The notes: generated from the sequence alone by a model not told the origin. DNA of 64,000 nucleotides from Actinobacteria bacterium HGW-Actinobacteria-7 (GCA_002841275.1 PHET01000010.1:1-64000); one strand, 5' to 3'. Shown: positions 1-64,000, counted from the first letter of the stretch. Program-made: numbers and translations.

Positions 1-1
1 G

Positions 2-307
2 AACGCTTCCTTGGACTGCTTCTACGTCCTCACGGGCGGCCATCCCATATATGCGGAACTTGAACACGCCCGGATACTGAACCCCTGTTTCGAGTTTGAT
101 CAAGTTGTGAGCGAGCACGATGAAGGGATTCTCGGCACTCCAATGTGGGAATTGGAATCGGGACTCATCTTGGTCAGTATCGACAATGGGCTCCGCGGTC
201 GATTCCGTCGCGGAGACAGGCTAGTGGGCCGTGGAATTCATTCAGTCGTGGCCGGCAGAGAGGTTGTCGTCGTGCAGTCTTCAGAGACCTTGACGGTGAT
301 ACGGTGA
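2..307 (+). CDS. Hypothetical protein, 5' end beyond the window
   Basis: The reading frame is open from base 2 to the TGA at 305-307. A TTG at 11 could start it, but there is no Shine-Dalgarno sequence and the frame continues off the left edge, so I treat it as a C-terminal fragment of about 100 residues. It is rich in beta-forming residues and glycine, with a late basic stretch (GRFRRGDRLVGRG) and no signal peptide, membrane segment or cysteine motif. I do not recognise a family. Its stop overlaps the GTG start of the next gene in a GTGA arrangement, which indicates translational coupling with the HAD-membrane protein and makes a shared function likely. Confidence 0.55.
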   Translation, partial: NASLDCFYVLTGGHPIYAELEHARILNPCFEFDQVVSEHDEGILGTPMWELESGLILVSIDNGLRGRFRRGDRLVGRGIHSVVAGREVVVVQSSETLTVIR

Positions 308-1746
308 TTGGCCTCCCCGCTTCTGGGCTCCCTAGAAGCGAAGATGCCAAAGCTGCGATTCTCATTGACATTGACAACACGCTCCTCGACCAAGTCCCGA
401 GAAAGCTTCACATTCTTGAGACTCTCCGCGAGACCGGAATCCGAGAAGAAGATGTGCGGTCGGACTTCGGGCTGGATGAGAAACTGAAGCCCAATACCCC
501 GAGGCGAGGCGCATATATCAATGCCCTGTACGGGCCAGACTACCAACAGCATCTCGTCGGCTTTCCGCACGCCGCCGATGTGGTCTGCGCACTCAGCACA
601 TCTCACCAGATCGTGTATGTGTCGAGCCGACCGAACACCCAGCTGAAGATAACGCGCAAAGCGCTTGGCGCTCAGGGATTCCCTATCTCTGACCAAGAAC
701 AGCTAGAGCTTTGGCCAGCTGGGACCGATCTCGGCAACTTGAGCGAAGATGAGATCGTCAAACGATCAAGGGAATGGAAGGGCGAGTACTTCTCGCGATG
801 CGCTGCCGAAAGGACGGTCCTGCTTGCCATCAATGATCGACCTGAAGAAGTAGCATTGTCCGCAGCAGCGGGGATTCCCTCCGTGCTCTTCGCCCCTAGC
901 GCTCAAGACCATGACGCAATCATCGCCGCCCGCAAGCATCTTGCCGGACTGCTTGACGTGCCCTTCATCGCTGATTCCGTGACGGTTGTCTCAAGTTGGA
1001 CTGCCATGCCTCGGGTTGTGAGTCTCCTCAACACATCAAACTGCGAGCTCGCGGATTTGACCCGTCTTCACACCAACGAGTATTCATCGTGGTTGAAGGA
1101 TCTCGACGGCAAGTCTACAGCGCTGCTTACAATGGCGACGTTCTTGGGGACGGGATTCGCCGTTCTGCTGCTCCAGCTCGCGGCGACGGTGCCCGCGAAC
1201 ACTCTAGAGACCTTCCTGACGGCAGCATTGTTGTTGACCGGAGTCATCGGCCTTCTCTTCTCATGCCTGTCCATGCTATTTGCAATACGTGCAATGGGGA
1301 GCCGGCACACGCGTGGCGAGGAGACGGGTGACTTCGTCCATTTCAGGAACTCGAAGTACTTTCGGAATCTCTGGGGCGTCCTTTGCGGGCGCAGCATCTG
1401 CCCGGCTGGTTCTCCCATGGCGGAAGCCAAGTTCGCGAGTGACGAGAAGGACGCCTCTCGTCGACGCTTGGTCCACCTAGCGTTCTTCCAAAGACACTAC
1501 GGAACCTACGACCCTGAGCTGATCCGAAACCAGAGAATGCTGGAAATGCGCGCACTGAACTACGCCAAGATCTACGCCGAGGTATTCAGTCGACGCTGTC
1601 TGATTATCAGTGTCTGCGTGGCGTTCTTGGCGATCGCACTGTTCGCAGGGTGGGTGCTGCTAACCCGACAGACGGAGGACATACTAAGTGGACACTACTT
1701 CGCAAGCGCCTGTCTCAATCTGTCTGCCTATCGGCTATCGCTGTAA
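304..1746 (+). CDS. HAD-like domain fused to a Pycsar-effector-like three-helix membrane module
   Basis: The protein has 480 residues if it starts at the GTG that overlaps the upstream stop; an earlier ATG at 145 would only add out-of-family sequence. Residues 20-27 hold HAD motif I (LIDIDNTL, Asp22 and Asp24). A motif II-like VSSRPN follows, and a motif IV-like INDRPEE lies near 180. From about 257 a membrane module begins: a DxxGKSTALL motif, TM helices at about 271-294 and 303-327, a soluble stretch, then an amphipathic segment (LNYAKIYAEVFSRR) and a third helix at about 432-454. The order D-K motif, two helices, insert, long helix, last helix resembles the PycTM/DUF5706 effector domain of Pycsar defence systems. 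That match is from memory and not from a profile search. The last 59 bases overlap the radical SAM gene. Confidence 0.75.
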   Translation: MIGLPASGLPRSEDAKAAILIDIDNTLLDQVPRKLHILETLRETGIREEDVRSDFGLDEKLKPNTPRRGAYINALYGPDYQQHLVGFPHAADVVCALSTSHQIVYVSSRPNTQLKITRKALGAQGFPISDQEQLELWPAGTDLGNLSEDEIVKRSREWKGEYFSRCAAERTVLLAINDRPEEVALSAAAGIPSVLFAPSAQDHDAIIAARKHLAGLLDVPFIADSVTVVSSWTAMPRVVSLLNTSNCELADLTRLHTNEYSSWLKDLDGKSTALLTMATFLGTGFAVLLLQLAATVPANTLETFLTAALLLTGVIGLLFSCLSMLFAIRAMGSRHTRGEETGDFVHFRNSKYFRNLWGVLCGRSICPAGSPMAEAKFASDEKDASRRRLVHLAFFQRHYGTYDPELIRNQRMLEMRALNYAKIYAEVFSRRCLIISVCVAFLAIALFAGWVLLTRQTEDILSGHYFASACLNLSAYRLSL

Positions 1747-2563
1747 TCTCCGTTGTGAGTACTGCCTTGCAGATGGGCAGCCCCCGTCAGCACAACCGTC
1801 CGTTGACCTGCTGTCCTTGCTGTCTGTGTGGAAAGAGACACGGGTAGTTCTGACCGGCGGAGAGCCAACTTTGTACCCCGAACTTCTGGACTATCTTGGG
1901 CGCACACTCACCGAGCAAGGCCACCCCGTTGTCGTGTCCACAAACGGCACTCGACTTGGTGTCGTTCGCGAACTGGAATGGGTCTCGGAACTGATTGTCA
2001 GCCTGCCGTCAGTTGACGCCGCTACGTACCGCGCGTTAAGAGGTGCCGACTACTTCGCCAAGGTCAAACACTTCATCAAAGACAGAGTTGCAGCAGGGAT
2101 CAGGGTGACGATGGCTTTCACCATCGCGTCGCACAATGTTGGTCAAGCGGGTGAGGCGGTTTCGCTCGCGCGCAGGCTTGGCGCAAGTCGCCTTTCGTTC
2201 GAAGTCGTCTATCCTATCGGGGGCGGCAAAGGGTACCGGTTCATGGTTTCTCCCGATGAACTCGCGGCTGAGTTCGAGAGCATTCGGCAGATTCCCAACA
2301 TGCCAATCAGGTTCCCGGCAGTCGGGAAGACGCTGCCCCTCGTTCTGGGTGGGCAGATAGTCGCGGACCTCAATGGCAACTTCTTCGAGCTGACACCCGC
2401 CCTGGAGAACATGCTCGCGAGCGCGACGGAACTTCTCCACGGTAGCCCCTCGACACTGTTCTTGGACGCGGTGCGCAGGAACAGAGCTCTGTTCAACTGG
2501 TCCGAAGCCGACGGCGAAAACGAGTTCCGCAGTTGGTCCAAAGACCGAGGGGACTTCGCGTAG
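1688..2563 (+). CDS. Radical SAM protein
   Basis: The protein has 291 residues from a GTG at 1688, which sits 8 bases after a GGAGGA ribosome site (1674-1679) inside the upstream gene. The cluster-binding motif CNLRCEYC (CX3CX2C) lies near residues 19-26, and the SAM-binding GGE motif follows in VVLTGGEPTLYPE. A short (beta/alpha) core with VSTNGT is clear. No SPASM or other auxiliary cluster cysteines are visible in the C-terminal half, and the length fits a minimal MoaA-like radical SAM enzyme. The substrate cannot be told from sequence. It is the third gene of the left-edge cassette and overlaps the HAD-membrane gene by 59 bases, so the two are almost certainly co-translated. Confidence 0.9.
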   Translation: MDTTSQAPVSICLPIGYRCNLRCEYCLADGQPPSAQPSVDLLSLLSVWKETRVVLTGGEPTLYPELLDYLGRTLTEQGHPVVVSTNGTRLGVVRELEWVSELIVSLPSVDAATYRALRGADYFAKVKHFIKDRVAAGIRVTMAFTIASHNVGQAGEAVSLARRLGASRLSFEVVYPIGGGKGYRFMVSPDELAAEFESIRQIPNMPIRFPAVGKTLPLVLGGQIVADLNGNFFELTPALENMLASATELLHGSPSTLFLDAVRRNRALFNWSEADGENEFRSWSKDRGDFA

Positions 2564-2683
2564 TCAGCGAGTCTTTGTCGATCCCCGCCTGTGGTACTGA
2601 CAGAGCGATGAAACGCGCAGCGGCCACGCGAGCTATGGTCGGATTCTTGAGCAACACAGACTTGCGGGTCCTCTCGCAACACG

Positions 2684-3442
2684 TCACACAGTGGCGACAA
2701 CCGGGTTCACAAGCGAGCCCACCTCAGAGATGCGAACCTCGACCGAATCGCCGTCTTCGAGCGGGCCGATTCCTCCGGGAGTACCCGTGAGCACGACATC
2801 TCCCGGAACCAGCGTCATGACCTGGCTGATGAAGCTCACGAGTTCGAACGGGGCGAACAGCATGTCGCTGGTGTGCGAGCTCTGCCGTACAACCCCGTTC
2901 ACGTAGCACTCGAGGAGCAGATCCGATGGATCGACATCGGTGGCCACCCATGGTCCGAGCGGACAGAAACCGTCGAACCCCTTGGCACGGGACCACTGCC
3001 CGTCCACCTTCTGGAGGTCTCGAGCGGTAACATCGTTGCCGCAGGTGAAGCCGAGCACGTTCGCTGCGGCCTGCTCAGGCGTAGCCCTGTGCGTGCGGCG
3101 ACCGATAACCACCCCAAGCTCGGCCTCGTAGTCCATGCGCCCGACGCCCGGAGGTCGAACGATCGGCTCGTTCGGGCCGATCACCGCTGTCGACGGCTTG
3201 ATGAAGATGACCGGTTCGGTGGGTGTGTCATGACCCATCTCCGCGATATGGGCGCGGTAGTTCAGCCCGACGCACACGACCTTGGTGGGCGAAACGGGTG
3301 CAAGCAGGTGCGCCTCGGCGAGCGGGAGGAACCCTTCCGGCTCCCAGGCCGAGAACGGTTCATCGCTGATGAGGGTGACCGTCGTTTCGTCCGCGAGACC
3401 GTAGCGACAGTCGCCCTCGAAGAGTAGTCGCACTATGCGCAT
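2684..3442 (-). CDS. Fumarylacetoacetate hydrolase family protein
   Basis: The protein has 252 residues and starts at an ATG after GGGAG with 6-base spacing; the open frame further upstream is a shadow. It shows the family core: VCVGLNYRAH, then IFIKPSTAVIGP, the metal-binding MDYEAELGVVIG, and the late LTGTPGGIG loop. Family members hydrolyse or decarboxylate beta-keto acids or cleave acylpyruvates using a divalent metal bound by the E-x-E and D residues. The exact substrate is open. It lies 112 bases downstream of cimA on the same strand and converges with the radical SAM gene. A link to branched-chain keto-acid metabolism is only suggested by position. Confidence 0.88.
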   Translation of the reverse strand: MRIVRLLFEGDCRYGLADETTVTLISDEPFSAWEPEGFLPLAEAHLLAPVSPTKVVCVGLNYRAHIAEMGHDTPTEPVIFIKPSTAVIGPNEPIVRPPGVGRMDYEAELGVVIGRRTHRATPEQAAANVLGFTCGNDVTARDLQKVDGQWSRAKGFDGFCPLGPWVATDVDPSDLLLECYVNGVVRQSSHTSDMLFAPFELVSFISQVMTLVPGDVVLTGTPGGIGPLEDGDSVEVRISEVGSLVNPVVATV

Positions 3443-3554
3443 TCCGCTCTCCCGCACAGAGACGAGTGGATCGTTGCTGCCCACTGCTTCCACGTGGCCG
3501 TCCTTTCTCCTGCGAGGAGATGCGATCGAATCCCAGGCCACCTTGCGGCCCGGG

Positions 3555-5132
3555 CTATTCCTCGGGACGTGCGCGGTGCGCCAATCCGTACTCGACCGCG
3601 TCCACCAGCGCTTCCCAGGAAGCCTCGATGATGTTCTCCGAGACCCCCACCGTGCCCCACGATGTCTCATGGTCGCTGGACTCGATGAGCACCCGCGTGA
3701 CAGCGCCCGTGCCCTTGTTCTCGTCCAGCACGCGAACCTTGAAGTCCGAGAGCCAGATCTGGTCGAGCGCCGGGTAGTAGCGACCGATTGCGATGCGAAG
3801 CGCCTTGTCCAACGCGTTGACCGGGCCGTTTCCTTCCGCGGTGGCGATGTAGCGGTGGCCTCCCACGTGGACCTTGATGGTCGCCTCGGTCATGACGCGA
3901 CCGTCCTCGCGCTTCTCGGCGATCACGCGAAACGACTCGAGTCTGAACAGCGGCTCGTAGCTGCCAATGCGCTTCTTCAGCATGATTTCCAGCGAGGCAT
4001 CGGCGGCTTCGAAGCTGTAGCCGCCGTACTCGAGTTCCTTGATCGAATCGAGGACCTCGCCGGCGGTCTCGCTCGCAAGCTCGATACCCATCTCCTGCGC
4101 CTTGAGCGTGAGCGAGGCTCGACCGGCCAGCTCGCTCACCACGACGCGTGCGAGATTCCCGACGCGGGTCGGGTCGATGTGTTCGTAGGCCTCCGGCAGA
4201 CGCGCAGCAGCACTCGCATGCACGCCCCCCTTGTGGGCGAACGCGCTGGTACCCACGAAGGGCTGGTGCGGGTTCGGAGCAAGATTCGCGATGTCCGAGA
4301 CGAAGTGGCTGACCTCGGTCAGCAGGCGCAGCTGCTCGTCGCTGACGCAATCTCGCCCCATCTTGACCTTCAGTGACGGGATGATGGTTATCAGATCCGC
4401 GTTGCCTGCGCGCTCGCCGTAGCCGTTCGCCGTGCCCTGAACCTGCGTGCAACCGGCCTCGACCGCAATCAGTGAGTTGGCCACGGCGCAGCCCGTGTCA
4501 TTGTGCGTGTGTATGCCGAGGGGTACATCGAGTACCAACGCCATCTCGCCCACGATGCGAAGAACCTCGTGCGGCAAGGTGCCACCATTGGTGTCGCACA
4601 ACACGATGGCGTCGGCCCCCGCGTCCGCCGCGGCGCGGCAGACTTCGAGCGCGTAGGCGGCATCGGCCTTGTAACCGTCGAAGAAGTGCTCAGCGTCGAA
4701 GAACACCGTGCGCCCGGCTGCCTTGAGATGGGCCACCGAGTCACGCACCATTGCGACATTCTCGGCAAGGGTGGTCTGCAGCGTCTCGGTCACGTGGATG
4801 CCCCACGTCTTGCCAAAGATGCACAGCGCCGAGCAACCGGTCTCAAGCAGCGCTGCCAGGCCCGGGTCGTCCTCCGGCGCGGTGTCCTTGCGACGCGTGG
4901 CTCCGAACGCACTGATGACCGCAGTCTCGAGCTTGAGGTCGCGCGCGCGCTCGAAGAACTCGATGTCTTTGGGATTCGATCCCGGGAAGCCGCCTTCGAT
5001 GTAGTGCACACCCAGAAGGTCGAGCTTGGCCGCGATGCGCAGCTTGTCTTCGACCGAGAGAGACAGCCCTTCGCGCTGCGTACCATCGCGAAGGGTCGTG
5101 TCGTAGATCGTTATCGGTGGACGCTCAGGCAT
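3555..5132 (-). CDS. cimA: (R)-citramalate synthase
   Basis: The protein has 525 residues with a GGGGAG ribosome site about 10 bases before the ATG. It belongs to the DRE-TIM metallolyases: TTLRDGTQREG near residue 10 binds the metal and substrate, and HTHNDTGCAVAN holds the metal-ligand histidines. The C-terminal third is the regulatory LeuA-type dimer domain. The motif GTQREG and the long N-terminal module are typical of CimA and not of LeuA. CimA condenses pyruvate with acetyl-CoA to citramalate, the threonine-independent entry to isoleucine; LeuCD and LeuB, encoded nearby, would carry the product on to 2-oxobutyrate. No threonine dehydratase gene is visible in the window. It lies 41 bases after ilvE. 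Confidence 0.93.
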   Translation of the reverse strand: MPERPPITIYDTTLRDGTQREGLSLSVEDKLRIAAKLDLLGVHYIEGGFPGSNPKDIEFFERARDLKLETAVISAFGATRRKDTAPEDDPGLAALLETGCSALCIFGKTWGIHVTETLQTTLAENVAMVRDSVAHLKAAGRTVFFDAEHFFDGYKADAAYALEVCRAAADAGADAIVLCDTNGGTLPHEVLRIVGEMALVLDVPLGIHTHNDTGCAVANSLIAVEAGCTQVQGTANGYGERAGNADLITIIPSLKVKMGRDCVSDEQLRLLTEVSHFVSDIANLAPNPHQPFVGTSAFAHKGGVHASAAARLPEAYEHIDPTRVGNLARVVVSELAGRASLTLKAQEMGIELASETAGEVLDSIKELEYGGYSFEAADASLEIMLKKRIGSYEPLFRLESFRVIAEKREDGRVMTEATIKVHVGGHRYIATAEGNGPVNALDKALRIAIGRYYPALDQIWLSDFKVRVLDENKGTGAVTRVLIESSDHETSWGTVGVSENIIEASWEALVDAVEYGLAHRARPEE

Positions 5133-5173
5133 GCTCGCGCACTCCCCTCGGGCTCACGAGACCTGGCTCGACG

Positions 5174-6088
5174 CTATACCCGGTCGAGCCACTCTTCGTA
5201 GGCCTCTTCCTCACCGTGAACCACGCGGAAGAACGTCGCCTGCAGATCCAGCGTGATCGGGCCGGGCGTGCCGATGACATGCCCGTCCACGGCGCGCACC
5301 GGCACCAGCTCGGCCGCCGATCCGGTCATGAAGAACTCATCGGCGGTGTAGAGATCGGTGCGGACAAGAGACTCCTCGAGGACCGGGTAGCCCAGGTCAT
5401 CGGCGATGATCATGACCGAGTCACGCGTGATGCCCTCGAGCAGTCCGTCCGAGACGGGCGGCGTGGAGAGCACGCCGTCACGCACGATGAACAGGTTCTC
5501 GCCGGTGCCCTCGCAGACCTTGCCCTCTTCGTTGAGCAGGATGGCCTCGGCATAGCCGTGACGGTTGGCCTCGATGCGGGCGAACGAGCTGTTGAGGTAG
5601 TTGCCTGTGGCCTTGACCGCCGGGGGCATCGAGTTGATACCGCGCTGGCGCCACGACGAGATACCCACATCAACGCCGTTGGCAAGCGCGTCCTCACCAA
5701 GGTAGGTGTCCCAGGGCCACACGGCGATGATGACGTTCACCGGTGCAGGCACCGGATCGAGGCCCATCACGCCGTACCCGCGAAATGCCAGCGGACGGAT
5801 ATAGCAGCTCTGGAGCTTGTTTGCTCGGATGGTCTCCTTGACCGCCTCGACCATCTCATCGACCGAGTAGGCGAGCTCCATGTAGAGCATCTTGGCCGAG
5901 CGCTCGAAACGCTCCATGTGGTCGCGCAGGCGGAAGACCGCGGGGCCATCAGCGGTCTCGTAGCAGCGGATTCCCTCAAAGACTCCGGAGCCATAGTGCA
6001 GCGCGTGGGTGAGTACGTGGACCTGGGCCTTGTCCCAGTCGACGAGCTCGCCATCCATCCAGATCTTGTCCACGGTCGGCAGCGACAT
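5174..6088 (-). CDS. ilvE: Branched-chain amino acid aminotransferase
   Basis: The protein has 304 residues starting at the ATG of MSLPTVDKIW, with GAAAGGGG about 10 bases upstream; the open frame extends a few codons further. It is a class IV PLP aminotransferase. Visible family motifs are THALHYGSGVFEGIR at the start, the lysine in VKATGNYLNSS that forms the Schiff base, EGTGENLF, and the glycine-rich TGSAAELVPV near the end. The enzyme makes the last step of valine, leucine and isoleucine synthesis with glutamate. It is transcribed between leuB and cimA, consistent with one branched-chain amino acid operon. Confidence 0.95.
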   Translation of the reverse strand: MSLPTVDKIWMDGELVDWDKAQVHVLTHALHYGSGVFEGIRCYETADGPAVFRLRDHMERFERSAKMLYMELAYSVDEMVEAVKETIRANKLQSCYIRPLAFRGYGVMGLDPVPAPVNVIIAVWPWDTYLGEDALANGVDVGISSWRQRGINSMPPAVKATGNYLNSSFARIEANRHGYAEAILLNEEGKVCEGTGENLFIVRDGVLSTPPVSDGLLEGITRDSVMIIADDLGYPVLEESLVRTDLYTADEFFMTGSAAELVPVRAVDGHVIGTPGPITLDLQATFFRVVHGEEEAYEEWLDRV

Positions 6089-6150
6089 CGCGTACACACC
6101 CCTTTCGCGCATCCGGACTATTGAGTCGTAACAGTGTACCCGACCAACCG

Positions 6151-7260
6151 CTACAGGCGAGCCACAACCAGCTCCCCCATCGCAGAGGTTCCCAGGATCT
6201 TTTCAGACAGCGTGTCAGCGCTCGCGATGTCACGCGTGCGCCACCCGTCGGCGAGCACGCCCTCGATGGCCGCGGCAAGCTCGTCGGCCGCGTCATGCAT
6301 CGCAAAGCTGTAGCGCAGCATCATTTCTACCGAGAGGAGCATCGCGAGCGGGTTGGCAACGCCCTGGCCTGCGATGTCGGGCGCACTGCCGTGGCTGGGC
6401 TCGTAGAGCGCCGTGCCGTCTCCCAAACTCGCGCTGGCAAGCATGCCCAGCGAGCCGGTGAGCATCGAAGCCTCATCAGAGAGGATGTCGCCGAACATGT
6501 TCTCGGTGACCATGACGTCGAACTGCGCCGGCGTGCGGATGAGCTGCATCGCCGAGTTGTCGACAAGCTGGTCGACGAGTTCGACATCCGAGTACTCCGC
6601 CTCGTGCAAGCGGTGCACGACCTCACGCCACAGGCGGCTCGACTCGAGCACGTTGGCCTTGTCGACGCTGTGGACACGATTGCCGCGGGTGCGGGCGGCC
6701 TCGAATGCGATGCGCGCGATCCGCTCGATCTCATACTCGCTGTAGGTCATCGTGTCGTAGGCGCGCATACCCGCTCCGCCACCCGTCGCGGCTCCTTCGA
6801 CACCCGTCTCACGCGCACGGTCACCGAAGTACAGCCCGCCGGTGAGTTCGCGGACGATAAGCATGTCCACGCCCTCAAGGAACTCCGGCTTGAGCGACGA
6901 TGCGTCGCGCAGCGCGTCGAAGATCTTCACCGGACGCAAGTTCGCATAGAGCCCCAGTGCCTTTCGGATGCCGAGAAGCCCCTGCTCCGGACGTGGTTTG
7001 GCTGGATCGGTGGTGTCCCACTTAGGGCCACCGATGGCAGCGAGCAGCACCGCGTCGGCCGCTTTGGCGACCTCGAGGGTGGCTTCCGGTAGCGCCGAGC
7101 CGGTCGCGTCGATGGCGGCCCCGCCCAACAGCGCCTCGCTGAACTCGAATGCCACATCGTGCTTCAGGCCGATAGCGCCCAGGACCGTGACCGCCTCGGC
7201 GGTGATCTCCGGACCGATTCCGTCTCCGGGCAGCAGGCAGATGCGATACGAGGTGCTCAC
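6151..7260 (-). CDS. leuB: 3-isopropylmalate dehydrogenase
   Basis: The protein has 369 residues and a GTG start overlapping the leuD stop as GTGA. It begins with the family signature [11 protein letters not shown]. The substrate helix reads [16 protein letters not shown], the form found in isopropylmalate dehydrogenases, and the cofactor loop HGSAPDIAG carries the Asp-Ile pair expected for NAD. It oxidises and decarboxylates 3-isopropylmalate to 2-oxoisocaproate and, in a citramalate route, 3-methylmalate to 2-oxobutyrate. Compare the related enzyme at 33581-34672, whose substrate and cofactor loops differ. Confidence 0.96.
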
Positions 7261-7751
7261 GAGCCCACCTTCTCACGTACCGCCGCTATCAGCCCGCCCT
7301 TCTCGATGATGTCCTGGATCATGGGAGGGAATGGCTGCGTGTGGAACACCGCCCCTGTGGTGACGTTGGTGATCGTGCCGGTCGATGCGTCGACAGCCAC
7401 GACGTCACCGTCACTGATACCGTCCACGGCCTCCTCGGACTCCAGGATGGGCAGGCCGGTGTTGATGGCGTTGCGGTAGAAGATGCGCGCGAAGCTCTTG
7501 GCGATGATCGCCGAGATGCCCGCGTGCTTGATGGCGATGGGTGCGTGCTCACGAGAGGATCCGCAACCGAAGTTCTCGGCCGCGACGAGGATATCGCCAG
7601 CCTCGACCTTGGAGACGAAGCCGGCGTCCAGATCCTCAAGGCAGTGCTTCGCGAGCTCCGCCGGGTCTGATGTGTTGAGGTAGCGAGCCGGAATGATGAC
7701 ATCGGTATCGACGTCCCGACCGTACACGTGTGCGCGTCCCTCGAATCGCAT
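7257..7751 (-). CDS. leuD: 3-isopropylmalate dehydratase small subunit
   Basis: The protein has 164 residues from the ATG at 7751, preceded by AAGGGAG; the longer frame upstream lacks a ribosome site. Motifs are [15 protein letters not shown], where the YLNTS loop is the isopropylmalate type, [11 protein letters not shown], and [18 protein letters not shown]. It forms the swivel subunit that pairs with LeuC to isomerise 2- to 3-isopropylmalate. The leuC gene is 11 kb upstream, beyond the cytochrome block; normally leuC and leuD are adjacent. leuD overlaps leuB by four bases. Confidence 0.95.
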
Positions 7752-7782
7752 GGCAGGCTCCCTTTCCAGATGCGGCCACGAA

Positions 7783-7801
7783 ACGCCTCGTGTGGAGGCG
7801 T
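7783..7801 (-). terminator. Short hairpin after the 7-heme cytochrome gene
   Basis: ACGCCTC (7783-7789) and GAGGCGT (7795-7801) form a perfect 7-bp stem with a 5-base loop. On the minus strand the stem is followed by TTTCG. It lies between the cytochrome stop at 7854 and the leuD start, so it could end the cytochrome transcript. The stem is short and the T-run weak. Confidence 0.35.
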
Positions 7802-7853
7802 GAGCGTTGTCGGATTCTAGCACGCGGAGGCCGTCCTGTGAGCGTGGATGCCG

Positions 7854-9518
7854 CTAGGGCGTGCTCGACGTGTCGGACGCAGGCTCCGACGCCGGCGGGG
7901 GCTCGACTGCGACTGCTGCAGCCGCTTGGGCAGCGGCCTGCGCTGCGGCCTCGACTGCGCCCGGTGACACCGGATCGTGCGCCGGCCCTGACCTCGGATG
8001 GCAGCGCAGGCACACGGTGCTTCGGGCATTGGACGCCGTGACCTCGGCCGGCTCGACGTCGCCACCCGCTCCCACCGTCCAAGCGCCCAGCATATACGCG
8101 CCACTGGTCTCGGCCGAATGCGGAAAGTCGCTTGCCGACCGCGCGGAATCCACCGCGTAGGAGCCGGTGCCGTAATGGCAGAGTTCACACTCGGTCTGAT
8201 CCGGTTCGTACGCCGCGTCCGTTGGCGCCGCGCTGAGTCCTCCACGATGGCATGTGTAGCACTGACCGGGACCGTTGTACGCGCCCACCAAGGGGGCCGC
8301 ATGCGTCATCGAACCTGAATGCGCATCGGAATCCAAGTTCGTATACGCCTCGTCATAGCGACCGATCGCGAGGTTGTGGCAATCCGCGCACCACACCGAG
8401 AGCGCGTACTGGTCGACGCCGGCGGGTGAGCGTTCCTCCTCCGGAGCCGCGGGAGACGCACCAATGGTGGTGCCCAACGACGGTGTATCCCATATGGTCT
8501 TTCCCAGCCCTACAGTGGTAGGCGCCAACGTCGACTCCACCGTTCGGATCACCGCACCCGCGTTCACCAGACCCGTCGTGCGGAAGTCCGTGTACGCCTG
8601 ACCATTGATCATGCCGTCCGTGCTGTAGGAGACCGTGGGAGGCCCGCCGGCACCGTACGGCATGTCATCGGGTCCGTAGATCGAGCCCGACGGACTGGCG
8701 CGCAGAAGCATATAGCCCGTCTCAAGCGACTTGTCCCGTGACGGAAACGCCATGGGCCGCCACGCCTGGCTTGGCGCGTTGTGCGGCTGATGGCAAGAGA
8801 GGCATGTCATGGGGAAAGGTCCGACCCTCGAGTAGCCCGAGCGCAGGTCACCCGGTGGGGACTGCGTATGATGCTGTTTGAATCGGTACATCTTGTTGGG
8901 AGCACCGACCTCGCGCACGGGGACGGTAACGGTTGTCACGACGCCAGAGGCGTCCGTGCTGGCAACATCGGTCGTGATGAGGGTGACCGAGACGGCCGAG
9001 AGGGGAATCACCGCAGATGCGCCCATGTGGTGTCCTACAGACGTGTCGGTACCGGCAGGGTTCACGTCGTAGACAACAGCGTTGGAGTGCGCAGACCCTA
9101 TATGGCAGTACTCGCAGGCGTCAGCTTGCGTCGCCGCGCGCAGCAGCTCGTAGGAGCCCGCCGCCCGATGGACCGCGTGGCAAACGCTGCACTTCGACGT
9201 AGCGCTGTCGTAGCCACCGTGCGGGTTGGTCGTGTACAGAGCCGTCGCCGAGTCACCAAAGCTCGCATAGCCACCGGAGTACTTGGGCGCGACATCCTGC
9301 AAGTCCGTGTAGGTGAAGCTGGAGATGACACCGACCACTCCCGAACCGGAGGTCGGTGGCGACTTGGCGGCCGCTGCCGGATCCGCGACAACCGCAGTCA
9401 GCGCGCAACAGATAACGGCAGCAGCGAACACACGCCACGTGCGGTGCAGCGTACGCGGCAACGCCGTCACAGGGCGGGTGCTTGGATTGATGCGGGTATC
9501 GTCACCCCTCGGGCGCAT
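7854..9518 (-). CDS. Secreted 7-heme c-type cytochrome (copy 1)
   Basis: I count seven CXXCH heme motifs: CSVCH, CEYCH, CLSCH, CADCH, CYTCH, CELCH and CLRCH. A basic N-terminus and hydrophobic stretch (VFAAAVICCALTAVV) form a signal peptide ending near PAAAAK; no later membrane helix or cell-wall anchor is seen. I chose the ATG at 9518 because GAGAG lies 9 bases upstream; a GTG at 9548 has no ribosome site. It is a clear paralogue of the cytochrome at 17131-18753: both share YSGGY, NPHGGY, CHAVHRA, NPAGTDT, CHQPHNA, SVWCADCHNL and SDFPHS in the same order. The C-terminus ends in an Ala/Pro/Ser-rich tail absent from copy 2. Likely role: extracellular electron carrier. The hairpin at 9561-9615 separates it from the lipoprotein gene. 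Confidence 0.92.
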   Translation of the reverse strand: MRPRGDDTRINPSTRPVTALPRTLHRTWRVFAAAVICCALTAVVADPAAAAKSPPTSGSGVVGVISSFTYTDLQDVAPKYSGGYASFGDSATALYTTNPHGGYDSATSKCSVCHAVHRAAGSYELLRAATQADACEYCHIGSAHSNAVVYDVNPAGTDTSVGHHMGASAVIPLSAVSVTLITTDVASTDASGVVTTVTVPVREVGAPNKMYRFKQHHTQSPPGDLRSGYSRVGPFPMTCLSCHQPHNAPSQAWRPMAFPSRDKSLETGYMLLRASPSGSIYGPDDMPYGAGGPPTVSYSTDGMINGQAYTDFRTTGLVNAGAVIRTVESTLAPTTVGLGKTIWDTPSLGTTIGASPAAPEEERSPAGVDQYALSVWCADCHNLAIGRYDEAYTNLDSDAHSGSMTHAAPLVGAYNGPGQCYTCHRGGLSAAPTDAAYEPDQTECELCHYGTGSYAVDSARSASDFPHSAETSGAYMLGAWTVGAGGDVEPAEVTASNARSTVCLRCHPRSGPAHDPVSPGAVEAAAQAAAQAAAAVAVEPPPASEPASDTSSTP

Positions 9519-9560
9519 ACGCCACTTCTCTCGGAGATGGTTGGCCACTCAAAGAAACGT

Positions 9561-9615
9561 GAAGCTCCGATTGGATGCGTCGAGTCACTCTCAACACGAG
9601 TCCAACCGGAGCTTC
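9561..9615 (-). terminator. Rho-independent terminator of the NHL/GerMN genes
   Basis: Arms at 9561-9574 and 9602-9615 pair over 14 bases with one mismatch. On the minus strand the stem is followed by ACGTTTCTTTGA. It lies just after the GerMN lipoprotein stop (9663) and before the 7-heme cytochrome start, so it should end the TPR-NHL-GerMN transcript and argues that the cytochrome has its own promoter. Confidence 0.6.
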
Positions 9616-9662
9616 GCACATCAGGCGCTGCGCGTCGATGCGTTCACCGCTCGCGTGGGCTA

Positions 9663-10268
9663 CTACTTCTTCTTGGGCGTCGGGGTCGCCTCAACGGTAG
9701 GCGTCACGTCGAAGGACTGCGCCTCGGCACCATACCGAACGACCTTCCAAGGCTGCCCTTTGAGGGACACTGTGCCCCAGAACTTCTCGACATCCTTGCC
9801 ACCGATCGAACCCTCTTCCTTGCCTTCGACGGTGAACCGCACGAACTTCACTTCGCGGAACTGGCCGTACATCATCAGGATGGCGGCTCGGGCGAGCCGC
9901 TTCTCCTCGTCTGTGGCATCGAAGCCAAGGACCGACTTGTCCCAATCGACGGTGACGACCCCGCCCTTGAACGTAGTGCTGAGGACCTTGGCGGTGGGCT
10001 GAACGACCGCGACATTGGACTCGCTGAGCGGCTCAGCCTCGAGCATCACCCGGAGAGTATCCGCGTAGACGTTCTTCGCGTCCACGACGCGCTGCTCGGC
10101 AATCACGCTTCGTCCGGTCGAGTAGAAGACGGTTGTTTCAGTCGTCTCCTGCGCGATGACCACCGTGGGCTCCGGCACCTTCGAAGACGTGCAGCCCGAA
10201 AGAATCGCAATGGCCGCCAACACCGTCGCCGTTACCGCCAATGTCGACGCGAGACTCCGCTTCGTCAT
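9663..10268 (-). CDS. GerMN-like domain lipoprotein
   Basis: The protein has 201 residues. A lipoprotein signal peptide ends in LSGC with the acylated Cys at residue 26, so it should sit on the outer face of the cytoplasmic membrane. The middle region (TAKVLSTTFKGGVVTVDWDK, then a helix, then VKFVRFTVEG) has the pattern of the GerMN domain found in spore-germination and lipoproteins of unknown role. The tail is Thr/Pro/Lys-rich. Its ATG overlaps the stop of the NHL propeller gene by four bases, so the two proteins are probably made together and may act at the same surface complex. Confidence 0.75.
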   Translation of the reverse strand: MTKRSLASTLAVTATVLAAIAILSGCTSSKVPEPTVVIAQETTETTVFYSTGRSVIAEQRVVDAKNVYADTLRVMLEAEPLSESNVAVVQPTAKVLSTTFKGGVVTVDWDKSVLGFDATDEEKRLARAAILMMYGQFREVKFVRFTVEGKEEGSIGGKDVEKFWGTVSLKGQPWKVVRYGAEAQSFDVTPTVEATPTPKKK

Positions 10269-11746
10269 GACGCCTCACCGGCCGACGCATCCGTACCAGT
10301 GGAACCGGCGGCTGCCTCACGCACTTCGCGATAGGTCAAGCTGCTCAACTCGAGTGTCTCAGCGGCCAGCAACATGGGCTCATCGTTGACGAGCAGTACC
10401 GACTTCTTGCCCGCGTGCATTGCCACGTACAGTGCGGCGGCGTCCTCCTGCTCGAGAGAGAAGCGCTCCATGAGCTCCGGCACGGCATCCGCATCGTAGC
10501 GCTTGCCCAGGATGCGGAGATCGTTGACCGACTCCTTGTTCGCAGCGGCGAAGTCATCAGGTGCGTTGACGCGCTTGAGCATCCCAACGACCGAGTCGCG
10601 ATTCTCTGTGTCGACTTCTAGGGCCGTGAGGAACGACGGCGCCATCACGTAGCGACTGGAGCGGCGCAGGAAGAACGGGATGAGGAGCAGCGGTATGAGG
10701 AGCAACAGGCCCCACGCGGCATTCTGGGTCAAGCGATCCGTGGCGGACGGGGCCATGGGAGCGGTGAAGACCTCGATGCGGTCGTTGAACTTGTCGGCGA
10801 TAGCGAGACGCCCGCCATGATAGGCGATGCCATCCGGGTAGTAGAACGTGCCGTCAGCATGCCCCACATCCCCGAGATACTCGATGAACTTGCCGTTCTG
10901 GTCCAAGACGACGATCTGAGAGCTGAGACCATCGACTACATAGGAGTAGCCGTTCTGGTCAACAGCAACGTTGGAGGGAAGACCGAACTTGCGGTCGGGA
11001 CCGTTGTACATGACTGCCTGATCGGGAGGGATCGGCTTACCATAGACCCACTTGACCTTGCCCTTGGTCGTGATCGCCTGCACACGGTAGTTCAATGAGT
11101 CCGCGACGATGAGCGTTCCATCGGGTGCGATAGCGACGTTGCCCGGCATGTCGAACTCGCCGGCACCCTTACCCCATTTCACGTAACCCGTCTGGAACCT
11201 GCCATCGAGCCCGCCGATGACTACACCACTGCGGGTGGTCACGAACAGCGTGTCATTGGCCACCGTCACGCCGGTGGGTGACTCCGGGAACGTGATCTCT
11301 CCCGTGGCGACGTGCTGCGCGCTGTACAGAACCATCTTCTTCAGGCCCTTATCGATGACGAAGGCCCGACCGTCAGGGGCGACGGCGACGGCGATAGGCT
11401 GCCACAGCTGCTTGACGCCCTTGCCAGGCTCTCCACCGAACGTGGAGATGTAGCCACCGCTGCCATCGAACACAACGATGCGACGCTTGCCCGTATCGGC
11501 AACATAGATGTTGCCCTGCTCGTCGAACGCGACACCGGTCGGTCGACGGAGGAGATCACCCTCGAAGCCGTAGATTGAGAACAGGAAGTGCCGATCCTTG
11601 GCGCCAGCCTGCTCGGAGTCGAACTTGGGGGCCTTGGTCAGTGCCCAGTACAACCCACCCAAGGCGGCGAGCACAAGCGCCAGGACCAGCGTGATGACCA
11701 CGCTGAACACCAGCGAGCGTCGGGTGGAAGCGTAAGAGGAAGCCAC
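10265..11746 (-). CDS. Membrane-anchored NHL-repeat propeller protein
   Basis: The protein has 493 residues. A TM helix (about 12-36) leads to repeated NHL blades with the pattern RPTGVAFDEQGNIYVADT, at least five of which can be read between about 60 and 330. A second TM helix (GLLLLIPLLLIPFFLRR, about 345-361) is followed by a cytoplasmic tail of about 130 residues with helices and a SVLLVNDEPMLLAAE strand. The propeller should face outward. NHL proteins are recurrent neighbours of filament-forming multiheme cytochromes such as OmcS and OmcE; that is known for the family, and its relevance here is inference from the flanking cytochromes. Confidence 0.85.
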   Translation of the reverse strand: MASSYASTRRSLVFSVVITLVLALVLAALGGLYWALTKAPKFDSEQAGAKDRHFLFSIYGFEGDLLRRPTGVAFDEQGNIYVADTGKRRIVVFDGSGGYISTFGGEPGKGVKQLWQPIAVAVAPDGRAFVIDKGLKKMVLYSAQHVATGEITFPESPTGVTVANDTLFVTTRSGVVIGGLDGRFQTGYVKWGKGAGEFDMPGNVAIAPDGTLIVADSLNYRVQAITTKGKVKWVYGKPIPPDQAVMYNGPDRKFGLPSNVAVDQNGYSYVVDGLSSQIVVLDQNGKFIEYLGDVGHADGTFYYPDGIAYHGGRLAIADKFNDRIEVFTAPMAPSATDRLTQNAAWGLLLLIPLLLIPFFLRRSSRYVMAPSFLTALEVDTENRDSVVGMLKRVNAPDDFAAANKESVNDLRILGKRYDADAVPELMERFSLEQEDAAALYVAMHAGKKSVLLVNDEPMLLAAETLELSSLTYREVREAAAGSTGTDASAGEAS

Positions 11747-11769
11747 AGTCAGTCTCCTTCGAAGGACGG

Positions 11770-12516
11770 CTATTTAGAGGGCGTCGCGGTGATACTGGGA
11801 GCAGGCTTGGTCCCGGCTGGCTCGTCTCCCTGTCGCTCGGCCTTGACGGCTGCTTCAGCCTTCTTGGCGTCGGCGGGATGAGCCTTCATGATGCGGTCGA
11901 AACCGGCTCGTCCGGCGGTGTCCTGGGGGTCGTACTGCAGGACCCAAACGTAGTCCACCGCAGCATCGTACCAACGCTTCAGCCGTTCATTCATGGCGGC
12001 GCGCTCTAGTATGACCAAGATATTCTCAGGTCCGAAGTCAATCGCCTTACCCATGGAGTCCAAGGCTCCCTTAGCGTCACCCTGCTTCTCTTGGACCTTG
12101 GCCAGCGCCACGAAGACGTCCTGATAGAACTGCGCCACCTGACCATCGGTGGTGGCCGCCTTGGTCAGCGACTTGATGGCGCCCGCGGAATCGCCTGTGG
12201 CGTCTTGGGCTAGGCCCAGCACGTACTGAGGGGAGGGGTCACTCGGCTGCAGTCTGACAGCGAACTTGGCCTGTTCGAGCGCGCGTCCGTTGCTGTTCTG
12301 CTCAAGATAGGCGGCTGCGAGTTTGATACGAGCGGTCGGATCGTTCGGGTTGGCCTTGACGGCCTCCTCGGCAGAGAACACGGCGCGCTCAAGTTCTGTT
12401 CGGGGCGCCGCTGGACGGCCACCGGAGAAGAAGAACCACAGTAGAGCACCTGATACGACGACAATGCCGATGACGAGCAGCGTCATCACCATCTTCAGGA
12501 TTGTCTGTACTCGCAT
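11770..12516 (-). CDS. TPR-repeat membrane protein
   Basis: The protein has 248 residues with one N-terminal TM helix (about 8-30), then tetratricopeptide-like repeats, seen as the spaced helices beginning ELERAVFSAEEAVKANPND, RALEQAKFAVRLQPSDPS and AIKSLTKAATTDGQ. The C-terminus is a charged linker rich in Ala, Lys and Pro. It probably scaffolds other proteins outside the membrane, as in cytochrome-biogenesis or assembly complexes. It is the first gene of the minus-strand set TPR-NHL-GerMN, with 23 bases before the NHL gene, and is divergent from the FxLYD gene. Confidence 0.85.
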   Translation of the reverse strand: MRVQTILKMVMTLLVIGIVVVSGALLWFFFSGGRPAAPRTELERAVFSAEEAVKANPNDPTARIKLAAAYLEQNSNGRALEQAKFAVRLQPSDPSPQYVLGLAQDATGDSAGAIKSLTKAATTDGQVAQFYQDVFVALAKVQEKQGDAKGALDSMGKAIDFGPENILVILERAAMNERLKRWYDAAVDYVWVLQYDPQDTAGRAGFDRIMKAHPADAKKAEAAVKAERQGDEPAGTKPAPSITATPSK

Positions 12517-12686
12517 GTCCTTGACCAGCTCCTGTCATACTACTTGGATGTCCTGCCGAGCGGAACGACTACTGACCCATGATACGTACCCAACACATCA
12601 CGGCATCAAGGTTTCCTAACGGCACGACTATTGCATATTCCGTGCCATGCTCTGTTGGTAAAGTCGCAGCATGAAGGAGTCTTTGG

Positions 12687-13097
12687 ATGCGCAAAACCGC
12701 AATCGTGTTGATCGCGCTACTCGTTGCCTTGGCGGTAGTGGTCGTGTTCCTTCTGAGCTCGCCTGACGCTCAGGACCTGTTGAAGGGTCACAAGACAATA
12801 AGCAGCGCAGCACAGATCGACAAGCTGGTCATCGGGTGGGTGGGAAACCCCTACACGGACGACTACCAGAACAGCCGCATAGCGGGCTACATGCAGAACA
12901 ACTCCACGCAGAAGCTCTCGAAGGTCAACATCGAGATCGAGTTGCTCGACAGCAAGGGCAACCGCAAGGAAATCGTGAAGTACACGCTCGAGAACGTGCT
13001 GCCGGGTCAGCGCAAGAGCTTCGACGCAAACGCAGGGACCCTGGACGGCTCGCGCAACGCGAAGGTCAAGATCACCAGCGTGGAAGTGGTGAAGTAG
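12687..13097 (+). CDS. FxLYD-like domain membrane protein
   Basis: The protein has 136 residues, starting 8 bases after AAGGAG. One N-terminal TM helix (IVLIALLVALAVVVVFLL) is followed by an extracytoplasmic beta-sandwich with the pattern IAGYMQNNSTQKLSKVNIEI and ENVLPGQRKSFDA, typical of FxLYD domains. The family has no catalytic role; it is common in surface proteins of Gram-positive bacteria. The gene is 3 bases upstream of a lipoprotein gene, forming a two-gene unit that ends at the strong hairpin at 13663-13711. Confidence 0.8.
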   Translation: MRKTAIVLIALLVALAVVVVFLLSSPDAQDLLKGHKTISSAAQIDKLVIGWVGNPYTDDYQNSRIAGYMQNNSTQKLSKVNIEIELLDSKGNRKEIVKYTLENVLPGQRKSFDANAGTLDGSRNAKVKITSVEVVK

Positions 13098-13100
13098 CCG

Positions 13101-13646
13101 ATGCACCCAACGAACACAACTCGACTCCTCAAGTCAGGAGTGGCACTGTTGGCCGCTGCTGCGTTGGTACTTCCGCTCGCCGGGTGCGGCAGAGACCCGC
13201 AACAGGTCCAGATCATCTCCGGGCCGGAAGCCGCCACCGGGCTTAGCCCCACGGAGCGCGGCCGTGTACGGACCGTAGCACTGCGTGCCGCCCACGCAGG
13301 CATGGACACCTGGACGTCCAACAACCTGGCCGCCATGGGAAAGCTGTGGGACACCACGTACGTCGAGAAGTACACGAAGCTCGACAAGCAGTACTCCGCT
13401 GAGGGCAAGAAGCGGATCCGCAAGATCAACGACGTCGAGACCTTCGATGTCACCGACATGAACCGCGCCGGTACACAGGTCATTGTTGACATCTACTTCA
13501 CCGATGGAAGCTACTTCGCCGACAAGAACGGCAAGGCGATCTCGAAACCGTCGAACGCGAAGAAGACGATCCAGCTGACGATGGAAAAGCGTAGCGGATC
13601 CTGGATGATCACTCGCATGATCACGGCAAACGACGTCGCTCAGTAG
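13101..13646 (+). CDS. Lipoprotein of unknown function
   Basis: The protein has 181 residues. The signal peptide ends in the lipobox LAGC (Cys29). The mature part begins with a polar linker followed by a small alpha/beta fold with a long helix (RTVALRAAHAGMDTWTSNN) and paired strands late in the sequence (VIVDIYFTDGSYF and KKTIQLTMEKR). This is the outline of a SnoaL/NTF2-like or DUF4878-type domain, but I cannot name it with confidence. It follows the FxLYD gene by three bases and is translated from the same message. Confidence 0.75.
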   Translation: MHPTNTTRLLKSGVALLAAAALVLPLAGCGRDPQQVQIISGPEAATGLSPTERGRVRTVALRAAHAGMDTWTSNNLAAMGKLWDTTYVEKYTKLDKQYSAEGKKRIRKINDVETFDVTDMNRAGTQVIVDIYFTDGSYFADKNGKAISKPSNAKKTIQLTMEKRSGSWMITRMITANDVAQ

Positions 13647-13662
13647 ACGCACACAAGACGCT

Positions 13663-13711
13663 GCACACAAAGAAGGGAGCGGGCACCACGCCCGCTCCCT
13701 TCTTTGTGTGC
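13663..13711. terminator. Bidirectional terminator, perfect 22-bp stem
   Basis: The arms 13663-13684 and 13690-13711 are perfectly complementary over 22 bases with a 5-base loop. The outer stem contains the A-rich/T-rich runs AAAGAAG and CTTCTTT, so it can act on both strands. It sits between the convergent lipoprotein (ends 13646) and the 10-heme cytochrome gene (ends 13737). Confidence 0.85.
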
Positions 13712-13736
13712 CCGTGCGGCGCACCCGCCACAACCA

Positions 13737-14954
13737 TCAGAGGCCGTCCACGATCGCCTGTTCCTGTGGCGAGCGCGGGATGTCCCGCTGGTACGAATCG
13801 GGGCCCGCGATCGGGTTGTAGCGCTTCGCGTAGGAGTTCGGATGGCAGAACCCACATAGCGTGGTGCTGTGGCAGCTGAAACACGAAGACAGCTCGCCTG
13901 CCTTCTGCCCTGTCGCCTCCAGTCCGTGCTCCTTGACCCACGGCTTGCCACCATGCATCGAGCCGAGCAACCCGTGGCAGGAACATCCCTCATCGCCGGG
14001 AACGAGCGGCTGCCCCTTCTTATAGTGGCAACGCGCGCACATGTCCCGGTTCACAAATCCTGCACGGGCATGAGACCCGGACCAGTAGGCCCGGTCATCA
14101 GGGTTCAGATACGGACCCCAACCTTCAGGATGGGGCATCACCGTGCCGTGGCACCTCAGGCAGTTGCTCCCTTCGTGACACGCTCCCACGCAGGTGACCT
14201 TCACTTTGACCGACGGCGTCTCACCACTGCGCGCGGCCGCGGCCTGTGCAAGGTCCTGCACGTGGCACACGGCGCAGGTCGCAGATGCCGTCTTCCCATC
14301 ATGGCAGGGCAGACACTGGCTCATCTTGGGTCCCGGAGACTCGCTCCCCGCAGCGTGTCCGATATCACTGTGACACGTCGTACACGGCGATGAGCCCAGG
14401 AACTCCTTATGGCTCACGCGGATACCCTTGGCGACAACAGAGCCCTTAGCGACGCTGTCGTGGCACGACAGGCAGCTCCGTGAGCTGACATTCGCAGTCT
14501 GGCTGCTGTCTACGGTGCGGGACCGGATACTCTGTGTCCATCCCCAGCGAGCATAGTCCAGTGCGTTCTTCACGGGGGCCGTGACGCCTGTCGCTCCGTG
14601 ACAGCGCACGCACGAGGTGCTCTTGTGCGGGGACTTCGCCAACTGCTTGCTCGTCGCCACGTGACACGAGTTACAAGCCGGTTTGGTGTTGAGACCCAGC
14701 TGAAAGACGGTAGGGACCAGAAGCACTATGGCCAACACGATGACTCGTCGAGGCCACGGGTTGTGGTGTGCGGCCTCCTTCGTCTGGACAAGCATGTCGA
14801 GACGACCCCGAGGCGAGAACAGGTACCACACGTACGCGATCGAGAAGCCCAACCACAGGATGAACACGAGCACGCCAACGCCCAGCACAATGCCGAAGAC
14901 TCCGCCCTGGGATGCGGCATCGCGCATGTTGGTCAGCACATCGCGAACGTTCAT
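13737..14954 (-). CDS. Membrane multiheme cytochrome, 10 canonical hemes plus two odd motifs
   Basis: The protein has 405 residues from the ATG overlapping the upstream cytochrome stop (ATGA). Two TM helices (about 18-46 and 67-87) anchor it, and the rest is extracytoplasmic. Ten CXXCH motifs are present: CNSCH, CVRCH, CLSCH, CTTCH, CLPCH, CAVCH, CLRCH, CARCH, CFSCH and CGFCH. Two further motifs are unusual: CVGACH (CX3CH) and CSCH (CXCH). Together with the 12-heme partner it resembles NapC/NirT-like quinol-oxidising or periplasm-spanning cytochromes of Gram-positive metal reducers. The partner gene and shared translation suggest a two-subunit conduit from menaquinol to surface acceptors; this function is inferred. 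Confidence 0.9.
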   Translation of the reverse strand: MNVRDVLTNMRDAASQGGVFGIVLGVGVLVFILWLGFSIAYVWYLFSPRGRLDMLVQTKEAAHHNPWPRRVIVLAIVLLVPTVFQLGLNTKPACNSCHVATSKQLAKSPHKSTSCVRCHGATGVTAPVKNALDYARWGWTQSIRSRTVDSSQTANVSSRSCLSCHDSVAKGSVVAKGIRVSHKEFLGSSPCTTCHSDIGHAAGSESPGPKMSQCLPCHDGKTASATCAVCHVQDLAQAAAARSGETPSVKVKVTCVGACHEGSNCLRCHGTVMPHPEGWGPYLNPDDRAYWSGSHARAGFVNRDMCARCHYKKGQPLVPGDEGCSCHGLLGSMHGGKPWVKEHGLEATGQKAGELSSCFSCHSTTLCGFCHPNSYAKRYNPIAGPDSYQRDIPRSPQEQAIVDGL

Positions 14955-15961
14955 CGTACGTTCACCGGATTGGCCAGGAGCAGCTTCTTGAGCTTCTCGG
15001 GGAGGCCTGGGTGTATGTGCTTGGTGTGGCACTCCTCACAGGACTTGTTGCTATGGCACCGCAGGCACAGGGCCCTGTCCTTCTTGGCCTGTGTTGGGTG
15101 CACCTTGAGGAAGCTCCGGGGGTGAGGCATGGTGATGCCATGGCAGTTATCGCACGAGTGTCGCGTGTGACACTTCATGCATCCCGTGCGGTCAGCGACC
15201 TTCATCGCGACCACCTGAGGACCGTGGTCGGAGAGATAACCGCCGGGGTGCGGGACGGGAGTGTTGTGGCATTTCAGGCAGACCGACTGCTCATGACACC
15301 CTTTGCACGTGGTCAGATCGCCCATACCGTGCGTCTTCTCCCACAGCGCACCGTGCGTGACCCGCCACGGAGTAGTCCTGCTCGGGGCACCCGAACCGCC
15401 CTCTAGACTGGTGTGGCACACCGAGCAACTGCTCAAATCCGTTGGGCTTGCACTGTGACAAGCCATGCACGTGTCCATCGAGTACCCCAGCGGCCAGGAT
15501 ACCGCCGAGTGGCCGCTGTCCGGGTGGCACGACACACACGACATGCCTTTCGCCAGCGGCGCGCGGTGGTTCATGATCAGGCCACTGCGCGTGGTCGTCT
15601 TCGACAGTTCCTTGGGAGAGTGGCAGGCGAGGCACCGAGCCTCATCCACAGGCGTGAACACCGTGGTCTTCGCCCCCACGACCGCCCGGACCGTCATGTC
15701 CACCACCTGAAGGCGGCTTTGCAAGACGCCCAGTGTGTCAGCCCCACCGTGACAATCGGCGCACGTCACTGACGAGTGGGTTGAAGCTTTGAGCGCTTTG
15801 GTCTGCACCGCATGACATGATTCACAGGTCGCAGGTGATGCGGCGGCAATCACGACTACTGCGGCGAACAGAATCACTGCTGCAATCGCAGACAGCGTGA
15901 TGAACCACAGCCGTTCGGCCATGTGCGCGGTGTCAGTGCGCTGGGTGCGTTCGTCAGCCAT
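14951..15961 (-). CDS. Membrane-anchored 12-heme c-type cytochrome
   Basis: The protein has 336 residues with one N-terminal TM helix (about 18-40, uncleaved) and 12 CXXCH motifs: CESCH, CADCH, CLACH, CVSCH, CMACH, CSVCH, CKGCH, CLKCH, CMKCH, CDNCH, CLRCH and CEECH. Spacing between hemes is short (one per about 25 residues), as in chain-like multiheme proteins. Several extra histidines (VPHPGG, TMPHPRS, KHIHPG) could be distal ligands. It lies 3 bases after a membrane protein gene and overlaps the 10-heme gene, so the three are one operon. I expect membrane-to-surface electron transfer. Confidence 0.9.
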   Translation of the reverse strand: MADERTQRTDTAHMAERLWFITLSAIAAVILFAAVVVIAAASPATCESCHAVQTKALKASTHSSVTCADCHGGADTLGVLQSRLQVVDMTVRAVVGAKTTVFTPVDEARCLACHSPKELSKTTTRSGLIMNHRAPLAKGMSCVSCHPDSGHSAVSWPLGYSMDTCMACHSASPTDLSSCSVCHTSLEGGSGAPSRTTPWRVTHGALWEKTHGMGDLTTCKGCHEQSVCLKCHNTPVPHPGGYLSDHGPQVVAMKVADRTGCMKCHTRHSCDNCHGITMPHPRSFLKVHPTQAKKDRALCLRCHSNKSCEECHTKHIHPGLPEKLKKLLLANPVNVR

Positions 15962-15964
15962 GCG

Positions 15965-16948
15965 TCATTTCCCGGTATCCCCCGATGTCGAGTCCACGGG
16001 CCCGAGCGACGAAGACGGGATGTCGGCGGTCGACTTCCCAAACAGGTACGTGTTGGCCTGAACGCCTTGCAGATCGCGCGACTGGAAGATGGCAACGGTC
16101 CTATAGAGCGGGCCACCGATCTGCTCGAGAAGCGCCTGACTGCGAGCGACACTCGCGACTCCGTTGGCGGGGTTCGTGAACGAGGTCTTGACCCACGTCA
16201 CGTAGCGCCCCTTCTGCCACGCAGCGACCTGAACACGCCGGTTCTTTGCGTAGGAGACTGTCGCTGTGATCCCCTCTTTCAGTCGCACGTCGCTGCTCTG
16301 GGTGGGGTACTTGGCAATGAGGGCCTCGTAGGCCTGTCGCGCGCCGGCCTCAGAGGAATAGCCATCCACTCGCGCGTAGACCACCGTAGCGGCCATTGCG
16401 ATCGAGTTCATGTTGTACGTCTGGTAGATGGCCTCTGATGACTGCCCGTCTGTGCCGGGTACAAGGTGTAGGTCGATGGTCTCGTATGCCAGAACATTGT
16501 CCGGCAGCATCTTTCCGGGGCCCTTTGGCAACGGTGGCGCCGCAGACTCAGTGGCCCCAGAAGACGAGCTGCTACTCACCACGACCTGGCGACCGAGAAA
16601 CGATGTGCCGTCAGGCATGACCCAGCTGGACAATAGCGCGAGCAGTACCGCGACACCCGCCAGCCCCATGAGTATCTGTGACAAGCGACGCTCTGGCACG
16701 TGAGCGACCGGTTGCGTGACCAGCTCGACCGGCTCCACGAAGCCTTCGAATCGAGCCAGCGCCTCAGGGGATGGCACGCGAACCGGGGCGGGCTCCGGAA
16801 GGGCCGAGGACGGAGCCGGCGCCGTTTCCTGCTGATCCGGCTGAACGTCGGTCGGACGCGCAGAATCGGTGTCGACGTTGTCCGCGGGCGGTGTCGGTCC
16901 GCCAAGGCGCGCGCGAAGTCTCTCGCTGATGTCAGGAAGCTCGCTCAT
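15965..16948 (-). CDS. Single-pass membrane protein of unknown function
   Basis: The protein has 327 residues from an ATG after TAGGAG. Residues 1-90 are cytoplasmic, acidic and proline-rich, ending in a short basic stretch. A TM helix spans about 91-111, then a serine-rich linker, then an extracytoplasmic domain of about 190 residues with alternating strands and helices and no cysteine. The late part (RRVQVAAWQKGRYVTWVK) resembles DUF6599-like anchored domains, but I do not recognise it firmly. It is the first gene of an operon with the 12-heme and 10-heme cytochromes and may be an assembly or anchoring partner. Confidence 0.75.
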   Translation of the reverse strand: MSELPDISERLRARLGGPTPPADNVDTDSARPTDVQPDQQETAPAPSSALPEPAPVRVPSPEALARFEGFVEPVELVTQPVAHVPERRLSQILMGLAGVAVLLALLSSWVMPDGTSFLGRQVVVSSSSSSGATESAAPPLPKGPGKMLPDNVLAYETIDLHLVPGTDGQSSEAIYQTYNMNSIAMAATVVYARVDGYSSEAGARQAYEALIAKYPTQSSDVRLKEGITATVSYAKNRRVQVAAWQKGRYVTWVKTSFTNPANGVASVARSQALLEQIGGPLYRTVAIFQSRDLQGVQANTYLFGKSTADIPSSSLGPVDSTSGDTGK

Positions 16949-17050
16949 GGTCTCCTAGGTGCAAAGCTCATGCCTAGCACGGCCGCATGCACCGCATCTC
17001 CAAATCCTACCAGAGTAGCGTCGCGCCAGAGCACGTCGCTCGGATTCGAA

Positions 17051-17085
17051 GAGGACCCCCGCGATTCTACATCGCGGGGGTCCTC
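17051..17085 (-). terminator. Hairpin after the second 7-heme cytochrome
   Basis: The arms 17051-17065 and 17071-17085 are perfectly complementary over 15 bases with a 5-base loop (TCTAC). It lies 45 bases beyond the stop of the cytochrome at 17131. There is no long T-run, but the stem is GC-rich and the position between two separately controlled genes fits termination. Confidence 0.65.
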
Positions 17086-17130
17086 CCCTCAGCCTGCCAT
17101 CAGATCAGCAGACCCTGCGAACTGTCCCTC

Positions 17131-18753
17131 TTAGTTGTGCACGCCGATGCCGGGGTGGCAGCGGAGGCAGACAGCGTCGAGGTTGTCCTCGGTGAGGTTG
17201 ACCGACTTGTAGGAGTTGAATCCAGTCGTCGAGCCAGCGGTCATCGAAGTGGTGTACGAACCGAGCATCTTGATGTCGGTCGCGGAACCAGAGTGCGGGA
17301 AGTCAGATGCACGCGTGTTGCGGTCAGCCTGGTAAGCAGACGTACCGTAGTGGCACTGCGAGCAGCTGCTCGAGCCAACCATAGCGGAGGCAGGAGTCGC
17401 GGCCTGGTTCATGCCGTAGCCAGTCGGGTCCGCCTTGGCGATCTCGACCGAAAGGTCGTTGCGGTGGCAGCTGTAGCACTGGCCAGGACCGGAGTGCGAA
17501 CCCACGTAAGGAGCAGGGTGCGTACGCTCGGTATGAGCCTTGAAGCCGAGCTCCTCGTTGGTCAGCGCCTCGGCGCCACCGATGTTGAGGTTGTGGCAGT
17601 CAGCACACCAGACAGAAAGCGTGTACTGGTTGACCGTGGCCGGATCCTCGGAGGGACCAGAACCAGCGTACTCGGCCGACATGTTCTGAGCGATCCAGGT
17701 CGGCTGCGTGGTGACAGCACCGTTCTCGTTGTAGATCTTCTCGCCCGAGCCGTCCTGGCTGTAGTTGAAGCCAGCGGTGAGCGTGGTCTCCGGAACCTTG
17801 ACGGCCAGACCGGAGTCGATCATGCCGTACTCGTTCAGACCGGCGGTCTGGGTCGTGACCTTGGTGGTACCAGAGGTGGTCGTCGCATCGACGTATACCG
17901 GCTGGTTCACAGTGCCGGCGGTGGTGGACTTGGTCCACGTACCGGACGGGTAGCGACGGAGGAGCTTGTAGCCGTTGGTCAGAGCGGCACCGTCAGCAAC
18001 GAGCGCGGTGTCGTAGCTGGCCGGCTGCCACACCTGAGCGGCCGCGTTGTGCGGCTGGTGGCAGCTGAAGCACGACAGGGAGTTCGGGCCGACGGGCTTC
18101 CAACCGGAGCGGCCGTTGGTGACGGCGCTCTGGCTGTGGTGACGGCTGAATCGATACATCTCGACGGGCTCGTCGTTGTACGAGCGAACCTCGACGGTCT
18201 CCGTGATCGGGTTACCGGTGGAGTCCGTACCGCTGACGACGACCGGGGTCGCGTTCTGGTCGGTCGCGCTGTCCGGTACGATGAACGCGCCCATGGTGTG
18301 GCCGTTCGTGGTATCGGTGCCGGCGGGGTTCAGGTCGTAGACGATCTTGTCCGAGTGGGCGCCGCCGCCGATGTGGCAGTAGTCGCAGGCGTCGGACTGG
18401 CTGTCGCCGCGGAGCAGGTAGTAGGCGCCTTCGGCACGGTGAACGGCGTGGCACACCTTACATTTGTTCGAGGTGCTGCTGTAGCCGCCGTGCGGGTTGG
18501 TGCCAAAACCTTCAGTTGCGGTGCCGGCAACCAGTGCACTGCCGTCGAAATACGTGCCTACGGAAAACGCAGCCTCGGCCGCGTAGCCGCCGGAGTACTT
18601 GGCAGCGCTGTCCTTCAGGTCCTGATACGTGACAGGAGCGGCGAACGCCGCGGAAGCCATGCCAAGGACGAAAGCGCCCGTGAGCACGGCGAGAAGCATC
18701 TTCTTCATGCGGGTCTCCTTCGGAGAGTTACTTTGCAGGATAGTTGACCTCAT
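17131..18753 (-). CDS. Secreted 7-heme c-type cytochrome (copy 2)
   Basis: Seven CXXCH motifs are present: CKVCH, CDYCH, CFSCH, CADCH, CYSCH, CSQCH and CLRCH. A signal peptide (LLAVLTGAFVLGMASAAFA) precedes mature APVTYQDL. No anchor or membrane helix follows, so the protein is released or assembled outside the cell. Two in-frame starts each have a good ribosome site: ATG 18753 (AAAGGAGGTG, 8-base spacing; 540 residues) and ATG 18708 (GAAGGAG, 6-base spacing; 525 residues). I give the longer one because its Shine-Dalgarno match is stronger, although MKKMLLAVL from 18708 is the more classical signal sequence. It is a paralogue of the cytochrome at 7854-9518. Low aromatic content, many Ser/Thr/Gly repeats and seven closely placed hemes would suit a polymerising surface cytochrome. 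Confidence 0.93.
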   Translation of the reverse strand: MRSTILQSNSPKETRMKKMLLAVLTGAFVLGMASAAFAAPVTYQDLKDSAAKYSGGYAAEAAFSVGTYFDGSALVAGTATEGFGTNPHGGYSSTSNKCKVCHAVHRAEGAYYLLRGDSQSDACDYCHIGGGAHSDKIVYDLNPAGTDTTNGHTMGAFIVPDSATDQNATPVVVSGTDSTGNPITETVEVRSYNDEPVEMYRFSRHHSQSAVTNGRSGWKPVGPNSLSCFSCHQPHNAAAQVWQPASYDTALVADGAALTNGYKLLRRYPSGTWTKSTTAGTVNQPVYVDATTTSGTTKVTTQTAGLNEYGMIDSGLAVKVPETTLTAGFNYSQDGSGEKIYNENGAVTTQPTWIAQNMSAEYAGSGPSEDPATVNQYTLSVWCADCHNLNIGGAEALTNEELGFKAHTERTHPAPYVGSHSGPGQCYSCHRNDLSVEIAKADPTGYGMNQAATPASAMVGSSSCSQCHYGTSAYQADRNTRASDFPHSGSATDIKMLGSYTTSMTAGSTTGFNSYKSVNLTEDNLDAVCLRCHPGIGVHN

Positions 18754-19117
18754 TTTTGCAACACCTCCTTTCTTGGTCAGAATTATTCGTCAGGCAGATC
18801 AAGTTGGTAGACCAGAAACTGCCGGTGGACGACTCGGTGACGAACCGCTCGTTATTCTGTTCACAATATCTTCGCAGTTCACGGTGCTATCAGAGCATGG
18901 TGTGTGCCAAGTACCCAGACGATGTGGAGATTTCTTGAGGTTCCTTAGCAAGAAGTTGTCAGCTGAGCCTCGGGAGCAGCGTGTACACCTGTCTTGAGCT
19001 GCGAGAACGCCGCTTCTTCGGTCTCCAGATCACGGCATTGCCATCCTGAAGAAACATGTGACCAGCGGAAGTGCGACCGCGACGTCAGCCAGTAGCGCTA
19101 TCAACCCGGAATGTGCC
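18754..19117. other. Gene-free region upstream of the 7-heme cytochrome
   Basis: About 360 bases without a coding sequence, with more A and T than its surroundings. It must hold the promoter of the cytochrome gene, but I found no convincing -35/-10 pair. An imperfect dyad ATTCTGTTCACAAT lies at 18854-18867 and could be an operator. The strong ribosome site of the cytochrome (AAAGGAGGTG) begins just inside the region near 18762. Confidence 0.4.
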
Positions 19118-19149
19118 GATGCCCGGCCCCAGTGGTCGGGCCGGGCATC
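19118..19149 (-). terminator. Hairpin after leuC
   Basis: GATGCCCGGCCC (19118-19129) pairs perfectly with 19138-19149 over 12 bases, with an 8-base loop. It lies 40 bases after the leuC stop on the minus strand and marks the edge between the leu genes and the cytochrome block. There is no clear T-run. Confidence 0.6.
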
Positions 19150-19188
19150 GTGAAATGGAGCCGAACTGTACAGCCGCTGAGCCGAGGG

Positions 19189-20457
19189 TCAGCTCAGGTC
19201 GTCTGGCAGGGCGATGTGACCGGCAACGGCCGTTGCAGCGGCCACCGCAGGCGATGACAGGTAGACCTCACTGGTGGGATCCCCCATGCGTCCGACGAAG
19301 TTGCGGTTGGTCGTGGCAACAGCGCGCTCCCCTGCCGCCAGAATGCCCATGTGACCACCAAGACACGGTCCGCAAGTCGGCGTGGACACCGCTGCACCGG
19401 CATCGAGGAATACGTCCATCAGACCCTCATGCATGCACTGGCGCCAGATGTCCTGCGTTGCCGGCAGGATGATGAGTCGCACGCCATCCGCGACCTTGTG
19501 CCCCTTCAGTACGCCCGCAGCAACGCGCATGTCCTCGATGCGGCCGTTCGTGCACGAGCCGATCACGACCTGATCTATCTTCACATCGCGCGCATCGGCC
19601 GCGGCCCGGGTGTTGCTCGGCAGATGCGGGAACGCGACGGTGGGGACGATCGTGGCGGCGTCTATCTCATATACCTGTGTGTAGACGGCGTCGGGATCCG
19701 AGTGATACTCGGTCCATGTACGCTCGGCCCTGCCCTCGAGATACGCGCGGGTGATATCGTCCACCGCGATGATGCCGCTCTTGGCGCCCGCCTCGATGGC
19801 CATATTGCATACTGTCATCCGGCCGTCCATGTCCATACAATCGAACACGTCGCCCGTGAACTCCATAGCCTGATACAAGGCCCCGTCAACGCCAATCATT
19901 CCGATGATGTGCAAGATGACGTCTTTCGGCGACACCCACGGCGCCAGCTGGCCTGTCACGTTGAACTTGATACTCGACGGGACCTTGAACCATGACTCGC
20001 CTGTCGCCATCGCAGCTGCTACATCGGTCGAGCCGACCCCCGTAGCAAACGCGCCGAGCGCGCCGTACGTGCAGGTATGCGAATCCGCGCCGATGATGAG
20101 ATCGCCGGGGCCTACGACACCCTGCTCGGGCAGGAGCGCGTGCTCAACGCCCATGCAGCCGATCTCGTAGTAGTGCGTGATTCCCTGAGCGTGAGCAAAG
20201 TCACGCATGATCTTCGCCTGCTCGGCGGATTTGATGTCCTTGTTGGGTGTGTAGTGGTCGGGAACAAGCGCGATACGCGTGTTGTCCCATACTTTGTCCA
20301 CTCCGACGCGGCCGAACTCTCGAATCGCGATGGGGGCGGTCACGTCGTTGGCAAGAACGATGTCGAGCTTCGCGCCAACGAGCTGCCCGGGCTGAACCTC
20401 GGCCAGGCCTGCGTGTGCCGCGAAGATCTTCTCAGTGATGGTCATAGGTCGAGACAT
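19189..20457 (-). CDS. leuC: 3-isopropylmalate dehydratase large subunit
   Basis: The protein has 422 residues. It carries the aconitase-type 4Fe-4S ligands: one Cys in [12 protein letters not shown] and a pair in [25 protein letters not shown] and [12 protein letters not shown] are further family motifs. It is the short (about 420 residues) bacterial/archaeal LeuC form that works with a separate small subunit. It starts three bases after the leuA stop with GAGGAG upstream. Its partner leuD is on the far side of the 11-kb cytochrome block. A second LeuC-like protein at 35947-37206 probably serves another substrate. Confidence 0.95.
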
Positions 20458-20460
20458 GTC

Positions 20461-22005
20461 CTATAGCTCCTCTTCGACGGTAGGAATCTGGCTGACGAGC
20501 AGCCGGTTGAGAGCGTTCATGTACGCTTTGGCCGATGCCACGATGATATCCGAGTGCGCGCCCCTGCCGGTGAAGATGCGACCATCGCCGCTTGTGACCC
20601 TGATGGTCACCTCGCCAAGAGCATCGATACCGCGGGTGACCGCCTGGACGCTGAACTCGGAGAGTTCGTTGTCCACCTGAATCAACCGGTTGATAGCCTT
20701 GTATACCGCATCGACCGGGCCGGTGCCGTGGCTGGAATCTATCAGATGCTCGCCATCCTGCGTTACCAGCTCGACTGTTGCTGTTGGAATCCCGGGGTCC
20801 CCACTGGTGAAATGTACTTGCGCAAGGTGGTAGACCTCGTTGACGGTCCGCTCGGTCTCCCCCACCAGAACCTCAAGGTCCTCGTCGTAGACCTCCTTCT
20901 TCTTGTCGGCGAGCTCTAGGAATGCGGTGTGGACTCGCTCGAACTCTTCGTCGGGCAGCACGTAGCCGAGCTCCTCGAGGCGGTGCCTCAAGGCGTGACG
21001 TCCACTGCGTGCGGTGAGCACGATTGCGCTGCCGCCTGCACCGACGTCGACCGGATCGATGATCTCGTAGGTCGAACGCTCCTTGAGGACGCCATCCTGG
21101 TGGATCCCGCTCGAGTGGGCGAACGCATTGGCGCCCACGATCGCCTTGTTGGGCTGGACGCGAATGCCCGTGATGGTCGAGACGAGACGGCTCGTGCGCA
21201 CGATCTCCCGAGTGTTGATCCCGGTGTCCACCCCAAAGACGTCAGGGCGCTGCTTGAGCGCCATGACGACCTCTTCCATCGCCGTGTTGCCGGCGCGCTC
21301 TCCGATGCCGTTTATCGTGCACTCGATCTGGCGTGCCCCCGCCCGGACTCCGGCGAGTGCGTTGGCCGTGGCCATGCCCAGATCGTTGTGACAATGAATG
21401 GAGACAATCACGTCCTCGATTCCGGTGACGTTCTCCATAAGGCCGCGGATGAGATCCCCGAACGCCTCGGGATACGCGTAGCCGGTGGTATCCGGAATAT
21501 TGATGACCGTGGCACCAGCGGCGACCACAGCCTCGACCATGCGGTACAGAAACTCGGGATTGGCTCGGCCTGCGTCCTCGGCGTAGAACTCGACGTCACC
21601 CACGAGGTTGCGCGCGTACTTGACCGCCGCGACCCCGCGCTCGAGCGCTGTCTCCTCAGAGATGCGGAGCTTGTCTCGAAGATGACTGTCGGAGACGCCG
21701 ATACCCGTGTGGATGCGGGGACGCTTCGCGGTGGCAAGAGCGTCGGCGGCGACGTCGATGTCGTTGAAGATCGCGCGAGTGAGCCCGCACACGACTGCCG
21801 CATCGCCCACCTCGGTACCGATGCGACGGACGCTCTCGAAATCTCCTGGGCTGGAGACCGGGAAGCCCGCCTCGATCACATCGACGCCCAGCCGCACGAG
21901 CTGACGTGCGATCTCGAGCTTCTCCTCTGTGTTCATGCTTGCGCCCGGCGACTGCTCGCCATCGCGCAGTGTCGTGTCGAATATGTAGACGCGTTCGGTA
22001 CTCAT
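20461..22005 (-). CDS. leuA: 2-isopropylmalate synthase
   Basis: The protein has 514 residues starting at [13 protein letters not shown], 8 bases after GGAGGG; the longer frame lacks a ribosome site. [14 protein letters not shown] carries the catalytic Arg-Asp-Glu, and [13 protein letters not shown] the metal ligands. The C-terminal LeuA dimer domain, which normally binds leucine for feedback inhibition, is complete. It condenses 2-oxoisovalerate and acetyl-CoA as the first committed step to leucine. A 256-base upstream region with a possible leader peptide and a hairpin separates it from serA. Confidence 0.95.
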
Positions 22006-22050
22006 GGTGTCAGACCCTCCTGGTAGCTTCAGTGCCACGGACTTTCGCTT

Positions 22051-22083
22051 GCCGGCGTGTCCCCCCGGGGGACGCGCGCCGGC
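22051..22083 (-). promoter_or_regulatory. GC-rich hairpin in the leuA leader
   Basis: GCCGGCG (22051-22057) with TCCCCC and the opposing GGGGGA...CGCCGGC (to 22083) form a long GC stem with a small bulge. It directly follows the stop codon of the candidate leader peptide and lies 45 bases before the leuA start. That position suits an attenuator or a structure that controls ribosome access; no T-run follows it, so simple termination is less likely. Confidence 0.4.
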
Positions 22084-22211
22084 TAGCTAAGTCGTAGCCA
22101 CTCCGAACGAGGGATCAGGGGGGCGATTCGCACGGAGTAGCGGCTCCGGGGCACGATAAGCGAAAGGCCTGCGAAGGCCGTGTTCATCCGCCCTGTGGAT
22201 GGACACTGCAT
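22083..22211 (-). CDS. Candidate leuA leader peptide, 42 residues
   Basis: An ATG at 22211 follows AAAGGGG at suitable spacing and opens a 42-codon frame ending in TAG beside the hairpin at 22051-22083. Ten of its last 27 residues are Leu, Ile or Val, including the late [12 protein letters not shown]. Leader peptides rich in regulatory codons before leuA are known in actinobacteria, where slow translation changes the downstream fold. The pattern here is suggestive only: the branched-chain codons are scattered and not in a run, and composition alone could give this. Confidence 0.35.
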
Positions 22212-22261
22212 GAGCACCCCTTTCGTGTTCGCGCCGCGGAGCCGCGGCTGCTCCGACCGAA

Positions 22262-23842
22262 CTACAGTTCCACACTCCACGCCTCGGCGATGCCCGCCTC
22301 GGCCATGATCAGCTTCTGCACATCGCGAGGAACGGGAGTGTCGACATTGATACCCATGAGCGCCTCACCGGCGATCTTGGTACGCCCGACCTGCATCATG
22401 CCGATGTTGATCGAATGGGCTCCCAGCATGGTACCCACCTTACCGATCATGCCCGGACGGTCCTCGTAGCGGAAGAACGTCATATGCTCTGTGGGCTGCA
22501 TGTCCAGATCGAAGCCGTACATCGAGACCAAACGGGCCTCGTTCTTCTTGCCAATGACCGTTCCGCCGATCTCAACTCGACCGGTGGGAGTGTCGGCACC
22601 GACCTTGACCATGTTCACGTAGTCAAGGCTCTCGGAACTGCGGCTCTCGGTGACGCGGATGCCCCGCTGCTCGGCGTAGTACTCGGCGTTGACGAAGTTC
22701 ACCGAGTCAGACGACACCCTGGTGAGCATGCCCTTGAGAACGGCCGTCTTGAGGATGCGTGTGTCCGTATCGGCAAGCCCGCCCAAGAACGTGACCTCGA
22801 TGGACTCGACACCTCCGTGCGCCATCTGCCCGAGCATGGTGCCCAGCGCCTCAGCGATGCCCAGATACGGTCCGACCTTCTCGAAGACCTCGGGCGCTAC
22901 CGGTGCGATGTTGACGGCGGTGGGCACCATCTTGCCCAGAAGCCCATCGGCGACGAACTGCGCGATCTGCTCGCCGGCACGGTCCTGGGCCTCTGCCGTC
23001 GAAGCGCCCAGGTGCGGGGTGAGGATAGCGTTGTCGAACTCGAGCAGCGGGGAGTCGGTGCATGGCTCGACCTCGTAGACGTCGATGGCCGCGCCGGCGA
23101 CTTTGCCGGAACGCAGCGCGTCAGCCAGCGCATCGAGCTGGTAGATGCCACCACGGGCGGTGTTGATGACCCGGACGCCGTCCTTCATCTTGGCGAACTG
23201 TTCGGTCCCGAACATCCCGATGGTCTCTTTGGTCTTGGGCAGGTGGACGGTGATGAAGTCGGCCTGCGGCAAGATGTCATCCACGTTCTCGAACAGCTCC
23301 ACTCCCATGGCCTGAGCGCGCTCCGGGGTGGTGTAGGGGTCGAAGCCGATCAGCCGCATCCCGAACGAGCGGGCGCGCTCAGCAACCAGCGAACCGATAC
23401 GCCCAAGCCCGAATATCGCGAGCGTCTTCTCGTAGAGCTCGGCACCCGTGAACTTCGACCGCTCCCATTTGCACTGCTTCATGCTCGCGCTGGCTTGAGG
23501 TGTCTTGCGAGCCAGTGCCAGCATGAGCGCCATCGTCTGCTCCGCCGCCGACACCACGTTGGAGGTGGGTGCGTTGCAGACGATCACACCACGCTCGGTC
23601 GCGGCGGTGACATCGACGTTGTCCACGCCCACACCTGCACGGCCGATGATCTTGAGGTTCACTCCTGCCTCGATCACGTCACGAGTCGCCCGCGTTGCGG
23701 AACGCACAATGAGCGCGTCATAGACAGGAATCTCCGCGACGAGCTGCTCGGGTGACAGATCCGTCTTCACGTCGACGTCGAACTGCTCCTTCAGAAGCGC
23801 GATGCCGCTAGCGGCGATACTCTCAGCGACCAGTACTCTCAC
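22262..23842 (-). CDS. serA: D-3-phosphoglycerate dehydrogenase
   Basis: The protein has 526 residues with a GTG start 9 bases after the preceding aminotransferase. It is the long form of the enzyme: substrate domain, NAD-binding fold with GLGRIGSLVAERA near 146, the catalytic Arg/Glu and the His in LTPHLGAST, then an allosteric substrate-binding domain, then an ACT domain (FFRYEDRPGMIGKVGT) that normally binds serine for feedback control. It oxidises 3-phosphoglycerate to 3-phosphohydroxypyruvate. Pairing with the class-V aminotransferase just upstream gives the next step of serine synthesis. Confidence 0.96.
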   Translation of the reverse strand: MRVLVAESIAASGIALLKEQFDVDVKTDLSPEQLVAEIPVYDALIVRSATRATRDVIEAGVNLKIIGRAGVGVDNVDVTAATERGVIVCNAPTSNVVSAAEQTMALMLALARKTPQASASMKQCKWERSKFTGAELYEKTLAIFGLGRIGSLVAERARSFGMRLIGFDPYTTPERAQAMGVELFENVDDILPQADFITVHLPKTKETIGMFGTEQFAKMKDGVRVINTARGGIYQLDALADALRSGKVAGAAIDVYEVEPCTDSPLLEFDNAILTPHLGASTAEAQDRAGEQIAQFVADGLLGKMVPTAVNIAPVAPEVFEKVGPYLGIAEALGTMLGQMAHGGVESIEVTFLGGLADTDTRILKTAVLKGMLTRVSSDSVNFVNAEYYAEQRGIRVTESRSSESLDYVNMVKVGADTPTGRVEIGGTVIGKKNEARLVSMYGFDLDMQPTEHMTFFRYEDRPGMIGKVGTMLGAHSINIGMMQVGRTKIAGEALMGINVDTPVPRDVQKLIMAEAGIAEAWSVEL

Positions 23843-23851
23843 CGCACATCC

Positions 23852-24997
23852 CTACCCTTCCATGAATACGGTCTCGGCTGCCTTGATGCCCGCACCGCGC
23901 TCGAACTCGTAGCCGAGCTCCGCGAGGGTCATCTCAAGTGCAGCCAGCGTGACGATGATGTCGAAGTCGCCGAAGTAGCCCAGGTGACCGATGCGGAAGA
24001 TGCGCCCGGTGTAGTCGTCCTGCCCACCCGCGATGGTGACGCCGTGCTTGTCCTTCATGATCTTGACGATCGCCTTGCCATCCACGCCCTCGGGTACCCA
24101 CACCGGGGTGACCGCACTGCCGCGGCCCTCAGGCGGAGCGAAGAGCTTCATGCCCAGTGCCTCACAGCCCTTGCGGGTGGCCTCGGCCAAGCGCGAGTGG
24201 CGGGCGACAGTGTTCTCAAGACCCTCTTCGCGAATCATCCCGAGCGCCTGATTGAGTCCCAACACCAGAGAGACCGCCGGCGTGAAGGGCGTCGTGTCCT
24301 TCTCGACGTTCTTCTTGTACTTCATCCAGTCGAAGTAGTACTTGGGCAGCGTTGAGCGCTCGTAGGCTCGCCACGCCTTCTCAGAGACCGTGCATGCAGC
24401 CAGCCCCGGCGGGAGCATGAGGCCTTTCTGCGAGCCGGTCATCACGACATCGAGACCCCACTCGTCGGTCTTGCAGTCAACGGCTCCGATACCCGTGATC
24501 GAGTCGACGATGAGCACACACTCAGGAAACTCCCGGACGATGGCTCCTATGGCCTTCACGTCGTTGAGCACCCCGCTTGAGGTCTCGGACTGGGTGACGA
24601 TGACGCCGCGCACGCCGGGATTCTCGGCAAGGGCGGTCGCCACATCCGCCGGATCTACCACCGACGTCCACTCGTAGGCCAGATCGACCACGTTGATACC
24701 GTAGGTCTCGCAGATGCCCTTCTGCCGATCGCCGAACTTGCCATTTCGGCACACGATGACCGTGTCGCCTGCCGAGAAGCAGTTGACGATCGCGGCCTCC
24801 ATGACACCGGTTCCCGAGCAGGCGAACAGCAGCGCATCGCCCGTGGTCTCGAACACATACTTGAGCCCCTCGATGGCCGACTTGAACGCCGCCGAGAAGT
24901 CCGGCGTGCGGTGGTGGATCATCGGTGCGGCCATCGTGAGCATGATCTCTGCGGGCACCGGGGTGGGGCCCGGAGTCATCAGGTACTTCTTCTTCAT
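23852..24997 (-). CDS. Class V aminotransferase (serine-pyruvate/alanine-glyoxylate type)
   Basis: The protein has 381 residues, starting at MKKKYLMTPGPTPVP with GGGGGAG upstream. It is a fold-type I PLP enzyme of the AGXT family: SGTGVMEAA near the phosphate site, DSITGIGAVD with the PLP-ring Asp, and the Schiff-base lysine in TGSQKGLMLPPG. In several anaerobes and archaea such a gene is coupled to serA and supplies the phosphoserine or serine transamination step; the nine-base gap to serA supports that role here. Aminotransfer to glyoxylate or pyruvate is the alternative. Confidence 0.88.
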   Translation of the reverse strand: MKKKYLMTPGPTPVPAEIMLTMAAPMIHHRTPDFSAAFKSAIEGLKYVFETTGDALLFACSGTGVMEAAIVNCFSAGDTVIVCRNGKFGDRQKGICETYGINVVDLAYEWTSVVDPADVATALAENPGVRGVIVTQSETSSGVLNDVKAIGAIVREFPECVLIVDSITGIGAVDCKTDEWGLDVVMTGSQKGLMLPPGLAACTVSEKAWRAYERSTLPKYYFDWMKYKKNVEKDTTPFTPAVSLVLGLNQALGMIREEGLENTVARHSRLAEATRKGCEALGMKLFAPPEGRGSAVTPVWVPEGVDGKAIVKIMKDKHGVTIAGGQDDYTGRIFRIGHLGYFGDFDIIVTLAALEMTLAELGYEFERGAGIKAAETVFMEG

Positions 24998-25066
24998 ATC
25001 GCGCTTCTCCCCCGCGCTCGGGCGCTCATGCCTCATGCACGAGCGCCGCCATCATCGTCGCAAATG

Positions 25067-26599
<1,533 letters not shown>

Positions 26600-26603
<4 letters not shown>

Positions 26604-28354
26604 TCCCACACCTCCTCAAGCGTTCCGTCATCGAGCATCTCGGACACCGGGCATCCGGGTATTCCGCCGAGCATCTCATCGATGCTGGCCCCCGGTGCGA
26701 CCATGGGGTAGACGCACTCCTCACCCACGACGCGGCAGTCCACGATTGCCGGACCGTCGTGATCGAAGGCCTTCTTGAGTGCTGCATCGAGTTCGGAGGG
26801 ATCCGTGACCCGCAGGCCAAGGCATCCGTACGCCTCGGCGAGCTTGACGAAGTCAGGACAGTCCTGCGGCAGCACGCTCGAGGAGTATCGGCGACCGTAG
26901 AAGAGCTCCTGCCACTGCCTGACCATACCCAGGTACCCGTTGTTCAAGATGATCACCTTGACCGGGAACCCGTTGATCGCCGCAGTCGCGAACTCCTGGC
27001 TGTTCATCTGGATCGAACCGTCACCGGCTATGTCGATGACAAGCGCGTCCGGACGACCCGCCTGTGCGCCGATGGCCGCGGGAAGACCGAATCCCATGGT
27101 GCCCAAGCCACCCGAGGAGATCCAGGATCGCGGATGGCGCAACGTATAGAACTGGCACGCCCACATCTGGTTCTGGCCCACTTCGGTCGCGATGATCGTT
27201 TCGCGGTCTGCGGTGAGCTCACTCACGCGCTGCACCACGTACTGCGGATGCAGCGCCCCCTCCTCGGGGCTGTAGTGAAGCGGGAACTGCTTGCGCCAGC
27301 GGTCCACCAACGCGACCCATCCCTGAGTGATGGGCTCGGCACCGGTCTTGCGCAGCTCCGCGACCATGCCCGCGAGCACGTTCTTCGCATCACCCACGAT
27401 GGGGACGTCGGCTTCCTTGTTCTTGCCGATCTCAGCGGGGTCCACATCGACATGGATGATCTTCGCCTTGTTGGCGAAGGTCGCGAGTTTGCCGGTCACA
27501 CGGTCGTCAAAGCGCACGCCGACCGCGATGAGCAGGTCGGTCTCGGTGATTGCATAGTTCGTGTACTTGGCGCCGTGCATCCCCGGCATGCCGATCCACA
27601 GGTGGTGGTCCTCGGGAAACGAGCCCTTGCCCATCATCGTCGTGACCACGGGGATCTGCATGAGCTCCGCGAGCTCCTTGAGTTCCTTGGACCCTTCAGA
27701 CGCGATGACCCCGCCGCCCACGTACAGAAGCGGCTTGTTGGCCTCTTTGATCAGAGTGACCGCTTGTTTGACCTGCTTGCCGTGGCCCCTGAAGGTGGGC
27801 TTGTAACCCGGCAGGTTCACGATCTCGGGATAGTCGAAATCAATCTCGGCCTTGCTGATATCGACTGGCACGTCGACGAGCACCGGGCCGGGCCGTCCGG
27901 TCGTGGCGATATGGAAGGCCTCCTTGATGATCTCGGGTAGCTCCTTGGCATCTTTGACCAGGTAGTTGTGCTTGGTGATGGGCACCGTGATACCCGTGAT
28001 GTCGATCTCCTGGAACGCGTCGGTACCAATGACCGCCGTGGCCACCTGAGCCGTGAATACGACCATGGGGATCGAATCCATGTACGCGTTCGCGATGCCG
28101 GTGATCGTGTTGGACGCGCCCGGGCCGCTCGTCACCAGCGCGACTCCGCACCTACCCGTCGCACGGGCATAGCCGTCCGCCATGTGCACGGCACCCTGCT
28201 CGTGACGCGGGAGCACGCTGCGGATCTGCTTCGAGTCGTACAGCGCATCGAATATGGGCAGCGCCACGCCACCGGGATAGCCGAACAGCACATCGACACC
28301 TTCGGCCTCGAGACTTCGCACGAGCGCCTGAGCGCCGTTCATCTGCTCCGTCAT
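26600..28354 (-). CDS. ilvB: Acetolactate synthase large subunit
   Basis: The protein has 584 residues and its ATG overlaps the ilvD stop (ATGA). It is a thiamine-diphosphate enzyme: catalytic Glu in [16 protein letters not shown] near residue 50, the FAD-binding middle domain, and the ThDP/Mg motif [15 protein letters not shown] near 440. [16 protein letters not shown] is the family signature. It makes acetolactate and acetohydroxybutyrate, the first shared step of branched-chain amino acid synthesis. Confidence 0.97.
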
Positions 28355-30018
28355 GACAACACCGCCCCCTTATCTGCCGAGGAAACCAGTTTCGCGTAGC
28401 GAGCGAGCACCCCGGACGTCACCCGAGGAGCGCGTGGCATCCACGCCGATCCACGAGCTGCGAACTCATCTGCCGAGATGTTCAGAGTCAGCGCGCCCGC
28501 GTCGATATCCACGGTCACGGAATCGCCTTCGGCGATAAGCGCGATCGGACCGCCTGATGCGGCCTCGGGCGAAACGTGACCGACCGCCGGTCCCTTCGTC
28601 GCGCCGGAGAACCGTCCGTCAGTGAGCAGGGCGACGCTCGAGGACAGGCCCATGCCACTGATCGCGCTCGTGGGCGTGAGCATCTCACGCATGCCGGGAC
28701 CGCCCTTGGGTCCCTCGTAGCGGATGACCACCACGTCGCCTTCGACGATGCGACCGGCCATGATGGCCTCGACCGCATCCTCTTCGCTATCGAAGACCCG
28801 GGCCGGACCCGTGTGTACCCTCATCGCGGCGGGTACGGCCGACTGCTTGACCACCGCCCCGTCCGGCGCGAGATTGCCGCGCAGGACGCGCAGGCCGCCC
28901 TCAGGATAGTGTGCGTCCTCCAGCCGTCGGATCATGGCTCCGTCGGCCTCGCGCGCCGAATCCATGATCTCGCCCATCGTCCGCCCGTCCACCGTGGGCG
29001 CGTCACGTTCAATCAGGTCACGCCGTCCCAGCTCACGCATGATGGCGGGGATGCCACCGGCTACGTAGAGATCCTCCATATGCAGGTTGCTGGCCGGACT
29101 GATGCGCACGAGGTTGGGGGTGCGCGCACTCACTGCCGACCAGTCATCGAGAGTGATGTCGGCCTCGGCCTCATGCGCGATCGCGGTCAGGTGAAGGACC
29201 GTGTTGCTCGATCCCCCGAACGCCATGTCGAGCGTCATCGCGTTGCGAATGCTCTTGGCGTTCATGATCTGTCTCGCGGTGACTCCTGACTCCAAGAGCT
29301 CCATCACACGCATGCCGGCCTGTTTCGCCAGACGGATGCGCTCGGAGTAGACCGCGGGAATGGTGCCGTTGCCAGGCAGCCCTATGCCGATGGCCTCCAC
29401 CAGACAGTTCATCGAATTGGCGGTGAACAGACCCGCGCACGAACCGCAGGTGGGGCACGCCTGGTTCTCGAGGGTGAGCAGGTCCTCTTCAGACATCGTG
29501 CCCGCGGCGACTTTGCCCACGGCGGTGAACACGGTATCCAGATCCACCGCCTCACCTTTGGGGCCACGACCGGCCAACATCGGGCCGCCGCTGATCACGA
29601 CGGTTGGCAGATCGAGCCGGGCGGCAGCCATGAGCATGCCGGGGATGACCTTGTCGCAGTTGGGAATCATGACGACTGCGTCGAATGCGTGAGCCGCCAC
29701 TGCGATCTCGACGCTATCGGCGATGACCTCTCGGCTGGCCAGTGAGTAGCGCATGCCTGCGTGGTTCATCGCGATGCCGTCACAGACGCCGATGGTCGAG
29801 ATCTCGAACGGCGTTCCGCCCGCCATGTAGATGCCGGCCTTCACGGCAGCACCGATCTTGTCGAGCATCAGGTGGCCGGGAATGATCTCGTTGGCCGAGT
29901 TAATCACCGCGATGAGCGGCCGGTTGATCTCAGCGTCGGTGAGTCCGTCAGCCTTGAGTAGGCTTCGGTGCGGGGCCTTGGAAAGCCCGCCTTTCATGCG
30001 GTCGCTCGTATGCGTCAT
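28351..30018 (-). CDS. ilvD: Dihydroxy-acid dehydratase
   Basis: The protein has 555 residues from the ATG of [11 protein letters not shown] (30018), preceded by GGGAAGGG; the open frame further upstream is non-coding leader. Cysteines of the Fe-S cluster are seen in [12 protein letters not shown] and [17 protein letters not shown], and the C-terminal [12 protein letters not shown] motif is present. It dehydrates dihydroxy-isovalerate and -methylvalerate and is oxygen-sensitive in the 4Fe-4S form. It is the first structural gene after the T-box leader, so ilvD, ilvB, ilvN and ilvC should all respond to leucyl-tRNA charging. Confidence 0.97.
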
Positions 30019-30078
30019 GCTTCGCCCTTCCCTGCGTGGGACGGCGGTGCCGCAGCGGCCGCACAAGCTATGCGCAAC

Positions 30079-30319
30079 GACACCCGTAATCCTCGGCGAC
30101 CTGGGAATGCGGTCGCGAAGGCGGGTGTCCACTCGTGCGGCAGGTAACGGATGCCACCGACCCGATCTACTTGCCCGGCCGTGTGCGAAGGTCGTTCGCG
30201 AGCATTAGCGGCCGGTCTTTTGTCCGGGTGGCTCAGGGGCGAGTTTCGAAGCGTCCCGCGTCGGGTTTCCAGCAACCCCGACTCTCTGTAGCGAGGATTA
30301 GCCTCTACTTTTCCCCGTC
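30079..30319 (-). promoter_or_regulatory. T-box riboswitch leader of the ilvD operon, probable Leu (CTC) specifier
   Basis: On the minus strand the region starts with GACGGGGAAAAGTAG, giving the AGTA element of the specifier-loop S-turn, then AGAGAG (30287-30282), the distal TTGCTGGAAACC motif typical of T-box stem I, and on the return side GAA followed by ACTCGCCCC. The CCCC closes the stem with the first GGGG. The codon CTC at 30243-30241 sits where the specifier should be. Downstream, GACACCCG (30129-30122) and CGGGTGTC (30086-30079) form a stem around an inner GCGACC/GGTCGC hairpin, as the terminator or sequestor. The canonical GGGTGGNACC sequence is not clear; a GAGTGGACACCC stretch is the nearest match. 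CTC is also the specifier of the Bacillus ilv-leu T-box. Confidence 0.78.
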
Positions 30320-30348
30320 AACGCCTATGCGTGTTCGGTTGGACGACG

Positions 30349-30377
30349 AGTATACGCGAGGCCGAGAAGGGCGGCAA
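30349..30377 (-). promoter_or_regulatory. Promoter of the ilvD operon
   Basis: On the minus strand a -35 TTGCCG (30377-30372) and a -10 TATACT (30354-30349) are separated by 17 bases. Transcription would start near 30342, about 20 bases before the T-box stem I, which is the expected arrangement for a T-box leader. Confidence 0.7.
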
Positions 30378-30505
30378 ACCCTGGGTAGATACCCTGAACG
30401 GCCGAAAAGCGCGCCCTGCGTACTCCAAAGGAACGTCGAACTGACGCCCTCGACCTATGAAGCGCCCCGCATCGGGTGACGATTTCATTAGTGGAGGTGG
30501 TCACG

Positions 30506-30778
30506 ATGCGTAAGGTAACCAGCACAGCAGCAATGGCGGTTCTGATCGTCGCATTCGCCATGGCCGCCCTCCCCACGAACCTCGCAGCCGCATCCGGCGC
30601 CGGTTCGGTCAACGTGACCACCACAGTCGTTCAGCGAGTCGCGCTAACGCTCAACGCGGCCGCCGCTGGTAGCGATGTCGCCCAGACCCAGTCGAATGTC
30701 GACAACAACGTGACATCCGCATGGATCACAGACGATGCAGGCAGCCGGCTGCAGATCACCGTGGTCCCCGCACCCTAA
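30506..30778 (+). CDS. Small secreted protein, 90 residues
   Basis: The ATG at 30506 follows GTGGAGGTGG; an in-frame ATG ten codons earlier has no ribosome site. A signal peptide (AVLIVAFAMAALPTNLAAA) leaves a mature protein of about 60 residues rich in Val, Thr, Ala and Asn and without cysteine or charge clusters. VNVTTTVVQRVALTLN and a late RLQITVVPAP suggest two or more beta strands. I do not recognise the family. It stands alone between the divergent ilvD leader and the convergent propeller gene. Confidence 0.7.
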   Translation: MRKVTSTAAMAVLIVAFAMAALPTNLAAASGAGSVNVTTTVVQRVALTLNAAAAGSDVAQTQSNVDNNVTSAWITDDAGSRLQITVVPAP

Positions 30779-30813
30779 CGCCGAGCCGCGATCACAGCAC
30801 CGCATCCGAGAGA

Positions 30814-31992
30814 CTAGCGACCGCCTACCACCAAGGCCTTGCGTCCCAGGCCGTCCTTTTCCACTCGATACAGCGTGGTGGCCTCTCCCTGGAACTGGTT
30901 GCCCTCGACGTAGTAGAGGTACGTGCCATTGGAATTCCAACAGCGGGGGTATGCATCCCGCCGGGAGTCCGGACGAATCTCCGCCCCTCCGCCGAGCCTG
31001 AGAATGCTCACACGGGAGTATCCATCATCACCGGTCGACGCGGCCGCAAGCCGTGAGCCGTCCGGGGACAGGCGCAAAACGCCCCATGTTGTCTGGGAAC
31101 CGTCCGAAGGAGCACCGAACACCGGCGTGACACCCGTGCCGTCCAGCCCGACTGAGATTATGCTCGCCGGGCCCTGTGGCGCCAGCATGCCTACGAACAC
31201 ACGATCGTCGCTCACGGCCACAGCACTCACGACACCCGGCGGCAACGCCATCGGAGCGAACGCGCCGCTGTCTTGAGACAGATAGAGCTGCACAGTCGTT
31301 CCGTCTGACGCTTGGACGGGCGTGGAGTCCATCACCACGACGCTTCGCCCATTCGGGGAGACTGACGTTGCATCGCCCGGGCAGAGCATCACCGGATGGG
31401 AGCCGCGTCTCTCCACCTCCCACACCGACGAGGGAGCGTACTCCTTGGTGTCTCTCCGGAAGAAGAGAACGTGCGTCGAATCAGGCGCCCAGACCGGACA
31501 CGCGTCGATTGCCGAGGAGACCTCGGTCTTGGCGCCTGACGCCACATCGAACAGAGTGAGCCTCATGTCGGAAACGACTGCCAGGGTGCCGCCGTCAGGG
31601 GAAAGAGCATACGACCCGCTTGTCGAGTGCCCGATCTTCTTGGCGTTCGTGCCATCCTCATGCGCTATATAGACGGAACCGTCCAGTTCGTAGGCTATGC
31701 GTGCGGCGCGGACGAACGCGGGGGTCGCACGGCCGGGCTGGGCTGATGAAGACGCCGGCTGGGCCGCGGCGGTCCCTGTGCCTGGTGACGACGCGGGTGC
31801 TGAGGCCACAGCCGAGGCCGTGCTCTCCTGGGCCGGGTCGATGGAGGCGGCCTGCATGGCCGTGTCATCCTTGGGCCCGATGAAGACTGCCCACAACGCC
31901 CACCCCGCGAGCGCAACGCCCAGAACGGCCGCGAGCGAAACGGCCGCTACCTGAAGCATGTGGTTTCTGTCGTTGGGTTCAACCGCGTGCAC
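30814..31992 (-). CDS. Membrane-anchored TolB/WD40-like propeller protein
   Basis: The protein has 392 residues from a GTG at 31992; an ATG at 31959 is the alternative, and longer frames overlap the response regulator. A TM helix (VSLAAVLGVALAGWALWAVF) is followed by an Ala/Ser/Pro-rich linker of about 65 residues and then a beta-propeller with repeats such as ALSPDGGTLAVVSD, VWAPDSTHVLFFR, VSPNGRSVVVMDS and RLSPDGSRLAAAS. The domain should lie outside the membrane. Eight bases separate it from the upstream response regulator gene, so it may sense or report something for that regulator. The role is unknown. Confidence 0.8.
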   Translation of the reverse strand: MHAVEPNDRNHMLQVAAVSLAAVLGVALAGWALWAVFIGPKDDTAMQAASIDPAQESTASAVASAPASSPGTGTAAAQPASSSAQPGRATPAFVRAARIAYELDGSVYIAHEDGTNAKKIGHSTSGSYALSPDGGTLAVVSDMRLTLFDVASGAKTEVSSAIDACPVWAPDSTHVLFFRRDTKEYAPSSVWEVERRGSHPVMLCPGDATSVSPNGRSVVVMDSTPVQASDGTTVQLYLSQDSGAFAPMALPPGVVSAVAVSDDRVFVGMLAPQGPASIISVGLDGTGVTPVFGAPSDGSQTTWGVLRLSPDGSRLAAASTGDDGYSRVSILRLGGGAEIRPDSRRDAYPRCWNSNGTYLYYVEGNQFQGEATTLYRVEKDGLGRKALVVGGR

Positions 31993-31999
31993 AAGCGCA

Positions 32000-32653
32000 C
32001 TACCCGTCGAGAGTGGTGATGCCCTCGCGCAGTGCGTAGCGGACAAGGTCGGCCATCGAGTTCGTGTCCGTCTTCTCCATGACCTGCCGGCGATGTGCCT
32101 CGACGGTCTTCACACTGAGGTGCAGCGCCTGAGCCACCTGCTTGGCGGTCATCCCCTCGGCAAGCATACGAAGCACTTCGAGCTCTCTGGGCGAAAGCTC
32201 CTTGTGCGAGAGACCCGGCTGCGACGAAGTGCGGCCGAGCGCCTGGTTGACCACCACGGCCTGAACCCCGGGGCTGAGATAGACGCCACCCGAGAGCACG
32301 TGGGTCAATGCCTGATCGAGCTCGGCGAACGCGTCACCCTTGAGGACGTAACCCGCGGCACCTGCTTGAAGCGCTGACGAAACGAAGTGCTCCTCGGCGT
32401 GGCCTGAAAGGACTATCACCTTCGTGCCCGGAGAGGCCTCGAGTACCTGGCGGGTGGCCTCTATGCCGTTGAGTCCGGGCATCCCCAGGTCCATCACCAC
32501 GACGTCAGGCGAGTGCGTACGCACCGCTTCAAGCGCTTCGATACCATCAGCCGCCTGCGCGACGACTTCGTATTGATGGTTCGAAGAGAGCTGCAGGGTC
32601 AGACCTTCGCGCATCATTTGATGATCGTCAGCGACGACAACGCGTATAGGCAC
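32000..32653 (-). CDS. NarL/FixJ-family response regulator
   Basis: The protein has 217 residues with a GTG start. The receiver domain shows the acidic pair Asp9/Asp10, phospho-acceptor Asp55 in VVVMDLGMPG, and Lys105 in YVLKGD. The C-terminal LuxR-type helix-turn-helix is complete (LSPRELEVLRMLAEG, then VKTVEAHRRQVM). No histidine kinase gene lies nearby, so it is an orphan. It precedes the propeller gene by 8 bases and probably shares its transcript. Confidence 0.95.
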   Translation of the reverse strand: MPIRVVVADDHQMMREGLTLQLSSNHQYEVVAQAADGIEALEAVRTHSPDVVVMDLGMPGLNGIEATRQVLEASPGTKVIVLSGHAEEHFVSSALQAGAAGYVLKGDAFAELDQALTHVLSGGVYLSPGVQAVVVNQALGRTSSQPGLSHKELSPRELEVLRMLAEGMTAKQVAQALHLSVKTVEAHRRQVMEKTDTNSMADLVRYALREGITTLDG

Positions 32654-32859
32654 TACTTTCGTCCCCTCTCGCCAGCTCTCTTTGACAGGTACACCTTACT
32701 ACGAACCGTCCGTCGGGCAAACACGTCCCGCAAGCGGAAACCCGTGGCACACGCAGCCCTTGCAGCGCGTCGGCATGTAGTCCGGGGGTTGGGCGACCGA
32801 AGATAGAAGTACAACGGACGCACGCCTCCTCCCCCCCCTGAGGCATGCTGACACAAAGA

Positions 32860-32912
32860 GAACACACCGCTCCTCCTACGAGTAGTGACCACTCCAAAGG
32901 AGCGGTGTGTTC
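32860..32912. repeat. 15-bp perfect inverted repeat in a divergent intergenic region
   Basis: GAACACACCGCTCCT (32860-32874) and its exact complement (32898-32912) are separated by 23 bases. The region lies between the response regulator gene (minus) and the XRE regulator gene (plus). Read on the minus strand, a TTCTCTTTGTG stretch follows the stem, so it could be a terminator of an antisense or leader RNA. A two-site operator is the other reading. Confidence 0.5.
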
Positions 32913-32958
32913 GCGCCCTCTCCCTATGTACTCGCCCCTTCGCGTCGTCGATGCTTAC

Positions 32959-32974
32959 TGTGAGCAAGGTCACA
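32959..32974. promoter_or_regulatory. CRP/FNR-type operator, TGTGA-N6-TCACA
   Basis: TGTGAGCAAGGTCACA is a perfect palindrome with the consensus of the CRP family and lies 38 bases upstream of the XRE gene start. Whether it acts from an activating or repressing position is unclear, because no clean -35/-10 pair is visible. The regulator itself is not in the window. Confidence 0.5.
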
Positions 32975-33012
32975 CAGTTCTACAGACGATGATTGAAGCC
33001 AGGGGGCCCACG

Positions 33013-33543
33013 ATGATTCGCACGAAGACAACCGGCGACGCAATGACGGGAACGCGCATCAAGCAAGCGCGTCAGCGAGCGGGAATGCGTCTGGTCGACC
33101 TCTCCACTGCAACAGGCGTCAGCACAAGCCTGCTCTCGCGCATCGAGACCGGCCGCCGGCGTCCGCACAAGGAGTTGCTGGAATCCATCGCCATCGCACT
33201 CGACCTCGAAGAGACTCAGCTCACTGGTCGGCCTGAAGCGCCTGTGGCTGCTCCCGCCGAGAACCACTGGCCGGTCGTCATGCCCAATGTCGCCAGCGAC
33301 GTGCACCAGCAGGTGATCACGGTCGCCGACATCGCACTCAGTACTGCGATGCGTGAGACGCTCGAAACCATCGACTCTTCCTCGGCATCAGAGCGGTACA
33401 GGGCCTGCAAGAACCTCGCGGCACTCGCCAGCCGACCGCTCGAGACCATCTTCAAGGTCAGCCTGGAAGATGATGATCCAGCCGTGCGTGAGGCCGCGTC
33501 ACAACTGCTCGCGACGCTCAGCCAGTCGTACTGCGCAGTCTAG
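33013..33543 (+). CDS. XRE-family transcriptional regulator with a helical C-terminal domain
   Basis: The protein has 176 residues from the ATG at 33013, preceded by AGGGGG; a later ATG (33043) would still keep the domain. An HTH_XRE domain covers about residues 12-65 (GTRIKQARQRAGMRLVDLS, then VSTSLLSRIETGRRRPHKE). A linker is followed by about 75 residues of short helices (ALSTAMRETLETI, RYRACKNLAALAS, DDPAVREAASQLLATL) that look like a HEAT-type fold. It carries no sensor motif. It sits behind a CRP-like palindrome. Confidence 0.85.
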   Translation: MIRTKTTGDAMTGTRIKQARQRAGMRLVDLSTATGVSTSLLSRIETGRRRPHKELLESIAIALDLEETQLTGRPEAPVAAPAENHWPVVMPNVASDVHQQVITVADIALSTAMRETLETIDSSSASERYRACKNLAALASRPLETIFKVSLEDDDPAVREAASQLLATLSQSYCAV

Positions 33544-33580
33544 ATCTTCCGCGCACGTGCCACGCTGGTGATGGCCTGGG

Positions 33581-34672
<1,092 letters not shown>

Positions 34673-34722
34673 GCGTCTGTTGCCTTTCACGTGTGTGTGG
34701 TCTGAACGATGTGGTGTGCGCG

Positions 34723-35376
34723 CTAGGTGGTCTTCTTCTTGCGGCCCTTCTTGGGGGCACACTCGACGATTCGGCTGGCGCGACGCTTCAGTAGCCCCTT
34801 GCCGAACTCGGAGTCGAAGGTCATAAGCTCGGCTGCTGAGAGCTTGACCGCGTCCGAGGAGTTGCCGCTTGTCAGCCGGTAGAGACTGGACAGCATCGCG
34901 GGAAACTCGGTGTCCCCGTGATAGCAGCGAACCGCTTCGGCCACGAGTGGCCAGATGCGCTCGGAGCGGTGCTCGGTGGTCGAGCCGTAGTGCGTCATCA
35001 CGCGAAACGCGGCAAGGCGAACCGTACCGGACTCCTCATCGTGCAAAGCAAGCTCGGCTCCTGCGAGTGCCCGGTCCACAAGACGCGCATCGACTGCGAT
35101 GAGCTTGTCGAACACGCCCAGGACCTCCCAACGGGTCTGAGATTCCGGACGGTGGAGCGCGTCGGCCAGGTCGTCGGCGAACGGTTTGAGCATCGCCGGT
35201 TCGTGCAAGGCGATATCGTGTACGACGCTTGCAGCGAACTGACGCAACCTGCGGTCGTCACCGGCGAGTGCGGCGACAACGCTTGCGAGTGCGACAGGAT
35301 CGGCGATCGCCCGCTGGGCGACCTCGGCTTTGTCCTGATCGGGACTCAACGCCCAAACGGTGGGTTTCTTGGCCAT
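34723..35376 (-). CDS. HEAT-repeat-like protein
   Basis: The protein has 217 residues from the ATG 5 bases after GGAGC. It is mostly helical with repeats such as [41 protein letters not shown] and [13 protein letters not shown], a HEAT-type array, and ends in a lysine-rich tail (KKGRKKK). No catalytic motif is seen. The first 25 residues resemble the start of small HEAT proteins that occur singly in Coriobacteriia and Chloroflexi, but I cannot assign a role. It lies between the aconitase small subunit and isocitrate dehydrogenase in one operon, which suggests a function linked to that pathway or to its protein partners. Confidence 0.75.
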
Positions 35377-35413
35377 TGGTGCTCCTTCGTGGTGAGACGC
35401 CGTGCGTCCCGAC

Positions 35414-35914
35414 CTACAGGTTGAATCCGCCGTGCTTCTTGAAGTGTTCCACCAGTCCGCCATCGGCAAGCAGCTGGGCCATGACCGGCGGCAGCGGCGG
35501 GAACGGGATGGTCGTGCCCTTGGTCGTGTTGCGCAACACACCGGCCTCGAGGTCGACCGCAAGCTGATCGCCGTCGTCGATGAGGTCCGTGTCGCACTCG
35601 ATGACCGGGAGCCCGGTATTGATGGCATTGCGGTAGAAGATGCGAGCGAAGCTCTTGGCGAGCACCGCCTTCGTGTTGCTGTGAATCAACACGAGCGGCG
35701 CCTGCTCCCGGCTCGAACCCATGCCGAAGTTCTTCCCGGCCACCAGGAACCCGCCTTCGGGCTTCACCTTGTTGTAGTACTCCGGGTCGAGCTCCTCCAT
35801 GGCGTGATGCGCCATGACTTCCATGTCGTTGCTCTTGAACTTGTACTTGCCACTGATGATGTAGTCGGTGTTGATGTCGTCGCCGTACTTGAAGGCCTTG
35901 GCCTGAAGTTCCAT
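35414..35914 (-). CDS. LeuD-like small subunit of an aconitase-type hydro-lyase
   Basis: The protein has 166 residues. FGMGSSREQAP and [18 protein letters not shown] are shared with LeuD, but the specificity loop after DTDYIISGKY reads KFKSND, not the YLNTS of the leucine enzyme at 7257-7751. The change in this loop is known to alter substrate choice between isopropylmalate, homoaconitate and citrate. With the large subunit 32 bases upstream it probably hydrates cis-aconitate or homoaconitate. Confidence 0.88.
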   Translation of the reverse strand: MELQAKAFKYGDDINTDYIISGKYKFKSNDMEVMAHHAMEELDPEYYNKVKPEGGFLVAGKNFGMGSSREQAPLVLIHSNTKAVLAKSFARIFYRNAINTGLPVIECDTDLIDDGDQLAVDLEAGVLRNTTKGTTIPFPPLPPVMAQLLADGGLVEHFKKHGGFNL

Positions 35915-35946
35915 GTGGTCGTCTCCCCTAGCTTCTCGAGTTCGCC

Positions 35947-37206
35947 TTAGCCCAAGTACTTCCGCGGATCGGTGATCTTGCCTTCGATCACTGACGCGGC
36001 AACGGTGGCCGGGCTACCCAGATAGATGAAGGCGTTGCTGTTGCCCATGCGGCCTTTGAAATTGCGGTTCGCGGTACTGATGACGTTCTCACCGTCGGAC
36101 GGCACCCCGTTGTGCGTACCCACACACGGTCCGCAGCCTGCGGTGACCAGCGCAGCGCCGGCCTCGACCAGCGTCTGGATGTAACCGGCCTCGATGGCGT
36201 CGAGCAGAATCTGCCGAGAAGCCGGGGCCACGATGAACCGAACGTCGGGATGGACCTTGCGGCCCTTCAGGATGCTGGCTGCTACCGCGAAGTCCTCGAG
36301 ACGCCCGTTGGTGCAGGTGCCCAGGACGCCTTCGGCGATGGGGGTGCCCTCCACGTCCTCGATCGGTGAGACGTTGTCGACCGCGTGCGGCTTGGCGACC
36401 TGCGGCCCGATCGCCGACGCGTCGAAGTCCAGGGTCTTGGCGTAGATGGCATCCTCATCCGCGTTCTGCGGGTTGGGAACCTTCTCCCCACGGCCCTCGA
36501 ACCATGCGAGCGTCTTGGCATCGGCGTTCATCAGGCCGGCTTTCGCGCCGACCTCGATGGCCATATTGCTGATGGTCATGCGCGCCTCGACAGAGAGCTT
36601 ATCGATGACAGGGCCGTCGAACTCGATGGATTCATAGGTCGCGCCGTCCGCGCCGATCTGACCGGCGAGGTACAGGATCAGGTCCTTTGAGAACACACCC
36701 GGCTGAAGTTCCCCGTTGTAGGTGACCTTCATGGTGTCCGGGACCTTGAACCACAGCTTGCCGGAGGCCATCGCGGCAGCGCCGTCAGTGGAGCCGACGC
36801 CGGTCGAGAACACGTTGATCGCACCATAGGTGCAGGTGTGCGAGTCGCATCCCACCATCAGATCACCGGCGACCACGTGGCCCTTCTCGGGGATGAGCTG
36901 GTGGCAGACACCCTCGCCCACGTCGTAGACGGTCGCGCCGGTCCGCTTGCCGAACTCGCGCATCATGGTGTGCAGCGCGCTGACGCCCTCGATGGGGCTG
37001 GGGCTCGAGTGGTCCATGACCACGGCCACCTTGGCCGGATCGAACACCTCGCTCACGCCCATACGCTCGAGCGCGCGGATGGCCAGCGGCGACGTGCCGT
37101 CCTGACCCATGACGAAATCGACGTCGGCGACAACGATGTCACCGGCGTGCGCATCAGTACCTGAGTGTGCCGAGAAGATCTTCTCGGCGATGGTCTTTCC
37201 GGGCAG
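35947..37206 (-). CDS. LeuC-like large subunit of an aconitase-type hydro-lyase, probable CTG start
   Basis: Fe-S ligands are seen in LGTCTNGRLED and TAGCGPCVGTHNG, with [13 protein letters not shown] and STANRNFKGRMGN. The first ATG (37108-37110) leaves out the conserved family N-terminus. Upstream, in frame, codons for PGKTIAEKIFSAHSG and a VADVDF segment follow a CTG at 37204-37206, which lies 9 bases after AGGAGG (37216-37221); an ATT also in frame is too close to the ribosome site. Starting there gives 419 residues, the normal length. The neighbours are a citrate/homocitrate-synthase-like gene and isocitrate dehydrogenase, so citrate is the likely substrate. Confidence 0.88.
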   Translation of the reverse strand: MPGKTIAEKIFSAHSGTDAHAGDIVVADVDFVMGQDGTSPLAIRALERMGVSEVFDPAKVAVVMDHSSPSPIEGVSALHTMMREFGKRTGATVYDVGEGVCHQLIPEKGHVVAGDLMVGCDSHTCTYGAINVFSTGVGSTDGAAAMASGKLWFKVPDTMKVTYNGELQPGVFSKDLILYLAGQIGADGATYESIEFDGPVIDKLSVEARMTISNMAIEVGAKAGLMNADAKTLAWFEGRGEKVPNPQNADEDAIYAKTLDFDASAIGPQVAKPHAVDNVSPIEDVEGTPIAEGVLGTCTNGRLEDFAVAASILKGRKVHPDVRFIVAPASRQILLDAIEAGYIQTLVEAGAALVTAGCGPCVGTHNGVPSDGENVISTANRNFKGRMGNSNAFIYLGSPATVAASVIEGKITDPRKYLG

Positions 37207-37254
37207 CGGAATCAGCCTCCTGCGGGGTCGGGGTGGTTTGCCGAACGGGCGTCG

Positions 37255-38439
37255 CTACTGGTTGCCGGTCTCGGCAACGATGAACTCGCGGAACAGCTCG
37301 ACGAGCTCCTTGTCGAACAGAGGACGCTTCAGCTCGATGGCCTTGGTACGCACATGCGGCAGAAGCGCAACGGAGTGCTCGTGGGAGAGAGGGATGCCGT
37401 ACTCGCCGAACTTCATCTCCAGGGTGCGGCTTCCGGAATGCTTGCCCACCATGATCTGGCGCTCGCCGCCCACCTCGTCGGGGCTGAAGACCTCGTAGGT
37501 CTTGGGATTCTTGATGATGCCGTCGACGTGAATGCCCGACTCGTGAGCGAACATGTTCGAGCCCACGACGGGCTTCCAGGCCGGAACGGTGCGACCGGCT
37601 GCGGTCATGACGTAGTCAACGACCTCAGTGAAGCGCTTGGTATCGAACTCCAGGTCGAAGCCCTCGAGGTACTTGAGCGCCATGACGACCTCTTCGAGCG
37701 CTGCGTTGCCCGCGCGCTCACCCAGACCGCCCACAGTGACATTGACCCAGGTGGCACCGCCGTGGATGCCGGCGATCGCGTTGGCGACGGCCATGCCGAA
37801 GTCGTTGTGCGTGTGCATCTCGATCTCAAGACCCGTGTGCTCGATGAGCTCCTTGATGACCTTGTAGGTCCGGAAGGGCTCCATGATGCCGATCGTGTCG
37901 CAGAAACGCAGGCGGTCGGCGCCCTCGGCCTTGGCTGCGGCAGCGTACTCAAGCAGGAACTCGAACGAGGTGCGGCTGGCGTCCTCGGCGTTGACCGAGA
38001 CGTACACGCCCTCGCTCTTGGCGTAGGCGACCGACTTGCGGATGGAATCGAGTACCCACTTGCGGTCCTTCTGCAGCTTGGTCTCGATGTGGATATCGCT
38101 CGTGGCAAGAGAGATCGCCACGGCGTCGACGCCGCAGTCGATCGAGGTCTTGATGTCGGCGACATTCGCGCGGTTCCAACCCAGAACACTCGCTCTCAGG
38201 CCGAGATGTGCGATCTCTTCGATGACTTCGCGCTCGTCTCCGCCCATGACGGGAATACCCGCCTCTATCTGCTCGATACCGATCTCGTCGAGCATCCTGG
38301 CGATGGCTACCTTCTCGGCGTTGGTGAAGACGACGCCAGCGGTCTGTTCGCCGTCACGCAGCGTGGTGTCGTCGAGCTTGACGTGCTTGTCGCCGAGCAG
38401 ACTCTCGAACGGCATTTCCCAGATCTGAGTGTTCTCCAC
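37255..38439 (-). CDS. Homocitrate/Re-citrate synthase-like DRE-TIM metallolyase
   Basis: The protein has 394 residues, with a GTG start 9 bases after [19 protein letters not shown] holds the catalytic Arg-Asp-Glu and MHTHNDFGMAVAN the metal ligands. It is short and lacks the LeuA regulatory domain, as in NifV, AksA and Re-citrate synthases. Because it is followed by an aconitase-type pair and an isocitrate dehydrogenase with isocitrate-binding residues, condensing oxaloacetate with acetyl-CoA to citrate is the best reading, as shown for related proteins in Clostridium kluyveri and Dehalococcoides. Homocitrate synthase for lysine or a cofactor is the alternative. No nif genes are present. Confidence 0.82.
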   Translation of the reverse strand: MENTQIWEMPFESLLGDKHVKLDDTTLRDGEQTAGVVFTNAEKVAIARMLDEIGIEQIEAGIPVMGGDEREVIEEIAHLGLRASVLGWNRANVADIKTSIDCGVDAVAISLATSDIHIETKLQKDRKWVLDSIRKSVAYAKSEGVYVSVNAEDASRTSFEFLLEYAAAAKAEGADRLRFCDTIGIMEPFRTYKVIKELIEHTGLEIEMHTHNDFGMAVANAIAGIHGGATWVNVTVGGLGERAGNAALEEVVMALKYLEGFDLEFDTKRFTEVVDYVMTAAGRTVPAWKPVVGSNMFAHESGIHVDGIIKNPKTYEVFSPDEVGGERQIMVGKHSGSRTLEMKFGEYGIPLSHEHSVALLPHVRTKAIELKRPLFDKELVELFREFIVAETGNQ

Positions 38440-38544
38440 GTGTGCGGACCTCCTGTTGCCTGCGGGTCATGGACTGCGGGCGAACCCGACAAAGTGACGC
38501 TTGGAGCCCGCCAAACGGCCGCGAGGCCATGAGCGGGAACGGAT

Positions 38545-38590
38545 ATTGTACCTCAGTGATGCAATCAATGTCAGGCACCGGGTCCTGACA
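38545..38590 (-). promoter_or_regulatory. Promoter and overlapping operator of the 2-oxoglutarate cluster
   Basis: On the minus strand a -35 CTGACA (38574-38569) and a -10 TACAAT (38550-38545) lie 18 bases apart. The -35 is inside a perfect inverted repeat TGTCAGG-N8-CCTGACA (38569-38575 and 38584-38590). A protein on this site would block RNA polymerase. Start of transcription would be near 38538, giving a leader of about 100 bases before the synthase gene. Confidence 0.6.
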
Positions 38591-38615
38591 ACACACTGCC
38601 GCCCTTCGAAGTCCC

Positions 38616-39344
38616 CTACGGTTCCGCCCACGCCGGCACGAAGGCCCCCGCATCCTTGAGCGCCCTCCGGTGCGTGAGCGCGTCCTGATCCACCGTGCAC
38701 AGAAGCGTCCAGAACCGTGCCGAGTGGTTCAACACGCGTGTGTGCGCCAGTTCGTGCAGTATCAGCGCATCGGCCAGCTCGGGCGGCAGGAAGACCAGGG
38801 TACGATTGAGAGATATCGTGCCACGAGAAGAGCAGCTCCCCCACCGTGAGCGAGCGCGCATGATGCGTACGCGCTGGTAGGTGAAGCCGTGCGACTCGGC
38901 GAGCGTGGCGAGGCGAGCGACCAACCACGCACGCGCCAGGCGATCGAGCCACGCGGACAGCGCAGCGATACGTACTTCAGGATCGTCGGGTCCGACGACA
39001 TTCAGCTCCGCGACCGACTCTGTGACACGGGCCCGGGCGGCTCGATGCGAGATCTCGTGGCGGACGTGCACCACACGGTCCAACGCGCGGAGCTCGATCG
39101 ACTGCGGCAACAGCGCCTCCGGGCCTCCCTGATGCAGCGCGCGCTTCTCGGCAGAATCGGCAAGCGCACGCCACGCCCACGGCGCCTTTGATGCGACGAT
39201 CGCATCGGCATCGATGCGCATGCCCAGGGGCACCACGACTACAAGTCCTTCTCGGGCGGTCACGGTCAGCCTGATTCGACGGACTCGCGTGCTGACGCGG
39301 ACGGTGTAGGGCGGCAGATCGGCGTGCGAGCGCGATTCCGCCAC
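38616..39344 (-). CDS. YgjP/DUF45-type zinc metallopeptidase
   Basis: The protein has 242 residues from a GTG just after the rlmKL stop; the longer frame overlaps rlmKL and is a shadow. The C-terminal part has the family signature RWGSCSSRGTISLN, then the zinc site HELAHTRVLNHSARFW (HExxH with a downstream His). The N-terminal part is the usual beta region that begins IRLTVTAREGLVVVVP. Members are predicted metal-dependent hydrolases (M48-like), substrate unknown. The gene lies 4 bases downstream of rlmKL. Confidence 0.88.
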   Translation of the reverse strand: MAESRSHADLPPYTVRVSTRVRRIRLTVTAREGLVVVVPLGMRIDADAIVASKAPWAWRALADSAEKRALHQGGPEALLPQSIELRALDRVVHVRHEISHRAARARVTESVAELNVVGPDDPEVRIAALSAWLDRLARAWLVARLATLAESHGFTYQRVRIMRARSRWGSCSSRGTISLNRTLVFLPPELADALILHELAHTRVLNHSARFWTLLCTVDQDALTHRRALKDAGAFVPAWAEP

Positions 39345-39348
39345 CCGA

Positions 39349-41553
39349 TCAGCCCGCCTTGCGCACGGTCCAGCACGTATGTATGCCAGGAGTGCGCTCG
39401 AAATCCTTGGGGATGGTACGCGCGGTGGCATCGGAGCACTCGAAGCCCTCTGCGGCGAGCGTCTCGGCATCGAAGGCGAACTTGCGGCGGTTGCACGAGA
39501 AGACGATCGTCCCGCCGGGCGCGAGCACCTTGCCACACGCGATGACGAGTGCGACATGATCGCGCTGAACGTCGAAGGTGCTGTCCGTGCGCTTGGAGTT
39601 CGAGAACGTGGGTGGATCGACGAAGATCAGGTCATACGCACTCCCGGCGTCACGCGCGAGGCGCAGGTAGTCGAACGAGTCGGAGCGCTCGAACCGGTGC
39701 TGCAGACCGCTGCCGCCGTTGAGCGCGAAGTTGCGCTTGGCCCAGTCGAGGTAGGTCGTCGAGAGGTCGACCGTGGTCGTCGAGGCGGCGCCACCCGCTG
39801 CTGCATACACACTGGCCGTGCCGGTGTACGCGAAGAGGTTCAGAAAGCGCGTACCGGACGCCAGTTCGCGCAGCCACGCACGCGTGTCCCGGTGATCGAG
39901 AAACAGGCCCGTGTCCAGATAGTCCGACAGGTTGACCTCAAAGCGCAGGTCGTTCTCGGCAACGGTGATCGTGACTCCGCTGCGGGCCATCCGCTCGTAC
40001 TGCGCGGTGCCCCGCTGGCGTTCACGGCGCTTGACGAAGACGTTGTCAGGCTCGATATCAAGCACACTGGCAACCGAGAGCGTCGCCCACTCCATACGGC
40101 GCGAAGCGCGGCCCGGATCGATGTCGGCGGGCGGTGCGTACTCGGCGAGGTGCGCGTAGCGGGTGCCGGATTCGTCGGTGTACACGTCCACCGCAAGATT
40201 GTAATCGGGCAGGTCGGCGTCGTAGACGCGATAGCAGCCCACCCCTGAACGGCGCGCCCAGGTACCCACATGCTTCGCCATCTTGCGAAGTCGGTTGGAG
40301 AACGCCCCGGCAGCAGCGTCCGGAGGCGGCAACTCGAGCGAGTCGGACCCGGTATCGGGACGGGTGACCGTGGTAGCCCCGATGGCGGTCGCGTCCGGCG
40401 CGAACACCGACACGGGCGCCGGAATCCGGCCATTGAACAGCTCGTGCACCAGCAAGGGCCGAAGATGCAGGCCCCGGGCGAGATCGGTATCGGAACTGAT
40501 GACCGCGAGCTTCCATCCCTCGAACTCAGAGGAGAGGTGCGCGGTCATCTGCGTGTACAAGGCGCCCAGCTCCGCGCGTTCGCTGAGCCGCTCGCCGTAG
40601 GGCGGGTTGCAGGCCACAAGCCCCGCCGAGAAGCCCTCGGGCCTCACGGTGTCGATCAGCGGCACACACACCACGGTCACGTGCCCCTCAAGTCCGGCGC
40701 GGCGCACGCAGTCTGCAGCGATCTCCACCGAACGGGAGTCTGAGTCCGAGGCCAGGATGGGCGGCAGTTTCGCAAGACCACGGTCGCGCTTCTCTCCTGC
40801 GCGCCGTACGAGTTCGTTCCAAGTGTCCGCGTCATGACCCAGCCAGCGGTCGAAGCCCCAGCGTTCGCGGCTGAGCCCCGGAGCCACATCGCCGGCCATA
40901 AGAGCCGCCTCGATGGCGAGCGTTCCGGAGCCGCACATCGGGTCGAGGAACGCTCCCCCGCCAGCAGCGGTCTCGCGCCACCCGGCTATGTCGAGCACGG
41001 CGGCCGCCAGCGTCTCCTTCATCGGAGCCGCGACCTGCACACCAGGGGTGCGATAGCCGCGCCGGTGCAGAGGCTCGCCGGACAGGTCGATCGAGATGCG
41101 AGCGGTCTCTCCTCGGACGACCACGTTGATACGCAGGTCGGGCGCGTTGGTGTCGACGCTCGGACGCTGGCCGAACTTCTCGGTGAAGCGGTCCGCCAGG
41201 GCGTCTTTGACCCGCACGGTGGTGAACTGTGTGTTGCGCAGGGCATCGTTGACGCCCGTCGAGTCGATGGCGATGGTGCCCTCGGGCCGCACGTGGTCCT
41301 CCCAGGGCATGGCGGTCACGCCCGCGTGCAGCGTGTCGGCGCTCGTCGCGTCGACGTCGCCCAGGGACAGCAGGATGCGCGACGCGAGACGGGACCATAG
41401 AAGCGCGCGGTAGGCGTGGGTCATCTCTCCCGAGAACAGCACTCCGGCCCGCTGCGGGCGGACGCCGTGAAGCCCCAAGCGTCGGAGCTCATCGGCAAGA
41501 AGGCCTTCGGTGCCACGGGGGCACGGCGCGAAGAACGCGTGACGGTCGCTCAC
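39349..41553 (-). CDS. rlmKL: Bifunctional 23S rRNA methyltransferase RlmKL
   Basis: The protein has 734 residues. The order is THUMP region, then an RlmL domain with LDPMCGSGTLAIEAA at about 210 and CNPPYGERL at about 310, then the RlmK domain with a central FLNLFAYTGTASVYAA motif and IFVDPPTFSNSKR near 650. It makes m2G2445 and m7G2069 in 23S rRNA. The GTG start overlaps the stop of the NlpC-like gene by four bases. The architecture is the same as the E. coli protein. Confidence 0.93.
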   Translation of the reverse strand: MSDRHAFFAPCPRGTEGLLADELRRLGLHGVRPQRAGVLFSGEMTHAYRALLWSRLASRILLSLGDVDATSADTLHAGVTAMPWEDHVRPEGTIAIDSTGVNDALRNTQFTTVRVKDALADRFTEKFGQRPSVDTNAPDLRINVVVRGETARISIDLSGEPLHRRGYRTPGVQVAAPMKETLAAAVLDIAGWRETAAGGGAFLDPMCGSGTLAIEAALMAGDVAPGLSRERWGFDRWLGHDADTWNELVRRAGEKRDRGLAKLPPILASDSDSRSVEIAADCVRRAGLEGHVTVVCVPLIDTVRPEGFSAGLVACNPPYGERLSERAELGALYTQMTAHLSSEFEGWKLAVISSDTDLARGLHLRPLLVHELFNGRIPAPVSVFAPDATAIGATTVTRPDTGSDSLELPPPDAAAGAFSNRLRKMAKHVGTWARRSGVGCYRVYDADLPDYNLAVDVYTDESGTRYAHLAEYAPPADIDPGRASRRMEWATLSVASVLDIEPDNVFVKRRERQRGTAQYERMARSGVTITVAENDLRFEVNLSDYLDTGLFLDHRDTRAWLRELASGTRFLNLFAYTGTASVYAAAGGAASTTTVDLSTTYLDWAKRNFALNGGSGLQHRFERSDSFDYLRLARDAGSAYDLIFVDPPTFSNSKRTDSTFDVQRDHVALVIACGKVLAPGGTIVFSCNRRKFAFDAETLAAEGFECSDATARTIPKDFERTPGIHTCWTVRKAG

Positions 41554-42164
41554 TGGCCGAACGTCTTAGGTGCTCGAATCCGGTCGCGCACACCCGGATA
41601 GCGGTAGGGAGCGAATCCGACTTCGTTGAAGAAGCCGGACTTTCCCCACTGGGCCCGAACGAGCACGGTGCCCTTCGCGCTGGAGGACTCATGCAAGCAC
41701 CAGTACTCGGTCTTGGACGAATTCGCCCAGCCGCCGAAGATGATCGCATGTCCGTAGGGCACGAGTACGCCGTTGATCTTGAGGTCCTTTGGCCGAAGGA
41801 TGACGTCTCCGGGACGGAGCTCGTCTTTCGTGATCTTGACGAGAAGCTTGCCCAGCCCTGCCGTGTCGGCCGAGTAGAGCGCGCCACTCGACGTGTGGAA
41901 TCCCAGACTCATCGAGACGAATCCGGAACAGTCGGTGCGATAGCCTTTGCTTTGCGGGCTGGAGGTCGATGAAGCGAGCAGATTGCCGTCGACGGTGGCA
42001 TACCGACTCTGGCTGTAGGGCACGTTGCGGTCGGTCCAGACCTTCGCACGCGTGATCACATCGGCGCGCGTGATCGCGCATGCAGGCGCAGCGAGACCAG
42101 CCACGAGCAGAAAGGTCAGAGTTGCGAGCGATAGTCCGCTCAAGATGCCGGGACGGTGTTTCAT
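41550..42164 (-). CDS. Secreted NlpC/P60-like cysteine hydrolase
   Basis: The protein has 204 residues with a cleaved signal peptide (LATLTFLLVAGLAAPACA). YRTDCSGFVSMSL carries the nucleophile Cys, and GHAIIFGGWA the catalytic His region; RPGDVILR is the usual strand before it. Members cut bonds in peptidoglycan peptides or similar substrates. There is no SH3 or cell-wall binding domain. It overlaps rlmKL by four bases, an odd partner that may reflect compactness only. Confidence 0.82.
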   Translation of the reverse strand: MKHRPGILSGLSLATLTFLLVAGLAAPACAITRADVITRAKVWTDRNVPYSQSRYATVDGNLLASSTSSPQSKGYRTDCSGFVSMSLGFHTSSGALYSADTAGLGKLLVKITKDELRPGDVILRPKDLKINGVLVPYGHAIIFGGWANSSKTEYWCLHESSSAKGTVLVRAQWGKSGFFNEVGFAPYRYPGVRDRIRAPKTFGQ

Positions 42165-42281
42165 CTGCTACCTCAGCTGCTACGACGGAATGCTGCGACT
42201 AGTTTAGCCGCACCATTCTAGCAGTCGGCATGTTCCCCCGTCGACGTGAGGGCAGTCAGTCGTTCCAAGTGACCCGCATCA

Positions 42282-43061
42282 CTACGTGTGAGACGAACTC
42301 GCGAATCCCTCGACCACATACGTACCGGACCGCGGGTCCGTCCGCAACGTCACGAGCCCGAGGTTCTGAGCATCCTCGAGAAACTGGTTGAATGACCGAT
42401 AGCCGTAGGTCTGCTCGGTGAACTGTGGCTGCTTGCGGCGAATCGTGTCCTTGATCAGTGACGAGTGCATCACGGCGACGTTCTCGCGCTGCAGGGCTTC
42501 GACAGTGTCGAACAGCAGCTTGAAAGCCGGACGCTTCTTGCGCGGCACCGTCTCGCCTATCGCGGGGGCGCCTGTGGGGCCGCCGATATCCTCGTAGTAG
42601 ATGAACTCGTCGCAGTTGGCCGCGAGAAGATCGCTCGTCGACTCGCGCATTCCCACGCCTACCACGTTCTTGCCGTTCTCCTTGAGGCGCAGAACCAGCG
42701 GCGTGAAATCCGAGTCTCCCGAGACGATCACGAAAGTATCGATGTGCTCCTTGGCATAGGAAAGCTCCATCGCATCGACGACAAGCCGTATGTCGGCGGA
42801 GTTCTTGCCGGTCATCCCGCGCTCAGGTATCTCGGTCAGCTCGATGCCCAGCTCATGCAGCGGTGCGCGATAGTCGGCGAAGCGACCCCAGTCCGCATAC
42901 GCACGCTTGGCGACGATCTTGCCCTTCTCCACGAGCCGCTCGAGTACGGGCTGCATATTCACGGTGCCAGCCGTCTTACCCTTGCCTCCGCGAGCCGAAA
43001 AGCCCAAAGCGAGGTTCTCGAAATCTATGAACACCGCTAGAGAGTGTGCGTCGTTCGCCAT
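42282..43061 (-). CDS. NYN-domain RNase with OST-HTH/LOTUS domain
   Basis: The protein has 259 residues. The NYN (PIN-like) domain covers about 1-160: FIDFENLAL with the first acidic ligand, NSADIRLVVDAMEL with the middle ones, and VSGDSDFTPLVLRL with the last pair. The remaining C-terminal residues, from RPAFKLLFDTVEAL, form a winged helix of the OST-HTH type (YGYRSFNQFLEDAQNLGLV), which binds RNA. This is a common bacterial arrangement (LabA/DUF88), probably an RNA endonuclease. Confidence 0.88.
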   Translation of the reverse strand: MANDAHSLAVFIDFENLALGFSARGGKGKTAGTVNMQPVLERLVEKGKIVAKRAYADWGRFADYRAPLHELGIELTEIPERGMTGKNSADIRLVVDAMELSYAKEHIDTFVIVSGDSDFTPLVLRLKENGKNVVGVGMRESTSDLLAANCDEFIYYEDIGGPTGAPAIGETVPRKKRPAFKLLFDTVEALQRENVAVMHSSLIKDTIRRKQPQFTEQTYGYRSFNQFLEDAQNLGLVTLRTDPRSGTYVVEGFASSSHT

Positions 43062-43149
43062 GACCGGTCCCCTGCCCTCTTGTCACCGTGGCCTGCTGTG
43101 ATGCTTCTACCGTCAATCATGACACATGACCCTGACGAAGCATCGGGAC

Positions 43150-44184
43150 TCACGGCCGTTCGTCTCGGGTTGCGAGCCACAGTCCGCCCTCAAGATTCAC
43201 TTCGCCCCCAACCACATACAGAGGAATCCTACTCAGAAGCCCACTCAAGCGGTCGTTGTCCGTGAACGCGCCGGCCAGGCCGCTTGATCGCAGAAGAGTG
43301 ATGTTGTGCTCGGTCGAGGCACCCCCTATCACCACAGCCGCGCACGGCAGATACGCGAGCGCCAGCATCTGAGCGAAGTACCCCAAGGTACGGTAGTAGA
43401 TGAACACGGCCTCGACTGCCACAGGGTCGGTCCCAGCGAGCGCCAACTCAGCGATCGCGCGCGCCCCCTTAGCGTCGTCATCCGGGCCTGGGGTCTCGGC
43501 CGCAGCGGAAGCGCGAAGGGCCGAGTAGATCCTGCCGAGACCGCGGCCGGAGACCATGTCCTCCCAGCTCGGCGCTCGGCCCAGAGAGTCCGCCACCGCA
43601 TCGGCCGCGCGGGCCATGTCGCCCTCGAAGCGCGACGCCGTCGTGTGTTGAGCTTCGCAGCCGACCGCTGACGCACCCAGCGCTCCCATTCCGTGGCGAA
43701 TCAGACAGGCCGCACCCAAGCCGGTCCCCGGAGCGATGTAGACCACAGTGCCCCCGCCGAGCGAGGGCCCACCCACCGCAGGGTCCGTGAGGAGTTCCAC
43801 GAATTGATCTGAGCCAGGGCTCTGGATCCGAGCAAGTGCCCCCCATGCTCCGGCAACGACATCGTTGACCAAGGAGGTCCGCCCTGCGGGCAGTCCGGCT
43901 CTCTCCAGGCGGCCAACGGTAACGGCTGCGTCCACGTGCCAGTTCGTTACGCTGCTCCCTCCCTCGGCAACCGGTCCCGCCACCGCGACCACCGCCGAGG
44001 CGACCTTGCCAAGCAAGGCGGCCCCCGAGGCGACACGAGAGACCACCGCTCCCAGTTCTGTCGCAGACCCGACCTGCGTCTCGAAGTCGCTGAGCACCAG
44101 CGGCGACTGGCCGGCCCCCGTCACCTCAGCGACTCGCGCCCGGGTGTTGGTAGCCCCGACATCGATCGCAACGACAATGTCCTT
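43150..44184 (-). CDS. glk: Glucokinase
   Basis: The protein has 344 residues from the GTG of VKDIVVAIDV, 11 bases after AAGGG; a GTG four codons earlier is too close to the site. VVAIDVGATNTRAR is the phosphate-1 motif, SLVNDVVAGAWGAL holds the sugar-binding Asn-Asp, and YIAPGTGLGAACLI the second ATP loop. The family is the non-ROK glucokinase type. It lies 22 bases downstream of a trehalose synthase gene, so glucose released from or used for trehalose may be its substrate. Confidence 0.85.
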   Translation of the reverse strand, partial: KDIVVAIDVGATNTRARVAEVTGAGQSPLVLSDFETQVGSATELGAVVSRVASGAALLGKVASAVVAVAGPVAEGGSSVTNWHVDAAVTVGRLERAGLPAGRTSLVNDVVAGAWGALARIQSPGSDQFVELLTDPAVGGPSLGGGTVVYIAPGTGLGAACLIRHGMGALGASAVGCEAQHTTASRFEGDMARAADAVADSLGRAPSWEDMVSGRGLGRIYSALRASAAAETPGPDDDAKGARAIAELALAGTDPVAVEAVFIYYRTLGYFAQMLALAYLPCAAVVIGGASTEHNITLLRSSGLAGAFTDNDRLSGLLSRIPLYVVGGEVNLEGGLWLATRDERP

Positions 44185-44206
44185 CACGAAACGCACCGCC
44201 CTTTTG

Positions 44207-45418
44207 TCACTTCGTCAGCTCATCCAGAAGCGCGAGGTAGTGTCCCAGCAGACGGGTGATCAGGAAGTGCTCCCGCACGTGCTCCTTGCCACGGAGCGCC
44301 ATCTCTCGGGCCAGATCCCGGTCGTTGAGGAGCGTGACCACACGATCGGCGCACTGGTCATAGTCGTTGGGATCGACCAAGAACCCTGTTTCCCCATCTA
44401 TGACCTGCAGCGGGATGCCTCCAACTCGTGACGCGACCACTGGTGTCTGCTTCCACATAGCCTCGGAGACCGTGAGCCCGAATCCTTCCCGCAGTGACTT
44501 CTGTAAGATGACCGAGGACACCCGCTGCAGGGCGTTGATCTCGATGTCGCTCGCCCCGATGATCAGAATCACCTGACCCGTCGCGATAAGGTCAGCGGCC
44601 TTGTCCTTCACACGCTCGAACATCTCGATGCCCTCTGGGTCGTCGGTAGCCATGTTGCCAGCCAGCACGAGTCGGCAGTCGACCTGCTTCAGGACACGCC
44701 GGAAGACCTCGACCACACCTTCGGGGTCCTTCCACTTGTCGAACCGGGAGACCTGCGTGATGAACGGCTTGTCCAGCGGAATCTCGAAGCGTTCGATGTA
44801 CTTGGCGATGGTCTCATCGGGAAGATCGATGTTCTTCTGGTTGAGCGGGTCTATGGCCGGGTTTATGACACGCTGCTCGACTGCGAGATCTGGGCGAAGG
44901 TACTGCTCATGACTGACGATCACGAGGTCGTAGCGCATGATGTAACCCTTGAGGAACTCCCACAGCTCGGGATCGGGGTCGGTCAGATCGATATGGCAAC
45001 GCCATATCCACGGCTGCCGCTTCTTGTAGAACCGGATCATAGGCAGCGGTTGCGGGTCGTGGATGATGACGGCGTCGTGCCGGTCGAAGTGCGTGTAGGC
45101 GGCGAAGTTCTCGTTGGCCTCTGTGTAGACGCGCTTCTTCTGATCGGTGAGTTCGAGCGATTCGCTCTGGATACCGTTGTGAAACGACTTGGTCACGTTG
45201 AAGAAGTCGGAGCCCCCCACAAGCACACGCCAGCCGCAGTCGACGCCCACGTCGTTCATCAGGGGAATCAGCGTGTAGAGCATCTCGGCCACGCCCCCAC
45301 CCTGCGCGGTCGAATTCACGTGCACGATGTGCTTGTCATACAGCTTCGATGCTCGCTTGTGCAGGTCAGCGAGTATCGCGTCCGACACTATGCCACGGTA
45401 GTCCTCAAGATGCTTCAT
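44207..45418 (-). CDS. treT: Trehalose synthase, TreT-type glycosyltransferase
   Basis: The protein has 403 residues, GT4 family. VNSTAQGGGVAEML at the N-terminus and the C-terminal nucleotide-sugar site LREGFGLTVSEAMWK are typical. Members transfer glucose from an NDP donor to glucose, forming trehalose, or act in reverse. The gene overlaps the end of otsAB by 14 bases and is followed by glk, so one operon holds two trehalose routes plus a glucose kinase. Confidence 0.85.
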   Translation of the reverse strand: MKHLEDYRGIVSDAILADLHKRASKLYDKHIVHVNSTAQGGGVAEMLYTLIPLMNDVGVDCGWRVLVGGSDFFNVTKSFHNGIQSESLELTDQKKRVYTEANENFAAYTHFDRHDAVIIHDPQPLPMIRFYKKRQPWIWRCHIDLTDPDPELWEFLKGYIMRYDLVIVSHEQYLRPDLAVEQRVINPAIDPLNQKNIDLPDETIAKYIERFEIPLDKPFITQVSRFDKWKDPEGVVEVFRRVLKQVDCRLVLAGNMATDDPEGIEMFERVKDKAADLIATGQVILIIGASDIEINALQRVSSVILQKSLREGFGLTVSEAMWKQTPVVASRVGGIPLQVIDGETGFLVDPNDYDQCADRVVTLLNDRDLAREMALRGKEHVREHFLITRLLGHYLALLDELTK

Positions 45419-47609
45419 CTGAATCCGCCTCCACTAATCGAGCCAGAAGATCCCGCACTTCATCGACACCGCGTACCGAGAAGCGTGCGTGCGTCGCACC
45501 GCCGCCCACCTTTATCGTCCACGCGTCCTCCGGAGCCATCTCGAACATATCCTCATCGGTTCGGTCATCGCCGATAGCCATCACGAATCCGCCATCCCCT
45601 CGGCCCATCCACCGATGGGCGGCGCTCCCCTTGTTGACCCTCGCATTCTTGACCTCGAGGACCTTGTTGCCTTCCATCACCGCCAGATCGAGGTCATCGG
45701 CGATGCCGGCAAGCTCGTCCTTCAGGTCGAGCACGCGCGCCTCGGCGAGCCTCCGGTGGATCGCCCGGTAGTGCCAGACCAGCGAGTAATCCTTCTCTTC
45801 GACAAACGAGCCCGGTGTGCGATCCACATACATATCGAGCACGGATCTGACGCGTGGTTTCCACTCGTCGCTCATCGGTTCAGCGGTGACCCACTGACCA
45901 TCACGGCCCCGCAACCACACACCGTGTTCGGCCACGAGGTCGATGGGGAGGTCACCGAGCCATTCCTCGAGCGAGGTCCGCTCCCGACCGGAGATCACCA
46001 CGACCTCGTTTCTTGAGTGTGCTGCGAGGTCACGCAGAAGGGAGTGCAACTGCCGAGGCGGGGCTGCGGCCCATGGGGTGTCGGCGAACGGTACGAGCGT
46101 GCCGTCGTAGTCAAGCATGATCAGACGGCTCTCTGAATCGCGATACGCCTTTACCAGCCGATCGCGGGCGGGCTCGTGCAGCCTGTGAGAGTCGTAGCTG
46201 AGCTGCATCAACTTCACGTGTTCCAAGCTGGACAGGAAGTCCTCCGCCCAACGCGTGACGTTGTAGCGGCTCACTCTGAGCTGCATCGAGGCCATGCGCG
46301 CGCACTGTTCCTCATGTGGCATGAGGAGCGCCGCATTCAACGACTCGACCATCGCATCCATGTCGTAAGGATTGACCTGAAGTGCCTCGCCGAGCTCCCG
46401 CGCAGCGCCTGCCATCTCAGAAAGGACGAGAACGCCGCAGTCATCTCGGCGAGCCGCGACGTACTCCTTGGCGATGAGATTCATTCCGTCGCGTAGTGGC
46501 GTGATGAACGCGACATCGGCTGCAGCGTACATGCCGCAGAGTGCATTGAAGGGCAAGGACCGGTACAGGTAGCGCACCGGTGTCCAGTCGATCGTCCCGT
46601 GCTTGCCATTGATCGAACCGACCAGCTGCTCAACGCGCTCCTTGAGCTTCCGATACTCCTCGACACGAGTCCGTGACGGCACAGCGACACAGATGAGCGT
46701 GACTCGATTGCGCCATTCGGGGTACCTGTCGAGGAACGCGTCGTAGGCAGCAAGCCTCTCTGGTATCCCCTTTGTGTAGTCAAGCCGGTCAGCCGATAAC
46801 ACGATCTTGCGACCGAGACTCCCTGACCTGACACGTTCGGCCTGTTTCTGCGCAGCCGGGCTTGCGGCACCCTCGGAGTAGCGCTCGTAGTCGATGCCCA
46901 TCGGAAACGCTTCGGCGGTCACGAGCCGCTCATCGATGACCATGCGGCCGAGTTGGTCTTCGACCGACAGGATCCGCCGCGCGCTGCTCAAGAAGCCGCG
47001 TACGTAGTCGTAGGTGTGAAAGCCGATCAGGTCTGCGCCCAGAAGCCCCTCGAGGATTTCTCGGCGCCAGGGGAGTATGCGAAACACCTCGTAGCTGGGA
47101 AACGGGATGTGGAGAAAGAAGCCGATGCGCGCATCCGGGAGCTTCTCTCTGAGCATCTGAGGCAGCAGCATGAGCTGATAGTCCTGCACCCAGATGGTGT
47201 CACCCGGCTCGGCGACTTCCAAGACCGCATCGCGGTACTTGCGGTTGACGCGCTCGTAGGCCGCCCAGTTGTCAGAGTCGAACTGGGTGTACTGGGCGAA
47301 ATGATGGAACAGTGGCCAGATCGTGCCGTTTGAGAACCCTGCATAGAAGTCCTTGACGTCCCCCGCGGTGAGGAAGACGGGCACGCACCGGTGATCGCTC
47401 TTGAGCTGAGTCCGAATCGACTCCCTCTCCTCGCCGGACAACCGCCGTTCGGCGACCTCCGCCCACCCGACCCACAGGCTGTCATGCACTGCGTGAAATG
47501 CCCCCAGACCGGTGGCCACGCCGCCGACACTACCCTTGACCGAGACGGCACCCGCGCGCTTCTCAACTGATACAGGAAGTCGGTTTGAAACAATGATAAG
47601 ACGAGACAT
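45405..47609 (-). CDS. otsAB: Bifunctional trehalose-6-phosphate synthase/phosphatase
   Basis: The protein has 734 residues starting at [13 protein letters not shown]; the longer frame is a shadow. Residues 1 to about 470 form the GT20 synthase ([21 protein letters not shown] and [14 protein letters not shown]). From about 495 a HAD phosphatase follows: motif [11 protein letters not shown] with Asp500/Asp502 and the late [11 protein letters not shown]. It makes trehalose from UDP-glucose and glucose-6-phosphate through the 6-phosphate. Fused OtsAB proteins are found in several phyla. Confidence 0.93.
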
Positions 47610-47820
47610 GTCACCCCGTGAGGATTGCCGACGAGCACCTCTCGCTCTACCCCGTGAGAAGCACCGAGCGCACATTCGCACCTACGTATAGATACCCACA
47701 CGTCACGACCATGCCCGAACAAGCCGCCACCCTGCGCCCCAACAGCACTGCGAGTGGGTACCATCTGACGAGAGCCGACTCGCATGCACCCCGCCAGACG
47801 ACCGCCCAAGGAGCTCCCCT

Positions 47821-48069
47821 ATGGCCCCCGACACCCCCACGCTCACTGTCTACTGCCGCCCGTGGTGTCCGGACTGTCGGCGCGCGTTGGCATGGCTCGA
47901 TGAGCACGACATCGCCTACGTCGAGGTGGATGTCGACGCCGACCCAGACGCTCGGAACCGAGCCGCGTCACACAATCTGGGTGCGCTGCACACGCCCACA
48001 TTCGAGCTGGGCGACGACGTCTGCATCGACTTTCGCCCGGAACGGCTCAAAGAGCTGCTAGGACTCTAG
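47821..48069 (+). CDS. Glutaredoxin-like protein
   Basis: The protein has 82 residues, starting after AAGGAG. The thioredoxin-fold motif YCRPWCPDCRRAL carries the CPDC active site, and the cis-proline is in HTPTFEL. Length and motif are those of NrdH/mycoredoxin-type proteins of actinobacteria. It lies alone, divergent from otsAB and convergent with the dehydrogenase gene, so no partner is indicated. Confidence 0.88.
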   Translation: MAPDTPTLTVYCRPWCPDCRRALAWLDEHDIAYVEVDVDADPDARNRAASHNLGALHTPTFELGDDVCIDFRPERLKELLGL

Positions 48070-48081
48070 ATTGCGGATGAC

Positions 48082-49020
48082 CTACTCGCGCGCAGCAACC
48101 TCGACACTGACTCCGCCGAGAACCCCTGCCTCCTCGCGCTCGCTGACCCTCGCGTACAGCAGCCACAGCGCCTGAGTCCCCAGCTCGCTGCCGCCACCAT
48201 CAGAGAGTGCCTCATAGAGCCGTTTGGCGAGTGCGAGTCCGGGCATCTCTCGGCCCATCGCGTCAGCGGATGCCAGGGCTATGCGCAGGTCTTTCACGAA
48301 GTGCTTCACGTAGAAGCCGGGTGCAAAATCGCCGTTCAGCACGCGCGGACCGTAGTTCGTCAGCGTCCAGGTCTGAGCACTGCCCCCCGAGAGCGTCTCG
48401 ATCACTCGCGCCTTGTCGAGCCCCGCCCCTTCGGCATAGCTGAGGCACTCGCACATCCCCAGCATGGTGGCGGCAATGGCAATCTGGTTGGCCATCTTGC
48501 AGTGCTGCCCGGATCCAGGGCCGCCGTGCAGCGTAACGGACTTCCCCATCACCGAGAACACCGGGGCCACACGCTCAAACGCGGCCTCGTCTCCGCCCAC
48601 CATGATGGTGAGAGTCGCGTTTCTTGCGCCCACATCACCGCCGGAAACCGGCGCGTCGAGGACGTTGAGCCCACGGGCGGCGGCAGAAGCCGCGATCTTC
48701 TCGGCGAGAGCTGGAGATGAAGTGGTCATGTCGACGAGCACGGCGCCGTCTCGAGCGGTCTCCACGATGCCTTCGGCGCCCAGGTAGCACTCCTCGACAT
48801 CGGCCGGGAAGCCTACCATCGTGATGACGAGGTCGGCGCCCATGGCGGCCTGCCCGGGCGAGTCAGCCCATGTCGCGCCTCGCGCGACGAGCGGTTCGGC
48901 CTTGGCCTTGGTGCGGTTGAACACGCGCAGTGAGTATCCGGCGTCCATCAGATGCCCGGCCATAGCCGCGCCCATGACCCCGGTACCCACGAAGGCGATA
49001 GTGGTCTGCTCAGGTTGCAT
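48082..49020 (-). CDS. Beta-hydroxyacid dehydrogenase (3-hydroxyisobutyrate dehydrogenase family)
   Basis: The protein has 312 residues from the ATG at 49020 after GAGGGGAA. FVGTGVMGAAMAGHLMDAG is the Rossmann dinucleotide motif, LDAPVSGGDVGA the substrate-binding signature, and GQHCKMANQIAIA contains the catalytic Lys. NRTKAK after the second strand suggests NADP preference, because Arg follows the Asn. The substrate may be 3-hydroxyisobutyrate, tartronate semialdehyde or a gamma-hydroxy acid. Confidence 0.9.
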   Translation of the reverse strand: MQPEQTTIAFVGTGVMGAAMAGHLMDAGYSLRVFNRTKAKAEPLVARGATWADSPGQAAMGADLVITMVGFPADVEECYLGAEGIVETARDGAVLVDMTTSSPALAEKIAASAAARGLNVLDAPVSGGDVGARNATLTIMVGGDEAAFERVAPVFSVMGKSVTLHGGPGSGQHCKMANQIAIAATMLGMCECLSYAEGAGLDKARVIETLSGGSAQTWTLTNYGPRVLNGDFAPGFYVKHFVKDLRIALASADAMGREMPGLALAKRLYEALSDGGGSELGTQALWLLYARVSEREEAGVLGGVSVEVAARE

Positions 49021-49264
49021 GACTGTTCCCCTCGGCAAGAAGAAGCGACATGGCGCGACTCTGCGGCCAGCCGCGTGCCCCGGTCCCTGGGCGCACTCGT
49101 CAACAATACCCCACAGACACCCGGCACACACGTGCGGGCAGGCGCGATACCGCTCACCGAGCAGCTCACCCTTCAGGCGACACACCTCCGCCACCCTCAC
49201 CGGTGCGGCCTATGCTTTGCACCTGCACCCACGGCAGCACCACTCGACCCGATGAGGGCGCGCT

Positions 49265-49510
49265 ATGGCTGAATCACCCTCGATATGTCCCGGACGCGAC
49301 GGTCGCAACCTGACCGCCCAGGAGATCGCTTGCCCTGAGTGCGGCTACTCGGTGGAGTTCTTCTCGGACGAGAAGGCTCGCCGGTGCCCCGGGTGCGGAT
49401 TCCGCGTCAGCCGAGCAACATCGGGCGGTTGCGACCAGTGGTGCGGCTCGGCCGACCAGTGTTCACTGGCGCGCAAGAGCGCACCGGACGATGCTGCGGG
49501 CGGCGAATAG
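49265..49510 (+). CDS. Small zinc-ribbon protein
   Basis: The protein has 81 residues. CPECGYSVEFF and RRCPGCGFRVS give a CX2C...CX2C zinc ribbon; CDQWCG and a later Cys may add a second site. The ribosome site is weak. Its stop is 18 bases from the end of fdhA, to which it converges, and it could serve as a metal- or nucleic-acid-binding accessory protein. No family name is certain. Confidence 0.62.
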   Translation: MAESPSICPGRDGRNLTAQEIACPECGYSVEFFSDEKARRCPGCGFRVSRATSGGCDQWCGSADQCSLARKSAPDDAAGGE

Positions 49511-49528
49511 CCGGCCGCGTCGCCAGAG

Positions 49529-52297
49529 CTACCCGATCTTGCGCACGCTCACCGACGTGACCTTGAGCGACGGGATCTTGGCCACCGGGTCGAGGTCCGT
49601 ACCGGTGATGCGGTTCGCTGGAGCGTCCGCGAAGTGGAACGGCATGAAGACGACGCCGGGTTTCGGACCCTTCCTGCGCATCACGCGCGCATGGGTCTCG
49701 ACCGAGCCGTGCTTGCTCGTGACCTCGACGCGGTCTCCGTCGCAGATACCCAGCCCATCGGCATCGACGGTGTTGATCTCGACGTAGCTCTGGGCGTTGA
49801 GTTCGCACAGACCGGAACTTCTACTGGTCATGGTGTCGGTATGGAAGTTCCAGAGGTGCCGGCCGGTGGTCATCACCAGAGGCCTCTGGGGGGTCACCGT
49901 GTCCGGTGCGGGCTCGAAGTCAACTGCGACGAATGCACCAAGTCCGCGCGTGAACGTCTCGGCATGCAGGATCTCCGTGCCGGGATGGCTCTCGTCCGGA
50001 CAGGGCCACCTCAGATCGCCTTCGGTCTCGAGGCGCCGGTAGCTCACGCCGCCGTACTGCGGAGTGACCGCCGACATCTCGTCCATGACGTCAGCGGCGG
50101 TCGAGTAGTCGGCATCGACGCCCAGCAGCTTCGAGAGGCGCATGACGATCTCGAGGTCGGTGAGCGCCTCCCCCGGCGAGTCGACCACGGGCCAGACGCT
50201 TCTGATACGGCGGTCCGTGTTGGTGAACGTGCCGCGCTTCTCGAGGAAGGACGCTGCCGGCAGAACGACATCGGCGAGTGCAGCGGTCTCGGTCATGAAG
50301 ATGTCCTGTACCACGAGCAAATCGAGCGCCTCGAGGGCCTCGAGCACGTGGGCCTGGTCGGGATCGGCGATCACGGGATTCTCGCCCATGATGTACATCG
50401 CCTTGAGCTCGCCGGCTGTCGCGGCTTCCATCATCTCGACAAGCGTCAGGCCCGGCACCGATGGGAGCTCGGGTTCCATCTCCCACAGCTCACAGACACG
50501 CTCCAGCGAGCCTGCGGAGAGCGGCTGGTAGCCGGGCAGACAGTTGGGCAGGCAGGCGAGATCGCATGCTCCCTGCACGTTGTTCTGTCCGCGCAGAGGG
50601 TTCACTCCCGTGCCGGGACGGCCGATGTTGCCGGTCATCATCGCGAGATTGGCAAGCACACGCACCTGGTTGGTCCCAGATGCGTGCTGCGTGACGCCCA
50701 TCGCATAGACGATGCTCGCCCGCTCTGCTGATCCATACGCCATCGCGAGCTCGCGGATGTCGTCGACGCTGATGCCGCAGGTCTCGGCAGCCTTCTCCAG
50801 GTCATAGCCCACGAGCAACTCTCTGAGCGGTTCGAAGCTCTCCGTCCGAGAAGCGATGAACTCCTCGTCTGCGAGACCTGCGTTGAGGATGACGCTCATA
50901 ACGGCGTTGAGCAGCGCGATGTTCGCCCCGGGGTCGACCGGAAACCACTTCTCCGCATGGTCGGCGAGTCGGATCCGGCGCGGATCGACCACGTAGATTC
51001 GCGTGCCGCTCCGTGCCGCCTTCTTCAGCTCGATGCCGATGATCGGATGAGCTTCGGTGGTGTTCGAGCCGATGACGAGCACGACATCGGCCTGACCCAG
51101 ATCGTCGATCGAGTTGGTCATCGCACCGCTGCCGAATGAGGCGGCCAGACCGGCCACCGTGGAGCTGTGTCAAAGGCGTGCGCAGTGATCGATGTTGTGC
51201 GTGCCGATACCAGCACGCAGCAGCTTCTGGAACAGGTAGTTCTCCTCGTTCGTGCATTTCGCCGAGGCGAGCCCCGCGACCGCCGATCCTGTGTGCTCGT
51301 CTCGGATGGCCGCCAGCTTCTGGGCGACAAGAGAGAGCGCCTCGTCCCACGTCGCCGGGGTCAGCTCTCCGTCGCGGCGCACGAGCGGCGTCGTGAGCCG
51401 GTCGGGATGCTGCGCAAAGCTCCATCCGTAGCGCCCCTTCGCGCATAGGTTGCCGTAGTTGGGGCCCTTGTCGAGCGGCGCGCGTGCGCCCACGATCTGG
51501 CCGCCCTTGGTCGCGAACTCGATGGCGCACCCGACACCGCAGTAGCCGCAGGTCGTTTCGGTCCAGGTGACCTCCCACCGGCGCCCGCGGAAGCGGCCGA
51601 CCCGGTCGGTGAGCGCGCCCGTGGGGCAGGTCGAGACGCACTGCCCGCAGAACTCGCAGCCTGCGTCGAGCAGGGAGACCGAGGAAGGCGTGTCAGGCAG
51701 GGCGTCGAAGCCGCGCTTCGTGTGGCCCCACACGTGGCAGCCCTGTACCTCATCGCAGATACGCACGCACCGCCCGCACGAGATGCATTTCGCCGGATCG
51801 CGCGCGATGAGCGGGTTGGGGTCATCGACCTCTGAGACGTGCTTGGCGCCCTCGAAGCGCGAGGTCTCGATGCCGAACTCGTATGCGAGGTCCTGCAGTC
51901 CGCACCCCCCGCTCGCCTCACACGTCAGACACTCGACCTTGTGATCCGAGAGGAGCAGCTCGACAAGGTCGGAGCGCAGCGCCCTCAGAGTCTCGCTCGT
52001 GGTGGTCACCGCCATGTCCTGTGCCACCACCGTCGTACACGAGGTGGGATAGCCGCGCATGCCCTCTATCTCGACGATACACAGACGACACGCACCGTAC
52101 GGCTCCAGCCGGGGATCATGACAGAGCGTGGGGATGTGGACGCCTGCTTCTCGGCAGGTCTCCAGCACCGTCGCTCCCGGACGCGCGGTGACCACGCGGC
52201 CGTCGATGGCGAGTGTGACCATCGAGCCCTCGACCACGCCGGTCGCCTGCGCACCTGTGGCGACGGCGGACGTGTTGATGATGCCGCGGGTGTTCAC
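49529..52297 (-). CDS. fdhA: Formate dehydrogenase catalytic subunit, selenoprotein
   Basis: One gene of 922 residues that reads through the in-frame TGA at 51170-51172 as selenocysteine (residue 376) in DHCARL-U-HSSTVAGL. The start is a GTG after AGGGAG at 52297. Domain order: [2Fe-2S] plant-type domain (LCHDPRLEPYGACRLC), NuoG-like His/Cys cluster (VECLTCEASGGC), two 4Fe-4S clusters (CISCGRCVRIC and CEFCGQCVSTC), then the molybdopterin domain with its own cluster (CGYCGVGC), Sec376 at the metal site, and a C-terminal dinucleotide-binding domain from about 800. The length is that of clostridial NAD(P)-linked FdhA. CO2 is reduced to formate or the reverse. It is followed on the same strand by nothing in the window and preceded by nuoF- and nuoE-like genes. 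Confidence 0.93.
51133..51172 (-). promoter_or_regulatory. Bacterial SECIS element in fdhA
   Basis: Immediately after the TGA the minus strand has GGTGGCC, a GGTCT loop (51147-51151) and GGCCGCC, a 7-bp stem with one G-T pair. The loop starts 21 bases from the T of the TGA. The E. coli fdhF element has the same GGUCU loop at the same distance. This structure binds SelB and lets the ribosome insert selenocysteine. Confidence 0.85.
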
Positions 52298-52307
52298 TGC
52301 AGGCTCC

Positions 52308-54122
52308 CTAGACTCTGATGATGGCGTCGAACGGACATTTCGCCTCACAGATCCCGCATTTCACGCACGTGTCGGGATCGATGGTGTACTGCTCCTTGAT
52401 GACGCTGGAGATCGCGTTGACCGGACAGTTCTTCTTGCACACGCCACAGCCTTTGCACTTCTCGGGAATCACCGCGTATGTGGAAAGCGCTCCACACGCA
52501 TGCGCCCGGCACTTCTTCTCTGAGATGTGCTCCTCGTACTCCTCTCGGAAGTACTTGAGCGTGGTCAGCACCGGGTTGGCCGCTGTGCCGCCCAGCGCGC
52601 ACAGCGACGTGCTGCGCACCAGATTGCCCAGCCGCTCCAAGGTCTCGATGTCCCCCGGCTGACCGTGGCCCTCCGTGATACGGGTGACGATCTCGAGCAT
52701 GCGCTTGGTGCCGATGCGGCACGGGACGCACTTGCCGCATGACTCGTCTTGGGTGAACGCGAGGAAGTAGCGGGCGAACTCGACCATGCAGGTCGACTTG
52801 TCGACCGCGACCAGCCCCCCTGAGCCGACCACCGCACCCACGGAGGCCAGCGCGTCGTAGTCGATGTGCGTGTCGAACAGGCTCGCGGGCAGACAGCCCC
52901 CGCTGGGGCCGCCGATCTGCACCGCCTTGATGGGGCGCTCACTCGAACTGCCGCCGCCGATCTCGTGGACCATCTCACGGACGGTGAGCCCCATGGGCAC
53001 CTCGACGAGCCCAGTGTAGTGCACATGGCCCGTCAGCGCGAAGACCTTCGTGCCTTTCGAGTTGCCGGTGCCGATAGCGGCGTACGCCTCGGCCCCGTTT
53101 GCGACGATCCACGGGATGTTGGCGAGCGTTTCGACGTTGTTTATGCAGGTCGGCCGGTTCCACAGTCCCGATGTCGTGGGAAAGGGAGGACGTGGCCGAG
53201 GCATTCCTCGGCGTCCTTCAACCGACGCGATGAGCGCGGTCTCCTCGCCGCACACGAACGCGCCAGCACCCTCCCGTATCGAGACCGAGTAGGAGAATCC
53301 CGACCCCATGATGTCCTTGCCGAGAAGCCCGCGTGCTTCCGCATCGGCGATCGCCTTGCGCAGCCGTTTGACCGCGAGCGGGTACTCGGCGCGCACATAC
53401 ACGTAGCCCTCGCTAGCTCCGATCGCGTAGGCGGCGAGGGCCATGCCCTCCAGTACCGCGTGCGGGTCCCCCTCAAGCACGGCCCGGTCCATGAAGGCCC
53501 CGGGGTCACCCTCGTCGGCGTTGCAGCACAGGTACTTGAGGTCACCTTCTGCCGCACGCGCGAGTTGCCACTTCATCCCTGTCGAGAAGCCCGCACCCCC
53601 GCGACCGCGCAGCCCGGAGTCGCGGACCATCTCGATGACCTGCTCGGGGGTCATCGTCGCGAGCGCCGTGGAGAGCGCTACGTAGTCGCCCGCGGCAAAC
53701 GCGCTGTCCAGGCTCTCAGGGTCGATGACGCCGCAATTGCGCAGGACTATCCGCTGCTGTCGGGCGTTGAACGGGACGTCCGCGTAGCGTGCGATCGAAT
53801 CGGCGCCCGGTGATTCTCGGAACAGAAGCGGCTCGACAGGTTCGCGGTCGCCCAGGACCGAAACGATGATGCGGTCGGCAGCGTCGAGATCGACAGCCGG
53901 ATAGAAGACGCCGTCGGGGCCCACCACCACGACCGGACCGCGCGCGCACAGCCCGTGACAGCCCGTCTTGATCACACGCACCGAACCCGCAAGCCCGTTG
54001 CGTGCGATGGCCTCCTCGAAACGTTGCGCGATCTGCAGCGAGCCGTTGGCTACGCACGCAGAACCCGCGCAGACGCGTACCTCGTAGGCGGCCCTGGGCG
54101 TGGATGTGTCCGGTGCGATCAC
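52308..54122 (-). CDS. NuoF-like flavoprotein subunit of NAD(P)-linked formate dehydrogenase
   Basis: The protein has 604 residues from a GTG overlapping the NuoE-like stop. The N-terminal [2Fe-2S] thioredoxin-like domain has CAGSACVANGS and CHGLCARG. The NuoF core has the FMN/NADH loops GRGGAGFSTGMKW and CNADEGDPGAFMDR, then the 4Fe-4S ligands in CGKCVPCRIG. Two C-terminal 4Fe-4S sites follow (CKGCGVCKKNC and CVKCGICEAKC). Thus electrons pass between NAD(P), FMN and the FdhA clusters. The layout is that of the HydB/HndC subunits of bifurcating hydrogenases and formate dehydrogenases, so ferredoxin coupling is possible. Confidence 0.9.
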   Translation of the reverse strand: MIAPDTSTPRAAYEVRVCAGSACVANGSLQIAQRFEEAIARNGLAGSVRVIKTGCHGLCARGPVVVVGPDGVFYPAVDLDAADRIIVSVLGDREPVEPLLFRESPGADSIARYADVPFNARQQRIVLRNCGVIDPESLDSAFAAGDYVALSTALATMTPEQVIEMVRDSGLRGRGGAGFSTGMKWQLARAAEGDLKYLCCNADEGDPGAFMDRAVLEGDPHAVLEGMALAAYAIGASEGYVYVRAEYPLAVKRLRKAIADAEARGLLGKDIMGSGFSYSVSIREGAGAFVCGEETALIASVEGRRGMPRPRPPFPTTSGLWNRPTCINNVETLANIPWIVANGAEAYAAIGTGNSKGTKVFALTGHVHYTGLVEVPMGLTVREMVHEIGGGSSSERPIKAVQIGGPSGGCLPASLFDTHIDYDALASVGAVVGSGGLVAVDKSTCMVEFARYFLAFTQDESCGKCVPCRIGTKRMLEIVTRITEGHGQPGDIETLERLGNLVRSTSLCALGGTAANPVLTTLKYFREEYEEHISEKKCRAHACGALSTYAVIPEKCKGCGVCKKNCPVNAISSVIKEQYTIDPDTCVKCGICEAKCPFDAIIRV

Positions 54123-54628
54123 CTGCTCGCCTCCGCGCGGAGCACTCTGGCCAGCTTGCGCGCGCCGCCGGCGTCGACCTGACCGTGCACCTTCTCGTCG
54201 ATCACGACCACCGGGGCGAGCCCGCAGCAACCCACGCACGCCACCGCTTCAACGGTGAAGTTCAGGTCCGCCGATGTCTCCCCCAGTGATACGTCCAGCT
54301 CGTCGGTGATGGCTCGGGTGACAGCGGGAGCACCGGCAACATGGCACGCGGTGCCCTGGCATATCCGCACAACTGTCTTGCCACGCGGCATCAGGTGGAA
54401 CTGGGTGTAGAACGTCGCGACCCCGTACACCTCCGAAAACGGCGTCGAGCGCTTCTCGGCGATCTCACGCAGCACGTCGAGCGGGAGGTATCCGTAGAGC
54501 CCTTGGGCATGCTGCAGCACGGGAATGAGCGCGCCATCGTCCTCGGCGTACTGAGCCAGGACGGGCTCGAGCAGGCTCAAGTCGACTCTCTTGGCTTCGG
54601 GTGCGCAGTTGCAGGCGTTTTGGGTCAT
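54119..54628 (-). CDS. NuoE-like [2Fe-2S] subunit
   Basis: The protein has 169 residues. A helical N-terminal part (ALIPVLQHAQGLYGYLP) is followed by the thioredoxin-like [2Fe-2S] domain with ligands CQGTACHVAG and CVGCCGLAP. It is the HydC/NuoE partner of the NuoF-like subunit. It overlaps that gene by four bases and completes a three-subunit FdhABC-type enzyme. Confidence 0.93.
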   Translation of the reverse strand: MTQNACNCAPEAKRVDLSLLEPVLAQYAEDDGALIPVLQHAQGLYGYLPLDVLREIAEKRSTPFSEVYGVATFYTQFHLMPRGKTVVRICQGTACHVAGAPAVTRAITDELDVSLGETSADLNFTVEAVACVGCCGLAPVVVIDEKVHGQVDAGGARKLARVLRAEASR

Positions 54629-54639
54629 GGGCGCGGTTT

Positions 54640-55464
54640 CTAGTCGAGGTATGAGTCGCAGTACAGGACCTCATTACGCAGTACGGAGATGGACTTCTCT
54701 AGCTCGTCTGTCAGCCGCAGCTCCGAGGGAGCCGTGCGGGCGACCAGCATCTGCAGCTCGTCGTTGGGATCCATGATCGCCGAGGAAAGTCCTGCCGGAA
54801 TCAGGATCGCGAGCAGCGCGGCGGCCATGGGCGACTTCGCGTGTTCGGGACAGCCGTTGTAGATGTTCGAAAGCCCGATGGTGGTCTTGAGCGGCGGTTC
54901 GTTCAGGTGCCCGAACAACGCGATGGCTTCGGCGGCTTCGACGGCCTGCTGCTGGGCGACGCCCACAGGGAGCAGAAGCGGGTCAAGATAGACGCGGTCC
55001 AGTGGCACGTCGAACTCCATCAGGGCGGCCATGATCGTCATGGCCGCCTCAACGCGCTCGTTGGCGTCGCGGCTCACGCCCTTCTCGGTCATACACAGAC
55101 CGATGATCTCCGCCTCGTAGGTCTTCGCCATGGGCAGGAATGTCTCGAGGCGGGAGCGCTGGGCCGATGTCGAGTTGATGATCGGCTGCAGCTTGGCCAC
55201 CTTGAGCCCGGCCTCCATGGCCTCGGGGTTCATGGTGTCGAGGCACAGTCGGGTGCCGGGGACCGCCTCCTGGACGACGCCTACGACCCACTCCATCATC
55301 TCGGGGCCGCCCTTGGTGGCCGGACCGAGGTTGATGTCGAGGATGTCCGCCCCGCCCTCCACCTGCCTGAGCGCCATCTCCTGGATCGGGCCGGGGTCGC
55401 GCTCCCGCATGGCCGGGCCGATCGTCTTGCTCATGATGTTGACCTTCTCACCAATGACGAGCAT
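54640..55464 (-). CDS. acsE: Methyltetrahydrofolate:corrinoid/iron-sulfur protein methyltransferase
   Basis: The protein has 274 residues, 6 bases after AAAGGAGG. It is a TIM-barrel pterin-binding protein: GEKVNIMSKTIG, DINLGPATK, LDTMNPEAMEAG and the conserved INSTSAQ. The length is that of Moorella AcsE, clearly shorter than MetH. It moves the methyl group from CH3-THF to the corrinoid protein. Placed between the nuoE-like and cooC genes, in the Wood-Ljungdahl operon. Confidence 0.92.
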   Translation of the reverse strand: MLVIGEKVNIMSKTIGPAMRERDPGPIQEMALRQVEGGADILDINLGPATKGGPEMMEWVVGVVQEAVPGTRLCLDTMNPEAMEAGLKVAKLQPIINSTSAQRSRLETFLPMAKTYEAEIIGLCMTEKGVSRDANERVEAAMTIMAALMEFDVPLDRVYLDPLLLPVGVAQQQAVEAAEAIALFGHLNEPPLKTTIGLSNIYNGCPEHAKSPMAAALLAILIPAGLSSAIMDPNDELQMLVARTAPSELRLTDELEKSISVLRNEVLYCDSYLD

Positions 55465-55494
55465 GAGTCCTCCTTTGAGGGTCCGTGAATCCGG

Positions 55495-56280
55495 CTAGTG
55501 GGGCGATCGGTCGAGGCGCTGTGCCAGCGCAGCCGCGATGTCGTGCAGCGAGCCGTCGAGATCAGGGTCGACGCCGTACGAGGGCCGACCGTCGCGGTCA
55601 GCGAGGCGCACGGCCTCAGAGAGCGGCAGTGTGCCGAGGAGTGGTATGTCGCCAAGGGCATCTCGCACGAAAAGGGCGTCGTCGGCGTCACGGACCTTGT
55701 TGGCGACAGCGACCACATCTGTGATGCCGAGGTCGGTGGCCAGACGGCGGACTTGATGCGCGGTCTGAACCGAGCGGCCGCCCGGCTCGATGACGACGAT
55801 CAGCACATCGACCGCCTCGGCGGTTCCGCGGCCAAGATGCTCGATACCCGCTTCCATGTCGAGAATCGCGACGTCGTCGCGGTCCACAAGGAGGTGGCGC
55901 ATGAAGGCCTTGAGAAACGTCCCTTCCGAGCACATGCATCCTGAGCCACCGCGCTCCACGGTGCCCATCTTGAGCATGGTCACACCGCCAAAGGTCACAC
56001 CGCAGCGGTCTACCACATCTGAGACGTCGGGGTTGAGGATGAACATGCCACCCTTGCCGGGCGCTGCGCCGGTGCGCTCCTCAATCAGTTCGTCTTCCTC
56101 GACGAGCGGAACGCACGCCGCAGCGGCCTCGGGTGTCGCTCCCAGCGCTATGGCGAGGTTGGCGTCCGGGTCGGCGTCGATGGCGATGACGCGACGGCCC
56201 TCCTCGGCGAACAGGAGTGCGAGCCCCGAGGACAGCGTCGTCTTGCCCACGCCGCCCTTGCCCGAAACTGCGATCTTCAC
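55495..56280 (-). CDS. cooC: CooC-type nickel-insertion ATPase
   Basis: The protein has 261 residues, a MinD/ParA-like P-loop ATPase: GKGGVGKTTLSSGLA at residues 7-21, AIDADPDANL as the switch, and a Cys pair (CMC) in GGSGCMCSEGTF for metal binding. This is the usual CooC/AcsF arrangement and serves maturation of carbon monoxide dehydrogenase or of the A-cluster. It overlaps metF by four bases. Confidence 0.92.
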   Translation of the reverse strand: MKIAVSGKGGVGKTTLSSGLALLFAEEGRRVIAIDADPDANLAIALGATPEAAAACVPLVEEDELIEERTGAAPGKGGMFILNPDVSDVVDRCGVTFGGVTMLKMGTVERGGSGCMCSEGTFLKAFMRHLLVDRDDVAILDMEAGIEHLGRGTAEAVDVLIVVIEPGGRSVQTAHQVRRLATDLGITDVVAVANKVRDADDALFVRDALGDIPLLGTLPLSEAVRLADRDGRPSYGVDPDLDGSLHDIAAALAQRLDRSPH

Positions 56281-57158
56281 GCGATCACCTCCGTCAGTCC
56301 GGCCGCGTCAAGAATCTGCGGCACCAGGTGCTCCGCACCCACGGCCATGATGTGTACGCCATCGCAGACCTCTTTGCACTCGTCGATGAAGCGTGCGGCG
56401 ATCTCGATGCCGGTCTGCTGAGGATTCTCGGATCGTTCGAGCGTGGCAATGATCCCGTCCGGCACCGCGATGCCGGGGATGTTCTTATTCATGAAGTGCG
56501 CCATTCTTGCCGAGCGAAGCACGACCACACCCGCGAGCACCTTCGCGCCCGACTCACGGGCACCGGACATGAAGTGCGCGAATGCCTCGATATCGAAGAC
56601 GGCCTGGGTCTGGAAGTAGCGCGCGCCCGCAGCGATCTTCTTCTCGAACTTGGCAATCTGTGGCTCGAGCGGAACAGAGCCCGGAGTCACCACGGCACCC
56701 GGATAGAACTCAGGTGTGCCGATAAGGTCGTGGCCGGTCATGTCGTGACCGGCGTTGAGGTCTGCGATGACCTTCAGTATCTGCACCGACTCGAGATCGA
56801 ATACCGCCTTCGCCTCGCGGTGGTCGCCAACCACGACGTGGTCGCCGGTCAGCGCAAGCACGGTGGTGATACCCAGTGACGCGGCACCCAGCAGGTCCGA
56901 CTGGATCGCGAGTCGGTTGCGATCACGGCCCGTCACCTGCAACACCGGCTCGAACCCCGCCTGCTTGAGATGGACGCATGCCGCGATGGTAGACAGACGC
57001 ATCACGGCCGCCTGGTTGTCCGTGACGTTGAGCGCATCCACGCGCCCACGCAGCAACTCCGCGGACGCCATCATCGCGGAGACGTCGATGCCCTTTGGAG
57101 GCCCCACCTCCGAGGTGACCGCGAAACGACCTGCTTCAAGCGCCTCGCGCAGGCTCAT
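56277..57158 (-). CDS. metF: Methylenetetrahydrofolate reductase
   Basis: The protein has 293 residues with EVGPPKG near the start, LTGDHV and the FQTQAVFDIEAF and PGIAVPDGI motifs of the TIM-barrel flavoenzyme. It takes methylene-THF to methyl-THF. The GTG/ATG overlaps link it with metV and cooC, and such MetF-MetV pairs do not use NAD(P)H alone but receive electrons from ferredoxin-, Hdr- or Rnf-type partners. Confidence 0.92.
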   Translation of the reverse strand: MSLREALEAGRFAVTSEVGPPKGIDVSAMMASAELLRGRVDALNVTDNQAAVMRLSTIAACVHLKQAGFEPVLQVTGRDRNRLAIQSDLLGAASLGITTVLALTGDHVVVGDHREAKAVFDLESVQILKVIADLNAGHDMTGHDLIGTPEFYPGAVVTPGSVPLEPQIAKFEKKIAAGARYFQTQAVFDIEAFAHFMSGARESGAKVLAGVVVLRSARMAHFMNKNIPGIAVPDGIIATLERSENPQQTGIEIAARFIDECKEVCDGVHIMAVGAEHLVPQILDAAGLTEVIA

Positions 57159-57811
57159 CGCGACTCACCGTGACCCTTGTTCATGTCCCATTCGGGACAG
57201 AGCGTCTTGGCGGCGTTGTCTTTGGGGTCACCGATCGAGCACGCCTTGTCGCGCCCCTGTGCCGCGAGCCGATCGTGGATGAGCACCCAGGCACAGTCGC
57301 GGTCGCCCAGCTCGCAGACACCGTCCTGCACGCCGCCGCACGGGCCGTTCATGATCCCTTTCGCACAGCGGGTGATCGGGCATATGCCTGCGGTCTCACC
57401 CAGCACGCACGAGCCGCACGCGGAGCACTCCGCCTGCCAGCTCCCAAAACCCTTGGACACGCCGATGAACATCGTGTCGAGCGCGGGGTAGACGGGCAGT
57501 TGGCAGTTCTCGGCGATGAAGGCGACGCCGGCGCCACAGCCCATCGAGAGAATCGCGTCGTAGCCACTGGCATCAAGATCTTCGAGGAACTCCGGCTCGC
57601 ATTGACGCTGGACCACATCGCCTTCGAACTGCGCGGTCTCGTGCTTTGCCGAGGAGGCCAGGCTCAATGCGGCCACCAGCGTCTCGACCTCCTTCTCGCC
57701 CCCTGCCAGCGACACTGCCGCGCACGTGTTGCAGCCCACGACAAGCACCCGATGGTGGTGTGCCACCATCGGGCAGATCTCGGCCAGTGGTTTTAGCCTG
57801 ACGACGATCAT
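57155..57811 (-). CDS. metV: MetV, iron-sulfur partner of MetF
   Basis: The protein has 218 residues. Cys-rich C-terminal motifs CSACGSCV, GICPITRCAKG and MNGPCGG are characteristic of MetV; the N-terminal part has VVGCNTCAAVSLAGG. It provides a zinc site and a 4Fe-4S cluster that connect MetF to its electron donor. Both neighbours overlap it by four bases, so it is made together with MetF and the fused electron-transfer protein. Confidence 0.9.
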   Translation of the reverse strand: MIVVRLKPLAEICPMVAHHHRVLVVGCNTCAAVSLAGGEKEVETLVAALSLASSAKHETAQFEGDVVQRQCEPEFLEDLDASGYDAILSMGCGAGVAFIAENCQLPVYPALDTMFIGVSKGFGSWQAECSACGSCVLGETAGICPITRCAKGIMNGPCGGVQDGVCELGDRDCAWVLIHDRLAAQGRDKACSIGDPKDNAAKTLCPEWDMNKGHGESR

Positions 57812-59808
57812 CGCAGGTGCACATCCTCTTCGGGCGCCTCGGTGGTGGCGATGAACCGGTCTTCAAGCCCCAGTTGGCCGAGCATGTCCTTGAGCAGGCT
57901 CACCCTCTGTTCGACAAGCACACGAGCGTGCGGGTAGCGGCAGGTCGCTTCGACGCAACCCGCGAAGACGACACGCGCCGCGCCTGACTGCAACGCCTTG
58001 AGCACTGTGGTCTCGCTTGCGCGCAGCAGACAGGTGGTAGTCATCGTTCTTACCTCGGAGCCGGGCATATCGGGGCGGCTGGGCGTGCAGCCGCAGGCGA
58101 ACACGAGCGTCGTGTCCTCACCGGCCCCTTCGAGAGCGCGCTGGGTGCGGATACCCATCTCCTCTTCCGAATGGCCCTCGAGGCTGATCGCCTGTGCCGG
58201 GCACTGGCTGGCACAGGCGCCGCAGGCGTGACACATGTCGGCGTCGAAGTAGAGGAAGCCGCCGGCCTTGACCATGGGCGCGTGATGCGGGCACACACGC
58301 ATGCAGGTCAAACACGAGGCGCACTTCTCGTGTGAAAGCCGGGCACCGGTCGCGCAGCCCAGACACCGCTGCGCTTCTCGGGCGGCCTCATACTCGGTGT
58401 AGCCCTGTTCGATCTCTTCGAAGTTGCGAACCGCCTCATAGAACTCGAGCTTCTCCATTTGGATGCGCCGCTTCGGCTCGATCTTCGACTTCATGGAGTC
58501 CGGTACCGAGCCAAGCGCCTCTGCACCCTCGGCAAGCTGCTCGAGCCTCGAGGTGTCCTGAGTCAGGTCCCGAATGACGTACGCGGCGACCTTGTGGCCA
58601 TCGGCGATTGCGTCGATGACCTTGGTCGGGCCGTTGACGACGTCTCCGGCGGCGTAGACACCCGGCTCGCTGGCCCGCATCGTATCCGCGTCGATGACGA
58701 TTCCGCCCCGAGGCGTGAGCTCGAGCCCAAGGGCAGCGACATCGGCGGACTGACCGGTCGCGAAGATCACGGTATCGGCCGCGAAACGGATCGTCTCGGA
58801 CTCATCGAACTGTGGGGCGAAACGGCGCTGGGAGTCGAAGACCGCGGTGCAGCGCCGTGCATCGAGGCCGCACACGCCGTCCTCCTCAGTCGCGACCTCT
58901 GTCGGGCCCCACGAGCAGTCGACCTTGATACCTTCCTGGCGCGCCTCCCAGACCTCATCGGCTGAGGCGGGCATCTCCTCGCTACTCTCCAGGCAGACGA
59001 CCTGGACCTCGCGTGCGCCCAATCGGCGGGCGGTGCGTGCGACGTCCATCGCGACGTTTCCGCCGCCGACGACCACGACCTTCGCGCCCAGCGCCGGTCG
59101 CTCGCCACACGCGGCCGCCGCGAGGAAGCTGAGTGCCGCGAGCACCTGTGGCGCGTCTGCGCCGGGAATCGGAAGCGCGCGGCTACCCTGAAGGCCGGTG
59201 GTGACCACAACGGCGTCATGGCGCATCCGCAGCTCGGCCACGGTGACGTCCGTGCCGATGCTCACGTCCGTCTCGACCTCGATGCCCAACGAGAGGATGT
59301 AGTCGAGGTCCTTGTCCAGCGCGTAGTCCGGCAACCGGTAGTTGGGGATGCCGTAGCGCAGCATGCCGCCCAGCTTGGGCTTGGCATCGTAGATGGTGAC
59401 CAGGAAGCCTGCCATCGCCAGGTCATAGGCGGCGGTAAGCCCCGCAGGGCCCCCGCCGACCACGCCTGCCGAGAAGCCCAGCCGCGCGAGCGGCACCGGT
59501 GAGGGATAGGCACCGAAGTCGGCGGCCGCGCGCTTGAGCTGCGCGATCGCGATCGGCTCATCGAGGTTGCAACGGCGGCAGCCCGCTTCGCACGGGCGCA
59601 AACAGACGCGGCCGCACACCGAGGGAAGCGGGTTTCGTTCCAATACCGTCTCGAGCGCGTCGGTGTAGCGGCCCTCGGCGATGGCCATGAGGTAGCCGGG
59701 CACGTCGATGTAGACCGGGCACTTCGCCCGGCATGGCGCGTAGACCCGCTGCCTCTCGGAGCCAAAGGCCAGGGTGTCGTTCGCGGACGCTGTCGGCACT
59801 GTTCTCAC
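57808..59808 (-). CDS. Fused GltD/NfnB-like flavoprotein with HdrA-type ferredoxin and MvhD-like domains
   Basis: The protein has 666 residues from a GTG after AGGGA at 59808; the longer frame runs into acsC. Order: an N-terminal Fe-S helical domain (CRAKCPVYIDVPGYL then CGRVCLRPCEAGCRR), an FAD fold (GGGPAGLTAAYD), an NAD(P) fold (VVGGGNVAMDVARTA), then two 4Fe-4S clusters (CASCLTCMRVC and CHACGACASQC) and a C-terminal MvhD-like region from about 560 (ACGCTPSR and FAGCVEATCRYPH). The neighbours are metV and metF, which need an electron donor, so this could be that donor, perhaps by flavin-based bifurcation. This combination in one chain is unusual and I have no exact precedent. Confidence 0.85.
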   Translation of the reverse strand: MRTVPTASANDTLAFGSERQRVYAPCRAKCPVYIDVPGYLMAIAEGRYTDALETVLERNPLPSVCGRVCLRPCEAGCRRCNLDEPIAIAQLKRAAADFGAYPSPVPLARLGFSAGVVGGGPAGLTAAYDLAMAGFLVTIYDAKPKLGGMLRYGIPNYRLPDYALDKDLDYILSLGIEVETDVSIGTDVTVAELRMRHDAVVVTTGLQGSRALPIPGADAPQVLAALSFLAAAACGERPALGAKVVVVGGGNVAMDVARTARRLGAREVQVVCLESSEEMPASADEVWEARQEGIKVDCSWGPTEVATEEDGVCGLDARRCTAVFDSQRRFAPQFDESETIRFAADTVIFATGQSADVAALGLELTPRGGIVIDADTMRASEPGVYAAGDVVNGPTKVIDAIADGHKVAAYVIRDLTQDTSRLEQLAEGAEALGSVPDSMKSKIEPKRRIQMEKLEFYEAVRNFEEIEQGYTEYEAAREAQRCLGCATGARLSHEKCASCLTCMRVCPHHAPMVKAGGFLYFDADMCHACGACASQCPAQAISLEGHSEEEMGIRTQRALEGAGEDTTLVFACGCTPSRPDMPGSEVRTMTTTCLLRASETTVLKALQSGAARVVFAGCVEATCRYPHARVLVEQRVSLLKDMLGQLGLEDRFIATTEAPEEDVHLR

Positions 59809-59822
59809 CGCCGGGTTCCCTG

Positions 59823-61169
59823 CTACCCGGCCCTGCGGCGAAGGAATGCGGGGATGTCGGAGGCCTCGTAGGGCCCGACCACAACGTTCCAGCCGTCCAG
59901 CTCCTCGGCGAGTTCGCCCGATATCTGCGCGACCGCTCCCGGGATGATGATCTCGCGATGGGACAGCGTCCCGGCCATCCCTGAGTCCTTCACGAACTTG
60001 GCGATGCGCTCGGGGACGAACTTGCCCGCGGCCCACGCGGTGAGCACCGAGAGGCCCTCGGCATCAACCACGCCCAGATACGCGGGCTGCTTGCCGCCTT
60101 CGATCTCCCCAGCCACGATGAAGTATGTGAGCGAGAAGTTGGTGGTGACGAAGAACGGTGCATCGGGGCCGGGGTTGTTGATCGGATAGATCTTGGCCTC
60201 AGCCTGCATCGGGCGCTGAGGGTCGGTGTAGAGGTTCTGCCGCAGCACAAGCAGTGGCAGCATCCGCCAAGGCTCAGCGCCGGTGAGCACGATGATGCTG
60301 GCGTACGAGCCCACGTCCGCGGCGGCGTAGGTGGTCTCGAGCAGCTCGTCGCCACCGGCATGCGCCCCCGGAAACGCGATGACCGGGTAGCCCAGCGCCG
60401 CGACCTTCTTCTGGAGCGCAGCGCGCCGAGCGAAGGTGCGATCGCGAAACGCCTTTCCTTCCGAGGAGGGCGCGCTGTCGATGACGATATCGGTCAGACC
60501 GGCAGCGGTGGCTTTCTCGGTCAACTCCATGACCGCTGCGAGGCCTTCGGCGCGCACGACCACCGGACACGCCTTGGACTTGGCCAGCGCGAAGACCTGA
60601 TCGGCGTTCGCGGTGGTGGCGCCGCAGATCAGCGGCTTTGAGTCGCCCACAGCATCGAGCGCCGCGGTCAGCTCGGCCACATCGTCAGTCTGTAGCACCA
60701 GCGGCAGGTCGCAGGCCGCATGTATGCGCGAAACCACGGCGGCATAGCGCGCAGCATCGCTGCTGCCCACCACCGAGACGAACCCACAGCGCAACCGCTG
60801 CTGGACGCGCTCGAAGTCTGCCGCGAGCGCGGCCGCCACGGTGGCGTCGATCGTCTCGTCGCTCTCACTGGCCGACACGGCCACGCCGATGGCGCACGGG
60901 TGCACGAACGTCTTGTCGTGACGGAAGAGCACCGTCTCCTCGCCCACCGTGAAGGCGGCCTCTCCCGTGCCAACCGTGACCTTGCGCATGGGCGGCGCAG
61001 ACGCCTCTGACAGTGCGGCCGTGGCCTCTTCCGAGACGTGCGGGCACGACGCCAGTTCGGCCTGCCCCTGCGCCAGCTTCATCGCGAATGCGAGGCACGT
61101 CGGCACGCCGCAGTCACCACAGTTGGTCTTTGGGAGCTGCTTGAAGATCTCTATGCCGCTCAGGCCCAT
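59823..61169 (-). CDS. acsC: Corrinoid/iron-sulfur protein large subunit
   Basis: The protein has 448 residues from an ATG 9 bases after GAAGGAG. KTNCGDCGVPTCLAFAM with a further Cys in ASCPHVS is the low-potential 4Fe-4S cluster of CFeSP gamma, near residues 16-41. The remainder is the TIM barrel and the B12-binding C-terminal part. It carries the methyl group from AcsE to AcsB. Its small subunit AcsD is usually next to it; no acsD is present between acsB and fdhA here. Confidence 0.93.
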   Translation of the reverse strand: MGLSGIEIFKQLPKTNCGDCGVPTCLAFAMKLAQGQAELASCPHVSEEATAALSEASAPPMRKVTVGTGEAAFTVGEETVLFRHDKTFVHPCAIGVAVSASESDETIDATVAAALAADFERVQQRLRCGFVSVVGSSDAARYAAVVSRIHAACDLPLVLQTDDVAELTAALDAVGDSKPLICGATTANADQVFALAKSKACPVVVRAEGLAAVMELTEKATAAGLTDIVIDSAPSSEGKAFRDRTFARRAALQKKVAALGYPVIAFPGAHAGGDELLETTYAAADVGSYASIIVLTGAEPWRMLPLLVLRQNLYTDPQRPMQAEAKIYPINNPGPDAPFFVTTNFSLTYFIVAGEIEGGKQPAYLGVVDAEGLSVLTAWAAGKFVPERIAKFVKDSGMAGTLSHREIIIPGAVAQISGELAEELDGWNVVVGPYEASDIPAFLRRRAG

Positions 61170-61222
61170 CGGGGATCACTCCTTCTCAAGTCACACTGCG
61201 GTCGCTCACCGGTGCGAATCAT

Positions 61223-63406
61223 CTAGAACATCGGGTCCATGGACAGGGCGGGATGGTTCACGTTTGTGAGGAACTCGAGTACCGCGTCTTCGGTGTCACC
61301 GACGGTCTCATCGGCGATCTTGTCCAGGAAATCCGGGTCACCCATCTCGTCGAAGCGAGGCTGCAGCAATGCGCGCATGGCCTCCTTGAGCTCCTTGGGC
61401 ATCCATACGACGCGGGACAGTCCACCCTCCGCCGACATGAACTTCTTGCTGTGGATGTAGCCGCGCCCGATGCCCATGAATCCCGGCGACTGGACGCCGC
61501 CGCCCACCATGCCGGCGAGCGTGGAGAACTTCATGCCCGACGGGGTCATGCCGGGGAACTCGCGGTTCACGATCATCACGCCGTTGCACATGGGCATGAG
61601 CGCGATGATCGCCATGAAGCACCCACAGCTCGTCATGGGGTTCTCCATCAACGAGTAGCAGGTCATGCGTTCAACCGCACCGCCGCTCTTCTCGGCGATG
61701 AACTTGTTGACGCCTTCCCACTCACCAGCAAGCGAGGAGATGCAGGCGCCCTTCTCGATGGGCTGGTTGGGGCCGGTGGGGTTGAGCTCGTTGGAGGCCT
61801 TGGCGTCGAGCCAGTTGTAGGCACCGCACAGGCCCAACCGCTCAGGAGTGACCACGCAGATGTGGGTCGGGGCGAAGCTCTGGCACAGCGAGCACGAGTA
61901 GAAGATGTCGACCGAGTCGTCGACCAGCTCGGCCATACGCGCGTCGCGCACTTCATAGGTCTGGCGTGCGATCGCGAGCATCTCGTCGACCTTGTCCTGC
62001 TCGGTGTAGATGGTGACCTGGACCTTGTCGACGATCGCCTCGAAGTCATCGAGGAGCTTCGCGTGCAACAGGTCGCCCAGGTGGTGGAAGCGGAACCCCT
62101 TCTCCTTGGCGGCAGTCGAGATGCGCAACCACATCAGGTCGCGCTGCCCCATGTGCAAGACTCCCTCGGCGAAGTTCATGAGGTGGTGGAACTGGCGCTC
62201 GATGACCGGCTCGAAGTCCGACTGCATCTTGCGGCCTGCCACGTCGACCACGATGGCGAGCGGCACAAGGCTGCCCGGTTCGAACTCGTCGAGTTCGGGG
62301 CCTACGACCTCGATCTTGCCGTCGGTGACCTCGCTCGCATCCAGCGTGCGCACGAACTCGAACGCTGTCGTCCGCTGGCCACCCGACTCGGCGTACGTGT
62401 CCTCTTTGCGGACACGCTCACCCTCGAATGCGGGACCGTACGAGACCGGGATGGGCATCTCGGTGACCTTGATCTTCAGACCGCGGACCTCGATGGCCTT
62501 CTGCACCAGCTCGTCACAGCCGATGTTGCTGACGACGTGCTCGTAGGTGCAGACGCCTGTGGGAAGGATCTGCGGGATATCGCTCGTGGCGATCGTGGGG
62601 AACCCGTAGCTGATCGCCCCGGCGGCGGTCGCATACCACTCGTCGGTGACCTCCCCCATCGCCAGCACGAATGCGAACACACGGCTCTTGTTGTAGGCGA
62701 GGATGCGCTCGTAGTCGCCCGGCTGCACGCCGCCGAAGGCCATCGCCGCGCGTGTGGCGAACCCTACCGAGTAGATCTGGCTGTAGACCTCTTCGCCGAA
62801 GGGCACCAGACGCGTGTCCCATCCCAGCTGGATGCCTTCCTCGGCAAGCTGCGCTCCGAAGGAACGGCCCTCGGTCTGGCCGGCCATGAAGACGTAGAGC
62901 ATCTTCTCCTGCATCTCGCGAGCGAGTCTGACCGCCGTGGCGTTGTCCGGAGCCGCGCCGACCACCGCGGCAAACCCGGGCGCGGAGCCGTCGACGAACT
63001 CGACACCCTTGGCGCGCATGATCACGTCGTCTGCCGCACCCAACCACAGGTCGGTCACGGGCGGCGGAGCATTGTCGATGTAGTTGAGCGCCTCGTGGCA
63101 CTCCTCGGCGAGCAGCGTCGCGATGCCGGCGTCCAGCGTTCCTCCCAGGTAGGGCAGGTGGAGCTTCTCGGTGGGCACCTCGGGCAGCAGGTCGCGGGCG
63201 TAGTCGAGCACCCGGTCCATGTCCGAAAGGCGCTCGACCTTCTCGCCCGTCAGGCCGTAGATGACCGGCAGGTAGTAGCCGGTGTTGGGCAGCTCGACCG
63301 CGTGATCGGCGCCGAAACTCTCCTTGGCGCGGGCGAGCTTGGCCTCGGTCTTGCCGAAGATCGAATGTGCGCCGCGGATCGCGGCAGACGCGATGATCTT
63401 AGACAC
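61223..63406 (-). CDS. acsB: Acetyl-CoA synthase, CO-methylating
   Basis: The protein has 727 residues from a GTG after GGAGGGAG. All six A-cluster Cys are present: Cys505 and Cys508 (CSLCQSF), Cys517 (HICVV), Cys527 (LCGAYNW), Cys594 and Cys596 (SCGCF), offset by one from Moorella (506, 509, 518, 528, 595, 597). Thus an intact Ni-Ni-[4Fe-4S] A-cluster is expected. It combines CO, methyl and CoA into acetyl-CoA. The start overlaps the end of acsA by eight bases, which fits the CODH/ACS complex. Confidence 0.96.
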   Translation of the reverse strand: MSKIIASAAIRGAHSIFGKTEAKLARAKESFGADHAVELPNTGYYLPVIYGLTGEKVERLSDMDRVLDYARDLLPEVPTEKLHLPYLGGTLDAGIATLLAEECHEALNYIDNAPPPVTDLWLGAADDVIMRAKGVEFVDGSAPGFAAVVGAAPDNATAVRLAREMQEKMLYVFMAGQTEGRSFGAQLAEEGIQLGWDTRLVPFGEEVYSQIYSVGFATRAAMAFGGVQPGDYERILAYNKSRVFAFVLAMGEVTDEWYATAAGAISYGFPTIATSDIPQILPTGVCTYEHVVSNIGCDELVQKAIEVRGLKIKVTEMPIPVSYGPAFEGERVRKEDTYAESGGQRTTAFEFVRTLDASEVTDGKIEVVGPELDEFEPGSLVPLAIVVDVAGRKMQSDFEPVIERQFHHLMNFAEGVLHMGQRDLMWLRISTAAKEKGFRFHHLGDLLHAKLLDDFEAIVDKVQVTIYTEQDKVDEMLAIARQTYEVRDARMAELVDDSVDIFYSCSLCQSFAPTHICVVTPERLGLCGAYNWLDAKASNELNPTGPNQPIEKGACISSLAGEWEGVNKFIAEKSGGAVERMTCYSLMENPMTSCGCFMAIIALMPMCNGVMIVNREFPGMTPSGMKFSTLAGMVGGGVQSPGFMGIGRGYIHSKKFMSAEGGLSRVVWMPKELKEAMRALLQPRFDEMGDPDFLDKIADETVGDTEDAVLEFLTNVNHPALSMDPMF

Positions 63407-64000
63407 TGAGCTCCCTCCTCATGTCCATGTCGAACAGCACGCGCTCGGCTGCGACGTCGATCTTGAGTGCTTTGCGGGCCCCGTCGATGAGATCCAGCGT
63501 GGCGACGACCATGTCGTGGGGTTCCTGGATGAAGCGCAGGCTCCCTCCGTACCGTTCTGTCCAGCCGGAGATCATGTACTCCTCGACAACCGGTGAGTTC
63601 GCGACCGGTGAGCCGACCCCGCCGAAGATGACGTGCGCCCCGGAACCAACCGCATAGGTGGCGATCTCGAGCGCCTTTTCCGAGAACCACTCGGGCGAGA
63701 GCGCTACCGCAGGCAACCCCGCGATGTCGTCGCCCAGACCGCCGGTGGCTGCGACGTCGGCGAGCACTGTGAGGATGCGCGAGTTGTCCACGCACGACCC
63801 CATGTGCAGAACCGGCGGGATGCCAAGTGCCTCGCACACCTCATGAAGCGACTCGCCCGCGAACTCGGCGGTCTCGGGTGTGAGCAGACCGTGCTTGCCG
63901 CTGGTGATCGCGGCGCAGCCGGTCACCACCACAAGCACGTTGTTGGCGATCAGCTCGCGTACGACGTTGACCACCGCGTAGTCTTGCACCGCGCGCGGGC
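63399..64000 (-). CDS. acsA: Carbon monoxide dehydrogenase catalytic subunit, C-terminal part
   Basis: The frame is open to the right edge of the window, so only about 200 C-terminal residues are seen. VVTGCAAITSGKHGL, HMGSCVDNSR and the IFGGVGSPVANS motif are typical of CooS/AcsA and include C-cluster Cys ligands. It reduces CO2 to CO for AcsB and lies directly upstream of it with an eight-base overlap. The N-terminal B and D clusters are outside the window. Confidence 0.93.
   Translation of the reverse strand, partial: PRAVQDYAVVNVVRELIANNVLVVVTGCAAITSGKHGLLTPETAEFAGESLHEVCEALGIPPVLHMGSCVDNSRILTVLADVAATGGLGDDIAGLPAVALSPEWFSEKALEIATYAVGSGAHVIFGGVGSPVANSPVVEEYMISGWTERYGGSLRFIQEPHDMVVATLDLIDGARKALKIDVAAERVLFDMDMRRELSV

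Follow-up and report, generated by a model that had tools for sequence, protein, structure and literature searches.

A conserved actinobacterial gene cassette with two secreted seven-heme cytochromes distantly related to OmcS, a candidate for electron transfer through the cell wall

Bacteria with a single membrane have a thick wall, and how electrons get across it is an open question. OmcS is the cytochrome from which Geobacter builds its electron-conducting filaments. Earlier work has proposed homologs of it for Coriobacteriales (PMC7399161) and polymers of the OmcS type for Gram-positives (PMC7911101). The physiological weight of cytochrome filaments is disputed even in Geobacter (PMC11077965). 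The locus described here codes for two secreted seven-heme cytochromes, H7A and H7B, which are distantly related to OmcS, so bacteria of this kind may move electrons through the wall by an OmcS-like wire; polymerisation of the H7 proteins, heme ligation between their subunits and metal reduction are hypothetical. The locus lies in a stretch of 64,000 nucleotides of HGW-Actinobacteria-7 (PHET01000010.1:1-64000), here called the window, and all positions are numbered over the whole of it. The seven-heme family, the cassette and the association of TPR and NHL genes with such cytochromes were not found described in the open-access journal literature searched.

The host, a subsurface actinobacterium with a genome of 2.53 Mb, appears from its relatives (Coriobacteriia MAGs) to belong to the order OPB41/Anaerosomatales and appears to have no outer membrane. 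Cytochrome c maturation genes of System I (CcmE and the CcmC/F family) are present in the genome, while a search of it for the ResB maturation system found none.

A cytochrome cassette within the leucine operon

The cassette is located between leuC (19189-20457) and leuD (7257-7823), that is, within the leucine operon, with leuA-leuC beyond H7A and leuD-leuB-ilvE beyond H7B (gene names read from the sequences), and homologs of these flanking genes are arranged alike in other genomes. The genes on the minus strand (Table 1) follow one another in the direction of transcription as H7A, a single-pass membrane protein, a 12-heme cytochrome (H12), an 11-heme cytochrome (H11), the TPR protein, the NHL protein, the GerM lipoprotein and H7B, and two plus-strand genes, for a lipoprotein and an FxLYD protein, interrupt the cluster between H11 and TPR. 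Two blocks are tightly packed, 1) the membrane protein, H12 and H11, with gaps of 3 and -4 bp, and 2) TPR, NHL and the GerM lipoprotein, with gaps of 23 and -4 bp. An Rfam scan of the window gave no regulatory RNA match. ACS/CODH genes also occur in the same 64 kb.

Table 1. Genes of the cassette, positions 7,854 to 18,753 of the window
Feature	Position	Strand	Remarks
H7A: secreted 7-heme c-type cytochrome, OmcS-related	17131..18708	-	7 CxxCH, signal peptide, no anchor, SD AAGGAG
Single-pass membrane protein, conserved	15965..16948	-	one TM 88-114; directly upstream of H12 gene
H12: 12-heme cytochrome, one N-terminal TM, NapC/NrfH-like start	14951..15961	-	12 CxxCH, Cytochrom_NNT E=4.5e-7
H11: 11-heme cytochrome, two N-terminal TMs	13737..14954	-	10 CxxCH + 1 CxxxCH; NrfH-like E=4.5e-8
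Small lipoprotein, lipobox LAGC	13101..13646	+	
FxLYD-domain protein, N-terminal TM	12687..13097	+	NF038353 E=3e-8
TPR protein, N-terminal TM, weak CcmH/CycH TPR likeness	11770..12516	-	
NHL propeller membrane protein	10265..11746	-	Pfam NHL E=3.4e-19
GerM/Germane-domain lipoprotein, lipobox LSGC	9663..10268	-	PF10646 E=2e-9
H7B: second secreted 7-heme cytochrome, low-complexity Ala/Pro C-terminal tail	7854..9548	-	7 CxxCH; start codon uncertain

The CxxCH counts of H7A, H7B, H11 and H12 (7, 7, 10 and 12) compare with 0.01-0.12 in composition shuffles. A first-pass annotation of this DNA had read two secreted seven-heme cytochromes without an anchor, an NHL membrane protein, a TPR protein, lipoproteins and a membrane pair of 10 and 12 hemes. 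All of these were recovered, except that the supposed 10-heme member carries 11 hemes, because its eleventh site, CVGACH, is of the CxxxCH type. Both H7 proteins begin with a signal segment and have neither a lipobox, an LPxTG motif nor a C-terminal TM, and are therefore classed by sequence as secreted and unanchored. The open frame of H7A runs to 18753, and its start is most likely the ATG at 18708, with AAGGAG ahead of it, giving a protein of 525 aa. The likely start of H11 is the ATG at 14954, which would make its gene overlap that of H12 by 4 bp. The single-pass membrane protein had no Pfam match, and the label SPOR-like once considered for it was dropped for want of support.

Relation of the seven-heme proteins to OmcS

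Neither a plain HMM search of the PDB with the H7 profile, which gave no significant OmcS match, nor a single-sequence search, which gave nothing significant, connected H7 to a solved structure. In a profile-profile alignment (hhalign), the H7 profile matched OmcS of Geobacter sulfurreducens (PDB 6ef8) over OmcS residues 5-407 with a probability of 96.8 and a score of 81.1, at about 21% identity. All controls scored lower: two sets of 150 heme-preserving shuffles, 300 in all, had means of 31 and 34 and maxima of 50 and 59, while 90 unrelated non-H7 multiheme proteins had a mean of 38 and a maximum of 67. With filters and bias correction off, HMMER scored OmcS at 44.7 bits, where the shuffles averaged 21 and 22, and none of 1,000 shuffles reached the OmcS score; by the same scoring, OmcS had z of about 4.6 and multiheme proteins of the H11/H12 type had z up to 3.9.

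A bridge between the two was found within the order itself. OmcS as query retrieved one strong homolog there, L092, a six-heme protein with 27% identity (E=9e-12, BLASTP of the pair), which also scored 61.5 bits against the H7 profile (z=10.7 over its own heme-preserving shuffles) and lies about 3.5 kb from a TPR-NHL pair. By the profile-profile scores, the shuffles and this bridge sequence, on which the relation rests, H7 is a distinct seven-heme branch of an OmcS-related superfamily and a distant homolog of OmcS, distant because the plain PDB search missed it. The family was filed as OmcS-related and not as OmcS because it has seven hemes and not six.

The alignment pairs H7 hemes 1-4, 6 and 7 with OmcS hemes 1-6, collinear over all six OmcS motifs, and leaves H7 heme 5 as the extra one. 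Several OmcS features are kept in H7, namely a histidine preceding heme 1 and, at hemes 1, 3 and 4, the sequences CHxxH, CHxPH and WCAxCH, respectively, and OmcS (6ef8, 6nef) is likewise secreted without an anchor. Unlike OmcS, the H7 proteins have seven hemes and are encoded in a cassette that appears to have no porin. His105 of H7 falls at the place of the CHxxH of OmcS heme 1, which contains His16, the residue that we take to be the inter-subunit ligand. Eleven axial ligands of OmcS are supplied by the chain that binds the heme, and a single one, at heme 5, by a neighbouring subunit (PMC6584659; PMC9473688).

All 28 scored H7 relatives have seven heme sites, with heme 6 as either CxxCH or CxxxCH. 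Among the histidines outside the motifs, 88, 105, 152, 235 and 487 are invariant, His412 is present in 27/28 and His407 in 24/28, and an earlier tally on 18 sequences gave nearly the same result. Seven conserved histidines for seven hemes correspond to one candidate distal ligand per heme, a count read from the alignment that would fit a monomer as well as a polymer. The AF2 model of mature H7A with 17 relatives had a pLDDT of 36.4 and was discarded.

The filament cytochrome OmcZ was not found by the H7 profile search of the PDB, and OmcE had no significant match to the profile (E=0.064); they carry eight and four hemes, respectively, versus seven in H7. The OmcS homolog of Coriobacteriales S27 (28% identity), from a genome abundant on an anode (PMC7399161), has six hemes and resembles L092, which it is probably like, and not H7.

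Distribution of the cassette and the TPR-NHL pair

Relatives of H7 were sought in 298 genomes of the class by protein search, in 396 genomes of the phylum by profile search and, with one scan, among GTDB representatives. They were found in several families of the host's order as well as in Candidatus Aquicultor primus and secundus, in related MAGs and in one Thermoleophilia MAG (on a 4.6-Mb contig), and the combination of TPR, NHL, H7, 12-heme and 11-heme genes recurs in Coriobacteriia/OPB41-like MAGs, in Candidatus Aquicultor and in the Thermoleophilia MAG. The cassette is a defined gene set that several actinobacterial classes share, and one order that carries it probably includes cultured members. 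Within 10 kb of 21 independent H7 loci (L060 and L104 counted as one place, and several contigs stopping inside the cassette), at least one gene with 10 or more hemes was present at 18, TPR at 18, the single-pass protein at 17, NHL at 15, a relative of the small lipoprotein (13101-13646) at 14, FxLYD at 13 and the GerM lipoprotein at 12. Three H7 genes (L056, L060 and L103) occur without the cassette. In the H7 tree, the Thermoleophilia sequence falls within a well-supported clade that holds H7A and relatives from the order, which suggests that it was gained by horizontal transfer.

The NHL family reaches beyond H7, being present in 66 of 69 genomes of the order. At 40 sampled NHL loci, TPR was directly upstream in 37 and a multiheme gene lay within 3 kb, again in 37. 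Three layouts recur, 1) 12-heme/10-heme/TPR/NHL/4-heme/3-heme, 2) TPR/NHL/6-heme/12-heme/11-heme and 3) the H7 type, and across the order TPR-NHL pairs adjoin secreted 4-, 6- or 7-heme relatives. The secreted 4-heme and 6-heme proteins are relatives of H7 by hhalign (99.8% and 100%), and all three share a PHGGY...CxxCHxxH start. Searched against the PDB, the 4-heme and 6-heme relatives returned generic multiheme matches only, with OmcS at E=0.005 for the 6-heme set.

The AF2 model of the NHL protein (pLDDT 81.9) has a six-bladed propeller framed by two TM helices, and Foldseek matched it to the NHL domains of Thin and TRIM proteins, with E values down to 3.3e-26, and to the extracellular domain of M. 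tuberculosis PknD. The propeller lies outside the membrane, and the C-terminal alpha/beta domain is presumably cytoplasmic. A PIN-like assignment of that domain, made by eye, was rejected, as it had no Pfam support and the Foldseek matches listed were propellers. The TPR protein scored 20.8 bits against the CcmH/CycH domain in the window and 33.6 bits at L049, below the Pfam cut-off of 42. From their position only, we infer helper roles for NHL and TPR. The claim that NHL genes stand next to filament-type cytochromes elsewhere held for OmcE-like or outer-surface cytochromes in Geoalkalibacter and Desulfovibrio ferrophilus (PMC12016550, PMC9769857), surface cytochromes that likewise lie beside NHL-repeat proteins, although the OmcE type has four hemes.

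A proposed route for electrons and its alternatives

The first-pass annotation had seen a candidate cytochrome-filament system here, and the distant homology of H7 to OmcS, the place of L092 near a TPR-NHL pair and the retention of the cassette between actinobacterial classes support that candidacy in part. The reading that we favour, with a probability of roughly 55%, is an extracellular electron transfer cassette in which H12 and H11 feed electrons from quinol to H7 proteins stacked through the wall. H12 and H11 would draw electrons out of the quinol pool and hand them to secreted H7A and H7B, a route proposed because both start like NapC/NrfH quinol dehydrogenases, with N-terminal TM helices followed by NapC/NrfH-like heme motifs. 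NapC and NrfH differ in having four (or five) hemes versus 12 in H12 and 11 in H11, whose quinol activity is predicted only. H7A and H7B would then form an end-to-end stack that crosses the cell wall and extends past it, TPR would handle the apo- or holocytochrome, and NHL would serve as an outward-facing platform, TPR and NHL (with the lipoproteins) acting as assembly or docking partners. We infer quinol oxidation, the direction of electron flow and polymer formation. The closest precedent is CwcA of Thermincola ferriacetica, also OmcS-related and modelled on OmcS as a polymer crossing the Gram-positive wall, fed by decaheme membrane cytochromes (PMC7911101); it has six hemes, belongs to another phylum and is described with no mention of NHL, the comparison with H7 being by description only. 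OPB41/Anaerosomatales isolates have 17-18 multihemes, and one of them, Parvivirga, reduces ferrihydrite and forms fine appendages only with ferrihydrite (PMC9686372).

The H7 proteins might instead be monomeric reductases, secreted or wall-bound, that reduce minerals or shuttles at the end of the chain without forming a polymer. OcwA and OmhA, known surface reductases of Gram-positives, work in this way (PMC12203936; PMC7829351), each H7 heme has a candidate ligand within its own chain, and two differing H7 genes at the ends of the cassette could be reductases of different specificity. We nevertheless consider this rather unlikely, since OmcS, a filament, was the only solved structure found to align over its full length with the H7 profile, and OcwA (6i5b) was absent from the PDB matches of that profile, though matched by the 6-heme relatives. 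It is far more doubtful still that H7 are shuttles in the wall space feeding another surface protein, with the likeness to OmcS reflecting shared multiheme ancestry only. The presence of 4- and 6-heme relatives beside the same TPR-NHL pair makes one common polymer for all of them unlikely and so speaks for shuttles, but H7 homologs of 470-660 aa with long loops are above shuttle size, and the window codes for no other terminal cytochrome.

The same apparatus could also run inward or sideways, for electron uptake from minerals or direct exchange with partner cells. Multiheme chains are reversible in principle, and the ACS/CODH genes point to a possible Wood-Ljungdahl host that could live on uptake or syntrophy. 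This is improbable, as the electrons of OPB41 isolates move outward where tested, from H2 or formate to Fe(III), thiosulfate or sulfur (PMC9686372).

A wider reading, which we put forward only tentatively, is that a seven-heme branch of the OmcS superfamily may form wall-crossing nanowires in single-membrane actinobacteria, that a dedicated TPR-NHL pair may assemble wires of 4-, 6- and 7-heme proteins alike, and that H7A and H7B may be separate kinds of wire or the two subunits of a single one. A gene set with an OmcS-related protein and, as a candidate for the assembly machinery, a conserved TPR-NHL pair makes the wall-crossing question testable. In the H7 tree, H7B groups with the second H7 of another lineage (G577), which also has an H7A-type gene, and the two-H7 layout therefore predates this genome.

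Leucine and isoleucine genes around H7 loci

The cassette that carries the secreted seven-heme (H7) cytochromes was enclosed by a leucine/isoleucine operon, in the order leuA, leuC, cassette, leuD, leuB, ilvE and cimA. At six of the 21 other H7 loci (L031, L034, L036, L038, L056 and L103), representing two lineages, leu genes were found no more than 10 kb away, with the leuACDB set farther off at L056 and L103.

A further locus, L050 (DYIV01000006), has the record title Slackia heliotrinireducens, yet its genome was placed outside the class Coriobacteriia; the title looks wrong.

TPR-NHL units and six-heme relatives

The genome that holds the cassette has additional TPR-NHL units, made up of genes for a TPR protein and an NHL-propeller membrane protein. 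One was accompanied by 12-heme, 10-heme, 4-heme and 3-heme cytochromes, the other by 20-heme and 11-heme cytochromes. Within the order, a six-heme homolog of the Geobacter filament cytochrome OmcS, also distantly related to H7, was located close to TPR-NHL (L092, L097; G107:C7). One protein of 860 residues (L152:371-2953) is a fusion in which a long repeat domain at the N terminus is followed by a six-heme relative.

Other genes of the host

The membrane protein frame at the left edge had no Pfam match. Judging by the genes in the last row of the table, the host probably has a Wood-Ljungdahl pathway.

Location of the features in the window and elsewhere in the host genome (G000)
Feature	Position	Strand
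Membrane protein frame (533 aa), overlapping radical SAM gene; left edge	window 145-1746 and 1688-2563	+
Leucine/isoleucine operon flanks of cassette	window 3555-7823 and 19189-26086	
L043, TPR-NHL unit	G000:C32:80000-99000	
L178, TPR-NHL unit	G000:C2:1-6100	
Formate-dehydrogenase-like molybdopterin enzyme, NuoF-like protein, FlpD-domain flavoprotein, ACS/CODH beta subunit	window 49529-63406
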